A stretch of 64,000 nt of DNA from Craspedostauros australis (Eukaryota > Bacillariophyta > Bacillariophyceae > Mastogloiales > Achnanthaceae): contig JAMXDE010000037.1 in the NCBI GenBank assembly GCA_026770025.1, positions 310,001-374,000 of the forward strand, in the 5' to 3' direction. Position 1 is the stretch's first letter. Each line of letters begins with the position of its first letter. Shown one piece after another: positions 1 through 64,000 of the stretch. The notes under the pieces were generated by a model that worked only from the letters and a program-made list of their open reading frames with translations, did no database searches and was not told the origin of the DNA. The position numbers and the translations under genes are program-made.

Positions 1-1
1 T

Positions 2-2095
2 CTTGCGCAGTACGCGCGACTTCTTGATACCACCCACAGCCCGCGCGTGGACGAGCACAGGGAGTACATCAACTCGCTCAACCTGCGGGCCGATCTCATT
101 GTGGAGACCAAATCACGCACGCTCAATGATCAACTCAAGTGCTCCCTGGCCGACATCTCGTCATCAGTCAGCAAGGCACCACAGACCACCTCGAACGCGG
201 CAGCGCTGGAGCTCGCGCTTGAGGTGTACCATCACATCCTGCGGTTATACAACGAAGAGGAAGACTCCAACATGAATGCTGGCGGCCACGATATGATCCG
301 AAAGCAGGCCATGGATATGGACATGGATATGGACATGACTCATCACTTTCCCATCTTGACGGGTGACAACGACCATGGCGGCGATGTCGTCAATGGCTAT
401 GTCAACGCCAATGCTTCAGAAACACTTGCCGATGGCAGCACAAGCACAGGTAAAAGCACAAGCGCAAGTACAAACACAAGTACAAGTACAACCAAGAGAC
501 ACAAGCGATCGCTGTCTGGTCGTGTCACCACCAACGTTGCAGCTCAACAATTGTTGGAGGGAGGATCGTCAGAGATGGGTGGTGACACAGCGCCTTCCGC
601 TTCGGAAGTGAACAGAAACGGCTCAACAACTGCCAGCGGAGACAAGGACGACGCATCCAGCAAGGAGCAGCAGCAGCACAGAGAGAAGGTCGTATCTGAC
701 ATCGCCACAGTCCTCATCTGCATGGGCAGCATCTACTACAAGCTCGGCGACCGCGTGAAGGAATTGGAAATGTACAAGCGTGCCAAGGTGATATACCAAC
801 GAACCTTCGGGGAGAATCATGTGTACGTTGCCGGCACCAGCAAGAACATCGGCACTGTGATGGCGGAGAGAGGTGAATACGAGGATGCCATGGAGCACTT
901 CGAGAAGGCGAAGGAGATCTACCTCGCCGTGTCCGGCAACGACCAGATGAACCGCGATGTGGCCAGCGCCATCTCCTGCATGGGCAACGTGAAGAACCGC
1001 GTCGGCGAGCTCGATGCTGCGCTGTCGCACTACATGGAGGCGTTGAGCATCTACAAGTCCGTCCACGAGCACCGCCAGCACCAGCATCAGCAGGATGCCT
1101 TCACCAGCCAGGATCACGACGGCAGCGCCATGCACGACGAAAGTGGCGGGCGCCGCGAACACCGTAAGCCGGTCACGTACGCGCTGAGGGACGTTACTTC
1201 GACTCTGAAGATCATCGGCATGGTGCACGCGAAGAAGGGTGACCTGGACACGGCGATGAGGTTCTTCCAGGAGGCCATGTCGATCCTGCGATCGTCGGGC
1301 CTTCACAAGACCTCGGTCGGCAGGGAGACTACGGCCTCCGTCCTGACCCGCATCGCCAACATCCACATGAAGAAGCTGGATCTGGATCAGGCCATGTCCC
1401 ACTACCGCGAGGCGTACGATCTGACCGTCCGCAACCGCGGTACCACCAACCACCCGGAGGTGGCGGGCATCCTGCACTACATCGGCGCGATCTACAGCAA
1501 GCGAGGTGACTACGACGAGGCCATGGCGTGCTACCAGGAGGGCATCCGCATCTACCACGCGACGCTGGGACCTGGCAACCCTGCCGTCGCGGGGACGCTT
1601 GTGATGGTGGGCACCATCCACTACAAGAAGCGCAACCTGGACTCCGCCATGATGTTCTACCGCGAAGCCTTGCGTCTGAACCGCGACGCGTACGGGCTGC
1701 ACCATCCCGACGTGGCGCCCATCCTGCGCAGCATCGGCACCATCCTGACGAAGCAGGGCCACTACGTGGAGGCGTACGACGTGTTCCGCGACGTGCTGAG
1801 CATCAAGTGCGCCGTGCACGGTACCTGCCACGCCGACGTGGCCAGCGCGTACAAGAACCTTGGCAACATCCACTACAAGCTGGGCGACCTGGCCGACGCC
1901 GAGCGTCAGTACCGCCACGCCCTGTCCATCTACAGACGCATCCGCGGCGAGGATCACTCAGACACCATCGCCGCCCGCACCACGATCGAGCACCTGAGGT
2001 ACTGGATGAAGGAACGCGAGCAACGGCACATGGAGGAGCGGCATTCTCGCAACTCCTCGCGCAGTCATCAAGAAAGCGACGAACGCAGCTGCTAG
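2..2095 (+). CDS. Kinesin-light-chain-like TPR repeat protein (5' partial)
   Basis: The reading frame is already open at the left edge, so the true start lies outside the window; the GTG at 47 is not a convincing start. From about residue 225 to 640 it carries some eight to nine TPR units of about 42 residues, with the kinesin-light-chain spacing: (V/I)A..L..(I/M)G.(I/V)H.K.G..D.AM..Y.EAL.I, then a G..H.(D/E)VA linker. The first third is low-complexity, with MD repeats (300-340) and S/T runs (430-500). The last 30 residues are charged and H/R/S-rich. TPR solenoids of this type are protein-interaction scaffolds. KLC-like TPR proteins without a kinesin partner are common in diatoms, so motor-cargo binding cannot be assumed. 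No catalytic domain is visible. The family call is firm; the role is unknown. Confidence 0.85.
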   Translation, partial: LAQYARLLDTTHSPRVDEHREYINSLNLRADLIVETKSRTLNDQLKCSLADISSSVSKAPQTTSNAAALELALEVYHHILRLYNEEEDSNMNAGGHDMIRKQAMDMDMDMDMTHHFPILTGDNDHGGDVVNGYVNANASETLADGSTSTGKSTSASTNTSTSTTKRHKRSLSGRVTTNVAAQQLLEGGSSEMGGDTAPSASEVNRNGSTTASGDKDDASSKEQQQHREKVVSDIATVLICMGSIYYKLGDRVKELEMYKRAKVIYQRTFGENHVYVAGTSKNIGTVMAERGEYEDAMEHFEKAKEIYLAVSGNDQMNRDVASAISCMGNVKNRVGELDAALSHYMEALSIYKSVHEHRQHQHQQDAFTSQDHDGSAMHDESGGRREHRKPVTYALRDVTSTLKIIGMVHAKKGDLDTAMRFFQEAMSILRSSGLHKTSVGRETTASVLTRIANIHMKKLDLDQAMSHYREAYDLTVRNRGTTNHPEVAGILHYIGAIYSKRGDYDEAMACYQEGIRIYHATLGPGNPAVAGTLVMVGTIHYKKRNLDSAMMFYREALRLNRDAYGLHHPDVAPILRSIGTILTKQGHYVEAYDVFRDVLSIKCAVHGTCHADVASAYKNLGNIHYKLGDLADAERQYRHALSIYRRIRGEDHSDTIAARTTIEHLRYWMKEREQRHMEERHSRNSSRSHQESDERSC

Positions 2096-2433
2096 AAAAA
2101 CAACAGCAACAGCAGCAGCAACAGCAACAACAAAGGGAATGGTGGAGTCGAGTTGGGTGGAGCAGAGCCGAACATAGTGGAGATGAGGACGATGCTACAC
2201 CATGCTTCCTGACCCTATTCGTCTGCTCTATGATGCTCTGTACCACGCGCGTACGCACTAGTCTGCGTTCCTATCGCACAATACGCTACGAGAAGTGCGA
2301 CACCATAGATTGTCGACACCACGCTACAACATATTATTATACAATATATGATGAATATAACAAATAGACTAAGACGTGTTGACGACAACCAGTATGTTCC
2401 TGCCGACAGAACAGGATGGATACGAACCGCTGT
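2096..2433. other. Intergenic, CAG/CAA microsatellite
   Basis: This is the 3' space between two convergent genes. A CAG/CAA tract lies at about 2098-2135, immediately after the TPR stop codon, so it is probably 3' UTR. AT-rich sequence at about 2330-2365 could hold the polyadenylation region. No gene is seen. Confidence 0.6.
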
Positions 2434-3480
2434 TCATGTCAGAGTCGATGGGAGACGGCCCAAGTCTCGGATGATGGTGTCCGCATGCTGTTTGGACAGT
2501 GGCACTGATGCAAACGCGGGCTGGCTCTTGTTCTTCCTGGTGCTGCCATCTTTGTTGGAGTGACCTTCGTGAAGACTTTGCGATGTACAAGATTGAGAGT
2601 ACGTCTTGACCAGCATCCTGAAGGCATCGATCCATTCGGGATCATCCAGGCTGCTAGTCGTAGTACTCTTCACGACCGGCCCAGTCGTCTTGCTTGATAC
2701 TGGGGCCTCATCCACGAATTCTGTTGGCACCTTGATGATGCGCAAAAGGACATGTCCTTTGCTTCCCATGTCACGATTGTTGGTGTCGTTTTCGGTGGCG
2801 ACACCTGTAGACGATGACACCTTTGAGGTCCCTTGCTCAACGAGGACACTGTCCTCTTTCTCCTCTTGCATCTTAGCGCCGTTGCTGGCACTCGCGCTAG
2901 CACCAGTGGTAGTATTCGCGAACTCGTGGTGGTGCTTCGAACGCACATGAACAAAGCCGACGGCCTTGCCACCATTGGACGCAATAAAGTGCACCGTCCC
3001 CTGCTGCCATTCCTGCAGCACGCAGCGCCCCTTCTCCTCATGCTCCGAGCCGATGATGCCCGTCCCTATGCGCTGGATCGCCGCACCCGGCGGCACATGC
3101 TCGATCCACACGAGACGATGGCCGGAGCCAAACTCGATGAAAGGCTCCGCATGCAGCGGCAGCGTCCAGCTCCACACCGCCAGCTTGCGCGATCGATGCA
3201 GCAGAACGCGGTGCTGCGTGCGCTTCAGAGGCAGCGTCTCCAGTCGCTGCCGCTTGTGCTTCTGCAGCGTGTCCAGCACGTACTGCGGCACATCCAGCGA
3301 CCGCAGATGCTGAGAGCCGTCGGAGGGCTGGCCTCGCTTGAGAACGTAGTAGTCGCATTCGTCGCATTCGCATGAGGGCATGCCGTGTCGCGAGGAAGGC
3401 CCTCCTGCGAAGGTCATGGAGTCCAAGAATGCGTGCGCCTTGGGCTTGTCGTCATCGTCTGCCATGCTGCTGCTTCCCAT
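2434..3480 (-). CDS. Unrecognised protein with N-terminal Cys cluster
   Basis: An open frame of 348 residues that I cannot assign to a family. Residues 1-25 are acidic and start MGSSSMADDDDKPK; a second Met six codons in is an equally good start. A short Cys cluster (CECDECDYYV) lies near residue 37. Residues 60-175 form the best-ordered part, mixing basic and hydrophobic stretches (RHRVLLHRSRKLAVWSW-like, then FIEFGSGHRLVWIEHVPPGA). After about residue 185 it becomes Ser/Thr/Lys-rich and probably disordered. The Cys pattern is too short to call a zinc finger with confidence. The frame is long, and its opposite-strand frames look like shadows. It is tandem to the LRR-like gene upstream on the same strand, about 430 bp away. 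Confidence 0.6.
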   Translation of the reverse strand: MGSSSMADDDDKPKAHAFLDSMTFAGGPSSRHGMPSCECDECDYYVLKRGQPSDGSQHLRSLDVPQYVLDTLQKHKRQRLETLPLKRTQHRVLLHRSRKLAVWSWTLPLHAEPFIEFGSGHRLVWIEHVPPGAAIQRIGTGIIGSEHEEKGRCVLQEWQQGTVHFIASNGGKAVGFVHVRSKHHHEFANTTTGASASASNGAKMQEEKEDSVLVEQGTSKVSSSTGVATENDTNNRDMGSKGHVLLRIIKVPTEFVDEAPVSSKTTGPVVKSTTTSSLDDPEWIDAFRMLVKTYSQSCTSQSLHEGHSNKDGSTRKNKSQPAFASVPLSKQHADTIIRDLGRLPSTLT

Positions 3481-3909
3481 TCACTGTCTTGTGCTTCTGG
3501 AGAGCGTTCAAACAGAGTATAATATAACAGAACAGATTATAATGGAATAGAGGAAAGCAGAAGAGTGGGGAGAATGCAATTGCGCCCATCATCATCATCG
3601 TCATCAAGAATTCACGATTCGCAACCAGAATCTTCTTTCTCGGTCGTTTTGCTTCCGCGATGTTCTGTCACGGATACTTCACACGATCGTGGGTCAACAC
3701 GGGATTCAATCCGTGTTTCAACAACACCAACGTCATCTGTTCTTGACTGTCGTCAGCCAACTTCACCGAACTCTGCCATCACTCGAACGTATCGGTATGG
3801 GACGATCGACAACAAGATGGAATGGCATCAACGTGTGCTTCCTGCATTATCACATGAATGACGATGTGAAACGTAACACTATTATATAAGAATAATAATA
3901 TTATGCATC
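3481..3909. other. Intergenic spacer between tandem minus-strand genes
   Basis: This spacer should hold the promoter and 5' UTR of the acidic protein and the 3' end of the LRR-like gene. It is AT-rich at 3515-3560 and 3870-3905. Nothing else is recognisable. Confidence 0.5.
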
Positions 3910-6249
3910 CTATTGCGTGGCACGGCGGACGCTTCTGTAGTGCATGGAGTTGGTCCGCTGGCCATCACCGCTCTCATCCATGCCCCAGGTGCAGGTCACG
4001 AGAGAGCGCAGCATGTGCGTTGAGGAAGAGACGGCATCCTGGAAGATGTTGCTCTCGTTCTTGTCCAAGTCGATTTCCATCACGCTCGAGGGACTGCTCT
4101 TTCTGCTGCTGCCTGATCTCGTCTTACGCAGGGGCGGATTCGAATGGCTTGATCGGCGCTCACCTTCACCGTCCTGGCGATGCGCTATGATCTCATGTTC
4201 CACCTCAACCACGCCTTCACTCTCATCATCGCTCTCCGTCGCATCATTCACGCAGGCCTCAGGGTCGTTCACGATCCTGCCGCGCTCCAAGGTGGGGTTG
4301 GACCGCATGGTCTCAATCAGATGCGACTTGGTGGAAGCCAAGATGCCGACCAGGAAGTACGTCTTGTTCAGGATGCGTCGCAACGTCCGAGATGAGGCGA
4401 TCCAGTCACCGATCGTCGTCATGGCAGCGTCCGTGCCTGCCTGTCTGCCGCCGAACGAGAACAGAAACGTCTCCAAGATGTCGCTCTTCGCCAGGGTCGC
4501 TGCCAAAGCCTGAAGGGATCTGGCATTCATCATCGGCTCCAGATCCAGAAGCGTCAGTCTGCTGCGCCGTTTGCGCAGGTCTGTCAACACGCACTGTGCC
4601 AACGCCATCACGTGCTCTTCCTCGAACACGAAGCTGCGCGAGGAGACCTTCAAACTCCTCAACGTGGCGATGCGAGCAACTTTGTGAACGGCGAAGCTTG
4701 CCTTCACCTGGATGTTCAGGCGATGCAGCTTGGGATACGTGGACAGCCGGTGCAGCAAGGCGGGATCATCCAGCGTCCCGATGGAAAGATGAAGGGACAG
4801 ATCGCGCAGGAACGGCAACGTCCTCATGTCAGTACTGGAGGAGGGACCAATCAGGAGACTTGCCAGATCGGCCTGCGTGAAGTTCCACACCGTCAGCATC
4901 TCGATGGATGCCAGCTGACGGATGGCGTGGAATGCGTCGCGCAGCTCTGTTTTCGTCCGAAGCGTCCTGCGTTCTCCCTGATGCCACGTTCGAATGATCT
5001 CGATGCATCTCAGATCATCGCAGTTTCGCAGTCGCGTCATCACCATGTGGAAGAACTCGGCGTTGTACTCGTCGATATGCAACGTGATTTTGATTGCGCT
5101 GTGGCCTCGCAACCACGGTCTCAGGAAGTCGAAGCGGCTGTGCTGCTCATGTTCTCGCTCCCACGAAGTGCGGGTCATTCGGACAGGGCGCAACTGTGGC
5201 GTCGCAGTTGGTGAAGGTGCGGCAGCAGTCAGCCCTGGACAACCCGCGACGCAGTTGCTGGGTGATGCGCAGAGACGGCTGAGGCTGACGAGACCGCAAG
5301 GATGCGGATTGTATGCATGCTTGAACGTGGCCATGCTGGGTTGTTTCGAACTCGGTCTCTGAACGCAGCCTTGTTTCACGGTCTTCTCGCTTGCTAATGA
5401 CGTCGCATCGTGAGAGATGTGGCTGTGACGGGTTGCGGCAGTGCCGGAAGCAATTGCGAGAGCGCTGTGGTCGTTGCGCATCACTTTCCTTGCGATCTCC
5501 ATGTCATTGCTGCCGTCATTGCGGCTGCTGCGTTCTCGATCTTCGTGAACAGCGTTTGCGTCATTCGCATTTCCAGCCCTCGTTTCGTGCGACCTCAACG
5601 CGAAGTTAATAGGCGATTCAGTCGAGGTTGGTTGAATCTGATGTGTGAATATCTTGTGCAGCATGGTGGGCTTCATGGGACTGATGTTGTGGATTGCCGG
5701 TTGCGTGATGGCAACGAGGGATGGGACTCCCGCGACATTGCCATTCACGTTGTTTTTAACGTCGACACCAACGTTCCTGTTGATGCTATTGAGCATGCTG
5801 TTGCTGTGAGTGTGGCTGTATTCCATGTTGTAGCTGCCATCGTGGCTGTCGCTGTCGCTATCATCGGAATCACAGGAGGAGACGTAATAGATGCTGGGGT
5901 CATCGCCGTGGTGAAGGAGCTCATCCTGTCCCATAGCTTTCGTGTAGAAGTTGCGTCCGGGGGTCGCTTCATCTTCTTTTGCCCTTGTGCTTGTGTCACC
6001 TATGCGTGGGTGAGACGACGATGCCTCCTCCTGTTGAGATGGGTTGTGGACGGTGATGGTCTGCGGAACGTTTGCTTGGGCAGCCATCGAAGCTATTATC
6101 GAGGAACGCGGAAGATGCAGACAAGCTTTAGGAGTCACAGTCCGCGGCATCTGCGAGATACGAGCATTGCTGGTTGCCACCATCGACCGCATGTGGATGG
6201 AAAGGCGGTTGTCCTGGTTGGACGTGAGGACAGCATAGTCGCTCTGCAT
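3910..6249 (-). CDS. Long LRR (RNI-like) protein with disordered arms
   Basis: An open frame of 779 residues. The N-terminal half (about 1-360) is polar and low-complexity, with runs of S, N, D and H and no fold I recognise. Residues of about 385-660 contain degenerate leucine-rich repeats: LHRLSTYPKLHRLNIQVKA, IATLRSLKVSS, LTLLDLEPMMNARSLQALA and similar. These suggest a ribonuclease-inhibitor-like solenoid used for protein binding. The LRR block ends in a basic/aromatic segment (ILNKTYFLVGILAS). The array LRR proteins end their repeats with a comparable basic segment, so the two may be distant relatives. The C-terminal 120 residues are again acidic and Ser-rich. The gene lies directly left of the FAD/LRR array and in the same orientation as its LRR genes. 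The start is the first Met of the frame and is uncertain. Confidence 0.65.
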   Translation of the reverse strand: MQSDYAVLTSNQDNRLSIHMRSMVATSNARISQMPRTVTPKACLHLPRSSIIASMAAQANVPQTITVHNPSQQEEASSSHPRIGDTSTRAKEDEATPGRNFYTKAMGQDELLHHGDDPSIYYVSSCDSDDSDSDSHDGSYNMEYSHTHSNSMLNSINRNVGVDVKNNVNGNVAGVPSLVAITQPAIHNISPMKPTMLHKIFTHQIQPTSTESPINFALRSHETRAGNANDANAVHEDRERSSRNDGSNDMEIARKVMRNDHSALAIASGTAATRHSHISHDATSLASEKTVKQGCVQRPSSKQPSMATFKHAYNPHPCGLVSLSRLCASPSNCVAGCPGLTAAAPSPTATPQLRPVRMTRTSWEREHEQHSRFDFLRPWLRGHSAIKITLHIDEYNAEFFHMVMTRLRNCDDLRCIEIIRTWHQGERRTLRTKTELRDAFHAIRQLASIEMLTVWNFTQADLASLLIGPSSSTDMRTLPFLRDLSLHLSIGTLDDPALLHRLSTYPKLHRLNIQVKASFAVHKVARIATLRSLKVSSRSFVFEEEHVMALAQCVLTDLRKRRSRLTLLDLEPMMNARSLQALAATLAKSDILETFLFSFGGRQAGTDAAMTTIGDWIASSRTLRRILNKTYFLVGILASTKSHLIETMRSNPTLERGRIVNDPEACVNDATESDDESEGVVEVEHEIIAHRQDGEGERRSSHSNPPLRKTRSGSSRKSSPSSVMEIDLDKNESNIFQDAVSSSTHMLRSLVTCTWGMDESGDGQRTNSMHYRSVRRATQ

Positions 6250-6819
6250 TGTATTCGTGCGCTATGTATTGTTCAGCGAACGTGAGTGCTTGTTGTTACT
6301 GCTGTCGTTTCTGTTGTTGTTACCACTGTGGTTGCAAGTTATGGCTGTCACGGTGGTAGTTGGTTGATGGAACTTGCCTGTCTGCATGGATGGAAGCGGC
6401 AAAGCGACGATCGAAGACGACGACAACGAAGAGGCGAAATCCATTGACACCACACACCAAGCGAAAGGAAGCGAAATGAAGCGAGGTTGAAGTTTGCTGA
6501 AAGTCTCCGCATTGCCCAAAGAGAGAGAGCACAAATACGTTGTCAGGCGACTGCAACCACAAGTGCTGACACTGTCGCTGTCACAGGCGATGACAACGAC
6601 GACAACACCGATGGCAAGGATGATGATGACACCGAAATCACGATGGGAGCAGTATGCTCAGTTTGCAGAACGCATGCGCAACGCAATTTTGTGATTTGAA
6701 ATGGGAAAATGGAAAGTTTGAAAGCGCAGAACAGTTGCCAAACATTCAAACTGGGATGACTGTGGCGATCTCAGCGGCACTTATAACTGTTACCGTTAAG
6801 TTTGATGAACGACAACACG
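6250..6819. other. Intergenic, upstream of LRR-like gene
   Basis: Spacer between the long LRR-like gene and the left edge of the tandem array. It is rich in GAC/ACA triplets (6560-6640) but has no credible gene. The left limit of array homology falls near 6820, judged by comparing this stretch with the corresponding sequence near 21940. Confidence 0.5.
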
Positions 6820-7262
6820 CGAATGAATGAACTATCAGTCCCGTGAGCAACACACGATTCATGTTGTGGTGATGACGATGATGGGCGGTGCTGCAAACAC
6901 CGCTACAGAATACTGGTACAGATCGTCACAACTGTGGTGTTGGCACGATGATCACTGTCGCCGTCAAGTATCTACTATTCACAGAGAATGCCAATACTCT
7001 CTCTCTCTGTTTCTGGAGAGAGACTTCGAACAATGCCGGCTGGTTGACTTGGTTCCTCACTCATTGATCGCCCAACCACAGAGACAGCCACAACCAGAAG
7101 AATCACAGCAATGGCAGCATTGGCACCAATGAAATTGACGTGGTTGATGCATCAAAAGAGGATGATTGGTGCCATCTGCATCGCGTGCATGATGGTGGCA
7201 ACGAACTCACTGTCATCGTCCCCGTCATCCTCACTCCAACACAGAAGTGAAGCAGCAGAAGA

Positions 7263-8059
7263 AGCAATGAGAGTGGGAATGGGAATGAGAATCACCAACC
7301 AACACGGAAGATCGCAGTCATCGGTGGTGGCATCGCCGGTTTCTCCTTGGCGCATGCCTTCGAGAACATCAGCAACAACGACAACAACGTCGCTTGGAAG
7401 GCATCATCCGAGGCCGAGCACATCCAGCAACAGATGCGACAGCAGATCAACCATGTCAAGATCCACATCCACACCATCAGGCCCATCATCGATCGACTCA
7501 TCGACAGCGTCATTCGTTTCTTCGAGTTGGGGATCTACTTCCACAAACCCTTTGCGAGATGGACCAAGGTGATGGTGGTCACCAACGGCAATCGCAACTG
7601 AAATCGCAATCGCGACTGCAACTACAATGGAAGCACTTGCAAAGACGTAGATGTGGATAAGGCCGCCATCCTGACTGTCTGTGGTGATACGACGCACGCC
7701 ATGCCACCGTTCCTTGGACATGGCGTCAATCAGGCCATCCAAGACGTCTACTGTCTGGCCAACGCCATTCGGCAATACAATATGCAATACGATGAACAAG
7801 CCAATGGTGAGAACAGCCTCAAAGACATCCTGCAGATAGAATACAAGGACAAGAGATGGTCTGCCACCACGAGCATCATGACCATCACGTCCACCACGGC
7901 CAAGGCTGGTCTGCTGGGATACCTGGAGGCCTCATCGGGACCGTTGGCCAAGTTTCGGGATGTGTGTCCTTCTTCACCATGGACAAGATGGGGGTTGCGA
8001 AGAAGATCTTTTTGGATGCTGCCGTGCCGAGGGGTCTGAGAATGTGTGGAGTGATGTGA
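7263..8059 (+). pseudogene. FAD-dependent monooxygenase remnant, unit 1
   Basis: Remnant of a PHBH/UbiH-type flavoprotein monooxygenase. The dinucleotide-binding motif KIAVIGGGIAGFSLAHAF starts at 7308. It runs straight into SVAWKASSEAEHIQQQ-like sequence because the middle of the enzyme is missing compared with unit 3. An in-frame stop follows the NGNRN segment near 7600. Beyond it the second FAD motif is clear: VCGDTTHAMPPFLGHGVNQA (about 7680-7740). The helix after it (DVYCLANAI) and the C-terminal MDKMGVAKKIFLDAAVP are also recognisable, the last in another frame. A TGA at 7248 breaks the leader seen in unit 2. With most of the substrate domain gone and several breaks, it cannot encode an active enzyme. 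Confidence 0.85.
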
Positions 8060-8371
8060 AATTGCGATATGAAATCGCGATGTGGTGCGGATAGGTTCTG
8101 TGGACGTCTTTCGCTTGTTGTTGATGGACCAGCCATACTCGTACGATCTAGACGTTCCATACTTCTCACCAACCACAACACGCAACCACAATCACAAGCG
8201 AATTCCCACAATAAATCAACTGATCAACCAACCATCTCCCTGATTCTGTGCCACGAGCACGAGTACAGATGCATCGAGTACGCCCATCCTCGACCAACGC
8301 ATAACAAGTAATTGGAAGAAGGTTACACAGTATCCTATTGTACGCGTGACATCGAACGTATTCGTACTATC

Positions 8372-9883
8372 TCAATCATCGGTGCACTCCGCCTTGCTTT
8401 GCAAACTGTTGAGTGGAAGCTTCGTCGCTTTGGCGAGTATGGCCAGTCCGTTATCACTTCCGATGCTCTGGCAGAAGTGCTTTGATCTATTCCAGGCGAC
8501 GTCTTGTCTTTGCTGGTTCTCCTCGTGGGCAGTGGGATCTTCCTCAAGTTGAACGAGCTGACCCGCTCTCTTGTCATGCCTTGCCTGCTTCAACATCTCA
8601 CTGCCCTGCAACAGAAGATGGAAGGTTTCGTTCTTGGGATCCTTTGCACCCAATATATTCCAACGTTTGTTTGTTCTCATCAGCATCTCCCCAAACAGGG
8701 CCTGTGGCCGCGACCATGTTGGAAGGGAACACAGCCCTGCTCTCACCTTGTTGCGATAATTTCGCCACAAGATACGTTGAACAAGTGCCTTGTACACACG
8801 GCCATGTTCGTTGGGCGGGCGTGGACAAATGTGGAGATGGGTGAGTTGGGTATTCTGCCCCAAGGCTTGCTGAAGTGCTTCCATTTGTGTCGAGAGGATA
8901 TCGGGCAGAACCTCAAACATGGCGACATTCATTAAGTCGAAGTAGCATAGAGATGACAAGCCCTTGTTTCCCACGAGTGATACCAAAATGGCGAACCATG
9001 TATCCTGCTCTTGTCGCGATAACCCGTTCCAAAGATTGGAAACACTGAGCTTCTTCAGGTGTGATGCATCTGAAAGGAGTTGGATGATCTGGTCGATTTC
9101 TTGTCGTGAATAGATATGTTGGGCGCTGTTGACCTGACAGAGACTGATGTGGAGCTTGTTGATGCGCTTGTTTGACTGGAATAGCTTTGCCAAGCTATTG
9201 CAAGTGACACGGGTGCGGAAAAAGTATACTTGGGTGATGCTGCAATTGTTTAGAGACAGCCATCTGCACAAATCAGCGCCCCCATTGGCGAGCTTGCAGT
9301 CACGGAACACAACGTATTTTGAGTTTTGGGAGATGTTGAACATGAGCTTGTCGCAATCAACAAGATCACATGAATCCAAATTCACACAATGTGTCACAAG
9401 AGGGATATCGTGGAGCTGTTTCATCTCCACGAAGGACTTATTCAATTGGATGCCTTTATAGGGTGAAGATTTGGGTGGGTGTTCGGCAGCCAATCGAAGT
9501 AAGAAGCGAATCGCTTGCTTATCTTCTTCTTCGAATTGGCCAATGGTGCCAAATTCCAGATACAGGGATCGAATGCGCATCCGCTTGCAGCCCCTGCGAA
9601 ACGAACCGCTCAGTAGAACACGAGGTGATAAAGCAACGTCATTGTGCCGCGTCAACATCGATTCCAAGTCATCAAAAGTGAATCCTGCTTCGATGGCCAT
9701 GTCCCAGTGTTCCATCCGCTTGGGTGTAACACTGTAGCAGTCGATCTGCTTTGCTGGTGGGCACTGCGCGTTGAACACAGTCTTCGGTGACAGCTTATTT
9801 CGATGGAGTTGTTTCCAGAAAGTCTTGAAGTCTGGATCATGGTCACTGTTGGTATTGGCGACATCATCCATGTTGCGGTTCAT
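8372..9883 (-). CDS. LRR-type array protein, copy 1
   Basis: An intact frame of 503 residues. Block 1 (about 15-125) begins DPDFKTFWKQLH and contains VTPKRMEHWDMAIEAGFTF, followed by SLYLEFG. Block 2 (about 155-400) is an irregular leucine-rich solenoid with landmarks CDKLMFNISQNSK, NGGADLCRWLS, SLAKLFQSNKRINKLHI and LSDASHLKKLSVSNLWNG. The solenoid closes with a basic/aromatic segment, NKVRAGLCSLPTWSRPQALF, resembling the C-terminal cap I recall in many diatom LRR proteins. No signal peptide, membrane segment or enzyme domain is seen. The C-terminal 60 residues (EEDPTAHEENQQRQ...) differ from the other three copies and suggest a frameshifted or exchanged tail. A second Met lies four codons in and may be the start. 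A protein-binding role is inferred from the fold only. Confidence 0.8.
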   Translation of the reverse strand: MNRNMDDVANTNSDHDPDFKTFWKQLHRNKLSPKTVFNAQCPPAKQIDCYSVTPKRMEHWDMAIEAGFTFDDLESMLTRHNDVALSPRVLLSGSFRRGCKRMRIRSLYLEFGTIGQFEEEDKQAIRFLLRLAAEHPPKSSPYKGIQLNKSFVEMKQLHDIPLVTHCVNLDSCDLVDCDKLMFNISQNSKYVVFRDCKLANGGADLCRWLSLNNCSITQVYFFRTRVTCNSLAKLFQSNKRINKLHISLCQVNSAQHIYSRQEIDQIIQLLSDASHLKKLSVSNLWNGLSRQEQDTWFAILVSLVGNKGLSSLCYFDLMNVAMFEVLPDILSTQMEALQQALGQNTQLTHLHICPRPPNEHGRVYKALVQRILWRNYRNKVRAGLCSLPTWSRPQALFGEMLMRTNKRWNILGAKDPKNETFHLLLQGSEMLKQARHDKRAGQLVQLEEDPTAHEENQQRQDVAWNRSKHFCQSIGSDNGLAILAKATKLPLNSLQSKAECTDD

Positions 9884-10955
9884 CCGTTTCTTGTTGTCAC
9901 TGTCGTCGCAGTTGTTACGGCTGATGCCGATTGTTGCTGATTATTGTTGATTGTGGCACAATCGTATGAGTAGAGCTGGCAGAGCAGGCAGAGTATGTAG
10001 AGTAGGTATGTGGTCCCAAATCAGTTGCGCTTGGATGGCGATTATGAGCTCATTTGCTCAAGTTTGCTGTCCTCCATTTCATGATCCTGTGCATTGATCA
10101 CGAAGCAACGTGTCGTCAGTCAACACACCTTCATGGACTTGCGTAATTCCACCACGGTATCCGGTGTGGTATGGTGTGGCATGGTGTGGCGTGATACAAC
10201 CGTGGACAGCCACATCATGATCCGAAGCTGGCCAGCTCGCTCGCTCGCTCGCACGATACGACCTTCGATGGTGCCCAACTTGTCCACGCTGTGCAGTTGT
10301 GCCTCTTCATGTGATACCATCGGTCGTGTAATATGAATAGACACATCCCTCTGTGATGGTCTTGGGGGAGTCAACCAGTATGCCATACGAATGCATACTA
10401 TGTACTTCAGCGGTTGGATGTCATTGAACGACCGTAATGGGCGGATCCACGATGTGACGAATCCTCCGCGATGTTTTCTTCGGTGGACATCAGAGGCGTT
10501 TCCCGCGTTTTGTCGAGAACATGACGATGGCGATGATGAGCATGACTCCATTCGTGTTTCAATCGACAACAAACGTATCCAGGACTCATCTCGCCTCACC
10601 CAATCATTGCGAACTCTGTGACGACGGTGATGGCCATGGTGGTGTTGCAGACACCGCTGCAGAATACTGACACAGATCGTCACAACCGCAACGCTCACAT
10701 GATGATCACTGTCACCATCAAGTGTCTATTCACAGAGCATGCCAATGCTCCGTCTCTCCCTCTCTGTTTCCGGAGAGAGACTTCGAACAATGCCGGCAGG
10801 TTGACTTGGTTCCTCACTGATTGATCGCCCAACCACAGAGGCAGCCACAATCAGAAGAATCACAACATTAGCAACAATGACAAACATGACACCAATGACG
10901 TGGTTGATGCATCATTGATGCATCAAAAGAGGAGGATTGGTGCCATCTGCATTGC

Positions 10956-11808
10956 GTGCATGGTGGTGGCAACGACCTCACTGTCATCACCATCCCTGCC
11001 ATCCTCACTCCACCACAGAAGCGAAGCAGCAGTAGCAGAAGCAATGAGAGTGAGAATGAGAATCACCAACCAATACGGAAGAATGCCGTGATTGGTGGTG
11101 GCATCGCCGGTCTCTCCTTGGCGCATGCCTTCGAGAACATCAGCAACAACGACAACAGCGTCGCTTGGAAGGCATCATCCGAGGCCGAGCACATCCAGCA
11201 ACAGATGCGACAGCAGATCAACCATGTCAAGATCCACATCCACACCATCAGGCCCATCATCGATCGACTCATCGACAGCGTCATTCGTTTCTTCGAGTTG
11301 GGGATCTACTTCCACAAACCCTTTGCGAGATGGACCAAGGTGATGGTGGTCACGAACGGCAATCGCAACTGAAATCGCAATCGCGACTGCAACTACACTG
11401 GAAGCACTTGCAAAGACGTAGATGCGGATAAAGCCGCCATCCTGACTGTCTGTGGTGATGCGGCGCACGCCATGCCACAGTTCCTGGGACATGGCGTCAA
11501 TCAGGCCATCCAAGACGTCTACTGTCTGGCCAACGCCATTCAGCAGCATACCATGCAGTACAATGGACAAGCCAATGGTGGGAACAGCCTCGAAGACATC
11601 CTGCAGATAGAATACAAGGACAAGCGATGGTCCACCACCACGAGCATCATGACCATCACGGCCACCATGGCCAAGGCTGGTCTGCTGGGATACCTGGAGG
11701 CCTCATCGGGACCGTTGGCCAAGTTTCGGGATGCGTGTCCTTCTTCACCATGGACAAGATGGGGTTGCGAAGAAGATCTTTCTGGATGCTGCCGTTCCGA
11801 GGATATGA
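10956..11808 (+). pseudogene. FAD-dependent monooxygenase remnant, unit 2
   Basis: The best-preserved leader: the frame from ATG 10956 runs through HQPIRKNAVIGGGIAGLSLA (about 11060-11120) into SVAWKASSEAEHIQQQMRQQ. It has the same internal deletion as units 1 and 4, and ends at the same in-frame stop after NGNRN (11372) as unit 1. Beyond the stop, VCGDAAHAMPQFLGHGVNQA marks the second FAD motif (about 11450-11510). A one-base loss in the MDKMG(V)AKK segment near 11760 shifts the tail relative to unit 1. Units 1 and 2 share more changes with each other than with unit 4. This is a broken gene, not a functional enzyme. Confidence 0.85.
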
Positions 11809-12117
11809 GAATGTGTGGAGCGGTGTGAAATTGCGATGTAAAACCGTGATGTGGTGCAGATAGGTTCTGTGGACGGTTTTTGCTTGGTGTTGATGGACCA
11901 GCCATACTGGTACGATCAAGACATTCCATACTTCTCACCAACCACAACACGCAACCACAATCATATTCGCAATCAATCAACCAACCATCTCCCTTTTCCA
12001 TCCTACTCGAACAACAACACACTCACATGCACCAGAGTATCAATACTGTCTTCATTCGCTGTTCAAATTAATTTACAACCAGAGTACTCCAAGGCAATGC
12101 AGGATCGCATGAACCAT

Positions 12118-13518
12118 CTATGTGCTTTTCTTTTCCACATCGTAAGCAGAAGCATCATCAACTCGGACGAGCCGATCCGCTCTGTTGTCATCCCACGCCT
12201 GTTTCAACATCTCACTGCCCTGCAGCAGAATGTCAAAAGTCTCGCTCGTGGGATCCATTGCGCCCATTAGATCCATTGTACCCACTACATCCATTGTACC
12301 CCCACGTTTGTTTGTTCTCATCAGTATCTCCCCAAACAAGGCCAGTGGCCGCGACCATGTTGAAAGGGAACCCAGCACTGCTCTCACCTTGTTGCGATGA
12401 TTTCGCCGCAAGATACGTTCAACAAGCGCATCGTACCAATGGACATGTTCGTCAGTCGGGCGTCGATCCACGTCGAGATAGGTGAGTTGGGTAGTCTGCT
12501 CCAAGGCTTGCTGAAGTGCTCCCATTTGTGTCGAGGAGATCTGGGGCGGAACCCCATACATGTCGAAAACATTAACGGCAGAGTATGTGAGAGATGACAA
12601 GCTCTTGTTCCCCAGAAGCGATATCAAAATGTCGACCCATGTATCTTGTTCTTGTCGCGATAACACGTTCCAAATACCAGAAACATCGAGACTCTTCAGG
12701 TGCGATGCATCTGAAAGGAGTTGCATGATCTGGTTGATTTCTTGTGGTTGGATGTGTTGGGCCCTGTGGACCTGACAGAAATACATGTGGAACTTGTTGA
12801 TGCGCTTGTTTGACTGGAATAGCTTTGCCAAGCTATCACAAGTGATACGGGTGCTTACAATGGATACTTCGGTGACGCTGCAATTGTTTGGAGATAGCCA
12901 TCTGCACAAATCAGCGCCCCCATTGGCGAGCTCACAGGAACTAAACTTAACCCACTTCGAGTTTTGGGAGATGTTGAACATGAGCTTGTCGCAATCAACA
13001 AGATCACATGAAGCCAAATGCACACGGTGTGTCACAAGAGGGATATCGTGGAGCTGCTTCATCTCCACGAAGTCTTGAGCCAAGCGGATGAATTGGTCGG
13101 ATGAAGATTCAAATGGGTGTTTGGCAGCCAATCGAAGTACGAATCGAATCGCTTGCTTGTCTTCTTCTCCGAATTGGTCATTCCTGCCGAAGTCCAGAGT
13201 CAGGGATCCAATACTCATCCGCCCGTAGCCGGAGCCAGGACAACCGCTCAGCAGAACATGAGGTGATAAAGCAACGTACTCGTTCAGCCCTTTCACCATA
13301 AATTCCAAGTCAGCGAAGGTGAATCCTGCTTCGATGGCCATGTCCCAGTGTTCCATCCGCTTGGGTGTGACACTGAAGCAGCCGCACTGCTCTGCTCGTG
13401 GGTACCACGGAGTGAACACGATCTTCGCAACCCACCCTTTTTTATGGAGTTGTTTCCAGAAAGTCTTGAAGTCTGGATCATGATCGCTGTTGGTATTGGT
13501 GTTGGCGACATCATCCAT
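12118..13518 (-). CDS. LRR-type array protein, copy 2
   Basis: An intact frame of 466 residues starting MDDVANTNTNSDHDPDFKTF, the Met aligned with copy 1's second Met. It has the same two blocks: the VTPKRMEHWDMAIEAGFTF region, then the LRR solenoid (CDKLMFNISQNSKWV, NGGADLCRWLSPNNCSVTEV, SLAKLFQSNKRINKFHM). The basic/aromatic cap is NKVRAVLGSLSTWSRPLALF. Before the end a short TM/D/V/G repeat (GTMDVVGTMDLMGAMDP, at about 12260-12305) is expanded by tandem copying of a 15-bp-like unit; the other copies have a single MDP or MGS. The tail ends VDDASAYDVEKKST. No motif suggests catalysis. Confidence 0.8.
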   Translation of the reverse strand: MDDVANTNTNSDHDPDFKTFWKQLHKKGWVAKIVFTPWYPRAEQCGCFSVTPKRMEHWDMAIEAGFTFADLEFMVKGLNEYVALSPHVLLSGCPGSGYGRMSIGSLTLDFGRNDQFGEEDKQAIRFVLRLAAKHPFESSSDQFIRLAQDFVEMKQLHDIPLVTHRVHLASCDLVDCDKLMFNISQNSKWVKFSSCELANGGADLCRWLSPNNCSVTEVSIVSTRITCDSLAKLFQSNKRINKFHMYFCQVHRAQHIQPQEINQIMQLLSDASHLKSLDVSGIWNVLSRQEQDTWVDILISLLGNKSLSSLTYSAVNVFDMYGVPPQISSTQMGALQQALEQTTQLTYLDVDRRPTDEHVHWYDALVERILRRNHRNKVRAVLGSLSTWSRPLALFGEILMRTNKRGGTMDVVGTMDLMGAMDPTSETFDILLQGSEMLKQAWDDNRADRLVRVDDASAYDVEKKST

Positions 13519-13845
13519 GTTGCGCTTTATACTTTTCTTGTCGTTGCTGTCGTCACTGTTGTTGCTGCTGCTGTTGATTGCTGCTGTTGACGGTTCAATC
13601 TTACAGGTAGAGCAGGTAGAGCACGCAGTCTCAAATCAGTTGCGCTTGGATGGCCATTATGAGCTCATCTGCTCAAGTTTGCTGTCCTCCATTACATGAT
13701 CCTGTACATTCATCACGAAGCAACGTGTCGTCGGTGGACACGCCTGCATGGACTTGCGCAGTTCCACTACTGTGTATGGTGTGGTTCGGTGCGGTATGAT
13801 ACGACCGTGGACAGCTACATCATGATCCGAAGCTGGCTAGCTCGC

Positions 13846-13917
13846 TCACACGATACGACCTTCGATGGTGCCCAACTTGGCCACGCTGTGCAGTTGCGCC
13901 TCTTCATGTGATACCAT
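13846..13917 (-). other. Small ORF (23 codons) recurring upstream of the LRR genes
   Basis: In the noncoding block about 0.33 kb upstream of each LRR start, on the LRR strand, an ATG opens a frame reading MVSHEEAQLHSV...EGRIV. It ends in TGA in three of four copies. In the first block (near 10317-10240) TGA is CGA and the frame runs on. Copies differ by replacements (A to D, L to S, H to R, T to I), which does not look like strong protein constraint. It may be an upstream ORF in the LRR leader, a 5' exon fragment or chance. Confidence 0.3.
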
Positions 13918-14649
13918 AGTTCGTGTAACATGATTACGTCCCTCTGTGATGGTCTTGGGGGAGCCAACCACGATACTATTATCTTATACTCCGATCGATA
14001 CAGTTCTTCGGCAGTTGGATGTCATCGAACGACTCCGATGGGCAGATCCACGATGTGGAGAATCCACCCACGATGACTTCTTTGGTGAACATCGGAGGCG
14101 TTTCTCGTGTTTTGTCGACAGGATGACGATGGTGACACCACTCGTGTTTCAATTCACAACAAACGTATCCAGGACTCATCTCGCCTCACTCAATCATTGC
14201 GAACTCTGTCGCGATGACGATGGCCATGGTGGTGCTGCAGACATCGCTGCAGAATACTGATACAGATCATCACAACCGCAACACTCACTGATGATCACCG
14301 TTGCCATCAAGCGTCTATCCACAGAGTACGATACCAATACTCTCTCTCTCGTTTCTCTCTGTTTCTGGAGAGAGACTTCGAACACTGCCGGCTGGTTGAC
14401 TTGGTTCCTCACTCATTGATCGCCCAACCACAGAGACAGCCACAATCAGAAGAATCACAGCAATGGCGGCATTGGCAACAATGACACCAACGACGTGATT
14501 GATGCATCAAAAGAAGATGATTGGTGTCATCTACATTGCGTGCATGGTGCATGGTGGTGGCAACGAACTCACTGCCATCCCCGTCGTCCCCGTCATCCTC
14601 GCTCCAACGCAGAAGTGAAGCAGCAGCAGCAATGGGAGTGGGAATGAGA

Positions 14650-16200
14650 ATCACCAACCAATACGGAAGATCGCAGTCATCGGTGGCGGCATCGCCGGTC
14701 TCTCCTTGGCGCATGCCTTCGACAACAACAACGGCAACGATGCACACAACATTCATGTGACATGCTTCGATGTGACATGCTTCGACGTGACATGCTCCGA
14801 TGCGAGACCAGAATTGGACGTCGTCGCAGGTGCGGGTGTGCAGCTCAACAGCGGCATGGCAGTGCTGAAGCAGATCTATCCGTCCTTGCAACGTGCGGTG
14901 GCCGATGCCGCGCTGCCGTTGACGATCGTGCGGTCCAAGACCACCAGCTGGATCTCATCCAACAAGGAGTTCCAACTGCTGCACTTCAATCTCAGACAGA
15001 TGATCATGGATGCGGAGCGACACCACGACGAAAGCGCTGATCCAGGAGGAAGGCGAGGTCATGGCGTACCGTCCTCCGTCATGTGGGGAGACTTGCAGGA
15101 GGCGCTGCAGGAAAATCCGTTGGAGGAGCTCGAAGTGACACCCATGCATCTCAACAAGCATGTGGTGGATGTTGAATGTCAAAAGACGGAGGAGCGAGAT
15201 GTCATCCATCTCGCGTTTGAAGATGGAACGAGGGATGGGTCGTACTGGTACGATATGGTGGAGGGCTGGAATGGTGCCAACAACGTCATCGAGCAGTACA
15301 TCAACGGCGATGAGCGGTCGCCATCAGACAACCAACGCAATTCGCCAGCTGTGTACTCTGGAATCCGCATCCGGTACGCCATCCAGGATGTCGCCAAAGA
15401 GGACAGCGATAGTAGCAACAGTGGCAGTAGCGACAACGGAACGAACAAAACTGCACAAGATTCCGTCCTGCAGCAACACTTTGGCAACGGCGCTCACTGC
15501 CTCACTGACAACTGCGGTAATGGTATCAAGCGCGGCACCACCCGATGCTGCTTCAACATCTTCCGCAACGCCTTGCCCTTCTCCAAGCCCGCCGTCAGCA
15601 AGGATGACGAGAACGCCGCTTGGAAGGCATCATCCAAGGCTGAGCGCATCCAGCAACAGATGCGACAGCAGATTGATGATGTCAAGATCCCCACACGCAC
15701 CACAAGGCCCATCATCGATCGACTCATCGACAAGGCCGATCGATTCTTCGAGTTGGGGATCTACTACCACAAACCCTTTGCGCGATGGACCAAGGCGATG
15801 GTGGCCACCAACGGCACCCGCAACCGCAATCGCAATGGAAGCACCGGCGCAGACAAGGCCGCCGTCCTGACTGTCTGCGGTGATGCGGCGCACGTCCATG
15901 CCACCGTTCCTTGGACAGGGCACCAATCAGGTCATCCAAGACGCCTGCTGTCTGACCAACGCCATTCGGCAATACCATATGCAGTGCGATGAACAAGGCA
16001 ATGGCGGGAACAGCCTCGAAGATATTCTGCAGACAGAATACAAGGGCAAGCGATGGTCCACCATCACGGACATCATGGGCATCATGGGCATCACGGCCAA
16101 GGCTGATTGGTCTGCTGGGATACCTGGAGGCCTCATCGGGACCATTGGCCAAGTTCTGGGATGTGTCCTTCTTCATCGTGATGTGGCGCAGATAGGTTCC
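14650..16200 (+). pseudogene. FAD-dependent monooxygenase remnant, unit 3 (longest copy)
   Basis: The only copy that keeps the middle of the enzyme. KIAVIGGGIAGLSLAHAF starts near 14668. Then come DARPELDVVAGAGVQLNSGM (a typical segment after the first strand-helix-strand), MWGDLQEALQENP and LAFEDGTRDGSYWYDMV. The second FAD motif, VCGDAAH, is near 15880. The frame is open from about 14670 to 15992, but it is decayed. The conserved GADG of the family reads EGWNGAN. The catalytic-domain segment before HFGNGAHC is poorly kept. A frameshift just after GDAAH (about 15893) ruins the PPFLGQGTNQ segment, which continues in another frame. The 3' part lacks the C-terminal MDKMGVAKK sequence of the other units. 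The leader carries the same TGA as unit 1. Confidence 0.85.
14756..14800 (+). repeat. Three tandem 15-bp copies inside the monooxygenase
   Basis: Three consecutive copies of TGTGACATGCTTCGA (the third with two changes) encode VTCFD repeated three times just after the first FAD strand. Flavoproteins of this type have one such strand (VTVFEARP-like), so this is a small local expansion, found only in unit 3. Confidence 0.85.
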
Positions 16201-16482
16201 GTGGACGCTTTCGTTTGCTGTTGATAGACATTCCATACTTCTCACCAGCCACAACACGCAATCACAATCACCCAGCCATCTCCCTTGTTCCATCATACTC
16301 GTCACAACACACTCACATGCACCAGAGTATCAATACTATCTTCATTAGACGTCCTAATTACTCCACGAGCAGAGTATTCCAAATCTATGTCGGATCGCAT
16401 CAACCATCTATGTGCCTTTCTTTTCCACACCGCAAGCAGAAGCATCATCAACTTGGACGAGCGGACCCGCTCTCTTGTCATC

Positions 16483-17772
16483 TCATGTCCGCTTCAACGT
16501 CTCACTGCCCTGCAACAGAAGATGGAAAGTCTCATTCGTGGAACCCATTGGACCCCAACGCCGGCTTCTTGACATCAGCATCTTTCCAAACAGGGCCAGT
16601 GGCCGTGACCATGTTGGAAGGGAACACAGTACTGCTCTCACCTTGTTGCTATGATTTCGCCGCAAGATACGTTCAACAAGCGCATCGTACCAATGGACAT
16701 GTTCATCAGGCGGACGTGGATAAATGCGGAAATAGGTGAGTTGGGTATTCTGCTCCAAGGCTTGCTCAAGTGCTTCCATTTGTGCTGAGAGGATCTCAGG
16801 CGGAACTTCAAACGTGCCGGGATCCTCATAGTGACGGTATTCGAGAGATGACAAGGTCTTGTTTCCCAGGAGCGATATCAATGCGTCGAACATTGCATCC
16901 TGATCTGGCTCCGATATCCCAACGCAAACACCGGAAACCGTGAGCTTCTTCAGGTGTGATGCATCTGAAAGGAGTCTGATGATCTGATCGATTTCTTGTC
17001 GCGAGTAGATGTCTTGGGCGCCGTAGTCCCCATAGAAAGTGATGTTGAACTTGTTGATGCGCTTGTTTGACTGGAATAGCTTTGCCAAGCTATCGCAACT
17101 GATCCGGGTGTCTAAAAAAGATACTTCGGTGATGCTGCAATTGTTTGGAGACAGCCATCTGCACAAATCAGCTCCCCCATTGGCGAGCTTACATTCTCGA
17201 AACTCAACCCATTTCGAGTTTTGTGAGATGTTGAACATGAGCTTGTCGCAACCAACAAGATCACATGACCACAAATACACACAACGTGTCGCAAAAGGAA
17301 TATCGTGGAGCTGCTTCATCTTCACGAAGTGTCGAGCCAAGCTGATGCCTTCGTCGAATGGAGATTCGGGTGGGTGTTCGGCAGCCAATCGAAGTACGAA
17401 GCGAATCACTTGCTTGTCTTCTTCTCCGCATTGGTCATCGCAGCCGAATTCCAGATACAGGGATCGAATACACATCTGCCAACAGACCCTGTAACATCTA
17501 TCGCTCAGTAGAACATGAGGTGATACAGCAACGTGCTTGTGCCGCTTCACCATCGATTCCAAGTCAGCGAAGGTGAATCCTGCTTCGATGGCCATGTCCC
17601 AGTGTTCCATCCGCTTGGGTGTGACACTGTAGCAGCCGATATATTGTCTTGGATAACTCTGCACATTGAACACGGTCTTTCGTGGCAGCTCTTTTCCATG
17701 GAGTTTGTTCCAGAAAGTCTTGAAGTCCTGATCATGGTCACTGTTGGCGACAGCATCCATGTTGAAAGCCAT
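16483..17772 (-). CDS. LRR-type array protein, copy 3 (short tail)
   Basis: An intact frame of 429 residues starting MAFNMDAVANSDHDQDF, with the array architecture: VTPKRMEHWDMAIEAGFTF, CDKLMFNISQNSKWVEF, NGGADLCRWLSPNNCSITEV, SLAKLFQSNKRINKFNI, then cap NKVRAVLCSLPTWSRPLALF. It stops early: the codon matching the Trp of the QAWDD segment in copies 2 and 4 is TGA. Conserved sequence (DDKRAGPLVQVDDASA...) continues in frame after it. About 23 residues of acidic tail are therefore lost while the solenoid stays complete. Whether the shorter protein is functional cannot be judged from sequence. Confidence 0.78.
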   Translation of the reverse strand: MAFNMDAVANSDHDQDFKTFWNKLHGKELPRKTVFNVQSYPRQYIGCYSVTPKRMEHWDMAIEAGFTFADLESMVKRHKHVAVSPHVLLSDRCYRVCWQMCIRSLYLEFGCDDQCGEEDKQVIRFVLRLAAEHPPESPFDEGISLARHFVKMKQLHDIPFATRCVYLWSCDLVGCDKLMFNISQNSKWVEFRECKLANGGADLCRWLSPNNCSITEVSFLDTRISCDSLAKLFQSNKRINKFNITFYGDYGAQDIYSRQEIDQIIRLLSDASHLKKLTVSGVCVGISEPDQDAMFDALISLLGNKTLSSLEYRHYEDPGTFEVPPEILSAQMEALEQALEQNTQLTYFRIYPRPPDEHVHWYDALVERILRRNHSNKVRAVLCSLPTWSRPLALFGKMLMSRSRRWGPMGSTNETFHLLLQGSETLKRT

Positions 17773-18869
17773 CTTGCTACGTGTTGTCGATGCTGTTTAT
17801 GGTGGGGGCTGTCGATAGTGTTGGTTGCACAGCAGCAGAGCAGGCAGAGCACGCAGTCTTAAATCAGTTGCGCTTGGATGGCCATTATGAGCTCATCTGC
17901 TCAAGTTTGCTGTCATCCATTTCATGATCCTGTACATTGATCACGAAGCAACGTGTCGTCAACCAACACGCCTGCATGGACTTACGCAGTTCCACCATGG
18001 CATGGTACGACCGTGGATAGCCACATCATGTTCCGAAGCAGGCTAGCTCGCTCGCTCTCTCACACGATACGACCTTCGATGGTGCCAGACTTGGCCACGC
18101 TGTGCAGTTGTGCCTCTTCATGTGATACCATTGTTTGTGTCACGTGAGTAGGTACATCCCTCTGTGATGGACTTGGGGGAGTCGACCACGATACTATTAT
18201 CTTATACTCCGATCGATACAGTTCTTCGGCAATTGGATGTGTTGGAACGAATGCAATGAGCAGATCCACAATGTGACGAATCCACCACGACGACTTCTTC
18301 GGTGAACATCGGAGGCATTTCTCGTGTTTTGTCAACAGGATGACGATGGTGACACCACTCGTGTTTCAATTCACAACAAACGTATCCAGGACTCATCTCG
18401 CCTCACCAATCATTGCGAACTCTGTCGCGATGACGATGGCCATGGTGGTGCTTCTGCAGACACCGCCACAGAATACTGATACAGATCGTCACAACTGTCA
18501 TGCTCAACGATGATCACCGTTGCCATCAAGTATCTATCCACAGAGTACGATACCAATACTCTCTCTCTCGCTTCTCTCTGTTTCTGGAGAGAAACTTCGA
18601 ACACTGCCGGCTGGTTGACTTGGTTCCTCGCTCAATGATCGCCCAGCCACAGAGACAGCCACAATCAGAAGAATCACAGCAATGGCAGCATTGGCATCGT
18701 TGATGCATCAAAAGAGGATGGTTGGTGCCATCTGCATCGCGTGCATGGTGGTGGCAACGAACTCACTGCCATCCCCGTCGTCCCCGCCATCCTCGCTCCA
18801 ACGCAGCAGCAGAAGTCGCAGTAGCAGAAGCAACGGGAATGAGAATCACTAACCAATACGGAAGATTGC

Positions 18870-19573
18870 CGTGATCGACGGTGGCATCGCCGGTGTCTTC
18901 TTGGCGCATGGTTTCGAGAACAACAGCAATACCGACAACATCGACAACAACGTCGCTTGGAAGGCATCATCCGAGGCCAAACGCATCCAGCAACAGATGC
19001 GACAGCAGATCGATGGTGCCAAGATCCGCACGCACATCACAAGGCCCATCATCGATCGACTCATCCACAATGCCGATCGATTCTTCGAGTTGGGGATCTA
19101 CCTCCACAAACCCTTTGCGCGATGGACCAAGGTGATGGTGGTCACCAACAGAAATCGCAACCGCAACCGCAATGGAAGCACCAGCGAAGACAAGCTCGCC
19201 GTCCTGATTGTCTGCAGTGATGCGGCGCACGCCATGCCACCGTTCCTTGGACAGGGCACCAAAGAGGCCATCCAAGACGCCTACTGTCTGGCCAACGCCA
19301 TTCAGCAGCATACCATGCAGTACAATGGACAAGCCAATGGTGGGAACAGCCTTGAAGACATCCTGCAGATAGAATACAAGGGCAAGCGATGGTCCACCAT
19401 CACGGACATCATGGGCATCATGGGCATCACGGCCAAGGCTGATTGGTCTGCTGGGATACCTGTAGGCCTCATCGGGACTGTTGGCCAAGTTCCGGGATGC
19501 TTCCTTCTTCGTCATGGACAAGATGGGCGTTGCGAAGAAGATCTTTCTGGATGCTGCCGTTCCGAGGATATGA
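18870..19573 (+). pseudogene. FAD-dependent monooxygenase remnant, unit 4
   Basis: The longest uninterrupted remnant among the deleted copies: one frame from about 18871 through GGIAGVFLAHGFENNS, SVAWKASSEAKRIQQQ-like sequence and KLAVLIVCSDAAHAMPPF to TKEAIQDAYCLANAI. The first Gly of GGGIAG is Asp, and the GD of the second FAD motif is SD. The middle of the enzyme is deleted at the same place as in units 1 and 2. Near 19440 a short insertion changes frame (GLLGYLEASSGPLAKF elsewhere reads ADWSAGIPVGLIGTVGQ here). The ancestral C-terminus, MDKMGVAKKIFLDAAVPRI then stop, is still readable at about 19513-19573 in another frame. An active flavoenzyme is very unlikely. Confidence 0.82.
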
Positions 19574-19838
19574 GAATGTGTGGAGCAGTGCGAAATCGCG
19601 GTGTGTTGCAGATAGGTTCTGTGGACGGCTTTCGCTTGTTGTTGATGGACTAGCCACACTTGTACGATCCAAACATTCTATACTTCTCACCAACCACAAC
19701 ACGCAGACATAATCATAATCACAAGTGAACACCTCCCAATCAATCAATCAATCAACCAACCATCTCCCTTTTCCATCCTACTTGCACAACAACACACTCA
19801 CATGCACCAGAGTATCAATACTGTCTTCATGAGCTGTT

Positions 19839-21266
19839 CTAATTACTCGACGAACAGAGTACTCCAAGGCTATCCAGGATCGCATCAATCATCGATGTGC
19901 CTGTCTTTTCCACATCGCAAGCAGAAGCATCATCAACTCGGACGAGCTGATCCGCTCTCTTGTCATCCCACGCCTGTTTCAACATGTCACTACCCTGCAG
20001 CAGAAGATGGAAAGTCTCGCTCATGGGATCCATTGTACCCCTACGTCTGCTTGTTCTCGTCAGCATCTCCCCAAACAGGGCCTGTGGCCTCGACCATGTT
20101 GGAAGGGAACCCAGCACTGCTCTCACCGTGTTGCAATGATTTCGCCGGAAGATACGTTGAACAAGCGCATCGTACCATTGGGCATGTTCGTCAGGCGGAT
20201 GTGGAGAAATATCGAGATCGGTGAGTTGGGTAGTCTGCTCCAAGGCTTGCTGAAGTGCTTCCATTTGTACCGAGAGAGCCTCAGGCGGAACTTCAAACAT
20301 GGCAGGAGCACTAACGGTAGAGTATCTGAGAAATGACAAGCTCTTGTTTCCCAGCAGCGATATCAATCCGTCGAACATTTTCATCTGCTCTTGTCGCGAT
20401 GACCTGTACCAAACACCGAAAATCCTGAGCTTCTTCAGGTGTGATGCATCTGAAAGGAGTCTGATGATCTGATCGATTTCTTGTGAGTAGATGTGTTGGG
20501 CGCTGTGGACCAAATAGAAATTGATGTTGAGCTTGTTGATGTGCTTGTTTGACTGGAATAGCTTTGCCAAGCTATCACAAGTGACACGGGTGCAGAAAAA
20601 GGATACTTGGGTGACGCTGCAATTGTTTGGAGACAGCCATCTGCACAAATCAGCGCCCCCATTGGCGAGCTTGCAGTCATTTAACACAACCCATTTCGAG
20701 TTTTGAGAGATGTTGAACATGAGCTTGTCGCAATCAACAAGATCACATGAATCCAAATTCACACAATGTGTCACAAGAGGGATATCGTGGAGCTGCTTCA
20801 TCTCCACGAAGCATTGAGGCAAGTGGATGCGTTGCTTGAATGAAGATTTGGGTGGATGTTCGGCAGCCAATCGAAGTACGAATCGAATCGCTTGCTTATC
20901 TTCTTCTTCGAATTGGTCAATGGTGCCAAATTCCAGATACAGGGATCGAATGCGCATCCGCCTGGAACCCTGGAGAAACGAAGCGCTCAGTAGAACGCGA
21001 GGTGATAAAGCAACGTGCTTGTGCCGCTCCACCATCGATTCCAAGTCAGCGAAGGTGAATCCTGCTTCGATGGCCATGTCCCAGTGTTCCATCCGCTTGG
21101 GTGTGACACTGTAGCAGTAGATCTGCTCTACTTGTGGGCACTGCACATTGAACACGGTCTTCAGGATCCACCACTTCCGATGAAGTTGTTTCCAGAAAGT
21201 CTTGAAGTCTGGATCATGATCGCTGTTGGTATTGGTGTTGTCGATGGAATCCATGTTGAAAGCCAT
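19839..21266 (-). CDS. LRR-type array protein, copy 4 (longest regular tail)
   Basis: An intact frame of 475 residues starting MAFNMDSIDNTNTNSDHDPD. Same order as its sisters: VTPKRMEHWDMAIEAGFTF, SLYLEFGTIDQFEEEDKQAI, LVTHCVNLDSCDLVDCDKLM, NGGADLCRWLSPNNCSVTQV, SLAKLFQSNKHINKLNI, cap NTVRAVLGSLPTWSRPQALF. The tail contains VRVDDASACDVEKTGT, then 18 further residues (SMIDAILDSLGVLCSSSN). It shares RMRIRSLYLEFGTI with copy 1 and the MAFNM start with copy 3, a mosaic pattern compatible with gene conversion. A protein-interaction role is inferred from the solenoid; the partner is unknown. Confidence 0.8.
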   Translation of the reverse strand: MAFNMDSIDNTNTNSDHDPDFKTFWKQLHRKWWILKTVFNVQCPQVEQIYCYSVTPKRMEHWDMAIEAGFTFADLESMVERHKHVALSPRVLLSASFLQGSRRMRIRSLYLEFGTIDQFEEEDKQAIRFVLRLAAEHPPKSSFKQRIHLPQCFVEMKQLHDIPLVTHCVNLDSCDLVDCDKLMFNISQNSKWVVLNDCKLANGGADLCRWLSPNNCSVTQVSFFCTRVTCDSLAKLFQSNKHINKLNINFYLVHSAQHIYSQEIDQIIRLLSDASHLKKLRIFGVWYRSSRQEQMKMFDGLISLLGNKSLSFLRYSTVSAPAMFEVPPEALSVQMEALQQALEQTTQLTDLDISPHPPDEHAQWYDALVQRIFRRNHCNTVRAVLGSLPTWSRPQALFGEMLTRTSRRRGTMDPMSETFHLLLQGSDMLKQAWDDKRADQLVRVDDASACDVEKTGTSMIDAILDSLGVLCSSSN

Positions 21267-22287
21267 CTTGCTTTGTGTTGTCGATGCTGTATATGGTGGG
21301 GGCTGTCGATAGTGTTGGTTGTAGAGCAGGTAGAGTATGTAGCCTCAAATCAGTTGCGCTTGGATGGCGATTATGAGCTCATCTGCTCAAGCTTGCTGTC
21401 TTCCATTACATGATCCTGTGCATTGATCACGAAGCAACGTGTCGTCAGTCAATACGCCTTCATGGACTTGCGCAGTTCCACCACGGTGTATGGTGTGGTG
21501 TGATATGACCGTGGATAGTCACATCATGATCCGAGGCTGGCTAGCTCGCTCTCTCACACGATACGACCTTCGATGATGCCCAACTTGGCCACGCTGCGGA
21601 GTTGTGCCTCTTCATGTGATACCATAGTTTGTAATATGAGTACATCCCTCTGTGATGGTCTTGGGGGAGTCAACCACGATACTACACATACTCCGATCGA
21701 CACAGTTCTTCCACGGTTGAATGTCATCGAACGAATGCAATGGGCAGATCCACGATGTGAGAAATCCACGATGCGAAGAATCCTCCACGATGATTTCTTC
21801 CGTGGAAATCAGAGGCGGTTCTCACGTTTCGTCGAGAGGATGGTGACGATGACGACAATGATGACACCACTCGTGTTTCAATTCACAACAAAACGTATCC
21901 AGGACTCATCTCGCCTCACCAATCATTGCGAACTCTGTGGCGAATGAATCAACCATCAGTCTTTTGATCAACACGGAGCGTGCGTGAGAGGGATTCGTTC
22001 TGTGGTGACGACGACGATGGCCATGGTGGTGGTGCTGCTGCAGACATCGCTGCAGAATACTGATACAGATCGTCACAACTGTCAAAGTGCACAAGTAACT
22101 ACTGTAGACGTATTGGCCCGTTGTTGTGTGCCCTGGTCGGAGCTCTTGTTCTTTTATTGTGAGTTGTCCGAAGACAATCCCCCGACCAGTATTTTGGACT
22201 AATATGATTAGTAAAGAGGTAAGAAGGTACAGAGAAAGTTGTCAACAACTGCAGCGCTCACATGATGATCACCATTGCCATCAAGTA
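21267..22287. repeat. Partial fifth array unit (noncoding block only)
   Basis: Homologous to the blocks upstream of the other LRR genes (9884-10940, 13519-14640, 17773-18850). Homology ends abruptly after ACCATTGCCATCAAGT (about 22271-22286). The other copies continue there with an ATCTATCCACAGAG-like sequence and a monooxygenase. The block separates two divergent genes in the full units, so it should hold their promoters. A solo-LTR-like insertion interrupts it. Confidence 0.8.
22080..22244. mobile_element. Solo-LTR-like insertion (165 bp) with 5-bp target duplication
   Basis: The segment begins TGTCAAAG and ends AAGTTGTCA, with the TG...CA ends of LTRs. It is flanked by ACAAC on both sides (22075-22079 and 22245-22249). 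The other array units give the empty site: CGTCACAAC is directly followed by CGCAACGCTCAC near 10680. No internal retroelement sequence adjoins it, so it is best read as a solo LTR of a short-LTR element, Ty1/copia-like by size and duplication length. Family assignment is tentative. It is young relative to the array because only this unit carries it. Confidence 0.7.
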
Positions 22288-23817
22288 AGGATCGACCATG
22301 GCGGACCCTGAAAACAGGCCATCTCCACACCAAAGCAACAACAGTACAGAGCCAGCCCCTCAGAACATCACCCAAGGCAAGGAACCACCCCATTGCAGTA
22401 GTGTAACAGCAAAAAGAGCAGAGTCAAATGAACCAGAAATGGCAACACCAACCCAAGATGAGTTCTGCATCAAATATCGACCAAGAAGAAGTATGTGGAG
22501 AACAGCAGAGAGGAAGTATGGAGGCAACATCGAACCATTCTCTACAGCCACAGGCCCACATTCAATCAACTACATGGACAGGTGGATGTGTGGAGCACCA
22601 GAGCAAAATGGTACAGCAAGGACAAAACAGAGGCATCAGCAGCAAATCCAAAGACTGGGAGATGCTTTTAGAAGATTTCTCAACAACAGACACAAGCAAT
22701 ATGGACCCATGAGCTTGCCATCCAACAACCCAAACCACAAAAAAGTGTCCATGTGTTGGCAAGTTCCGCTCACAGATCCTGTTGTGAATGTTGAAAATGG
22801 TGGTGGTGGTGGTGGTTACAATTCTGTTTGCTATTTCACTACATTGGTATTCCAATTCTGTCTCAGAGTCTCCTGACTATGAGTCAGCACAAAAGATTCT
22901 CTCTCTCTCTCTTGCATGTTGGTACTACACAATATTGCATATTCAATACATGCTCCAAATTCGATACATACTCTGTCATCTTGTCCTCTACTGGCCCACT
23001 AATCCACAAGTAGTTGCCAATGTCTTGTCCAAACTCCTCCTTGTATATCCAAGAGCTTGATGTCACTCAGTCATTTAATCTCTGCCTTCTTGATCTGATG
23101 TGGAGACAGATGTCAACATGGTGACACAATGACATCTTGTCAACATCAGCTGTCACCTTCCACAGTCCTTCAGATTCCATATTCCTTTGATGATGCAGTG
23201 GTCTAGCAAGGATATTGTAATTTGAGGTTTAGTTGGGAAGTACATCAATCCTTGCTCAATGTCATATGCTTCTGTAGGTTGATGGATGGACAGGTTTCCT
23301 GATGCTCTCAGAAATGATTGTTCACAAATTTCCTTCCAAAATTCTGAATGTTTTGGTGTGTCTGATTTCGTGATGTGATTTTGACAGATCACAGTTCACT
23401 ATCAACACGAACATAGTTGTGCCATCTGCACATGGAGTATAAGAGAACAATGGGTGAATGACACACATACACATATTCCCATGTACAAGCTTGGCCTGTC
23501 ATGACAGGCGTCTCCTGCCGCATATTCGACAGCAGCGAATATGACATCGTCCCAGCCCTGCAGGTGCCATGGTGGAGTCACCCACCCTCCCTCTCTTTCT
23601 GCTGCAGTTCCGTGCCCCTACGCACGTGGTCACGCAGTACAGCTCCCAGGTTGGGGTTCGGCAACCGTTCACTGTACTCCTCTTGACCTAGACTGGCCAT
23701 CTGGCCCAGAATACAAGACTTGACCAATCCCAGGCACACCATGACACAGCATCGAATGCACACAGGAGGGGTAGGCGGCTTTGCCTGCAGCCGATGATGT
23801 TCCACATTGTGCTGTGA
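22288..23817. other. Unassigned low-GC segment right of the array
   Basis: Base composition drops visibly compared with the array. A frame from 22298 to 22876 (192 residues, MADPENRPSPHQSNN...) is polar and Q/N-rich, and resembles no family I know. A minus frame at 23153-23392 is likewise unrecognised. A GGT microsatellite lies at 22799-22817 and a CT run at 22903-22912. The segment may be a decayed mobile element or unrelated DNA joined at the array edge; I cannot decide which. Confidence 0.35.
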
Positions 23818-24075
23818 TTGGCATTCCACAACACAGCATCCGTTTCTTGTGATGCAAACGACGGATCAGAAACGCTGTGCACGAAATGTAAAGAAATATT
23901 CAATCGCCGCTTCTCCCAAAAGGAAGCAAACCAGTGTCCAAAACCCCACAAGTGGTGTGACCGTGAGTACATCGCGTGCGATCTGCGGGATGGAATCCAA
24001 AAGACCGACAAACAAAACACAGAACAAAGGAGGCCGCCCAAAACATCACACACAGGCTTCGGTCATAATCCATGA
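23818..24075 (+). CDS. Possible small Cys-rich protein
   Basis: A frame of 85 residues with a possible metal-binding pattern: CTKCKEIFNRRFSQKEANQC, then PHKWC and IACD. The CxxC...C...C spacing with a basic FSQKE-type helix recalls small zinc-binding treble-clef modules, but no family can be named. It overlaps the next gene's first possible Met by a few bases and has no clear promoter. It could equally be a chance frame. Confidence 0.25.
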   Translation: MAFHNTASVSCDANDGSETLCTKCKEIFNRRFSQKEANQCPKPHKWCDREYIACDLRDGIQKTDKQNTEQRRPPKTSHTGFGHNP

Positions 24076-26378
24076 TTGGGCCTGCTTTCTGCATCAACAG
24101 ACATCAACTTACACCTATCGTATCATATAATACGTTTCAATGCACACACAGCCTTATTGGTATGGTACCTGGAAGGCCTGCAGTTCTCCCATCATCGCCC
24201 GAGCGCGTGCAAACCCCGATGCTTCCCCCTTCTGCACCAACCGCCGCCTCGGCTTCCCTCATGAGTCCACCCACATTGCAAAGGACGACGCAGCCACAAC
24301 CCCAATCTCAACCTCAATTGAACGTATCACAGTTCACATCGCCACTTCCATCTGCATCATCTACTCATACAGTATCTGCGACAGCACCAGCGACGACAAA
24401 CATGACCATGTCCATGATCATGTCCATGCCAGCGCCCATGACCATGCCTAGGACAGTGGCAAACGAGCGCAGAGTGTGGGCACATCCAGTCTCCAGATCT
24501 CATCATGCATCGGCAATGGTGACCCCCACGCGGATCAGCAGAAGCCGCAGTGCGGATGACGCGGATCTGTCAACGGGGATTCCATCAGCCTCCACATCCG
24601 AACGTCCCGCTCACTCAGAACGAGCCAACAACGATTACGGTGCGTACACCATCACGCCCGATGGTGACATACAGAGACGAACGCCGCCACCCAGGTCCAG
24701 GATATACTCCTCGTCCAACACATCCTGGATTGCCTCGGACAACTTTGATGACAGAATTCAGATCACGGAGCGGATGGATCCGAATGATCGTCCTCATGCT
24801 GCGGCTGCTGCCGCTCCTCACCATGCCCGTAGGCGGAACAACCGCGCAAGTAGCAACAGTGCTAGTGACAGCGACGGAGACGGAGACGGCGACAATAGCA
24901 CCAGCAGCCATAGTCACAATGACAGAGACAGCGAAAATGGCAGCATCAGCGACAACAATAGTGCCAGCAGTCGCAACGGTGACGCTCCTTCCGATGCTGA
25001 AGATGAACCTGAGGATTCTGATAGTCGCAGTGCGCATGACACCAATGTCAGCAGCATTCCCATTGGTGCCGACGGCCAACCTCATGACGATCTGCTTGCA
25101 GACGACGCTGCAAATAATCTCGCCAATGGACTGCATGGCACACAAACGAGTAATCTCAACCACAACCGAGGCGATCCATCCACGGCACTGCTGCAACAAC
25201 CACAGGTTCAACCTGATCAGATGGATCTCCTCGTGGATGCAACAACTCAAGCCGGATGCTTGCATCAGCCATTGAATGTTGACGAAGGCAGGAGCTCCAA
25301 TTTTCACCGCACCCAGCGCAGACAAAGGCAAGGCCTGCACGCCACCGATGATGCCACCAACCAGCAGACCAATGCCAGCCACGGTCTCAATGCAATCAAC
25401 AACGGCAACATCAACGACAACGACAACGGCGACGGCGACGACCATAATCACAATGACAATGGCACACTCTCGACTGATGAAGACATCCATTCGCAGGAGA
25501 ACACTCTGGACTACGACGCCACCATATCTCCAGCCTCATCCTTTCAGCAAAGCGACGATGGAAGCAGCACTGATCGCAGCGCCGCGCATGCAACCTACCT
25601 CCGCGACACACCCGATCGCAACCACCTGCGTCGCGCTCATCGTCGTCAGCGCCATTCCAGGCACGGCCCCCATGAAAAGGGAACGCTCCTGGAAAGTGAT
25701 GGAGACCATCCCGATCAGTACGAGCAGCTCAACGACATGGATTCGGCGCAGAAACACGGCGCTTCGTCAGCTTTCGGGTCTTCTTATGGGCTGGCCACGA
25801 CAAGGGGCTCTGAAGGAGATTACACCAGACAGAGATCGGCGTCCTCGGATTTGTATGGGTTCAAAATGGACCATGCGAGATCCAGGCCCTTCGAAGCGAA
25901 GGCGCAAGCAGCCTCGTCAAACGCCACCGTTGCGGAAAGTGTCCGAACAATGCGCACCGTCCGATCCACCCAGTCTCTCCCCGATCTCAAATCTTTCAGG
26001 AAGAACAACAGGACGAAAATGGACGGCGACGACAGCAGCAACTCCAACGGTGAGAAGAACGGCGACATGCCCGACGATACCGATGGAACTGCCCCAACGA
26101 TACCCAAATCCGTTCGCATCATCGACAAGTCCGATCCTCTGTACAAGCTCCACAAGCAGCGACGCAAGCGCGTCGTTCGCGGGATCGTCAGCGGCGCCGT
26201 CGCTGGCGTCGTCCTGGGGCCCATCGGCATCGTGGTCGGCGCGACGGCCGGCGGCATGGTCGCGAGCTCCTACGCCAAGCAGAGGGAAAAGAAAGACATC
26301 CGAAAGATGGAGAAGCAGGTCTTGCAAGGTGTCGCGTTGCGGGATGAATGCATGGTTCGCCAAGGATATTTCGTCTGA
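24072..26378 (+). CDS. Disordered protein with C-terminal glycine zipper
   Basis: A frame of 768 residues. The first 640 or so are low-complexity (S, T, P, Q, then N/D/G/H repeats at 24830-25480) and probably unstructured. The ordered end begins near 26100 with KSVRIIDKSDPLYKLHKQRR. A small-residue hydrophobic stretch follows (VRGIVSGAVAGVVLGPIG and VVGATAGGMVASSYAKQ), with Gly/Ala every three to four residues, as in glycine-zipper membrane segments. The protein then ends in a basic tail. This zipper plus basic tail closely matches the end of the protein at 58110-59042. It may associate with membranes through the zipper (inference). The Met at 24162 (MVPGRPAVLPS) is a plausible alternative start, since the 30 residues before it do not look selected. 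Confidence 0.65.
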   Translation: MIGPAFCINRHQLTPIVSYNTFQCTHSLIGMVPGRPAVLPSSPERVQTPMLPPSAPTAASASLMSPPTLQRTTQPQPQSQPQLNVSQFTSPLPSASSTHTVSATAPATTNMTMSMIMSMPAPMTMPRTVANERRVWAHPVSRSHHASAMVTPTRISRSRSADDADLSTGIPSASTSERPAHSERANNDYGAYTITPDGDIQRRTPPPRSRIYSSSNTSWIASDNFDDRIQITERMDPNDRPHAAAAAAPHHARRRNNRASSNSASDSDGDGDGDNSTSSHSHNDRDSENGSISDNNSASSRNGDAPSDAEDEPEDSDSRSAHDTNVSSIPIGADGQPHDDLLADDAANNLANGLHGTQTSNLNHNRGDPSTALLQQPQVQPDQMDLLVDATTQAGCLHQPLNVDEGRSSNFHRTQRRQRQGLHATDDATNQQTNASHGLNAINNGNINDNDNGDGDDHNHNDNGTLSTDEDIHSQENTLDYDATISPASSFQQSDDGSSTDRSAAHATYLRDTPDRNHLRRAHRRQRHSRHGPHEKGTLLESDGDHPDQYEQLNDMDSAQKHGASSAFGSSYGLATTRGSEGDYTRQRSASSDLYGFKMDHARSRPFEAKAQAASSNATVAESVRTMRTVRSTQSLPDLKSFRKNNRTKMDGDDSSNSNGEKNGDMPDDTDGTAPTIPKSVRIIDKSDPLYKLHKQRRKRVVRGIVSGAVAGVVLGPIGIVVGATAGGMVASSYAKQREKKDIRKMEKQVLQGVALRDECMVRQGYFV

Positions 26379-29138
26379 ATCCATCCGCTGTCATCCGGGC
26401 CACCCGTGCTCGAGAGTGAGAAAGAAGGTGGACGCGAGGCCCCCACAAAGAGGCAAGGTGTCCAAAAAAAAACGAATGGTGGTGCGCATCCGTCAAGTCC
26501 TGGGGCTGACACTGCACAAGTAGTTTGCGATAAACTACTCTCAAGCGTACATACATCTGGTATAATACATAGGCAACCCAGATGTTGGCTTGCCATCACA
26601 CCAAAATGTTTGCAGCACGTGTGGTGGCTCGTACGCGCCCGTTACTAACAGGTCTCCAGAGGTTATTCGAGAAGATGTACTCCATGCTGGGTGGCGGAGT
26701 TACCGACTGTTCAACAGCCTGCACACAGTAGCGTACATACCAGTATACGAGCTACACTACCAACGACACGAGAATGCCACGACACGCAGAGCACAGCACG
26801 ATTCGATCCTGTATTCACTCACCCTGTTCCCAACAGCATCATGTACAGATAGTGTATGTAGGAGTGCGAGCTTGACTACGAGTATAACAAGAGTACTGGT
26901 AGAGTGCATTACATCCGTCAACGGTAGTCTGCTTCAATGCACTCTACTCGGCGCTCCGAAGCACACTACTCTAAATACCTCAGATCGGGCGCTATTCCTC
27001 GTAATCTCCTCTGCCTCATCAGCACTGGTGCTCGAGCACGAAGCAACGTGGCGAGCTGCGATTCTGTGCTGACGGAGGGGGTGTACGGGTGCAGAGATCG
27101 TACTCGACGGGCGCTCGCCACGATCCTAAGTCCTAGAGAGTAGAGAGGTAGTGTTCCTGTCTGTCTGTGTGTTTGTCTGTCTGTATGCATAATTGTATGT
27201 ATGTTTGTGTACAGTACTTGTATGTCGGTCACCAAACTGTCCGTTTGTGACAGCAGCACAATATTCACTTCGTGTCTGTCTGTCAGTCTATCCAAGTGTT
27301 CTGCTACCATGTGGCACGACTGCGTCTGTCCATCGTCGGAGATACACAATACGTGACTGGATTTCCTGAGTTAATCTGAGAGGTCAAATCAACGTGCCCA
27401 GTGTAACGTCTGTCCTCATCTCTGTGCTTCTAAATCACATGCTATCAATGGAAGGTAGATATTGTTGGATCGAGATGAAGGGTCACACTGAGCATGAGCC
27501 TGATGCGCTCCCAGATCTCCTCAATTGTGCGAAGTGCTTTTTGGTAGCCAAGCTGGATCCTTGCACTCGTACCGCAGGCGCGTACCAGATCATTGTATGC
27601 GCACTTCTGTGCTCATCTCCTGGTGTGGCATCATGCGGTTGTAATGAAATAGAGCTCAAACGTGCGTGGTCATGTTCGGTGTTCGAAGTGACGACGACGA
27701 CAGTTGAGCCAATTCGTACAAATACGAAGTATGTATAGCGTGAACATCACACCAGAGACTGGCGTTCTTGACAGCCCGAAGGCTGGAGACTGAACAGCAA
27801 GCAAGATCCACGAGTTTGGAGTGGAAAGGCGGTAGCGTTCGCTTTTCGAGGTCGCCGCAGGTCACTTTTTGTGACCAGCCTCAATTCGGTACCACCCGAA
27901 TGCTCCAACAGATTCGTGGAGGACGAGCACAGTATGAGCTGTGTATGTACGAATGCTCCGCATACTCGTATTTGTGGAACTGGTGTCGGCCTGCCATGTT
28001 TGCTGGTACTGTTGATGTTGCTGTTGTCGTTGTCGTTGTCGTTGGTGCAACCGAAAGTGGTGTTCTTGGTGCCATACGACTACGACTACGACTGCGAGCT
28101 CGATGGCCAGTCAGCACGACCACGAAAGAGTGAAGGCCTCCACGACAACTTTCCTTGGGATGGTGTTTGTGGGCATGTACTATACCGACTGTCCAACGAG
28201 CGGCATGGAATGAATGTTTGATGTTATCATGGCTCCTTCCGGTATTGCCATTGTGTACCTGCACGGGCTGAGTGCGAGTAGTGTGGTACAATAATTCAGA
28301 TCTTACTCGTGCATGCTCCTCCGCATTTCCAACACGTTGCGGCGATAGGCGTGAGATATATTGCTCTCTAGTCGTAAGCATCGAATGCACTCTACGAGTG
28401 TACAACCACAGGTGCGGATACTGATAAGAATGAATACCAACGCTACGCCTATTGCGCCACATCATACCTACTCGCTCTTCTACGGTCTGGTCTGTTTCAT
28501 TGTACCCTACGAGTTCATACTCTGCCCTGCACTGCACTGCACTGCACTGTTCAACCACGTTGCTCTGTATCCGCGTACTATCACTCTCTGGAGAGTAGAG
28601 TAGAGTAGAGTAAAGTGCTCGAGAGCAGAGTAGCGGTGCTGACACTCACACTCACACTCATGCCACCGAGCCGGCAGTTTCATCTGATGCCGAACCCAAA
28701 CCCAAACCATTCTGCACCCATCTTCGCGACATGCATCGAAATGCCCCAACGCTGCACCACTCTTGTTCTTTTTCCGTTTGTGCGAACGCAGGGTGATGTG
28801 AATGACGAAGCAACCACGAGCGTGATTCTGGCGCGGTCGGACTGTTTTGCTTGTACGAGACCTCGAGATCTGCAGAGGCCTATGCCTCCAACACTCCCAA
28901 GAGACGTCCTTCTGTTTTCAGCGTGTGGTCTTTTTTCCACGGGCGTGGAGATGTGGCTTCTACCAATGCCAAGTGTCTTCACGTCTCACGAGCATTCGCG
29001 AGATGTACTATACCCTGTTTGTGTCTGGAAAGGGAGGTGAACGAACCATTCCATGGGTCTGCTCTGCCCCATTCGTCACAAATCACATCTGCGAAACTCC
29101 GCCACCCCAGCCACCCTTGATGCTAAAACTGCTATTGT
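26379..29138. other. Gene-poor region with simple repeats
   Basis: No frame here looks like a real gene. It holds a TCTG/TGTC-type microsatellite (about 27151-27215), interrupted GTT/GTC triplets (28011-28048, read as Val/Leu runs by chance frames), a GTAGA pentamer run (28591-28613) and a short CACTCA run (28640-28660). The right edge is the left end of the DNA transposon. Confidence 0.6.
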
Positions 29139-29313
29139 ATATGAGCCCGATCAGTGAGTCGACCTGCACTTTGCAATCATCAGTACAACCTTTTTTCCTC
29201 AGATTTCCAAACTAAGCCCATATTCATAATCCTCGTAGATCTAAAACATATACTGATCCATTTCAGTTCTGAGGATGGTCGTATTTTAAGTTTTATGGAC
29301 CGATGGATGTGTG
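29139..29313 (+). repeat. Left inverted terminal repeat
   Basis: Pairs with 34984-35155 on the other strand. Nearly identical blocks are GAGTCGACCTGCACTTTGCA, CATATTCATAATCCTC and TTTTAAGTTTTATGGACCGA, separated by diverged spacers. Confidence 0.85.
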
Positions 29314-30957
29314 CATTATTCGATCTCTTTCGGGTTTCGGCCTGTTGGCTACGACTACATCGATCCAATTTAACCCTTTGCTGTTCTTTGTTTCAGCAAG
29401 GTTGTTCCCATTTTGAATTGTTTAGTCTCTTTTTGAGGTGTGCTGATGAGACGATCCAACAGTCCGTCCACGATAACACTAGTTGTAGAGATTTGGGAGA
29501 AGCGGCGGGTGCGCGTTTTCATTCATTCCATCATGGGCTTGTCCAATCCGTCATCGACGTCACCAAACTAGCGGCTGCGTCATGAACCACCAATCACAGC
29601 ACGATGTGAAACATCGTCATCTGTGTTTCGTTGTTACGGGATGGTTGAGTGGGGTTGGTACTCTCGAAGTGTTTTGTGTCGTGCTTTCCTCGCGCATTTG
29701 GTACAATTATTGGTAACCGCCGCAACCCCCAGTATGTGCAACTGGTTGAGAGTGCCAAACACGACACAACGGCATGACAATGGTGTTGCGAAACAAAAAA
29801 CCTCCACAATGGCCATCCAACGGCATCCACCGCGCCGCACCGAGCAGCGGGCCATTCCAAAATCCAAGCGCATCACTATCTCCGCCATGCAACCCTTGGT
29901 GGGTGGGCGAGAGGGGGTTGCGATAGCGGTTGATTTGGGGCCGCGGCAGGTCCCCGCGCAAACGTCATGTGTTGACGCCAAATGGGCTCGTTGGATGTGG
30001 CATGTGTATTCCATACACAGTCCATACCAGCGCCCATGGAGGGGCAAGGCGCATCCACAAGGGCAGGACCAAGGCTCCCACGAAGTTTGAGGCTCGGGGA
30101 CGACCAGGAAGGTGTCCGCACGGAGGCAAACGTGGAGGGAAAAAGTTTTGGCGGTGGATCGTGGGGGTACACATCATGTGGCTTTGGCTGTGAGGGGCAC
30201 CATCACCAAGCCGCCCATACAAGATGTGTCAGAAATTGGCCGAATGTGGGCGTGGCGAAGTACGACATGCTGAAGTTGTCTGGAAGAGGCCACAGCCAAG
30301 AATATGTGGTGAATGGTCGTTGTTGGCGGGCGCATGAGAATGTGCCATGGCATCACCATACAGAGGTGTGCCGTCAGTGGCATGCATGCTCAGCCCATTC
30401 TGGATGCATCAGCATGTTGCCAGGGAGTGTGGGAACGCACGAGGGGCATGTGGAGGGGATGAAAGGGTTGTATGGATGAGATATGGACCCTCATCCACAC
30501 CACATCCGGATTGCGAATGGGTTTTTGAAATTGCTCGTTTTCAGTGCAGAGAAACTTTGGGGTGTGCAATGCAGGTATCTGGGGCAATGCTTCATGGATT
30601 GGATAGCTGGGGGGTATGCAGAGCGAATGATATGCTCAGTTTGATGAAATACAAGGATGATGATGATGATCATGTGTGTTCATTGGAGGGCAACATTGTG
30701 GCATCAACAATTTTTTCGAATCGACCACACAAAACACAGCAAACCAACATGACTTCCAAAATATTTTCAATACTCATTTAACTTCGATATTCTGATTAAA
30801 CTATAGCCAGGCGTCTGAGCGCAATGTTTAGATTTAATTTTAAGCGTTTTGTTGTTGAGATATGGCATGACAAGCAGTTATTGGATGTGCTTTTTGGATG
30901 GCCTCTAGACTCGATTTCGTAGCATGGTCTGCCACCCACAAAACTCCACAACTAGTG
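29314..30957. other. Left interior of the transposon, no clear gene
   Basis: Frames are short and overlapping. One plus frame near 30060-30180 contains a basic GRPGRCPHGGKRGGK stretch, but nothing around it supports a gene. The region is adjacent to the 3' end of the transposase gene and may hold its polyadenylation signal (AT-rich at 30770-30850). Confidence 0.45.
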
Positions 30958-33900
30958 TTATCGCTGCAGTACATGCCCATCACAATTTTCCGTCTCATCA
31001 TCCAACACAGCCTCACTTTCTGTGTTGGCCTTCAGTGTGTCAGCATCACACCACATCTGATTCTCAAGTTCCTCTTCTGCTCTCTGCAACTCCTCCTCTC
31101 TTCGTTCCTCCTGTGTTTCAGCTGGCGCATCGTGGGTCTCCACGATTGCAGATGCTGTTGGGTTGGTGTTGGTGTTGGTTTCTGCCTTGATGAGGGCAGC
31201 CTGCTTCTTTTCTTTGCGTTGTTTGGCGTTGTACGCCGCCGACAGCGAAGCTTTCACGCGCATGGGATTTGCGTGCAGTTGTACGTACCAGTCAGTTTTG
31301 GCTTTTTCACTGTCCATCAATTGCTCGTGTGCTTCGTGTTCGGACGGTCTGTTTTTTGGGTCCTTCGCGGACGCTTCACTGATGCCCTTCAATTTGTCCG
31401 CGATGTAGTCTGGTAGTTCTGCTGGTTTGCGCGTTGTTTTGCTCGCCCAGCCTGGCACTGCAAGTGGTGGATGTTCTGTTTCTGCGGTCTGGTCTTGTAG
31501 CGCTGTGGTGTGATCGGATGGTAGATGTTGTTGTCCGTCTGCGATGGCTTTGCCGAACGCCAGCGCCTTGCTCTCTGCTGCTGTGCGCCCGAGTTTTCGT
31601 GTCTTGTCCGTCTTCCTGAACGATTCGGACGCTATCGGCAGCTTGTCGGACGTGATTGTTCTGTCCTCGATGACGCCCAACTCGTTGATGATCCACCCTT
31701 TCCATTCAGCGCTCTTGACCACAACGTCTTCCGTGATACCAGATGCAGCCACCAACCGTGCCTGGTCATCATCATACTTCACCTCGTGAGTTTGACGTAC
31801 CTGTTGTCCAGACGCTCGGAATCGTCTTTTTGGTGCGCCTGGAAGCGTGGTGATGTTGCCTGGGAGGAACGACGCGTTAACAAGCACCGTTGTTGTCCCT
31901 GCGATGCTACCGGCTTTCAGTGCTTCGTAGAGTTGGCGGGCGGTCTTGATGTCGCGTCCACTTTGCACGTATTTTCGCAGTACACGAGTGATGTACGCGA
32001 AGTGGGTGTCCAGCATGCTCTTACCGGTTTGGGCCTCCGTGTAGATCCACGCGATGATTTTAGCTGCTTTTCGTGTTGCAAGGTTCTTGTTGAGTACCGA
32101 TGTGATGAGCGCGATGTGCTCGTGACTGGCGAAGCAACACGCATTATCGCTCTGTAGGATGATTTCAGTCACGGATGGGTGAATGTCTTTGACCTTTTTT
32201 TGCACTATCTCCAGCAGTCCACCAACTTGAAGTGTGTCTTGTGTCGGTCTTCCGCCGACCACAATGTCGATGAACCGATAAGTAAAAATGTCATTGCGAC
32301 ACGTGATGACCATCGCCCCAAGCAGTGACATTCCCTTTTTCCCCCAATATTCTTGTTGGGCTTCGCTTTGGCCTGTTGGTAGAATTTTTTGCTTATGGTC
32401 GAGTACCACATGGGCTCTTTCAGGCTTTTCGTTGAGCTGGGATTGATAAAAAGCGATTTGTCCGAATTGAACTTTGGCACGCACTTTGTGAGCCATGTAA
32501 TTAATGATTTCATCAGCGAATCCCGGCGCTGCCACAAGCATTGATTGCAATTCGTCCTTGTGTTCTGCGAGTTCGTTGTCCTTAAGCATTTCGACGAATG
32601 GGACAAAACGATCATTCATAAATCGCATTGCTGCGCCACAACGGTTGCATACTTTACGCGGTTGTTCGTTTGTTGTGACCACAGGAATGTCATTTGTGAT
32701 GATTGGAATGTTGTTTGTGATGGTGGTGTTCTTCTTGCGCTTGTGCTTGTTGGTGCGTGGCTTGCGTTGATTGGTTGATGTGGTTGTTGCCTTCTTCTTC
32801 TCCTTTCCTGTGATGAGTGCGAACGCAGCCGAATGCATGGGGTCGTCACACTCATGCTGCATGTGCGACGCGGTGAATTCCCATTTGATGAACACAACAA
32901 GCAGTTCGAGCGCATGCGAGAGGGACTCTGCTGTGCGCACATGTGGTGAGATGACGTCATCTGGCTCATTGTTGTCATGGTGGGTCTTGTCATTGGCATC
33001 GTTTTTCTCCTCGCCCCCCACTTCATACTTAGCCTTCAGCAGGTCGACTAGGCGCGAAATTGCCTGTTTCAGTTTCTCGGTGGCCATCCAGAAATAGCTC
33101 TCAAAGGAAGAAAGCCCTGTCTTGATCTTGCTTTTGCATGTGAGGAGGTTGGTCATTGTAGCGAACGCAGGCCTTCCTACTGGGTTGTTAGTTGTGGACG
33201 AGTACATGCCGAATAATTCTTGGATGGTCGTGCCACCTCGATCGAACACTGGGACATTTTCAAATGCAACTCCACCATACTGTACCGTGTGACTTAACCC
33301 TGCCTTGTATGTTGTTGTTGTCATGAGGAAGGACACCACGCCAGAGAGATTGCAGGCACTCACACGGTACTGAAGAACTCGTAGTGGATTGCTTTCACCG
33401 TGGCTCATCATGTCGTAGTAGCGTCGCAAGGTGTCTGTCTGACTGCGTGTGATCGTGTCGCGTTTGGGAAGCATGCGCGCCTTCTGTTCCTCCGATAGTC
33501 CATGTGCCTGCTTGCCCAAGACAGCAGTACACAGTGTGTGGGGCGTGGACATGGCCAAGGCAGCTCTCACCGTGACAGACGACGTAGTTTCTCCGAGCAA
33601 ACCCAGGGTGTACAGATTGGGCGCCAACATTGCAGGAGGAAGCTCCACGTTCCCGCGCACGTATGCAACCACCTGTTCCATCTGACGAGTTGGCACGTCC
33701 TCCTCTGGGAGCAGGACAGTCCAAAGTGCAGACGATAGGACACTCCACATCTGTTTGATGTTGCTCCAGATGGTCCGATCGTGCCTGCCTGTGAGAACGA
33801 ACCCTTTGTTTGGCATGAGCCGCAACAGTTTTGGATCTAGCTTAGACCCAAGCACCGCCATCACACGAATGATAGCATCACGGCTCCAGCTCTCCTCCTC

Positions 33901-34485
33901 TGGATCATGCATGAACTTCCCACCCTTCCTGCCCCTGCCGGTGCGTGTCTGTTCCTCCTTTTCGTCAACATACGTGCTGTCGCTGTCGTTTGAGGTATCT
34001 GCGTACTCCCCGACAACTACAGTGTCGCAGCGCCGGGGAAGCCTCACTGGTGGAGTTGGCTTGACAGGTGGTGCAATGTCAGCTGCGGCAGGCAGGGGTG
34101 GCGCGTTCACGATAACGCTCACCGAAGTCCCATCGCCGACACCTCGTCCCTCCGAACGCACCTCGACGTGGGAGTCGTCGAAGCCGCCTCCCTTGTCAAG
34201 GATGTGGACGAACACATGCAGCTCGCGAGCATGCGCATGCGTACCGTTCGGGACGAGGATGCCGTCCGCTGCATGCATCGGCTTCACATCGATCACTCGC
34301 GTGATGGTGATCGGCTTCCTCAACGCAGCGGACGGCTTGTCAGGCAACAGTTGCTTGACAGTAGGCAGCAAGTTTCCCTTGGAGTCGGCAGGAGGAGCAG
34401 ATGCAAGGCGAGCAGAACGGGATTTCTTACTGGGGGAGGGGTTAGCATCCTTGGAGAGGGCCTTGGTGGTGGTGGAGAGAGGCAT
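30958..34485 (-). CDS. Large putative DDE-type transposase of the element
   Basis: A frame of 1,175 residues from the Met MPLSTTTKALSKDANP. The frame stays open 116 codons further upstream, but that part encodes a run of Val from a triplet microsatellite and is probably 5' UTR. The first 230 residues are polar. A central part holds a CxxC pair (KVCNRCGAAMRF) as a possible zinc site. The core has an RNase-H-like pattern: VLDHKQKILP (Asp near residue 696), IILQSDNACCFAS (Asp near 780), then YTEAQTGKSMLDTHFAYI (Glu near 817 or Asp near 826). This is followed by a KYVQSGRDIKTARQLYEAL helix. The D...SDxA...GKxxxD order matches a family of predicted transposases I recall from animals and protists, not from a search. 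The C-terminus is charged and coiled-coil-like. It presumably moves the element by binding its inverted ends. Confidence 0.65.
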   Translation of the reverse strand: MPLSTTTKALSKDANPSPSKKSRSARLASAPPADSKGNLLPTVKQLLPDKPSAALRKPITITRVIDVKPMHAADGILVPNGTHAHARELHVFVHILDKGGGFDDSHVEVRSEGRGVGDGTSVSVIVNAPPLPAAADIAPPVKPTPPVRLPRRCDTVVVGEYADTSNDSDSTYVDEKEEQTRTGRGRKGGKFMHDPEEESWSRDAIIRVMAVLGSKLDPKLLRLMPNKGFVLTGRHDRTIWSNIKQMWSVLSSALWTVLLPEEDVPTRQMEQVVAYVRGNVELPPAMLAPNLYTLGLLGETTSSVTVRAALAMSTPHTLCTAVLGKQAHGLSEEQKARMLPKRDTITRSQTDTLRRYYDMMSHGESNPLRVLQYRVSACNLSGVVSFLMTTTTYKAGLSHTVQYGGVAFENVPVFDRGGTTIQELFGMYSSTTNNPVGRPAFATMTNLLTCKSKIKTGLSSFESYFWMATEKLKQAISRLVDLLKAKYEVGGEEKNDANDKTHHDNNEPDDVISPHVRTAESLSHALELLVVFIKWEFTASHMQHECDDPMHSAAFALITGKEKKKATTTSTNQRKPRTNKHKRKKNTTITNNIPIITNDIPVVTTNEQPRKVCNRCGAAMRFMNDRFVPFVEMLKDNELAEHKDELQSMLVAAPGFADEIINYMAHKVRAKVQFGQIAFYQSQLNEKPERAHVVLDHKQKILPTGQSEAQQEYWGKKGMSLLGAMVITCRNDIFTYRFIDIVVGGRPTQDTLQVGGLLEIVQKKVKDIHPSVTEIILQSDNACCFASHEHIALITSVLNKNLATRKAAKIIAWIYTEAQTGKSMLDTHFAYITRVLRKYVQSGRDIKTARQLYEALKAGSIAGTTTVLVNASFLPGNITTLPGAPKRRFRASGQQVRQTHEVKYDDDQARLVAASGITEDVVVKSAEWKGWIINELGVIEDRTITSDKLPIASESFRKTDKTRKLGRTAAESKALAFGKAIADGQQHLPSDHTTALQDQTAETEHPPLAVPGWASKTTRKPAELPDYIADKLKGISEASAKDPKNRPSEHEAHEQLMDSEKAKTDWYVQLHANPMRVKASLSAAYNAKQRKEKKQAALIKAETNTNTNPTASAIVETHDAPAETQEERREEELQRAEEELENQMWCDADTLKANTESEAVLDDETENCDGHVLQR

Positions 34486-34618
34486 GGTGGAGTTGTTGGT
34501 GGAGAGTAGTGCTGTTTGCTCGTTGGATGTGATGAACTGCAGAGGTTGAGACGAAGTGAGGAAGGAGAGCATACGATGAAAGGCCAACCACCTGGTGACA
34601 ACAACAACAACAACAGCA

Positions 34619-34619
<1 letters not shown>

Positions 34620-34653
<34 letters not shown>

Positions 34654-34654
34654 A
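34620..34654. repeat. Triplet (ACT/TAC) microsatellite
   Basis: About eleven tandem triplets, adjoined on the left by an ACA run. It sits upstream of the transposase start and on the minus strand reads as poly-Val, which is why the longest frame there should not be taken as coding. Confidence 0.9.
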
Positions 34655-34983
34655 AGTGTGACGAGAATGGGCATGGAGCGAAAGGGCGCGTGTGCAGGGC
34701 ATTGGCGAGGAAAGTTGTGAATGGAGCCATAGTGTGGCGCGATTTTGCGAAATGATGGAGATGATGTGTTTTGTGTGAGGTGTTTTGTGTAATGTGTTTT
34801 GTGACGAGCAGAATGTGGAATCATGCGCCACATGCTAACGTGTAATTAACGCGTACCAAACGACCGGCACCTTCGGAAGCAAGTCCGTGACTGACCACCT
34901 GACGATAAATACATGAGAACATCATCGAACCTTCGGCAGAAGCTAACGAATTTTGTGATGTTGGATCCACGCGACTAGAATCA

Positions 34984-35155
34984 ACACATGCATCGGTCCA
35001 TAAAACTTAAAATGAACCTAACTACAATCTGCAAGGATTCCATACACATAAAGAGACTAAGAGGATTATGAATATGTACTTAGTTTGTAAATCCCAGGAA
35101 AAAGGTTAGACTGATGATTGCAAAGTGCAGGTCGACTCACTGATCGGGCTCATAT
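34984..35155 (-). repeat. Right inverted terminal repeat
   Basis: Inverted partner of 29139-29313. The outermost 50 bases are almost identical; the interior has more changes, including a different spacer around 35020-35080. Confidence 0.85.
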
Positions 35156-38100
35156 GTTCCTCGCAGACCCGGAGCGTCGGAATGAATGGACCTTCTCCGT
35201 TGAGTACGTGGCCTCGCCGGAGTCGATAAGAAGAGGCCCAAGTTCGTTCGTCTCCGCAGTCTGTTACTATACTTCCAAGTATCGCAGAGAACAATGATAG
35301 CGGAACTGCGAGTTGTTCGTGGGAGGTATTGCCTGCTTGGAGGCATTCGTACCCACACTCTCCCCACGAAGGGGGGTCGCTCGACTTGATCGTCCACAAT
35401 GTCCTCCCTCCAACATTCTTCTCCTGAGCCGCAATCCGCGTGGAGACGTTGGACATTTGGTTGCCTGGGTTGGTGGTTTAGCAACTCTTGTGGTCATCCT
35501 CCAGTTTCTTGCTACACATTGTGCGCCTCGTGTGTCCTAAAGACATGGCGAAGGAACCAAAGGAAACGACGCAACGGCGATGACGTTCTCCTCCTGGCTG
35601 AAAGATGTGAAGGCGCAGCTTACGTGTCATATTGCCGTAGAGTAGCACGTATTTATCATGGAATGGAGCATGGTGATGTTGTCACAAATCCCTGGAACTG
35701 CTTCGAGTGCTCTGGTCATGGAGCCACGCTGGCACCAAGGTCAAGGATTCATACGACACAGTTTGCTTTGGCGTTCGTTCTCCCTTCCTTATTGTACTCC
35801 TTTTTGTTGTGACTGTGCTGCATCGTCAGTTCCTTGTGGACTGCACCCGTTCGCACGCAGAGCAATTCGTGTATTGGTTGGTGGTGCCTTCATTGTGTGC
35901 TTCTTTGGGCGAGAATTGGCAAAGACTCAGGGGTTGACTGCAGCATAAGTGTCGGTGCTGGTTGTGGGTAGGACCTTCGACGCTTGGTTGACAGTGATGG
36001 CAGCGAGGCACAAACGCAAGCACGAGTATTGGTGTGGAGACATCGCAGCGGAGAATCGCTCCATGGTGGAGGTGGAGGTGCTGCTGTGCTGTGCTGTGCT
36101 GTGCTGGCTGTGCTCCAGGACGACCCTCGGCGCCAAGTGATGCAGATACTGTCGCCGCATGCACTGAGCGCTCGCTTCTGTGGCGAGCCAATCTACAGGT
36201 ATAGTAGGTATTCTGTGTACCATACACTCTCTGTGTGGGAGCATCTGTGCTCTGTGCACCTCTCGGGACGACAGTGCGGCACAGCAGAGCGGTCTATTCC
36301 AGACTCGCGCTGCCGAAGAGGGCCACCACCAATCTGCGCAAGAAGAAGAAGAAGAATCAGAGACAAACACAAAAGATGAGCGCAGCCAGGACAAGTCGCC
36401 ACGGTCATCACGATCTGCTTGCGCGAACTTAGTGGGAACGTGGTTATTATTGTTAAGTAACGTGAAGGGACAGTCGCACTTGCCGAATGTCTCTGCCATT
36501 ATATATAGCTGTTGGTGGTTTTCGGAAGATGGTGTCCTTTCCGAGAGAAGAACCAAGAGACGCGAAACGCCGAATAGTCCACTGGGGGCGCAGAACAACT
36601 CCAATCCATTTTGCACGAGCGAATGTGAGTAACGAATTGTCACAGTGCGAACATGCGCGAACCCAGACGAGACCCACATGCACTCCCGGCGGGCGAGACA
36701 TCCAACGCCAACAAAAAATCGGCGTGGCCACAAATCAAGGAGGGCAGTTCTCCCCCGTTGCGATTTCCAGCGATGGGCCGCAATGAGCTGTGATGGGATG
36801 GGGGGTACAGGAGAGCCGCTACAGGTGCGTTTCAACACAGCTCTCGCCAAGCATTATCTCACAGAGGCATACAAACTCGTAGAAAGTACGAGCGCAAGAA
36901 TGATAATAGCATACCAAAGCTCTTGGAGAGACAAAGGAAGAGAAGACGTGGCTCGCACCCAAGAGTCCTCTCCTTCCATGTAGACCGTAGCACTTTTTTA
37001 TTGTACTGTCAGAGCTCGTGTACTCGAAACGTACCATGCGAAGACGTGAGCGGGAACCAAGAGCGTTCCGTGTGATCCCAGGTCGTGGTGCTGCCAATTT
37101 TCTGTGATGGAGAAACACGGAGAGCACTCAGGTACTCACTTCTCTCTCTCTCTGCCACAGAGTGCATCTTGGTGCTTTCGCACCATCCAGATAGAATGCT
37201 CGCTTCGAGAATCCTCTCTACCAATACTGCGGAGAGGAGATGTTTGGCAATCATGTGCGCCACTTCCTTTGCCACCTCCATCTCTGCCGCCGCCGCGACT
37301 TCTGTCGTGGAGATCACCGACACGATTCGCGCTGCCTATCCGCAACTAACACAAACACACAGTTCGGACTCGTGTGGTACCAAAGGTCGTAGGTCGTGGT
37401 GCAAGCAGTGCTACACGTGCATGTTAGTAGGATGGTCCATGTGACACACACACACTCACCCAGGACACATCGGACAAGTTGATCTGGTCAGTTGAAGTTG
37501 TGTTGCTGTGTTGTGTTGTTGCGTGTGTCTTGGGCAGCCATTCTGTCCCTCTGTACTTCCTTTGCTACCACGAAGCAAGACAGGTACATCGGACACTGTG
37601 TGCTGTGGTAGGTATTGCACGGCGGAATTGTCAGTATCGCGAGACGAAACTGTTTTCGATTTACGCTCACTGGTACCCCCACGGTGTCCGGGCACAAGTA
37701 CGAGTACGAGTACGAGTACAAGTGCGAGCATGAGCACGAGCATAAGCACGAGCATAAGCACCAACAGCTTAGTAGCAGACCAAACGGCGAAACGCTGTGT
37801 CCATTGACACTGTGGGCATCTCGCCATCACGGCCAAACCAACCGCATTGGTCTTGTTGGTGGTTGCTTGTCTCGTTGTGCCGCATCGTGCTTCGCTTCTT
37901 TGCACCAACTTGGGCTGATGTCCTTCTCGCCACCAGCACAGAGTCTGTCTTTGGTCCAAAACGTCGGTCTCGGTAAGTAAAGCACGAAGAAAACAAGACA
38001 AAGGAAACGAACTCGGTAGATAACGGTACGGTGCGACAGTCCAGATTAGGAGGTTCAAGCTTCCCAACTGAAGGCCAAATCAGACCAATCCGAATCCCCG

Positions 38101-39212
38101 CGGCGCTCCACATAAGGATCACGGCTCGTCGCCCCCTGTGTCTTTGTCTTGGGCAGAAACATCAATCGACGTGCCAACACCAAAACGCTGGATCACGGTT
38201 CCGTCTGGCTACTGCATCTGGTCGCTTGGGAATAACACTCGCGAGATGCCTGGCAGAGTGTCGGTAGTTCGCTCGGTCTTGTTGTTCACATCAACCACAG
38301 CCACCAAACGCCAAACACCACCGAACGCCACCAAGGCGTCTCCTCTCGCGTGTGGCGAGTGCGAATACCACGAGTACGTCTTTCATCAGGCCTGTATTCA
38401 GTGCCTGCCATACGTGCCAAACGGCCAACCATACGCACACCATACCTCCGCACCGCGCCGTACCATACTGATACTGATACCGATACTGATACTGATACTA
38501 ATACTGGCACTGATACTGATACTGATATCCACACATCACATCCGTCATTCCCGACTGTCTCCGTGTTCACCCACTCGTCCCTACCGTCCTATCTGCCCAC
38601 CAGCCTACCAGCCTACCAACCCATCCGCCTGCCTAACTGTCTGACTTCATCTCATACGCTCACACACATCGGTAGTTTGACACAGGCGTGGATCACACAT
38701 CTCTGCCGTTGGTCAGCTCAGCGGATAACAGCGGATAACAGAAACACAAAAAACAGCAACAATAAAAACGACAACAGCAAGAACGACAACGCCGACAAAA
38801 AGCAACAGCCGCAGCGAAAGCGGCGGAAGCAGCTGGAGGCAAAGAATCGACTGAAGGGTCTCCGTTTCTGCCGCCACTGAAGCCAATTCAACTTGCTGCG
38901 AAACGTGGATTTCACGGGAGAGACGGGACGCGCGTTGGCTGCCCGTGTGCCTCCCGCTGTGCTTGCATCGATTGCATTCATCTGACAGCAGCGGTCAGCG
39001 CTGACAACCAAACCGCGTCTTGCCGCGTGAGAATCGCGGAGTCTGTTGCGACGTCTTGCTGCACAGAGTCAGATCGCAGTTGGTCCTGCTTTCTGGCTTC
39101 CTCCATTGCCCGACGACTGAACGGATCCTCGTGAATGCCTGACCTCTTGCTACTCGGAACATCGTGGTAGCACCTGAACAGAAGACGAGAGGGACACTGC
39201 CCCTCAACCAGC
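35156..39212. other. Gene-poor region with mini- and microsatellites
   Basis: No credible gene. Open frames here lack family features and codon regularity; the longest is 307 codons on the minus strand at 35927-36850. Simple repeats include GCTGT pentamers (36081-36107), a GTACGA/GAGCAC-type hexamer array (about 37695-37765) and a GATACT hexamer array (about 38464-38530). The last few hundred bases must contain the promoter and 5' UTR of the HSF gene. Confidence 0.6.
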
Positions 39213-40976
39213 GTGATACTCGTACGTGCACACGCGTACGACACACGCACCGTCGCAGGGCCGACGATGAATCGAGATGATGATACCACAGGCAGCTCCT
39301 CGCATGACCGAAGGGGTCATCACTCCCATCACAACCAGCAGCTCCATGACCAAGCTCGGGATCACGCGTTCATTCGAGGGTCAACGTTACCAGCTTCGTC
39401 CTCAGCAATCGAGTCAAACATGGGGCGACCACGGAGTTCTCGGATGCAACTCTCACGACCAGCTTTTTTTGAGGACCTCGAAACGATGTCCGACATATCC
39501 ATCGAGGCGGACCGAAGCGCGACTTCCAACGCCAGCACAGCGCTGCCTCGGACCCTCAAACTGTCAGGTCTCGGCGAGGAGACAGGGGAAGACAAGTATG
39601 TGGGAACCAGGCAAATGCAAAGTCAAAGTCAACGTCAAAGTCAAAACCAAGAACAGGATCAGACTCGATCCATTCGACATCCCTCGAAAGAAATGTCAGC
39701 ACCATCGATGGCAACTGCGGGGGATCTATTTGCCAATCCAGATGCCCCCGGCCAGGCCCCAAATACGCATCAACAGCCGCTGGTGGCTGACGTAAGTAGC
39801 AGCAATGCCAACATCAATAGAAATAGCAACAGCAACAGCAACAGCAGTGGCACAAGCATTGGCGGTAATGCTGACACGAATGTCAACGCCAGCGCAAGCA
39901 CCAGCGTCAACGTAGATGCGAATGCAGAGGCTAGCGCAAATGCAAGCGGAGGCGCAACCAAGACACCGCCCTTTCCGTGGATCTTACATCAGCTCCTCAT
40001 CGATGCTGAAACTCAGGGCTTCTCTGACGTGGTCTCATGGGAGCCAGACGGCAGGAGCTTCAAAGTCCATCAAATCGAAAAGTTCGTGTCCAAGATCATG
40101 CCCGCATACTTCAACCAGTCCAAGTACAAGAGCTTCCAGAGACAGCTCAACATCTACGGCTACGTGCGAGAAACGAAGGGTGCTGCCAGGGGGATGCTCC
40201 ACCACACGCTCTTCGTGCGTGGTCAGCCTGAGCTTTGCAATCACATGAAAAGGAAGAAAGCGAAACTCGTCACTGGAGGCCCCTCTTCGGTTGCTGGCGG
40301 TAGTTGTAGTAATACGGGCGCCAGTACGTCACTGTCTACATCCATGCACAGCAACACGGGCAGAGCTGGGATTGGTGGGAGTGGTTACGCTTCCGCGAGT
40401 GTCGCTGCTGCCGCGGCCGCTGCCACCGGTGCGGCGATGAGCGGAGCACGCGGCATGATTGATCATGACATGTCATCCGTCTTCTCCATGGGGGATTCAT
40501 CATCAGCTGATGAACGATTCTCTAGCATGGGATCTGCGCTGTCAGAATCTGTCACTTCATTTCCGCACGCTCACCCTGGCGCTATGGCTGGTCAAGGTTT
40601 GCATATGCCATCATCTTCGTCGCTACGTGCCGCAGCACTGAGTTCGGCCCATGGGACAACACCACTGGTAGGATCAGGCGTCGTGCATATGCATGGCACC
40701 GTCGGTTCAGGTAGTGAGCTGCAGGCAGCACGGGGTCTCACGTCGATGCTCCCGGACGCGTCCAGTCTGGCCCTGACAAGTGCGTCTCGCATGCGACCCG
40801 ATCAGGCATCGTTTGGTCGGCAGCAGTCGGATTCGATTCGGCAGCCAGCACGACGGTCATCACCAATCCCGACAGTAGGACTGCAGCAGTTTCAACGCGA
40901 AATCGCTGACGAGATCATACGGACATTCCGGTCTACGAGTATGGACACTGCGGATGATCATGGAAGCCAGCAATAG
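39213..40976 (+). CDS. Heat-shock-factor-type transcription factor
   Basis: Up to 587 residues; a second Met 18 codons in (39267, MNRDDDTTGSSSHDRRG) is the more natural start. The HSF DNA-binding domain is at about residues 250-349. It reads PPFPWILHQLLIDAETQGF, then VSWEPDGRSFKVH, FVSKIMPAYFNQSKYKSFQR, QLNIYGY and HHTLFVRGQPELC. The recognition helix (NQSKYKSFQRQLN) and the aromatic residues packing the winged helix are intact. The form is that of the large diatom HSF family. The N-terminal 250 residues are low-complexity (Q/N/S/A), and the C-terminal 240 are Ser/Gly/Ala-rich. No heptad-repeat trimerisation region is obvious after the domain, unlike animal HSFs. It should bind nGAAn-type elements in the nucleus; the genes controlled are unknown. 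Confidence 0.92.
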   Translation: MILVRAHAYDTRTVAGPTMNRDDDTTGSSSHDRRGHHSHHNQQLHDQARDHAFIRGSTLPASSSAIESNMGRPRSSRMQLSRPAFFEDLETMSDISIEADRSATSNASTALPRTLKLSGLGEETGEDKYVGTRQMQSQSQRQSQNQEQDQTRSIRHPSKEMSAPSMATAGDLFANPDAPGQAPNTHQQPLVADVSSSNANINRNSNSNSNSSGTSIGGNADTNVNASASTSVNVDANAEASANASGGATKTPPFPWILHQLLIDAETQGFSDVVSWEPDGRSFKVHQIEKFVSKIMPAYFNQSKYKSFQRQLNIYGYVRETKGAARGMLHHTLFVRGQPELCNHMKRKKAKLVTGGPSSVAGGSCSNTGASTSLSTSMHSNTGRAGIGGSGYASASVAAAAAAATGAAMSGARGMIDHDMSSVFSMGDSSSADERFSSMGSALSESVTSFPHAHPGAMAGQGLHMPSSSSLRAAALSSAHGTTPLVGSGVVHMHGTVGSGSELQAARGLTSMLPDASSLALTSASRMRPDQASFGRQQSDSIRQPARRSSPIPTVGLQQFQREIADEIIRTFRSTSMDTADDHGSQQ

Positions 40977-43900
40977 GCAGAGTGAGGAGAGCGGCCGCAT
41001 CAGCAACAGCAACAGCAAACGATGGATATCGGGTGTCCACTTGAAGTTGCAAGTTCTATTGTTGGAGGCGTGCAAGCAACACAAACCATGGCAAATCGAC
41101 ACGAGCGTGATGGTGAGCGTGAGCAATTCTGCCGGGCCGGCTCTCTGGGGTGTTGAGGGGGTGGGATTTTAGTGCGTGTCCGTGGAGAGGTCGCAGCGCA
41201 ACGCGCAGGACGGTGGTGGTGGAGGTGGCGGCTGATGTTCCCACACGAACAACGAGGACACGAACACGTGCAGAAAGGTCGCAACGGTAAAATGGAATGG
41301 AACAATGCGACGTTTCACCCACACTATCCATTGTTTGCAACGAAGTGAGTGTTCAAAACTCCCCCATGCCTCGTCGCTTCGGTGTTCGAAGAATGTGCTG
41401 GACGGAGCCTGCGTTAAGGAATGGTTCCATTATTCTTCTGCAAGGCAATGTCGTCGGTGTCCGCTGCGCTGGTGTTGACATGCACACTGTGTGCGTTCGT
41501 TCCGAAATAGAGGATGGCGCGAGTGTTGTGTGAAAACGATGCTCTCCCCGCCAGGCTTGCTGCTTGGCTGGCGCTTTCACTGTCGCTGGAAAGAGAAAAG
41601 GGTTGCTCCCAGGGGATCTTCTGTTTGTACTTGTATCTTGCATGACACTCGCATGCGCAGGTGTGTTTGTGGGGGCGTGTTGTTCACAGTTCCACTTGAT
41701 GCGGGATGGAGACGGTTGCAACAAAACCTGGAAATACAATACGATTCAGATTTGGTGCGAATCAGCATTCGCAACGATGGTGAATAACTTCGATGAGGAG
41801 CGGTGGTGAACAGTGATGTTCCTGTCTGACACAGGCAGGCGCTTGGTCGGTGAGCAAAGATACTGACCGCAAAGTCGTATCTGATGCGTGGCAGAGCGAA
41901 GTTCAAGTCGCTCCCAGTACTAAAAAGCAAAGAGAGCCGCAGGGGTGGAGGGTTGGTGAACACATTGGATGCATTGGATGTATTGAATGTGTTGAATGCA
42001 TCGAAGGACCAATGGAGCAGTGAGAGAACGAATGCATCGGTGAGCGAAAAGCATGAAACGATACGTGGATAGATGAGTAGATGGACGGATGGATTGATGC
42101 CTGATGGATAATTTGAACGAGTTAATGAATGGATGGATGATTGGATGATCGGCTGGATAAACTTTTTGGATGGACAGCGAATGGATGGGTGGGGGGGGGG
42201 GAGACAAAATAGAGAAGGAAAGAGATGAATGAATGAATGAATCTGCACGTGTATACGTGCGTGTATGCGCGCGTCCGTACATAGAGAGATGTACGAAAGC
42301 ATGCATGGGCAATGGATCGACCGAATGGATGGATTGATGGATATGTGAGTGGTGGATGAATGGTGAAGCGGACGCACGAGTAGATGGATGAGCGTGTGGG
42401 TGGACGGGTGTGTGCTTTACGTACATGATTGCGTGGGTAGGTGGGCGAAAAATTGGGTGAATGCAATTGAATCGCCTCAAGAAGGATGCTCCTTGGCTTG
42501 ATTGATGATCAAATCTATAATCAATATAATGCTGTTCGTGCTGTTTGGCTTCAGCCTGAAGAAGCGCAAGCATGCTGCCTTCGACTGCTCGATGGTCTGG
42601 CTTTCATTTGAGGCCCAGCGTGCCACTGATCTGTATTGCAGCACATTGTCTCTTGTTCCATCGGAAACGTATGCCGGATTATTGGATGGTCCAGTATCTC
42701 CAACGTTATGGAATGCAAGGATGTGGAATGCAAGACATGCTGACACTTCCAATCAAGCTGGGGGAGGTCCAGATAGAAAAGGGAGCTGGTGCCTTGCGGT
42801 GGCCACACTTGTCCCCTTGACGATTGATCGGGCACGTGGTATCATCCCATCGAGCAAAAAGGCTGCTGCTACGAATTCTGTTCGCGAAGAGAGCAACAGT
42901 GGAAGCTTCAGTTGGTGCAACGCTTCATGTTTGGTTGTGATATTACAAAGATGGATAGGGAAGGCGACAGGAAAGGCGATCGTCAGTCGGTCATCAAAAG
43001 ACGACGTACTGATTGTCGATGGACGTACTTGCAGAGTACACAATCAGCCAGTTTGATGGCGAAGCAAGTACGTGCTGGTATTCAAGCAGGAATTGAGGCA
43101 AACGCGAAAAGTGGCCGTCTCTCTGTCATCTGAATGAAGTGCTCACCCAACCAATGGACTCTTCAACTACTCACCCATGTGCTTTCGATCTCAGTGGCGA
43201 GCCAACGCATCGTCTGGACTCCTTGAATACACGTTGAGCTCCTGCGACTCCTCACAGAGCTGGCCCTCGTGTCCCGCCTTGAGGGCGAAGACGCCACGTT
43301 CTTCGCAACAGCTGACTCGAACCGATCAAGCGTATCGAAGAGAGGTACTCTACCGATGGATGAGTTACGGCGGTGGTCATCTATGCGTGAATCAGGGCGT
43401 CAGATGTATTTGGATCGTTGCTGGAGTGACGGAGCGAAAGGGCAGTCTCCATCAGTCCGCCAGAGTCGTCTCCATCGGTTTGAATATGTAGATCAGTGGG
43501 TGGTTGACGCGGCTCTGTGATCTCACAACTTGTTCTGAGCTGCTTTGCATTTCGTGTCGTCTTGTTGGTTTGTTGGCTTGCTGTCTGACTGTCTTGCTGC
43601 CATGCAGGTATTGTTGAATGTCCTGCCTCACCATGTTGTGAGATGCTACATCATTGTGGAGTGGAGCGGGATTCGGCGTTGGTTATCTGAGGGCTGTCTT
43701 TCTGAGGGGGTATTGCCGTTCGGGAACCACGCGGAATAACAACGCGCTCTTGAAAACCGGTGTTCTGGGTCTTGATATGATCCGCCTGTAGATCATCGTG
43801 GCCGAAGCGCCATTCCTCATCGCTGGGTGGCAGTGTGTCAGTGTGGCAATGTCGACAGCATGACTCTGACCCATCCAAAGCTTCCCTGAGGTTGCCGCGC

Positions 43901-44828
43901 TCCCCTTTTTCTCATCTCCAAGAAAGGCGAAGACTGGGCACCTCGTGAGGAGGAATGAGGCGTCAAAACAGAACACCACAATTCGGATTCGTGGCGAGGC
44001 AAGGGTCCAGCACCAATACTCCATCATCTCTCCGTATCCTGCATTCCGTCGCGTTGCTGCAATTCTGCTGTGTCACATGCCGTTCCTTGTGGAACAGTCG
44101 GACCTACACTCAAGCTACATTCGTGCCTCTGCGGGGTATAGTAGTAGCTGTGGAGAAAAGGGTGTGTCCTCCTGCAATTTAGACATCAGCGGCATGTGGC
44201 TGTGTTTGGGAGGAACCTTGCTCCAATGAATGCCACATATTTTTCGGATGCTCGAGCCTCTCGGAACCCACCGACGAGTAGATCGTCCCAGTACGACTAC
44301 GTCTGCAGTGTTCGTGGTATGAGTCCGACAGTACAAAATTGTACTACCAGCGTGCGGCTCCGTGCTATTTTTCTGCCGCTAGTCTTGTGGAAGAACTCTC
44401 GCCGGACATTCACCGCTTTGTCCTCCTTGGTCGTAATTTTGGCAACAGACACAGCGAATGCCCAGTGTGGACCAAGTGACTTATCTGCGTGTGTCATCTG
44501 TTGTCGTTGTGGTCTGGGATCAAAGAACAACGAACAATCCGATGTTCAACTTGACGCCGTTGTCAGTTTGTCCGTAGATACATAGTGGGTGTGCTGTCGC
44601 CGATCTAATTGTTTTTCATGTTTGTTCGATCTTCGGCCACAAAACTTCCACACACCGACAATAAATGCCAATGTTTGTGTCGCCGACCGACTTTTGCTCC
44701 AGACCGAGCGTTTCAAAAAGTCCAAACCTCGAGTACTACGATAACGACAACGACCGCGTCAACGGCGACAACGGGCACAACAGGGCGCAACGGCAACATC
44801 GGCTACAAAACCAGGCACTCCCACGATC
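40977..44828. other. Gene-poor region, possible decayed coding sequence at 42490-43140
   Basis: No intact gene is seen. At 42490-43140 several overlapping plus frames have protein-like stretches (for example VRAVWLQPEEAQACCLRLL, RIIGWSSISN in one frame and MPDYWMVQYLQRYGMQ in another). The frame changes repeatedly, as in an old pseudogene or element; the family is not recognised. The rest shows only short frames. Confidence 0.4.
42060..42480. repeat. Degenerate GGAT/GAAT tetranucleotide tract
   Basis: About 400 bp built from GGAT, GGATGGAT and GAATGAAT variants (for example 42070-42190 and 42225-42242), with a G homopolymer (42190-42201). It creates spurious long His/Pro/Ser frames on the minus strand. 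Confidence 0.8.
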
Positions 44829-46577
44829 GTGGACACCATGGCTTCACTGACATCATCGCCGACACCAAACCAATTACCACTCACGTCAGAACTCCAGCCG
44901 TCTGGCGCATCAGACGTGTCGTTGCCACCACCAGCATCACCAGCATTACCATCACCACCGTCATCGTCATCGTCATCGAGCTCAGCAGTACCAGCAACAT
45001 GGCTCCGATCGGCGTGGGCGACATTGGAGCGCACTGACAAGACGGTGTCCCGCCGGGTGTTCTTGGCGAAGTGCCCATCATGGGCAGAATACGCCCTGTC
45101 AGTTCCTGGCAACTGGTTTGGTCTGCCTGTGATGGCCTTGCTCGTCCTGCCGTGCTGGTCAGCTGTCCTCTCTGGTTGTGTGGTTGGAAGCAATCCGTTG
45201 GTTTGCATGCTTGACAATGATGCCCAACATCATCAGCGTCAACACGGGTTGTTGTTTTTCGAACCTCCGCCAGTTCGCCCAACTGTGTCTGTGCGTGTTT
45301 GGGGTGCTATGCTTGTCGCGATCACCCTGGCGTTGGCCATCAGCTGGTTCTGGTTCATCACATCCCGCAATTCCCGCAACAAGACCCTGCTCAAGCTGTT
45401 CTACGGCTCCGTTGGTGGGGCGTTGGCCCCCATCATGGGCATCGCCATGCTTTGGGTCTCTCCATTATCGTCCCACTCCAAGCAAACGGGCTACTTCCAG
45501 ATCGCATCTTGGTGCGTTGCTGTGATACCAGCCGCCATCCTCAAGCCTCTCGTCCGACGCACACGCCCTGCAGCATGGATAGCAAGACTGCATGAAGACG
45601 ATAGCCCTTTGGCGTCGGCATCAAGTCAGGTGGGTATTCAGACTCATACACCTGAACATGCAGATACACATGCAGATACACACGCAGATGCAAGCACCAA
45701 CACCAGTACACGTCGTCACGTACATGGCGAGGAAACGCAAGTTTCCGTCTGGCCCAATGAATTCCCTTCCAAGCACCTCTTCAACCTACCAAGACTCTTT
45801 GCCCGAGATGCCAATTCGTCATTCCCATCTGGGGATACATCCGGCGCTATGGGTTTGACGTACGTCCTTCTCTCTGCATGCTGGGCACAACAATGCGGTC
45901 ACTCACCAGAGGCTGCCATGACCTCGTCGGACAACTTTGCTGCGAATGCAGAAACTGACATCAGTGCCGACAACACAGTCATCGACAACACGATCATCGA
46001 CAACATTCAAGTCCATTGGTGGGCCCAGGCCTCGCTTGCGGTCGTCCTCATCGCCCTATCGTGCCTTGGCCGCATGTACTGGTTGGCACACCATGCCATC
46101 GACGCCATCATGGGAGCGGCACTTGCCTTTCCCATGTGCTACGCGTTGGATGAGCTTCTTGTCACGATGACCATGAGGATCCAAATGCCACATAACGCGG
46201 ATTTCGCGGTGGCGAAGCCCCACAAGAGTGAATGGTTCCCAACCTGTCGCGACAGATGTCAGGCATCCGCCCAACAGGCGATGCTTTCGTACATCCTCTT
46301 GGTCACTATCGTCTTGATCACAAGACGTATTGCCAAGCGAAGCATCTTCGGCGCAGGGACTATCCACACGAATGCAAACCCTGACAACAAGACGGCTCCT
46401 GACAAAGCTGATGCTGATTCAACCGTGAACACGCACTCGCCAGCAAACAACGCCACATCCACGTCCACAAGCATCCACGTTGCATCCAACAAGACCGCGA
46501 GCAGTCGAAAACACGAAGACACTACACAGATCGCGTCCGACAACATGAACCCTCCTCTCAAGAGCAAGAACGTGTGA
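44829..46577 (+). CDS. PAP2-superfamily phosphatase, multi-pass membrane, with a PSGD motif
   Basis: A frame of 582 residues; ATG 44838 (ACACCATGG context) may be the start. The N-terminal 70 residues are P/S-rich. Several hydrophobic segments follow (about 100-120, 155-175, 195-215, 225-240). The PAP2/chloroperoxidase active-site motifs are present in order: KPLVRRTRP (about 240-248), SSFPSGDTSGAM (about 333-344) and GRMYWLAHHAIDAIMGA (about 417-433). In the second motif the usual PSGH histidine is Asp; the arginine and histidine of the third are kept. PSGD occurs in some PAP2 members, so the enzyme may still be active. A last membrane span lies at about 475-495 and the tail is N/T/S-rich. 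Likely substrates are lipid phosphates or prenyl diphosphates in an internal membrane (inference). Confidence 0.85.
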   Translation: MDTMASLTSSPTPNQLPLTSELQPSGASDVSLPPPASPALPSPPSSSSSSSSAVPATWLRSAWATLERTDKTVSRRVFLAKCPSWAEYALSVPGNWFGLPVMALLVLPCWSAVLSGCVVGSNPLVCMLDNDAQHHQRQHGLLFFEPPPVRPTVSVRVWGAMLVAITLALAISWFWFITSRNSRNKTLLKLFYGSVGGALAPIMGIAMLWVSPLSSHSKQTGYFQIASWCVAVIPAAILKPLVRRTRPAAWIARLHEDDSPLASASSQVGIQTHTPEHADTHADTHADASTNTSTRRHVHGEETQVSVWPNEFPSKHLFNLPRLFARDANSSFPSGDTSGAMGLTYVLLSACWAQQCGHSPEAAMTSSDNFAANAETDISADNTVIDNTIIDNIQVHWWAQASLAVVLIALSCLGRMYWLAHHAIDAIMGAALAFPMCYALDELLVTMTMRIQMPHNADFAVAKPHKSEWFPTCRDRCQASAQQAMLSYILLVTIVLITRRIAKRSIFGAGTIHTNANPDNKTAPDKADADSTVNTHSPANNATSTSTSIHVASNKTASSRKHEDTTQIASDNMNPPLKSKNV

Positions 46578-48151
46578 TGTGATGCCAACAAGTACCCAAC
46601 CACACGCAAAACCACTCAGATTCAACTGCGCTCTAGACCACAGTCACTGCCACTCCTGCATCCCAGGTGGGACCTACTCGTATTCTACATGCCATTTATA
46701 CTCGGAGTGCACATTCGAGATGTAGCTCGCTGCCAGTACCTTCAGCCCTGACTCAAGCAAAGTGAAAGCAAGTCGTCCACCGTCGACGCATTGGTGGGAA
46801 CCAAAGGCGCTTCTATACACGTACGAGTACGAACACCATGGATTGTTCTCTTCCGGTTCTGCAAGAACACGGCGAACCCAAGCAAGATGAATCAAGCCGG
46901 ATCTTGTCAGAACGCGTGAAAATGGGTCCCAGTCTGACGCAACTCTCCAAGAATCTAATCAGACCATGATGCCATGGCAGGAACGTGTTCAGCTCTTCTA
47001 GCACGTTGCTCGTGGCATCTTGCTGGTGACGATCGCAGCAAGTTGTGTGAGAGTATCTAGAACTCTATGATGTCATGCATGATGCCATGCGTGCGAGCTG
47101 CATCCACATGACGAACCAAGCCCAGCAAGACTGAACTCACTCAAATCTCAAGTCTCGATCCGAAATGCAACTACCACCACCGTTGTCACTGTCCCTTTCC
47201 ATTCATCACCAGATGCACAACGTAGCAAGGATCGTCAAGGCCGTGCTGCTGCATCAGAGAACGATACCAACCTTATATCGCACAGAACTGAAGGGGACTG
47301 GAAGCGAGTGGCGAGGACCTTGAGCGGCACCTGGCAATGGTGTCGGAGCAGACACAAAACAACAGGAACATTCAATGCGCATCCTGAATTGTGATCCAGA
47401 GGAGCGTATGGGTCACAAGACACCAAAAGGCGCTGCAATACAAGACATGCCAGTATGTGAAGCGACAAGAATGAATGCAAACACATCCAAATGCGATTCC
47501 ATTTGCTTGAAGCATGAGACAAGAAGCACATGCGTCTGCACATCCGTGCACAATGCGACGATTCGCTCACTCAAATGAGGTACATGCGTCTCCATTCCGC
47601 CAAGCAACATCATCTCAACAAAGTCCGACGTGAATTTGCTTGGTGAGGCTTACTATATGGTGGTGGTGGTGGTGGTGGTGGTGGTGAGGCTTGAAGGCAA
47701 CAGCGATGCATGGTGGGGTGTACGAGTACGCCGCATTCATCAGATGCTCTCAGCACTGTGTGTTCTCTCGGTCGGCGTCGCATCTCAAGCGAACAAGAGC
47801 GACTCCTTTCACCAGGGTTACGTAGCAGTCGCCAATTCCAGATTCTCCTGCGAACACCCATCGTCACAAAACCTTCCATCAAACTACCGCCTCCGAGTGC
47901 ACTATCGATACCAAGAAGAATAAGAATAGAATCATGGTTCTTGCAAGCCCAAACCGGACGAATAAGACTGGTAGTGCTTGGAGCCTACTTGTACTAAGGT
48001 GTAGGAGTATGAAATCAGGCCAGAGTTTGGACGAATCGTTGCGAGGCCAGGTTGAAGTAGAGTGAAGTGGAATGAAACGGAATGGGTCGCAGTCTTCTTT
48101 TCTATCACGAATGGTGCCATGCTCCACTCCGTTCCTGCTCCTGCTCCTACT
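46578..48151. other. Intergenic, no gene seen
   Basis: About 1.6 kb between convergent genes. A GGT/TGG microsatellite lies at 47658-47686. No frame with recognisable features; short frames appear random. Confidence 0.6.
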
Positions 48152-50152
48152 CTATGCAGATTTGATGGCATCAGCGATCGCCGCCTCGGCTGTGGCTTCG
48201 TCCGTCGGTGGGACCAATTCACCAAAGTTGAAGTCTTGCCATGTGATCATCTCGAACAATGTGATGTACCGTCTGGCCAATTCCAAGACCAAATCCCTTG
48301 GGGCATCCGGGATCTCCGCATCCTTGTAGGGATCGCAGTGTTTGCGGAACCAAAGTCTCAAGAATTCCTTGTCGATGTTCTCCGGTTCCATGCCTGCGGC
48401 GATGCGTTCTTGGTAGGAGTTTGCCAACCAGTACCGCGAGGAGTCAGGTGTGTGGACTTCATCGATGAGCAGGATTTCCCCGGTCTCGGCATCCTTGCCG
48501 AACTCGTATTTGGTGTCGACCAAGATGAGGCCGTGGTCGCTGGCGATCTTTTGGCCCAGCGCGAATATCTTCAAGGCTGCGTCGCGGCACACCTGCCAAT
48601 CCTCGGCGGTCATCCATTTCTCCTTGATGATGTCTTCGGCGGAGATTGGACGGTCGTGGTCTTCTTCTTTTGTGGTCGGCGTGATGATGTTGCTGGCCAG
48701 CTTCTGATTCTTCTTCATCCCCTCAGGCAGGGTGTGTCCGCAATACACACGCACACCATCCTGGTAGTTCTTCCAGATCGACGTCGAGGTGGACCCAGTC
48801 ATATACGATCTGTGCAGCAAGAGCGTATAACCAACGGGTGTGCACGTGCGTAGGTGGACATGTGACGTACAGTACAATACATGTAATTGCCCGTGTATGG
48901 TTGCAGTCGCATTCGAACGTTGCGCCACGTGACGGGTGTGTGTAGCAGTGGACCGGAGGTTCCCGATAGCGTAGTACAGCATGACATGACACAGTATGGC
49001 GAGAGTAGGGGGTTGAGCAAGTAGGTGGATCGGATTGGAAGTTGTTGGCGGTGGCGGTGTGAAGCGCAACGGTGTTTCCATCCACAAGAAAGAGAGAAGA
49101 TGTAGATGGTGAGTAATCACATCACATCATTGTGCGTCAAGAAGGTCCAATACAAGCATAGGCTGATCTTGCAGATCGCAGTGACGCGTCTACACACGCT
49201 TTGGAAGGAGGGAGAATAGCAGGCACATCACGCGAACGCTGCTCAGGAGTGCGACCTCAAGTATCGTGCAAAAGGTCGAAGCAAAAGAACGCAGCAGACA
49301 TGTCCCAGGTTGAAGCTGTGCGTACCTGACGACGAATTCGATCGGAAATGGCGTGCATTTCTTGACGATGCTGACGTAGGGGTGGGGCACCGACACGAGG
49401 TGATTCGGGATGATGGACTCGCTCTGTTGGAACCAAAAGGCGCTCGTCAAGTTGAGCACGGCGCCCTTGTAGGGCACCAAAGCAAGCTGCCGATCAAATC
49501 CCGATTGACGGTCTGTCGTGACGAGCGCCAAGAGGTTTGGCTTGGATGGGATCTCGTACCGGTCGCGGACCTTGCCGCGCGCACGATTCGGCAGGCCAAC
49601 TTTGTCCCCGGTGATCACCAACCGCTGGGAGGTGTCGTCGTAGACCTTGGCGATGTTGGTGCTGTACATGACGGATTGTGTTTGCAGCTGAGCGCTTGAC
49701 ACAAGCTCTGCTTGTTTGCGTTCCACGGAGACGCGCTGCAGCGTGGCAACCAAGTCAGGCGCACCGCTGAGGCTGCACATCTTGGCAATCTGCCATGGCC
49801 CTTCATCCGCGCAAGAGCCTTGGTCTGTATCCAAGACGATCAAGGGTGCGGTGGATTCTTTCCGGATGCTGAATGCAAGCGAATCGCAGACAGCGTCCTG
49901 CTTCGTGGTCCGCAGCATGACGAAGATGCATGTCGAACTTGGGGCTGCTGATGCGACCAAGCGCTCCAACGGAGCAGCGACGGATTGGTTGGTGACATTG
50001 GTGACACCGTACGTCTTCAAAAGCACGCTTGCCATGTCATCTGCTGCGCTCTTTGCCTCCGCATCGTTAGGTGGCAGCAGGACAATGATCTTTGGAATGG
50101 AAGCTGTCATGTTTGAACTTCCGGATGTTGCCGTTTCAGTTGCCGACGTCAC
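48152..50152 (-). CDS. purC: SAICAR synthetase (purine synthesis) with degenerate PurE-like N-terminus, two exons
   Basis: Exon 1 is 50152-49326 and exon 2 is 48809-48152, with an intron of 516 bp (48810-49325). Donor is CAG/GTACGC and acceptor GCTGCACAG. Joining gives 494 residues in frame (VVR/SYMTGSTSTS). Residues of about 175-494 are SAICAR synthetase, which joins CAIR and aspartate using ATP: GKVRDRYEI, TDRQSGFDRQLALVPYKGAV, PIEFVVRSYMTGSTSTS, LILVDTKYEFGKD and LLIDEVHTPDSSRYW are all typical and intact. Residues 15-150 resemble an AIR carboxylase (PurE) fold (IIVLLPPNDAEAKSAADDM, then FVMLRTTKQDAVCDSLAFSI). The SAHRTP-type active-site loop is absent, so this part is probably not catalytic. 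A Met at 50110 is an alternative start. No clear targeting peptide. Confidence 0.9.
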
Positions 50153-51166
50153 GATGCTACTGATGCTACGATGCTGCTGGTGTTGCTTCCGTTGCTGTGG
50201 CTGTTCAGTTGCGATATCTCAGGTATCTCTGCTCTCGTGCAATCTGCGATACGAGCGTGATCTTCGAGTTGAGTTGAGATGAGTTGAGTTGAGATGGGGC
50301 TGAGTGGGATGGGGTTGTCTGGCCGGTTGGTTGCGGAAGGCACTTATGGTCGTAGTCCTCTTGATGAATTACGGATTGAAAGCTGAAGCACGATCGAAGG
50401 TTGTTGCGAATACAATACAATACAAGACAATCAAATCAAATCAAATCAACTCTGTCACAGTGGCTGCAACTCTGCGAGATATTGTTGGTCGCTTGTTGGT
50501 CGCCGTTGTTTCCTGTTGAGATGTGATGCAAGATGTGCGATGGTTGGCACCTCTGTTGGTTTGATGTCTTCTGGTTGCTGGTGATGTCTCGTGTCAGATT
50601 TGTTCTGTGGGATCTTGTGGTGGGTTGGTTTGTGTTTTTGTGCGTTCTTTTGTTTGGTGGGAGCAAGACCTCCCGTCGGTTCCACTACAGATGTAATGTA
50701 TGTCGAATAATATGTTGCGAACCAACGCTCGGGAACCAACCGTTCCCTTCGCTGGAATCAATGTGGTCGACAATGACCTGAAACGTGTTTCAAACGTGGA
50801 AGGATAGACGTGATCATCGAATATAGACGTATTGAGGTCGTGTTTCCGAAATCGGGTGACTGCGGAAGGACGCAACCAAGTTCAAGAGTATTGGCAGTAG
50901 TACCAACATGAGACAGACACGAGCACTGCAGCTTCCTTTCGGTATAGATTGGACGCTGGTAGCGATAGAAGACAGGCATCGGCACCACACAAGAAGATCG
51001 CTGACGTGTACTCATGGTATAAACAGTATTGCATGAGCCTATCGATGTTGGAATGTGTAGTAGAATACAATATTTGATGTTGGTACGTAATAATGATATG
51101 TATAGTGTAGACAAACATTGAAGCAACGACGAAGCTTCCCGTGATGTGGATGCCAACATGGGTTGA
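50153..51166. other. Intergenic between tandem minus-strand genes
   Basis: Contains GAGTT/GAGAT pentamers (50266-50297) and ACAAT/CAAAT pentamers (50410-50451) in the probable 5' region of the SAICAR synthetase gene. No gene is seen. Confidence 0.6.
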
Positions 51167-51712
51167 TCAAAACTTGGACGGCGGCAACCCGAGGACGATG
51201 ACGCCGTTGATCAGGGCCAAGATGACACCAACCACAGCGACGCCGGCGCCGACATGGAAGGAGCAGTTCTCGCAGAGATCGGAGGAGAATAGGAAGAAGG
51301 TCATGCCGAGGCATCCCGAGCCGACGATGGACACCACCCCGATCACCTTCATGACGATGGGGTAGTAGGACATGCAGCTCGTGCATATCAACGCGATCAT
51401 GACGATCCCGAGGAGCAGGTTGGCGAAGGCGCCGAATATGCGCGAGGTTTTGTACGGTGCGTCGAGGAATGAATCCACATCATCTCTGCTGTAGAGGATG
51501 CAGGATAGATCCTCCGTGAGGTCCTCGCGTGAGAATGGCCCCAGACCGAACTTGATCTCGTTCCCGCCTCTGCCGACGTCTGAGAAGATGGTATTGCCGC
51601 CATCGAATTCTGCCTGAACGAAGTAGCAGTTCCACGTCGCATTCTGGCTGAGGATGTATGTGATGATCGAAAGTATCATCGTCACGATGCTCATTGGTGA
51701 GTGTGGATACAC
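51167..51712 (-). CDS. Four-helix membrane protein, unrecognised
   Basis: A frame of 181 residues. The internal Met at residue 7 (MSIVTMILSIITYIL) is as likely a start as the first. Hydrophobic segments lie at about 7-21, 93-113, 117-141 and 150-175. A polar loop of about 70 residues sits between the first two, with WNCYFVQAEF, FGLGPFSRED and LSCILYS. The two Cys in this loop could form a disulfide outside the membrane. Topology resembles tetraspan proteins of the claudin/PMP22 type, but no signature is present. A missing upstream exon with more N-terminal sequence is possible. Confidence 0.6.
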   Translation of the reverse strand: MYPHSPMSIVTMILSIITYILSQNATWNCYFVQAEFDGGNTIFSDVGRGGNEIKFGLGPFSREDLTEDLSCILYSRDDVDSFLDAPYKTSRIFGAFANLLLGIVMIALICTSCMSYYPIVMKVIGVVSIVGSGCLGMTFFLFSSDLCENCSFHVGAGVAVVGVILALINGVIVLGLPPSKF

Positions 51713-53507
51713 GCTGTTTGCCCATCATTGGTTGCATTAGTACAGGTCAAAGAACCACGAGGGTCAAGGATGGGCGGTGCCATGCAAGAATCCCGATCAC
51801 GAGTATGAAAGGAGATGGTGAGCTGAGATGTCGGTGCTGTGCTGTGTGTTGGCATTGTTGTTGTTGTTGACATTGGTGTGTTGATGTTGATGTTGGGCTG
51901 CGGCAGCACATGCGGTTGCGCAACACTGAACAAGGTACGATGCGATCAATCAGCTTGGACGAGAAGGAACATAGCATCGTCACTTGCACACTATCGCGCA
52001 AATCGCAGGAGAAAGTGAAGCAACAACAACGATGCTGACGACATGTGCATAGGACGAAGAGCCAGCGAAGGAATGCGGAGTCTCCACCGAACTCACCAAC
52101 ATCCGTGCGAGGTGCAGTCGTTGCGTTTGTCGCTATCGTCGTGTTCATTGTGTTCATCGGGTGGTGATGTCTCCTGTCTCATGGTGATGTGTATGGTTCT
52201 CGTAGTGATGCGGTTGCGAGTGGGCACTTGCGGTATTGTATAGAGCGTAGTGTTCACGAGAGCGCGTGTTTGCTTCGAGGTGATAGCAGATTGTGTTGTG
52301 TGAAGTAGGTGGGTGAAACTGTGGAGCAGTAGAGTTGATCGCTTTTGATGCTATCTCTTTGTGGACGATTTTGTCGATGCCGATGAATCAGTATGCGCTG
52401 TGCTGTGTTGCGCTCTGGTAGCTCGTATAATACGTGTGCAAGTTTGGTCAAGCAAATTGCACCACGGACGGTTGGTGTTGATGCTGGAGAGCGTTGTGGT
52501 TGTTGCGTGATGCTCTGTGTTGTTGATGGCGGAGGAGTCACCTTTTGTGTGTCCGCACCATCACTCGTGGTCAGCACCAAGGCAGACATCTGCAGACGGA
52601 AGAGCAATTTTGGAGGTTCAGAAAATCATTCGCCGCACGCAAGAGGAGAGTTGATGACACGGAGAGGTGGAAGAGCGGTTGACAGGATTGCCCTGAATCA
52701 GTTAATCGCCGCCCTTGTGCCATGCGACCATGCGCTGTTGTCCTCTCTCTGCCTGGTTGTGTGTGTGGGTGGATGAGTGGATCTCTGTTTGGTGTGGGTG
52801 TTCGGTGGTTGGTCTTGGTTTGGGTTGATCCATGACACAAAGAGCAATGGCGGCTGTAACCATAACGGCAATGCGTGAAACGGAGAAGTGGTTGTTCGGT
52901 GATGCCTTCTCCGACAAGGGAACAAGATCTGGCGGTTTGGGACGGGTCATTCCAAATCGTGAAGAAAAGATACCTTTCCATTCGTTGCGACCAGATGTGT
53001 GTCACTAATCGAATCAACGGACCAAAACTTGCAGTCCCATCAAACCGAGATTGAAAGGAACAATCCGGCCCAACGACAATTGGCATCACGGATTTTATAT
53101 ATGTAGAAGACACGTGAATGACATGCATTTGACACGAAGCAAGACGACAAAATGACCCTTGCTGGCAAAAGCGACGATGGCGTCGGAGAAAAGGTCGTTC
53201 GCGGTTGCGCCGCTGTTGTTGGTTTGCGTTCCGCTGTTTCCTTCTCTTCTGCGCCCAAAGAAATGGAGGAGGCGAAAGCGCCAAAAGAACACGGTAACAG
53301 TTCAGCAACAGCGCACAGCAACAAAGCGCGCCAACAGAACAAGAAAAGCACAATCGAGAAAGCAAGGCAATCCTCTTCAGCCAGGAACTCAGGAGCTCAC
53401 CATAGAGCACGACCTAGTCTATACTCCAGCGCACTTGGTACAAGCAACATATTACAGAACACAACAGATAGAGGATCACCGCATCGAATAACAGCCAGGA
53501 GAAGAAG
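51713..53507. other. Intergenic between divergent genes, no gene seen
   Basis: This 1.8-kb space separates the membrane-protein gene (-) from the Spondin_N gene (+) and should contain both promoters. A minus frame of 279 codons (52571-53410) is Cys/Leu/Arg-rich without any fold signal and is not taken as a gene. An AACAAC tract (51856-51872) is present. Confidence 0.55.
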
Positions 53508-54757
53508 ATGACGATGGAAGTGTCCGGATTGGTGCTCGTGAGGCGCGCAGCAGCATGTCTGTTGCTATCTTCGCTCGTGTTCACCTCCCGCTTGGCAGAT
53601 GCGCAGGTGGCAAGTCCTGGATTCCAGGAACCAGACGGTCAGCGCCGTGATCAGACCTTCCGCGTGCTCAGCTTCGAGAACAGCAACATCCACCAGACGT
53701 ACCCCGGCACACTGCGCTACTACTGCACGTTCCGTGGCAAGTGGTCGAAGTCACGCCAGCCTGTGGACTTCCCCAAATCAGCCAGCTGGTCCCAACCAGT
53801 CATGATCGCCCACTCGAACGGATACCGAATGTGGTCCGGCACGGAAACAGCGACTCTGGGAGTCGAGTCCATCGCAGAGGTAAGTGCAGGTTCATCGTCT
53901 ATGTCCTATCTTTGCCTGTCGTTGTTTCCAAACCCAGCTCATCGTTCTCACATACTCCATTCCGTCCCGTATTTGGCTCTATACTTGTCTCTGTACTTGC
54001 CTACCCTACACACACACACGTACATACATATGCACACTGGTATGCATTCCATTCTGCTGCCGACCTGCAGGAGGGCTTTGCGACAGTCATCACCAACGAA
54101 TTCACGAACGCCGGATCCGAGACCAAGCATCTCGTGATCGGCGACCGCTTGTTCAACACGTCCGACAGCCAGCACTTGCCCCCCATCAACGTGACCTACA
54201 CGCACCCATTCATGAGCGCGATGGTCAAGATGATCCCTTCCCCGGACTGGTTCGCCGGATTCAGCGACTGGCGCACCATCAACCCATCCACGGAGACCTT
54301 CTACAAGCGCATCGTCATCCAATCCTTCCCCTGGGACTGCGGCACTGATGATGGCAAAACCTACACAGCCTTGGACCGCGATCTCGACCCGCAGCGCACC
54401 ATCGCGCGCATCACCAAGACGAACGTACCACCCAACGGCCAGTTCCTGGATCCGCAGCGCAGCTACGTGCCCATCGTTGCGGAGTTCGAATGCAAGCTCC
54501 GCGTCGGCGAGGATGGAGAACCCGATCCCGGAACTGGCCTTCCATGGAATGAGACCGAGTTCCGCCTGCCGCTCTACGAGGTTCGCGATGATGACATCAT
54601 GCCGGATGGGCGCACCAGATTCGATCACGAGAGAGATCAGAAAAGGAAAGACGCGGGGGGATCCGGGGCAGCCGGAATCGCTCTGAAAGGGCGCGGCATG
54701 GCCGTCATGACGAGTGTTGTGTTTGTGACAACATGGTTGACAACGGCCCTCTGGTAG
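53508..54757 (+). CDS. Secreted Spondin_N-domain protein, probably GPI-anchored, two exons
   Basis: Exon 1 is 53508-53879 and exon 2 is 54071-54757, with an intron of 191 bp (GCAGAG/GTAAGT donor, CCTGCAG acceptor). The splice keeps the frame (SIAE/EGFATV) and gives 352 residues. Residues 1-33 look like a signal peptide (LVLVRRAAACLLLSSLVFTS, cleavage near ADAQ). The rest is a Spondin_N domain: YYCTFRGKWSKSRQPVDFPK, SASWSQPVMIAHSNGYRMW, HPFMSAMVKMIPSPDWFAGF and FPWDCGTDDGKTY. The last two contain the domain's characteristic PSPDWF.G and P.D.GTD.G signatures, where acidic residues bind metal in known structures. The C-terminus (MAVMTSVVFVTTWLTTALW) is a hydrophobic end as expected for a GPI signal. 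Likely extracellular or frustule/cell-surface adhesion (inference). Confidence 0.88.
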
Positions 54758-55542
54758 GACAGATCATCGTTCGACGCAAAGCATGATATAATGCTCCGCA
54801 AACGAGAATGTGAAGCCAGAGCAGAAGCAATCGTGCCCACGCAAAGAAACGAGCAGCAGTGCAAACCTGCAAACCAACCAAACGACTACACTTGAAAACG
54901 TGACTTGAAATATAACCATATCACTGCATTACTTTATGACACCAGGCTTCACTGCGAGAATCCTGTAGGCCGACGTTTGCATGTTGCTTGGTACCACGCC
55001 AAAGTATGCTCCATGTCTCCGAGCTATTCGTCAAGAGTCATGCCCGCAGGGTCAAAGAGAGGCTGCCCCGTCGGAACAATTGCGGTTATTGTTCGTTTCT
55101 TCTCAACGTTCGGAGTATGGTGCATTCTCCAAGTATGAGCAATGCATAGTGGTGTAGCAGGACAAGGGCTTGAGATTATCTTCATTTGGATGTTCAGACC
55201 ATAAATCACGAACTTGATGGTGAGCATCGGCATCTGCTGCTGCCCTGGTAGCAAGCTTGCAGCTGCAGATTGTGCAGCCACGTCGTGTTCCTGCTCTTGT
55301 TTTGAAACGGTAGACAGTGCAGAACAAAAAACATGCACGAACACAGACAGACATATGTTATGTCTGACTATTTGGCCCAATTGTTGCATCGCATGAAGGA
55401 CACTCTATTGACGTCACAGGATGAATATCATATGGACGTTATTGATGGTCGAGAAACGTCACAAAGCATTGAATTGATAGTTGTGTTGAACACTGACAGA
55501 TATGAGTAGCTGCTGTGTTGATGACCGCGTCCACATGCATCG
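54758..55542. other. Intergenic, no gene seen
   Basis: Follows the Spondin_N stop. No frame with protein features. Confidence 0.6.
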
Positions 55543-56604
55543 TTGCGACATGGGCGAAACACACATCTGATCTGCAGAACGCCCACACAATCCCGTGCGG
55601 CGCTCCAAAATCGCGAACCTGTGGATGTCACACGACTCCGCGCACGGAAACAGGAATCAGTAGAGCCAACAGAACATCTTAGTTCATGTGGGGACATCGC
55701 AGCTCTTCGTCCGTCCACGCCTCCACGCCTTGCTGCCTCTCTGCGTTTCGTCCGTGCAGACACACTCATAATTCATCACGAGCCCCACATCAACGCACAT
55801 CAATTCAATCCGACACAAAGCCTCCCCGAGAGCTACGAGCATTATCCACGTACATCTATCATCCCAAACACTTCCACGCAAATTGAAGAACTCTGGGGCA
55901 CCCCCAAGCACTCCCTAGCAAACTTGCAAACTCCAACAAGATCCACACAACCACCTATGGCCATCTCCCGGTTAAACATCGATAGTTCAAGTCTCCCTGT
56001 CTCTCCATCTCTCTTGACGGATGGATCGCAGGATCAATCGCAACCCCGACAACTGCGAAAAGACAGATTAATGCGGCGAAAACAGCAGCAACGTCAGAGA
56101 CAGCAGCAGCAAAAGCAACAGAAACAGAAACAAATCCAACAATCCCACGAGCGTACCCGCAAGAACAACCAACCTCCTCACGCGCATGTTTACTCTCCTT
56201 CGAGCCCAGACGCACGCAACACCAAGGCCAACAATTGGAAACACACCGAAGCGTCCCCATGCAGCGAATCATCGTGTGATGAGTGCCTTGCCTCCAGTGT
56301 CACGACAGTGAAAGGCGTCCTAGTTTCGCTCTCTGAACTCGTATCCCTGCCTTCGCTGTCGCCTTCATCGCGATCATTGGCATCGCAATCGTTGGCGTCA
56401 CACGACGCATTCGACTTGATGGCACCCTTGTCCGCAGATACACATGTGCAGAGGACGCACACAAAGAAGCGCAGCATCGACATCCTCCAAGATCATTGCC
56501 GCGGCTTTGTGGATGATCAAGATCGCAACTTGAGGCACCACGACAGGTCCACGGAACTGGGTTACTCCTATGATGAGGTCAACAATAAGTGGCGTTCAGC
56601 ATGA
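55543..56604 (+). CDS. Unrecognised basic, Q-rich protein
   Basis: A frame of 353 residues without a known domain. Residues of about 175-215 are strongly basic and Gln-rich (RLMRRKQQQRQRQQQQKQ), possibly a short charged helix. Residues 255-310 are Ser/Leu-rich (SLPSLSPSSRSLASQSLASH). The end, TELGYSYDEVNNKWRSA, looks ordered. A start at the Met of MAISRLNIDSSSLPVSP (about 55957) would remove a first third that looks less selected. A regulatory or scaffold role is possible but unsupported. Confidence 0.5.
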   Translation: MRHGRNTHLICRTPTQSRAALQNREPVDVTRLRARKQESVEPTEHLSSCGDIAALRPSTPPRLAASLRFVRADTLIIHHEPHINAHQFNPTQSLPESYEHYPRTSIIPNTSTQIEELWGTPKHSLANLQTPTRSTQPPMAISRLNIDSSSLPVSPSLLTDGSQDQSQPRQLRKDRLMRRKQQQRQRQQQQKQQKQKQIQQSHERTRKNNQPPHAHVYSPSSPDARNTKANNWKHTEASPCSESSCDECLASSVTTVKGVLVSLSELVSLPSLSPSSRSLASQSLASHDAFDLMAPLSADTHVQRTHTKKRSIDILQDHCRGFVDDQDRNLRHHDRSTELGYSYDEVNNKWRSA

Positions 56605-58109
56605 GGATGATACAAGGACCTACGACGGAGCCAAGGCCCAAGCCTGCCCATCAGCACCGTGCATAGATCACAGCACCCCATGCATTGCTCGTCCACAGCA
56701 ATCAGGAATCAGGTCATGCATACTCCAATGCAGAATAGAAAGAAGCATCATATTATATAATACTATGTATATTTCAGTATACATCTCAAGTTTGAGCTAC
56801 TTGTGCCCCAGACATATGAGCCCATTCAGCAGCGGAAAACGTGCCTGGTCGGCCACTGTTGTGACAATTGTGCGATGATGTGTGGGTGTGCGTGGGCATG
56901 TGTCTGTACCAATACGAGTGGCATGCATGGTACAGCACCTCATGCCCCGGAGGATGTGACCAACACCCTCTCCAGTCTTTGCTGCAGGGGGGATGTTTGT
57001 GCAGAGATGACTGAGGACGAACCCTTCGTGACTTCAGTGATGAGTTTGGGAAGCCCCAAAGAAAAAAACTCACGATGGTGCCATCGCCGGTTGTCATGGA
57101 TTGCAAATGCCGCGATGATTGCATGAGTGTGTTGTGATGTCTGATCAGTTGTCGCGATGGTGCCGATACAAGAGTGGATGGTGTGGTTAGCGAACTCCTG
57201 AACGGGATCGATGGAGGCAAATGAACATCTCAGAAAACACGGCACAAGCAGTCGTACCGTACTTCGCAATCAAGAGACAATGGCGAAGACTTCGCGAACA
57301 TTCATGAAGACATCCATCCACACTTGAGGTTCCGATGCCGATACGTACCACAAGATAAGCATGGATGTGAAGACATCATCAGAGTTGGCACGATGTTGCG
57401 TCGGAACATCCAATGCATTGGTGTGCGATTGTTCTGTGTTGTGTTGTGAGGCGTGTTTTCGCTTGGGCAACTCTCGACAGACACGAACACGATCTCCTTT
57501 TCGTGAGGTCTGGGACACTGCATGAGAACTTGATGATGTTGAAGGCGGTTTAGTCCATCGGATCGAGTTGGTTCCAGGTGAGGTGACATTGTGCGTTTGT
57601 GGAGAACGTTTGTGGGGACGTTGGTCGTGTCAAGACTGTTGATTCCTATCGTTAATTCGAATACAGGTCGTTGCTGTCTCTTAGTATTCGGTCATGAACG
57701 ATGAGGATAATGTCGATTCATCGCACCCAATGCGATTCTGCTTGATGGTTCGTGGAACATCCTCGCTGAGTTTTGTGGATTCCCGTTTGCGGGAATGAGT
57801 TGACAGGCACACGAAGAACAACACCGACCACAACGTCCAAGATCACACCGCTGGAACCGAATACTGCACAGCCTCGACAGATGGAGGCTTGTTGATCGCG
57901 AGCGCGTTCGTGTACTTGTGCTCGAGCCAAATCCATGCAAATCGACGCAAATCAAAGAGCGAAACACGGTCCATGTGATGCCACAATCAAGAAACACAAC
58001 AACCCAAATTCTCATAAATCACATCTTGATTGACCACTCCGTCCAATTCTCAACAGCGCAACTCTCTCGACTCTCTGAACTTGCTCAACCTTGCCCAACC
58101 TTGCTCACC
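56605..58109. other. Intergenic, no gene seen
   Basis: Contains only short random frames. The final 200 bp have CAA/ACA-rich sequence ending in CTCACCATGAACTC, which marks the start of the next gene. Confidence 0.6.
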
Positions 58110-59042
58110 ATGAACTCTAACTTTGATGCATTCGCAACACCACCAGCCGGTTCCAACATGAACGCAGGCGCCAGCAACAGCCAGCAGATCGTTCCTGCCT
58201 TTGCGGCCCCACCAAACCCTTACCATCAGCAGGCGCATCAACAGGCGCAACAGGCGCAGCAGCAGTCCACTGGTTTCCATCAGATGGATCCGTTCGCCCC
58301 AGCTCCGCAGTCGCAGCCACAGATGCAGACGCAGCCAACAGCCGCAGTCAGCCCATTCATGACATCCACTCCAGCACCAGCCCCAACCCGCGACATGCTC
58401 GTCAGCACCGACTTCGCCGCTCCTTCTGTGATCGCACCATCCGCCTCTCAGGACGATCAGGATGTCTTTGCTCTCACCAGCACTGCTGCGAACAACAACA
58501 GTCCCAGCAGTTACAGTAACTACAGCAGCAGCTACGGTCAGGCACAGCAAACAACAACACCAACGCCAGTATCCACCGATCTGGTTGCCACCGACAACAA
58601 CACCAGCGGGTACTCTCAGGAATTCATCAAAGCCCAGGAGGATGCGCTCGCCAGATTCAAGCGCGGTCAGTCTAGGGCCAGAAGCGTCACTCCGCCAAGA
58701 GGAGCGCTCGTTCAGTACAACGGCAATGCCAATGGCAACGGAAGATCCCTCTCCGCTCCAAGAACCCGCAATCCAAACGGATCCGACGCCGTCCACCCAG
58801 AGAAGAAAACCATGAAGCAACAGCGCAAGGCCAAGACCGTCGCAGGCGTGGCCGGCGGTGTCGTCTTTGGCACGTTAGTGGCAGGCCCAGTGGGCTTGGT
58901 GCTCGGCGGCCCCATCGGTGGATACGCGGCCAACAAGATCTCCAAGAACGGCGAGCGCCGTGCTCAGCGCAGGTTCGAGCAGAACAACTTCCAGCAGGCG
59001 GCCAAGAAGTCCGCAGCGGCCAAGGCAGGTGCCTTTGCTTAA
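58110..59042 (+). CDS. Q/N-rich disordered protein with C-terminal glycine zipper
   Basis: 310 residues from ATG 58110 (CACC context, MNSNFDAFATPPAG); the frame is open further upstream, but that part looks like 5' UTR. Residues 1-190 are Q/P/A/N-rich with repeated F-A-P/DPF-like patches (NFDAFATPP, QMDPFAPAP) that recall endocytic adaptor tails. Residues of about 165-215 contain FIKAQEDALARFKRGQSRAR. The C-terminus has KKTMKQQRKAKTVAGVAGG, a zipper of small residues (GTLVAGPVGLVLGGPIGGYA), then basic NKISKNGERRAQRRFEQ. The same layout, long disordered arm, zipper and basic tail, is seen at 24072-26378, so the two are likely distant paralogues. Membrane association through the zipper is inferred. 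Confidence 0.7.
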   Translation: MNSNFDAFATPPAGSNMNAGASNSQQIVPAFAAPPNPYHQQAHQQAQQAQQQSTGFHQMDPFAPAPQSQPQMQTQPTAAVSPFMTSTPAPAPTRDMLVSTDFAAPSVIAPSASQDDQDVFALTSTAANNNSPSSYSNYSSSYGQAQQTTTPTPVSTDLVATDNNTSGYSQEFIKAQEDALARFKRGQSRARSVTPPRGALVQYNGNANGNGRSLSAPRTRNPNGSDAVHPEKKTMKQQRKAKTVAGVAGGVVFGTLVAGPVGLVLGGPIGGYAANKISKNGERRAQRRFEQNNFQQAAKKSAAAKAGAFA

Positions 59043-60401
59043 TTTCGAGCGCACGCTCCGCCGCATTCTCAGGTGCAACTGCAATCGCAGTTGCGCAGCA
59101 GTGGAGGACTCCGGACAATCTTCCACGTGAGGACACACGAGTACACACGAGTACAGCATGTGTACATAGAGTACTCCCATCGACTGGGCAGTACACACAG
59201 TATGCCATATCAAACCATACCGTACCATATCATACACACTTACAGCATCTGGTAGACCCCAATTTTCGTGTGGGGTCTTGACACTCTGCGTTCCATTCGC
59301 ACACCAGAGCGAGGATCAGCAGAAACAACACTGACAACAACAACGACAACAGTATTGACAAACAGGTCACGAATACAACGAAAAGAACGGAAAGACCAAC
59401 AATACATAAGCAAATATTACGCAAGGCATACAGCACAAGTAAATGAATAGACCAATGAACCAACAACACATCGACAAACAACAAAACTTCATGAATAGAC
59501 AAAGAGATGGGGGACTCTGGGGCGTGGCATGAAACGCGGCGTCGCGAGAAAGCGACAGGCAGAGACGGAATCACCTTGGTCGCGCCCACCAATCTTGAAC
59601 CACGGCTAACTGGGCGGAGGAGGAGCACAGCAGATCTTGTCTCCTTGCTTTTTCTCATCTTGCCTTGTCTTTCTCTCTTGGCTGTCGTTGCGTCTTCCTT
59701 CCTTGTCCTCTCACATGCCAAATCGCTTTGTCTCCTTCGCTCTTTTGCACGACAACTGTCGGAATGCGAACATCGCGTCAACCATGGAACATGGACGAAA
59801 CGAAACGGGAATGAACATCATTGAAATTGGCGATTGAATTCCCGGAGCTTCCATCAAGAACCATGTCAACGGCTTGACGTTATCTGCGACACGAACGAAT
59901 AACGATCCTGACAACAACTGGAACGTCGAAGGGATCAAATGTACCACTATGTGACATCATGCGTTGGCGCAGTTTCATTGACTTGCGTCGTCACGATCAA
60001 CACCCCATCCACAGGAAATCAAACAACAAGACCCAAAAATCCACAAGCGCCCTCCACCCCCACAAAATCAACAGAAAAGGCGGGTACAAAACTCAACCAT
60101 GCCCGATCAACGGTTGCAGAAAAAAAAAAAGAGGTGTGCACATCTTGAGTACGCTCCTGCTGCATCCATGGACCAAGGTGAAGTGTGAGATACTATGCTG
60201 GCCGCAGCAAGGATCATACGAGCACACTCGTCTCATACCTCTTTGCCACCATCACATCAAAATCCATCCATTCCCATCATTGCCCATCGACGTCCATCCA
60301 TCCACAGAAGAAGAGACCAAGCGCAGACACATTTTCGAGAGTATTCGCAACGCCAAAGAGGAATTGCTTGATATCCCCATTGCCAACTCACTCCAAGCAA
60401 A
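59043..60401. other. Intergenic, no gene seen
   Basis: 1.36 kb, AT-richer than the flanking genes, with ACAAC-rich stretches (59325-59350, 59455-59480) and an A homopolymer (60119-60130). A hydrophobic minus frame (59230-59781) arises from the ACAAC repeats and is not accepted. Confidence 0.55.
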
Positions 60402-61652
60402 ATGCAGAAGCAAGATCGATCCCGAAAAGGGCTGTTGATGGTGCGAATCGGAATCGTGGCCGCGTGGTCTCTAACAGCCTTCATGATCATCGCGTCGCAG
60501 ACCATATTTTCTGAGGAGCAACGTATGTTAAGAACGAATCCGGTGCCGCCGGAAGATTACTTGGCGGCACCGCCGTCTTCTTCTTCACCGGACGTTCAGT
60601 TGCCACCCAGCCATCTGAGAGCCGGAGCACGCAATGACAACACCAACGTCGACCTTGCGTTCGACTTCAACGTTTCCAGAGCGGACAGGATGATGGCTCG
60701 TTTGTACAACGAAAGCCCGATCGTCATTCCCCACTACAAGCTCGTCTTCTTCACCACGCCAAAGATAGGATGCACGGTCTGGAAGCAGCTCTTCCGTCGA
60801 ATGATGGGATACCGAAATTGGAAGAACTTGAACATAGTGCACAACCCAACCCAGAACGGTTTGATCTACCTCTCGGATTATTCTCTGAGAGAGGCAGAAC
60901 ACATCCTGCAGCATTGGACGAAGGTCATCTGGGTCAGAGATCCCAAGGAACGATTCTTATCGGCGTATCTGCAGAAGGCGGTTGCGAGCAACGGTCTCCA
61001 TCTCAGACAGTGCTGCAACTGCCAAGGACCAGAAGCGAAGTCAGGTGCCTGTGTGGATAGGGCAAGGGCCTCCATCGACAACTTCTATGACCATATCGCT
61101 GCACACTGTCCCACTGAAGAGCACTGGAGACCCCAGAGCCAACGCATCGAAGCCAAGTACCTGTCGGCGTTCGAATCATTGGATCAGGCCGGCATAAGCG
61201 ACTTCTTCGTCGGTCACATAGAATCCAAGTCTACAGATGCCAAGCGCCTGTTGGAAGGGCTGCACCCGAATCTCGAGACCATCTTTCCCAAGCCTTCCAT
61301 CTTGCAAAGCAATAGAATCTCAATTGATGGCCTGGTGATGGGGTCCAAAGCAAACGCGTGGGAAGAGTACGGCCTGTCAGGCTGGGGCGCTGAAGATGAG
61401 GGTGCCAATCAAACCGATACCTCTGCTTCTGTCATGTTTGGTGTCACGGGCACAATCGACCATTCCACATCGGCCGACAAGAAGATGAGAGAATACTACA
61501 CGTCAGATGTTGAAGACATGGTGGAAGCATACTACAAGGATGATTATGGTATGCCCGTGTTTGGGTTTCAGTCGGTGCGGGTGTCGGATCCATCAAGTGC
61601 AAAGAGGAATAGCACGTCGATCGCGGGAGCTGCGGCGGCTGTGGCTGCTTGA
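60402..61652 (+). CDS. Carbohydrate sulfotransferase, Golgi type II membrane protein
   Basis: 416 residues. A short cytoplasmic basic start (MQKQDRSRKGLLMVR) precedes one membrane span (about 15-34, IGIVAAWSLTAFMIIAS), a stem region rich in P/S, then the catalytic domain. The PAPS-binding 5'-phosphosulfate loop is FFTTPKIGCTVWKQLFRRM (about 114-132). The 3'-phosphate site is VIWVRDPKERFLSAYLQ (about 177-193). A CCNC cluster and EEHWRPQS follow, as in the sulfotransferase-2 family. These enzymes move sulfate from PAPS to sugar hydroxyls. In diatoms sulfated polysaccharides of the wall and mucilage are plausible products (inference). The length is normal for the family. The C-terminal 20 residues are Ala/Ser-rich. 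The key motifs look intact. Confidence 0.88.
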   Translation: MQKQDRSRKGLLMVRIGIVAAWSLTAFMIIASQTIFSEEQRMLRTNPVPPEDYLAAPPSSSSPDVQLPPSHLRAGARNDNTNVDLAFDFNVSRADRMMARLYNESPIVIPHYKLVFFTTPKIGCTVWKQLFRRMMGYRNWKNLNIVHNPTQNGLIYLSDYSLREAEHILQHWTKVIWVRDPKERFLSAYLQKAVASNGLHLRQCCNCQGPEAKSGACVDRARASIDNFYDHIAAHCPTEEHWRPQSQRIEAKYLSAFESLDQAGISDFFVGHIESKSTDAKRLLEGLHPNLETIFPKPSILQSNRISIDGLVMGSKANAWEEYGLSGWGAEDEGANQTDTSASVMFGVTGTIDHSTSADKKMREYYTSDVEDMVEAYYKDDYGMPVFGFQSVRVSDPSSAKRNSTSIAGAAAAVAA

Positions 61653-62509
61653 GGGTGAGAATCAGGTCGCCACGGGATCCACAGCATCCACGGCATGACG
61701 CAATACACTACAACGCGACGCAATGTAGCACAACACAATAAAACGTATAATATCATGTTGTTGACGCAGCCAAACAATACCTTGGAGTTCATGGCCAGTG
61801 ACGCCAATCGATGCATAAAGTGCTGCTACATAGAGTAGAGTAATATCGAGCATCAACGCATTGTGGAGTAGAGTAGAGTTCTATTGATCAAGCAATCAAC
61901 ATCCGCCCGATGCGATTCCAGCCGCGCAGTGGACGGCCGAACCGAGAGGCGTGAAGAGAAGATCGATCCATCGTTCGTGTTCGCATTGTGTCGAATCAGT
62001 TCTGTTTGATCTTTGTCAACACAGAACCGAACGCCACGAAGCAAATGACACCGCTGTTGGCCTGTCGCGATCGTCGCATCGACAGAGGTCGCCAAGGGCC
62101 AGAGAATGCATGTTGATCGTGGGCGACAGCAACTGCATAGCCTTGATCATACAGAGCAGGATCCTGGAGTATAGTAGAACACAGCACGTACACTTACGTT
62201 GGATACTTACGCACAGGTATGTCGCCCGTTCGAGAACACATCCTTTCCATGGTCCACGTTTGGAACCAAGACATCTCTGTTTCCTTCTTTCCTCTTCCAC
62301 TCGGACAACCAGACCGCTGCACCTTCTGACCATACTTTCTCATCACGATTATCATCGTTGCCATCGCTATCGCTGTGGCTATGCTATCGGCATTGTTTTC
62401 AGCCGTTGCTACCCTCCACCCAACTACTCTCGTTCTTACTTTCTGTCGCTTTGTATGCATCCTACCAGTCGCCCACCGTCATTGATTCGAGCTTCGAACA
62501 GCGCCAATC
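61653..62509. other. Intergenic, no gene seen
   Basis: About 0.86 kb before the hydrolase gene. Short GTAGA-type repeats at 61832-61842 and 61867-61879; nothing else recognised. Confidence 0.55.
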
Positions 62510-62704
62510 ATGGAATCATCCAACCCGGCCATGCGGCGCCTGCTGATCCAGACCTTGATCTGGGTGGCAAGCGTGGCGACGTTGATTTTCTGGGCCTACA
62601 AGAAGATGCGAGGACCCATGTACGTGCCGGGCTCGGTGTCAAAGCAGTTCAAACAGCAGCAGCAGCAGCAACAACAGCAGCAACAACAGCAGCAACAACA
62701 GCAG

Positions 62705-62736
<32 letters not shown>

Positions 62737-63976
62737 AGACCAGGGCGAACGCCAAGGTATGACACCGAAAGTTGATGCCAGCGACAGCAGTGCCGCCACA
62801 GGTGATGCACCAGGCATCTGGACCATGCCCAATGGTATCCAGCTCTTCTACTTCTCTGGATCGACAACGCAACATGGGAATCAACCTCCTCCACCCAACC
62901 AAACCAATAGAAAGTCGGGCGCAGAGATGACGACGCATTCTGCCATCCTCTGCATGCATGGAGGTCCAGCGATTGCGCCTGCAGTTCCATGGAAGTTATT
63001 TGATGCCATCGCCAAGGATGACGCAGTGGCCGACGAGATCTATCTCTACCACGCCCGCGGGTGTGGCAAATCCACGCGACCATTCTCGAAGTTTCCGACT
63101 CCTGGAATGTGGCCTGGCATGAAGATACTGGAGAAAGAATTGGGCATCGGGGCTCAGCTGGCAGATGTGGAACGCATTCGCAAGGACAAGCTCAAGGTCG
63201 AGAAGCTTCACTTGGTTGCACATTCATTCGGCGGCTTCCTCGCCACGATGTACGCAGCCGAATTTCCAAGTCATGTGGCATCTCTCACGCTCATGGTCCC
63301 GGCCGCGGTATTGCAGCTGCCTGCCAAGGATCCATCGAAGAGCGGCGACATATTCAAGATGATCCGCAGCAAGCTGGTGGCCATCTCGCAACGAAGCAAT
63401 GTGGATGCGGAAGGCGAAGGCGGCGACGATGGGAACACGGATGCTAGTTCTGGGGCACCGCCGAGAGTTGCGATACTTGATGAATTTGATGCCTTCATGA
63501 AGCAATATCTCGATTTTGGCAGCCTGCCGAAAGAAACCGATGAAACCTTGGGACAACGGCAGTGCGACTTCTGCCGTCACTACTACCGCGCGGACTTTGA
63601 TGGCGATGAGGCAAAAGTGAATGCGGCAATGGAGAAGGTTGACAAGTCCATGATCGGCGGCATGGCCTGCTTTGCTGCCTTCATGTCCATGGGTATGGAA
63701 CATGACTACATCCCCGAATGTCGAAGACGCCTCTCCAAAGCCGCCTTCCCTGTCACCATCGTCCATGGTGGCCAAGACATGATACCCGAACACACCAGCC
63801 GTCAGTACATGGGCATCTTCCCACCCACCATCACCGAAGCAAGCGGTGATCGCAGTAGCTGCAGGAGTCCAAGATTCCATTTGATTCCTGATGTGGGCCA
63901 TGAGCTGTTCGACCACCCAGACATGGTGAAAATCGTCCTGGATACGATGAAGACAGCGGAGGTGTTAAATGCATGA
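62510..63976 (+). CDS. Prolyl-aminopeptidase-like alpha/beta hydrolase, membrane-anchored, polyQ linker
   Basis: 488 residues. One N-terminal membrane segment (about 10-28, LLIQTLIWVASVATLIFWA) precedes a 28-residue polyglutamine linker, then an alpha/beta-hydrolase fold of the prolyl iminopeptidase (S33) kind. The oxyanion loop is LCMHGGPA. The nucleophile elbow is LVAHSFGGFLATMYAAEFP (Ser). The acid is VTIVHGGQDMIPEHTSRQ (Asp). The histidine is DVGHELFDHPD. The usual DQRGCGRS strand here reads YHARGCGKSTRP, with the Asp lost. A cap domain lies between the nucleophile and the acid, with an acidic insert (about 300-320). It should release N-terminal residues or hydrolyse small esters at a membrane surface; the substrate is unknown. 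The triad is complete, so activity is likely. Confidence 0.85.
62654..62737 (+). repeat. CAG/CAA tract encoding 28 glutamines
   Basis: Mixed CAG and CAA codons, in frame with the hydrolase. The mixture of codons makes it more stable than a pure CAG run. It lies between the membrane anchor and the catalytic domain. Confidence 0.97.
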
Positions 63977-64000
63977 TGACCGAGAGAGAGACAGACAATC

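Follow-up and report, generated by a model that had tools for sequence, protein, structure and literature searches.

The window, the whole stretch of 64,000 nucleotides from Craspedostauros australis that was analysed, contains a 6,009-bp element at positions 29143–35151 (Table 1). At 29139..35155 the earlier note had placed a complete-looking DNA transposon whose single transposase gene is very large; its ends, target duplication, intact open reading frame and many copies uphold this description, and the complete element lies inside that span, which, however, also takes in the 4-bp duplication ATAT on each side.

Table 1. Coordinates of the element and its features in the window
Feature	Position	Strand	Remarks
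Left target-site duplication, ATAT	29139–29142		Same as 35152–35155; 4-bp NTAN rule in 22/25 end pairs
Left terminal inverted repeat, opening GAGCCCGATCAGTGAGTCGACC	29143–29317	+	Paired ends
Non-coding 3′ part, downstream of gene	29318–30957		No codon-position bias, no shared long open reading frame
Transposase gene, 1,175 codons plus stop	30958–34485	−	Conserved start, motifs, dN/dS
D826, most likely third catalytic residue (GKSMLDTHF)	32008–32010	−	Invariant in five families
E817 (TEAQTGK)	32035–32037	−	Invariant in five families
D780, second putative catalytic Asp (QSDNACCFAS)	32146–32148	−	Invariant in five families aligned
D696, first putative catalytic Asp (VLDHKQKILP)	32398–32400	−	N instead in 58%-identical family L115/L116
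Putative zinc site, H541...H551...C613-x2-C616	32638–32865	−	Four residues kept in distant family B protein
5′ leader of gene with trinucleotide (GTA)n microsatellite near 34622–34654	34486–34978	−	
Right terminal inverted repeat	34979–35151	−	
Right target-site duplication, ATAT	35152–35155		

Ends, target duplication and transposase gene

The outermost inverted repeat is 57 nt long at 96% identity (29139–29195 and 35099–35155), with further paired blocks of 47 nt and 35 nt in the inverted ends, and a gapped alignment of the two ends of this copy gives 81–82% identity across 177–182 columns. Inverted ends of about 170 bp with a near-perfect outer 50 bp had been described from the letters alone; about 175 bp were found, with 51 of the 53 outermost nucleotides inside the duplications pairing, against 24 in the best of 200 mononucleotide shuffles. 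The earlier note had proposed looking for target duplications in other copies; identical 4-bp NTAN duplications flank 22 of the 25 end pairs examined, the control for same-4-mer pairs giving a shuffled mean of 4.3 and a maximum of 12 (n = 2,000 shuffles). Among the three exceptions, one is probably mispaired, and the other two are inverted copies lying next to each other, their inner ends swapped. Furthermore, NTAN stands directly before 74 of the 75 ends located by an end-sequence expression; the duplication is 4 bp long, with the central TA alone fixed and the outer letters variable but matching.

The mechanically called open reading frame encodes 1,291 amino acids, but 29 of the 30 fetched copies keep the Met at 34485 as their start, which yields an intact product of 1,175 residues from a single minus-strand gene, in line with the one open gene of about 1,175 codons described earlier. 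The valine run upstream of this Met is a trinucleotide microsatellite that in two other copies appears as consecutive TAG stops. After the start point, 25 of the 30 fetched copies are free of stops, one of these (L024) being without the start region. The coding sequence is under constraint, since its median dN/dS is 0.25 (412 pairs). Two further candidates were considered and rejected. An alternative stop code was one, recoding or deamination having been suspected from copies with 19 TAG codons; in the two such copies that were read (L035 and L036), all TAGs but one lie upstream of the true start, the upstream ones mostly within a (TAG)n microsatellite. A second gene in the left 1.5 kb was the other; neither codon-position bias nor an open reading frame at a shared place was seen when near and divergent copies were compared. 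In this left non-coding part, the windows between 29389 and 30888 are 67–83% identical to two divergent copies.

Copies and divergent families in the genome

The case of a solitary element, against which the earlier note had weighed its reading, is contradicted: the 74.8-Mb genome contains at least 35 further copies of this gene. The copy in the window is 97.9% identical to two other full copies, and some other copies differ by just 1–2 mismatches in 3,789 bases while occupying different sites, each with its own duplication. Because some copies differ by 1–2 bases in 3.8 kb, the movement of the 6-kb element is recent, as had been supposed from its open frame and matching ends. An empty paralogous site for this particular copy was not found in the genome, its joined flanks matching only themselves.

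Five end pairs are 12–15 kb apart (C4, C8, C12, C27, and C31). Cargo was considered for such long copies and rejected for C31 (L079 and L080): its full sequence shows an ordinary copy whose transposase is interrupted by a non-LTR retrotransposon (RVT_1 match, E = 1.4e-6, just short of the curated cut-off). C4 and C12, also long, are without an insertion at this site.

More distant transposase families, down to about 31–35% identity, occur in the same genome and keep most of the putative catalytic motifs. One of them is the 13-kb family B (L126 and neighbours), whose transposase is 31–32% identical to that of the 6-kb element over most of its length. The two share all four putative catalytic residues, an NTAN duplication and related ends (GACCCGC in family B and GAGCCCG in the 6-kb element), whereas family B is twice as long, contains extra open reading frames lacking a Pfam match, and has its second and third acidic motifs separated by an insertion.

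Putative catalytic core and proposed mechanism

The D...SDxA...GKxxxD arrangement pointed out in the earlier note proved to be D...SDNA...EAQxGKxxxD, at D696, D780, E817, and D826, and is invariant in 10 aligned copies. D780 and D826 are also kept in the distant families of a five-family alignment. D696 is kept in three of the four families covering that position and is replaced by N in the fourth, L115/L116; therefore, either L115/L116 is dead or D696 is not essential. The invariance of E817 is no independent evidence, because the pattern that found the four other families demands this residue, and D826 lies outside that search pattern. On the aligned sequences, D826 rather than E817 is most likely the third catalytic residue, and H541, H551, C613, and C616 likely form a zinc site ahead of the catalytic core.

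Two AlphaFold models from single-sequence input have pLDDT values of 38.7 and 39.1. In the second model, which is of low confidence, D696 and D780 each come after a strand and a helix begins at D826, an order that mostly fits an RNase-H fold and gives weak evidence for it; the first strand is drawn as a few bridge residues, and the expected last strand as a helix. A fold search against the PDB with a model of pLDDT ~39 gave no significant match, the best having E = 0.36, with no transposase in the best 50 of 358 matches.

The ends, the duplications, the many copies, the coding constraint and the recent multiplication make it highly probable that the element is an autonomous cut-and-paste DNA transposon whose transposase is the 1,175-residue protein, most likely one with a putative DDD-type RNase-H-like core. 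The low-confidence fold models, the N in place of D696 in L115/L116 and the failure to find an empty site for this copy count against this reading. In the mechanism that we infer, of cut-and-paste rather than copy mode, the transposase would most likely bind the GAGCCC-type inverted ends and cut by this core, presumably through D696, D780, and D826, and the element would then be joined to NTAN sites cut with a 4-bp stagger, which would account for the 4-bp duplication flanking each copy.

The donor flanks may possibly pass through a hairpin, a trace of which is hinted at by palindromes in the flanks of three ends. Each of them overlaps the target site; the loops measure 0–2 nt and the arms 11, 10, and 6 nt. 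There is an even chance that they instead arose when breaks were repaired in the ordinary way, with local template switching, rather than from hairpins made by the transposase: palindromes were seen at these three ends only, each missing its GAGCCC terminus, and perfect palindromes with arms of at least 6 nt also occur elsewhere, at 190 of 252,782 centres counted in DNA holding many copies of the same element, so that the palindrome with 6-nt arms could be due to chance. However, the common position over the target site, the short loops and the two longer arms argue against break repair, arms of at least 9 nt occurring at just 19 of those centres.

Superfamily placement and significance

The 6-kb element may be a poorly sampled relative of Sola or belong to an undescribed superfamily. 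Its lack of fit to well-known transposase signatures, judged by eye in the earlier note, was borne out by profile searches. With E values up to 10, no Pfam transposase family matched its own protein, 10 close copies or five families, the matches seen being only to unrelated families below the curated cut-off. Pfam has models for hAT, Tc1/mariner, MULE, PIF/Harbinger, piggyBac, CACTA, P, Transib, Merlin, and KDZ. The first nine of these resemble the element in their inverted ends, target duplication and single transposase, but the element differs from them in its missing Pfam match and its 4-bp NTAN duplication. The 2-bp TA duplication of Tc1/mariner is at odds with duplications of 4 bp whose outer letters vary but match, and the TTAA of piggyBac and Kolobok is found at 5 of 75 ends.

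That the element belongs to Academ, Kolobok, KDZ or a similar superfamily of large elements that already has a name is improbable. The duplication is 8 bp in KDZ and TTAA in Kolobok and piggyBac, whereas only the central TA of the element's 4 bp is fixed, and Academ carries nuclease or helicase partners, which were not seen in the 6-kb element. The missing Pfam transposase match also speaks against this assignment, although it is compatible with those families that lack a Pfam model. As far as descriptions allow a comparison, the curated bivalve Academ elements have a similar length, with a mean of 5,565 bp (PMC10294476), and KDZ transposases can exceed 1,300 amino acids (PMC12477816).

A divergent member of Sola (Sola1-like), and so a known type whose host has been poorly sampled, has somewhat less than an even chance, the likeness being one of published traits. 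Sola is described as having a DDD transposase, 4-bp duplications, sizes of mostly 2–9 kb, very variable ends and inverted repeats of 11–1124 bp (PMC10741241), and the 6-kb element fits that description with its identical NTAN duplications and variable inverted ends, its 6,009 bp and ~175-bp repeats being consistent but not specific; its three candidate Asp residues may correspond to a DDD core. The DNA transposons catalogued in the diatom Cyclotella cryptica also include Sola (PMC7466962); in the brown alga Ectocarpus, giant Sola-1 elements are described, one of which has an accessory gene (PMC12477816), and these may be compared with the 13-kb family B; and curated bivalve Sola1 elements have a mean length of 5,445 bp (PMC10294476). 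These shared traits, however, are also compatible with other superfamilies.

A superfamily so far undescribed, defined by NTAN duplications, GA(G/C)CC ends and a transposase of ~1,200 amino acids with DHKQ, SDNAxC, and EAQxGKxxxD motifs, is rather unlikely. It would be consistent with the diversity of families inside one genome and with the database searches: besides Pfam, no transposase matched in NCBIfam, PHROGs or PDB sequences; no relative was found in viral, prokaryote (GTDB), phage or plasmid DNA, the viral and GTDB scans using exact short peptides or patterns that distant relatives could escape; none of 21 translated candidate viral stretches resembles it; and no description of the family was found in open-licence papers searched by name. 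Against it, the comparison spans the databases just listed, and proteins of cnidarians and fish that contain SDNAGC and QxGKxxxD motifs look similar, so that the group may already have a name and a wide distribution. The fuller version, an undescribed eukaryotic superfamily with at least four further lineages, flank palindromes pointing to hairpins, and some lineages of 13 kb with extra genes, is slightly less likely still.

Diatoms are major primary producers in the ocean. DNA transposons have been reported to make up less than 1% of two model diatom genomes (PMC7466962). A DNA transposon family that is young, intact and multi-copy, and whose ends match, could become a natural transposition tool for diatoms, and the range of families in this one genome yields sequence enough for the placement of a transposase group that is under-described. 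Should the flank palindromes prove to be hairpin footprints, the chemistry of cutting would be directly testable.

The element and its copies

The transposon lies in contig C35 of a eukaryotic assembly (74.8 Mb in 90 contigs) with 61 matches to PF00504 (light-harvesting) and 118 to PF00447 (HSF DNA-binding); expansion of HSF genes is associated with diatoms, and the genome looks like that of a diatom. Its ends were found to pair across about 175 bp, the outer part being exact at 51 of 53 positions as against 24 for the best of 200 shuffles, in agreement with the earlier note, which had described inverted ends of about 170 bp with a near-perfect outer 50 bp. Elsewhere in the window (8375–21344), a tandem array of four minus-strand ORFs of 437–522 aa, mutually 64–73% identical, is interspersed with plus-strand FAD/NAD-binding-like ORFs; none of the four array ORFs matched Pfam.

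Window transposon and divergent transposase loci of the same genome
Feature	Position	Observation
Transposon	29143–35151 (window)	ATAT both sides
L115/L116	C1:768700–769600, C2:796700–797600	58% identity to window transposase
L121		35% identity
L117		43–53% identity over two stretches
L120		37–53% identity over two stretches

A protein search of the assembly returned 38 match rows, two being second pieces of copies already counted, and hence at least 36 copies including that in the window; scoring covered 36 of the 796 candidates, which makes this a lower bound. Other copies, many with 4-bp target duplications, thus exist, as the earlier note had proposed to check. Its claim of recent movement is likewise borne out: over 6 kb (gaps excluded) the window copy shares 97.9% identity with those on C3 and C61, and copies in other subfamilies differ by only 1–2 mismatches in 3,789 bases.

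In the fetched loci, which hold only one end for most of the 30 protein-search copies, a regular expression modelled on the observed ends picked out 75 distinct ends. The 4-mer NTAN precedes 74 of these and AGAG the remaining one; a further end missed by the expression (L086) adjoins TCAG, not NTAN. Facing-end pairs carried the same 4-mer at both ends in 22 of 25 cases, with 4.3 expected by shuffling. One exception, a 15.5-kb pair on C15, is probably a mispairing, because a nearer facing end lies at C15:1162543, outside the fetched set. The remaining two are inverted neighbouring copies with swapped inner ends (C6:1182200–1196504), and this exchange of inner target duplications is as expected if recombination inverted the intervening DNA. 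The joined flanks of the window copy match only their own two halves, and therefore no empty site was found for it within the same assembly.

At C37:413484–413849 (L004, L091), a full left end is directly bordered on its outer side by a related but truncated one, the product of nested or repeated insertion at a single place. At C31:682274–697312 (L079 and L080), a non-LTR retrotransposon of about 8.9 kb interrupts a copy, and AATGGTGGTGAAGGC is present at each junction.

Three ends (C12 left, C19 left, and C41 right; loci L043/L088, L072/L089, and L065/L090) lack the GAGCCC terminus and have an inverted copy of the flank in its place. The resulting palindromes, all of which overlap the target site, have arm lengths of 11, 10, and 6 nt and loop lengths of 2, 0, and 2 nt, respectively. 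Within the fetched DNA, a background that includes many copies of one element, few centres (19 of 252,782) have arms of at least 9 nt; arms of 6 nt are less rare (190 centres), so the C41 palindrome could be due to chance. Opened flank hairpins, which occur in hAT and RAG reactions, would yield such palindromes, and repair with template switching would account for them equally well.

The transposase gene and its relatives

Counted from the first ATG, the long minus-strand frame has 1,291 codons and includes, upstream of the conserved start, a valine stretch that is a microsatellite and reads as stops in some other copies. The ATG at 34485, kept in 29 of 30 fetched copies, gives 1,175 aa, upholding the claim of a single open gene of about 1,175 codons. 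Downstream of this start, 25 of the 30 copies are stop-free (among them L024, which lacks the start region), and one or two stops occur in each of L018, L021, L029, L035, and L036. Script-computed Nei–Gojobori dN/dS for the 412 pairs with dS of 0.05–1 had a median of 0.247 and a maximum of 0.40; the window copy and its two closest copies gave 0.36 and 0.57 at dS of about 0.03.

Searching the genome for E-(A/P)-Q-x-G-K gave 340 matches, weak alone given 292 in the reversed control. Among the first 100 matches, 11 places were fetched, yielding four further transposase kinds (see the table); the six remaining places were unrelated. In the five-family alignment, D780 (SDNAxCFAS) and D826 (GKxxxDxHF) are invariant, as are E817, Q, and GK, which are no independent evidence because the search pattern demanded them. 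L115/L116 have Asn in place of the putative first catalytic Asp, D696, with the rest of the motif retained, and L115 also contains stops; the L120 sequence does not span D696.

The transposase of family B (L117; full sequence L126) has 1,222 aa counted from the chosen ATG and is 31–32% identical to that of family A, the family of the window copy. Family B elements, of about 13 kb, end in GACCCGC, have ATAA on each side in both copies read, and contain additional ORFs; Pfam gave no match for the transposase or two extra ORFs tested. The end pattern occurs at 56 genomic places as against 5 for a control, including 12 facing-end pairs 12.8–14.4 kb apart. At C59:67348–67377, two family B ends stand back to back with only TA in common, as would result from insertion of one element at the target duplication of another.

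Classification and mechanism

Sequence searches of Pfam, NCBIfam, PHROGs, and PDB returned only noise under curated cut-offs, the Pfam result being in line with the mismatch to well-known transposase signatures that the earlier note had seen by eye. The traits testable here agree with the description of Sola in PMC10741241; this likeness makes Sola a candidate superfamily, and the element is not filed there. Two further papers report Sola in a diatom (PMC7466962) and giant Sola elements in a brown alga (PMC12477816). Sola membership is our leading guess, at slightly under even chances; an undescribed superfamily ranks behind it as a rather unlikely reading.

H541, H551, C613, and C616, ahead of the core and common to families A and B, suggest a zinc site. 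Around D696, D780, and D826, strands and helices are predicted in an order that largely agrees with an RNase-H-like core, in models of pLDDT 39 in which the first strand is barely formed and the expected last strand is a helix, and a PDB fold search with the low-confidence model gave nothing significant. Because of these weak models and the lack of a significant fold match, we infer an RNase-H-like fold only provisionally and argue the mechanism from element anatomy. A cut-and-paste transposase would leave inverted ends and 4-bp duplications, together with a single conserved gene evolving under selection and signs that the element multiplied recently, and the anatomy of this element makes such a mechanism likely.
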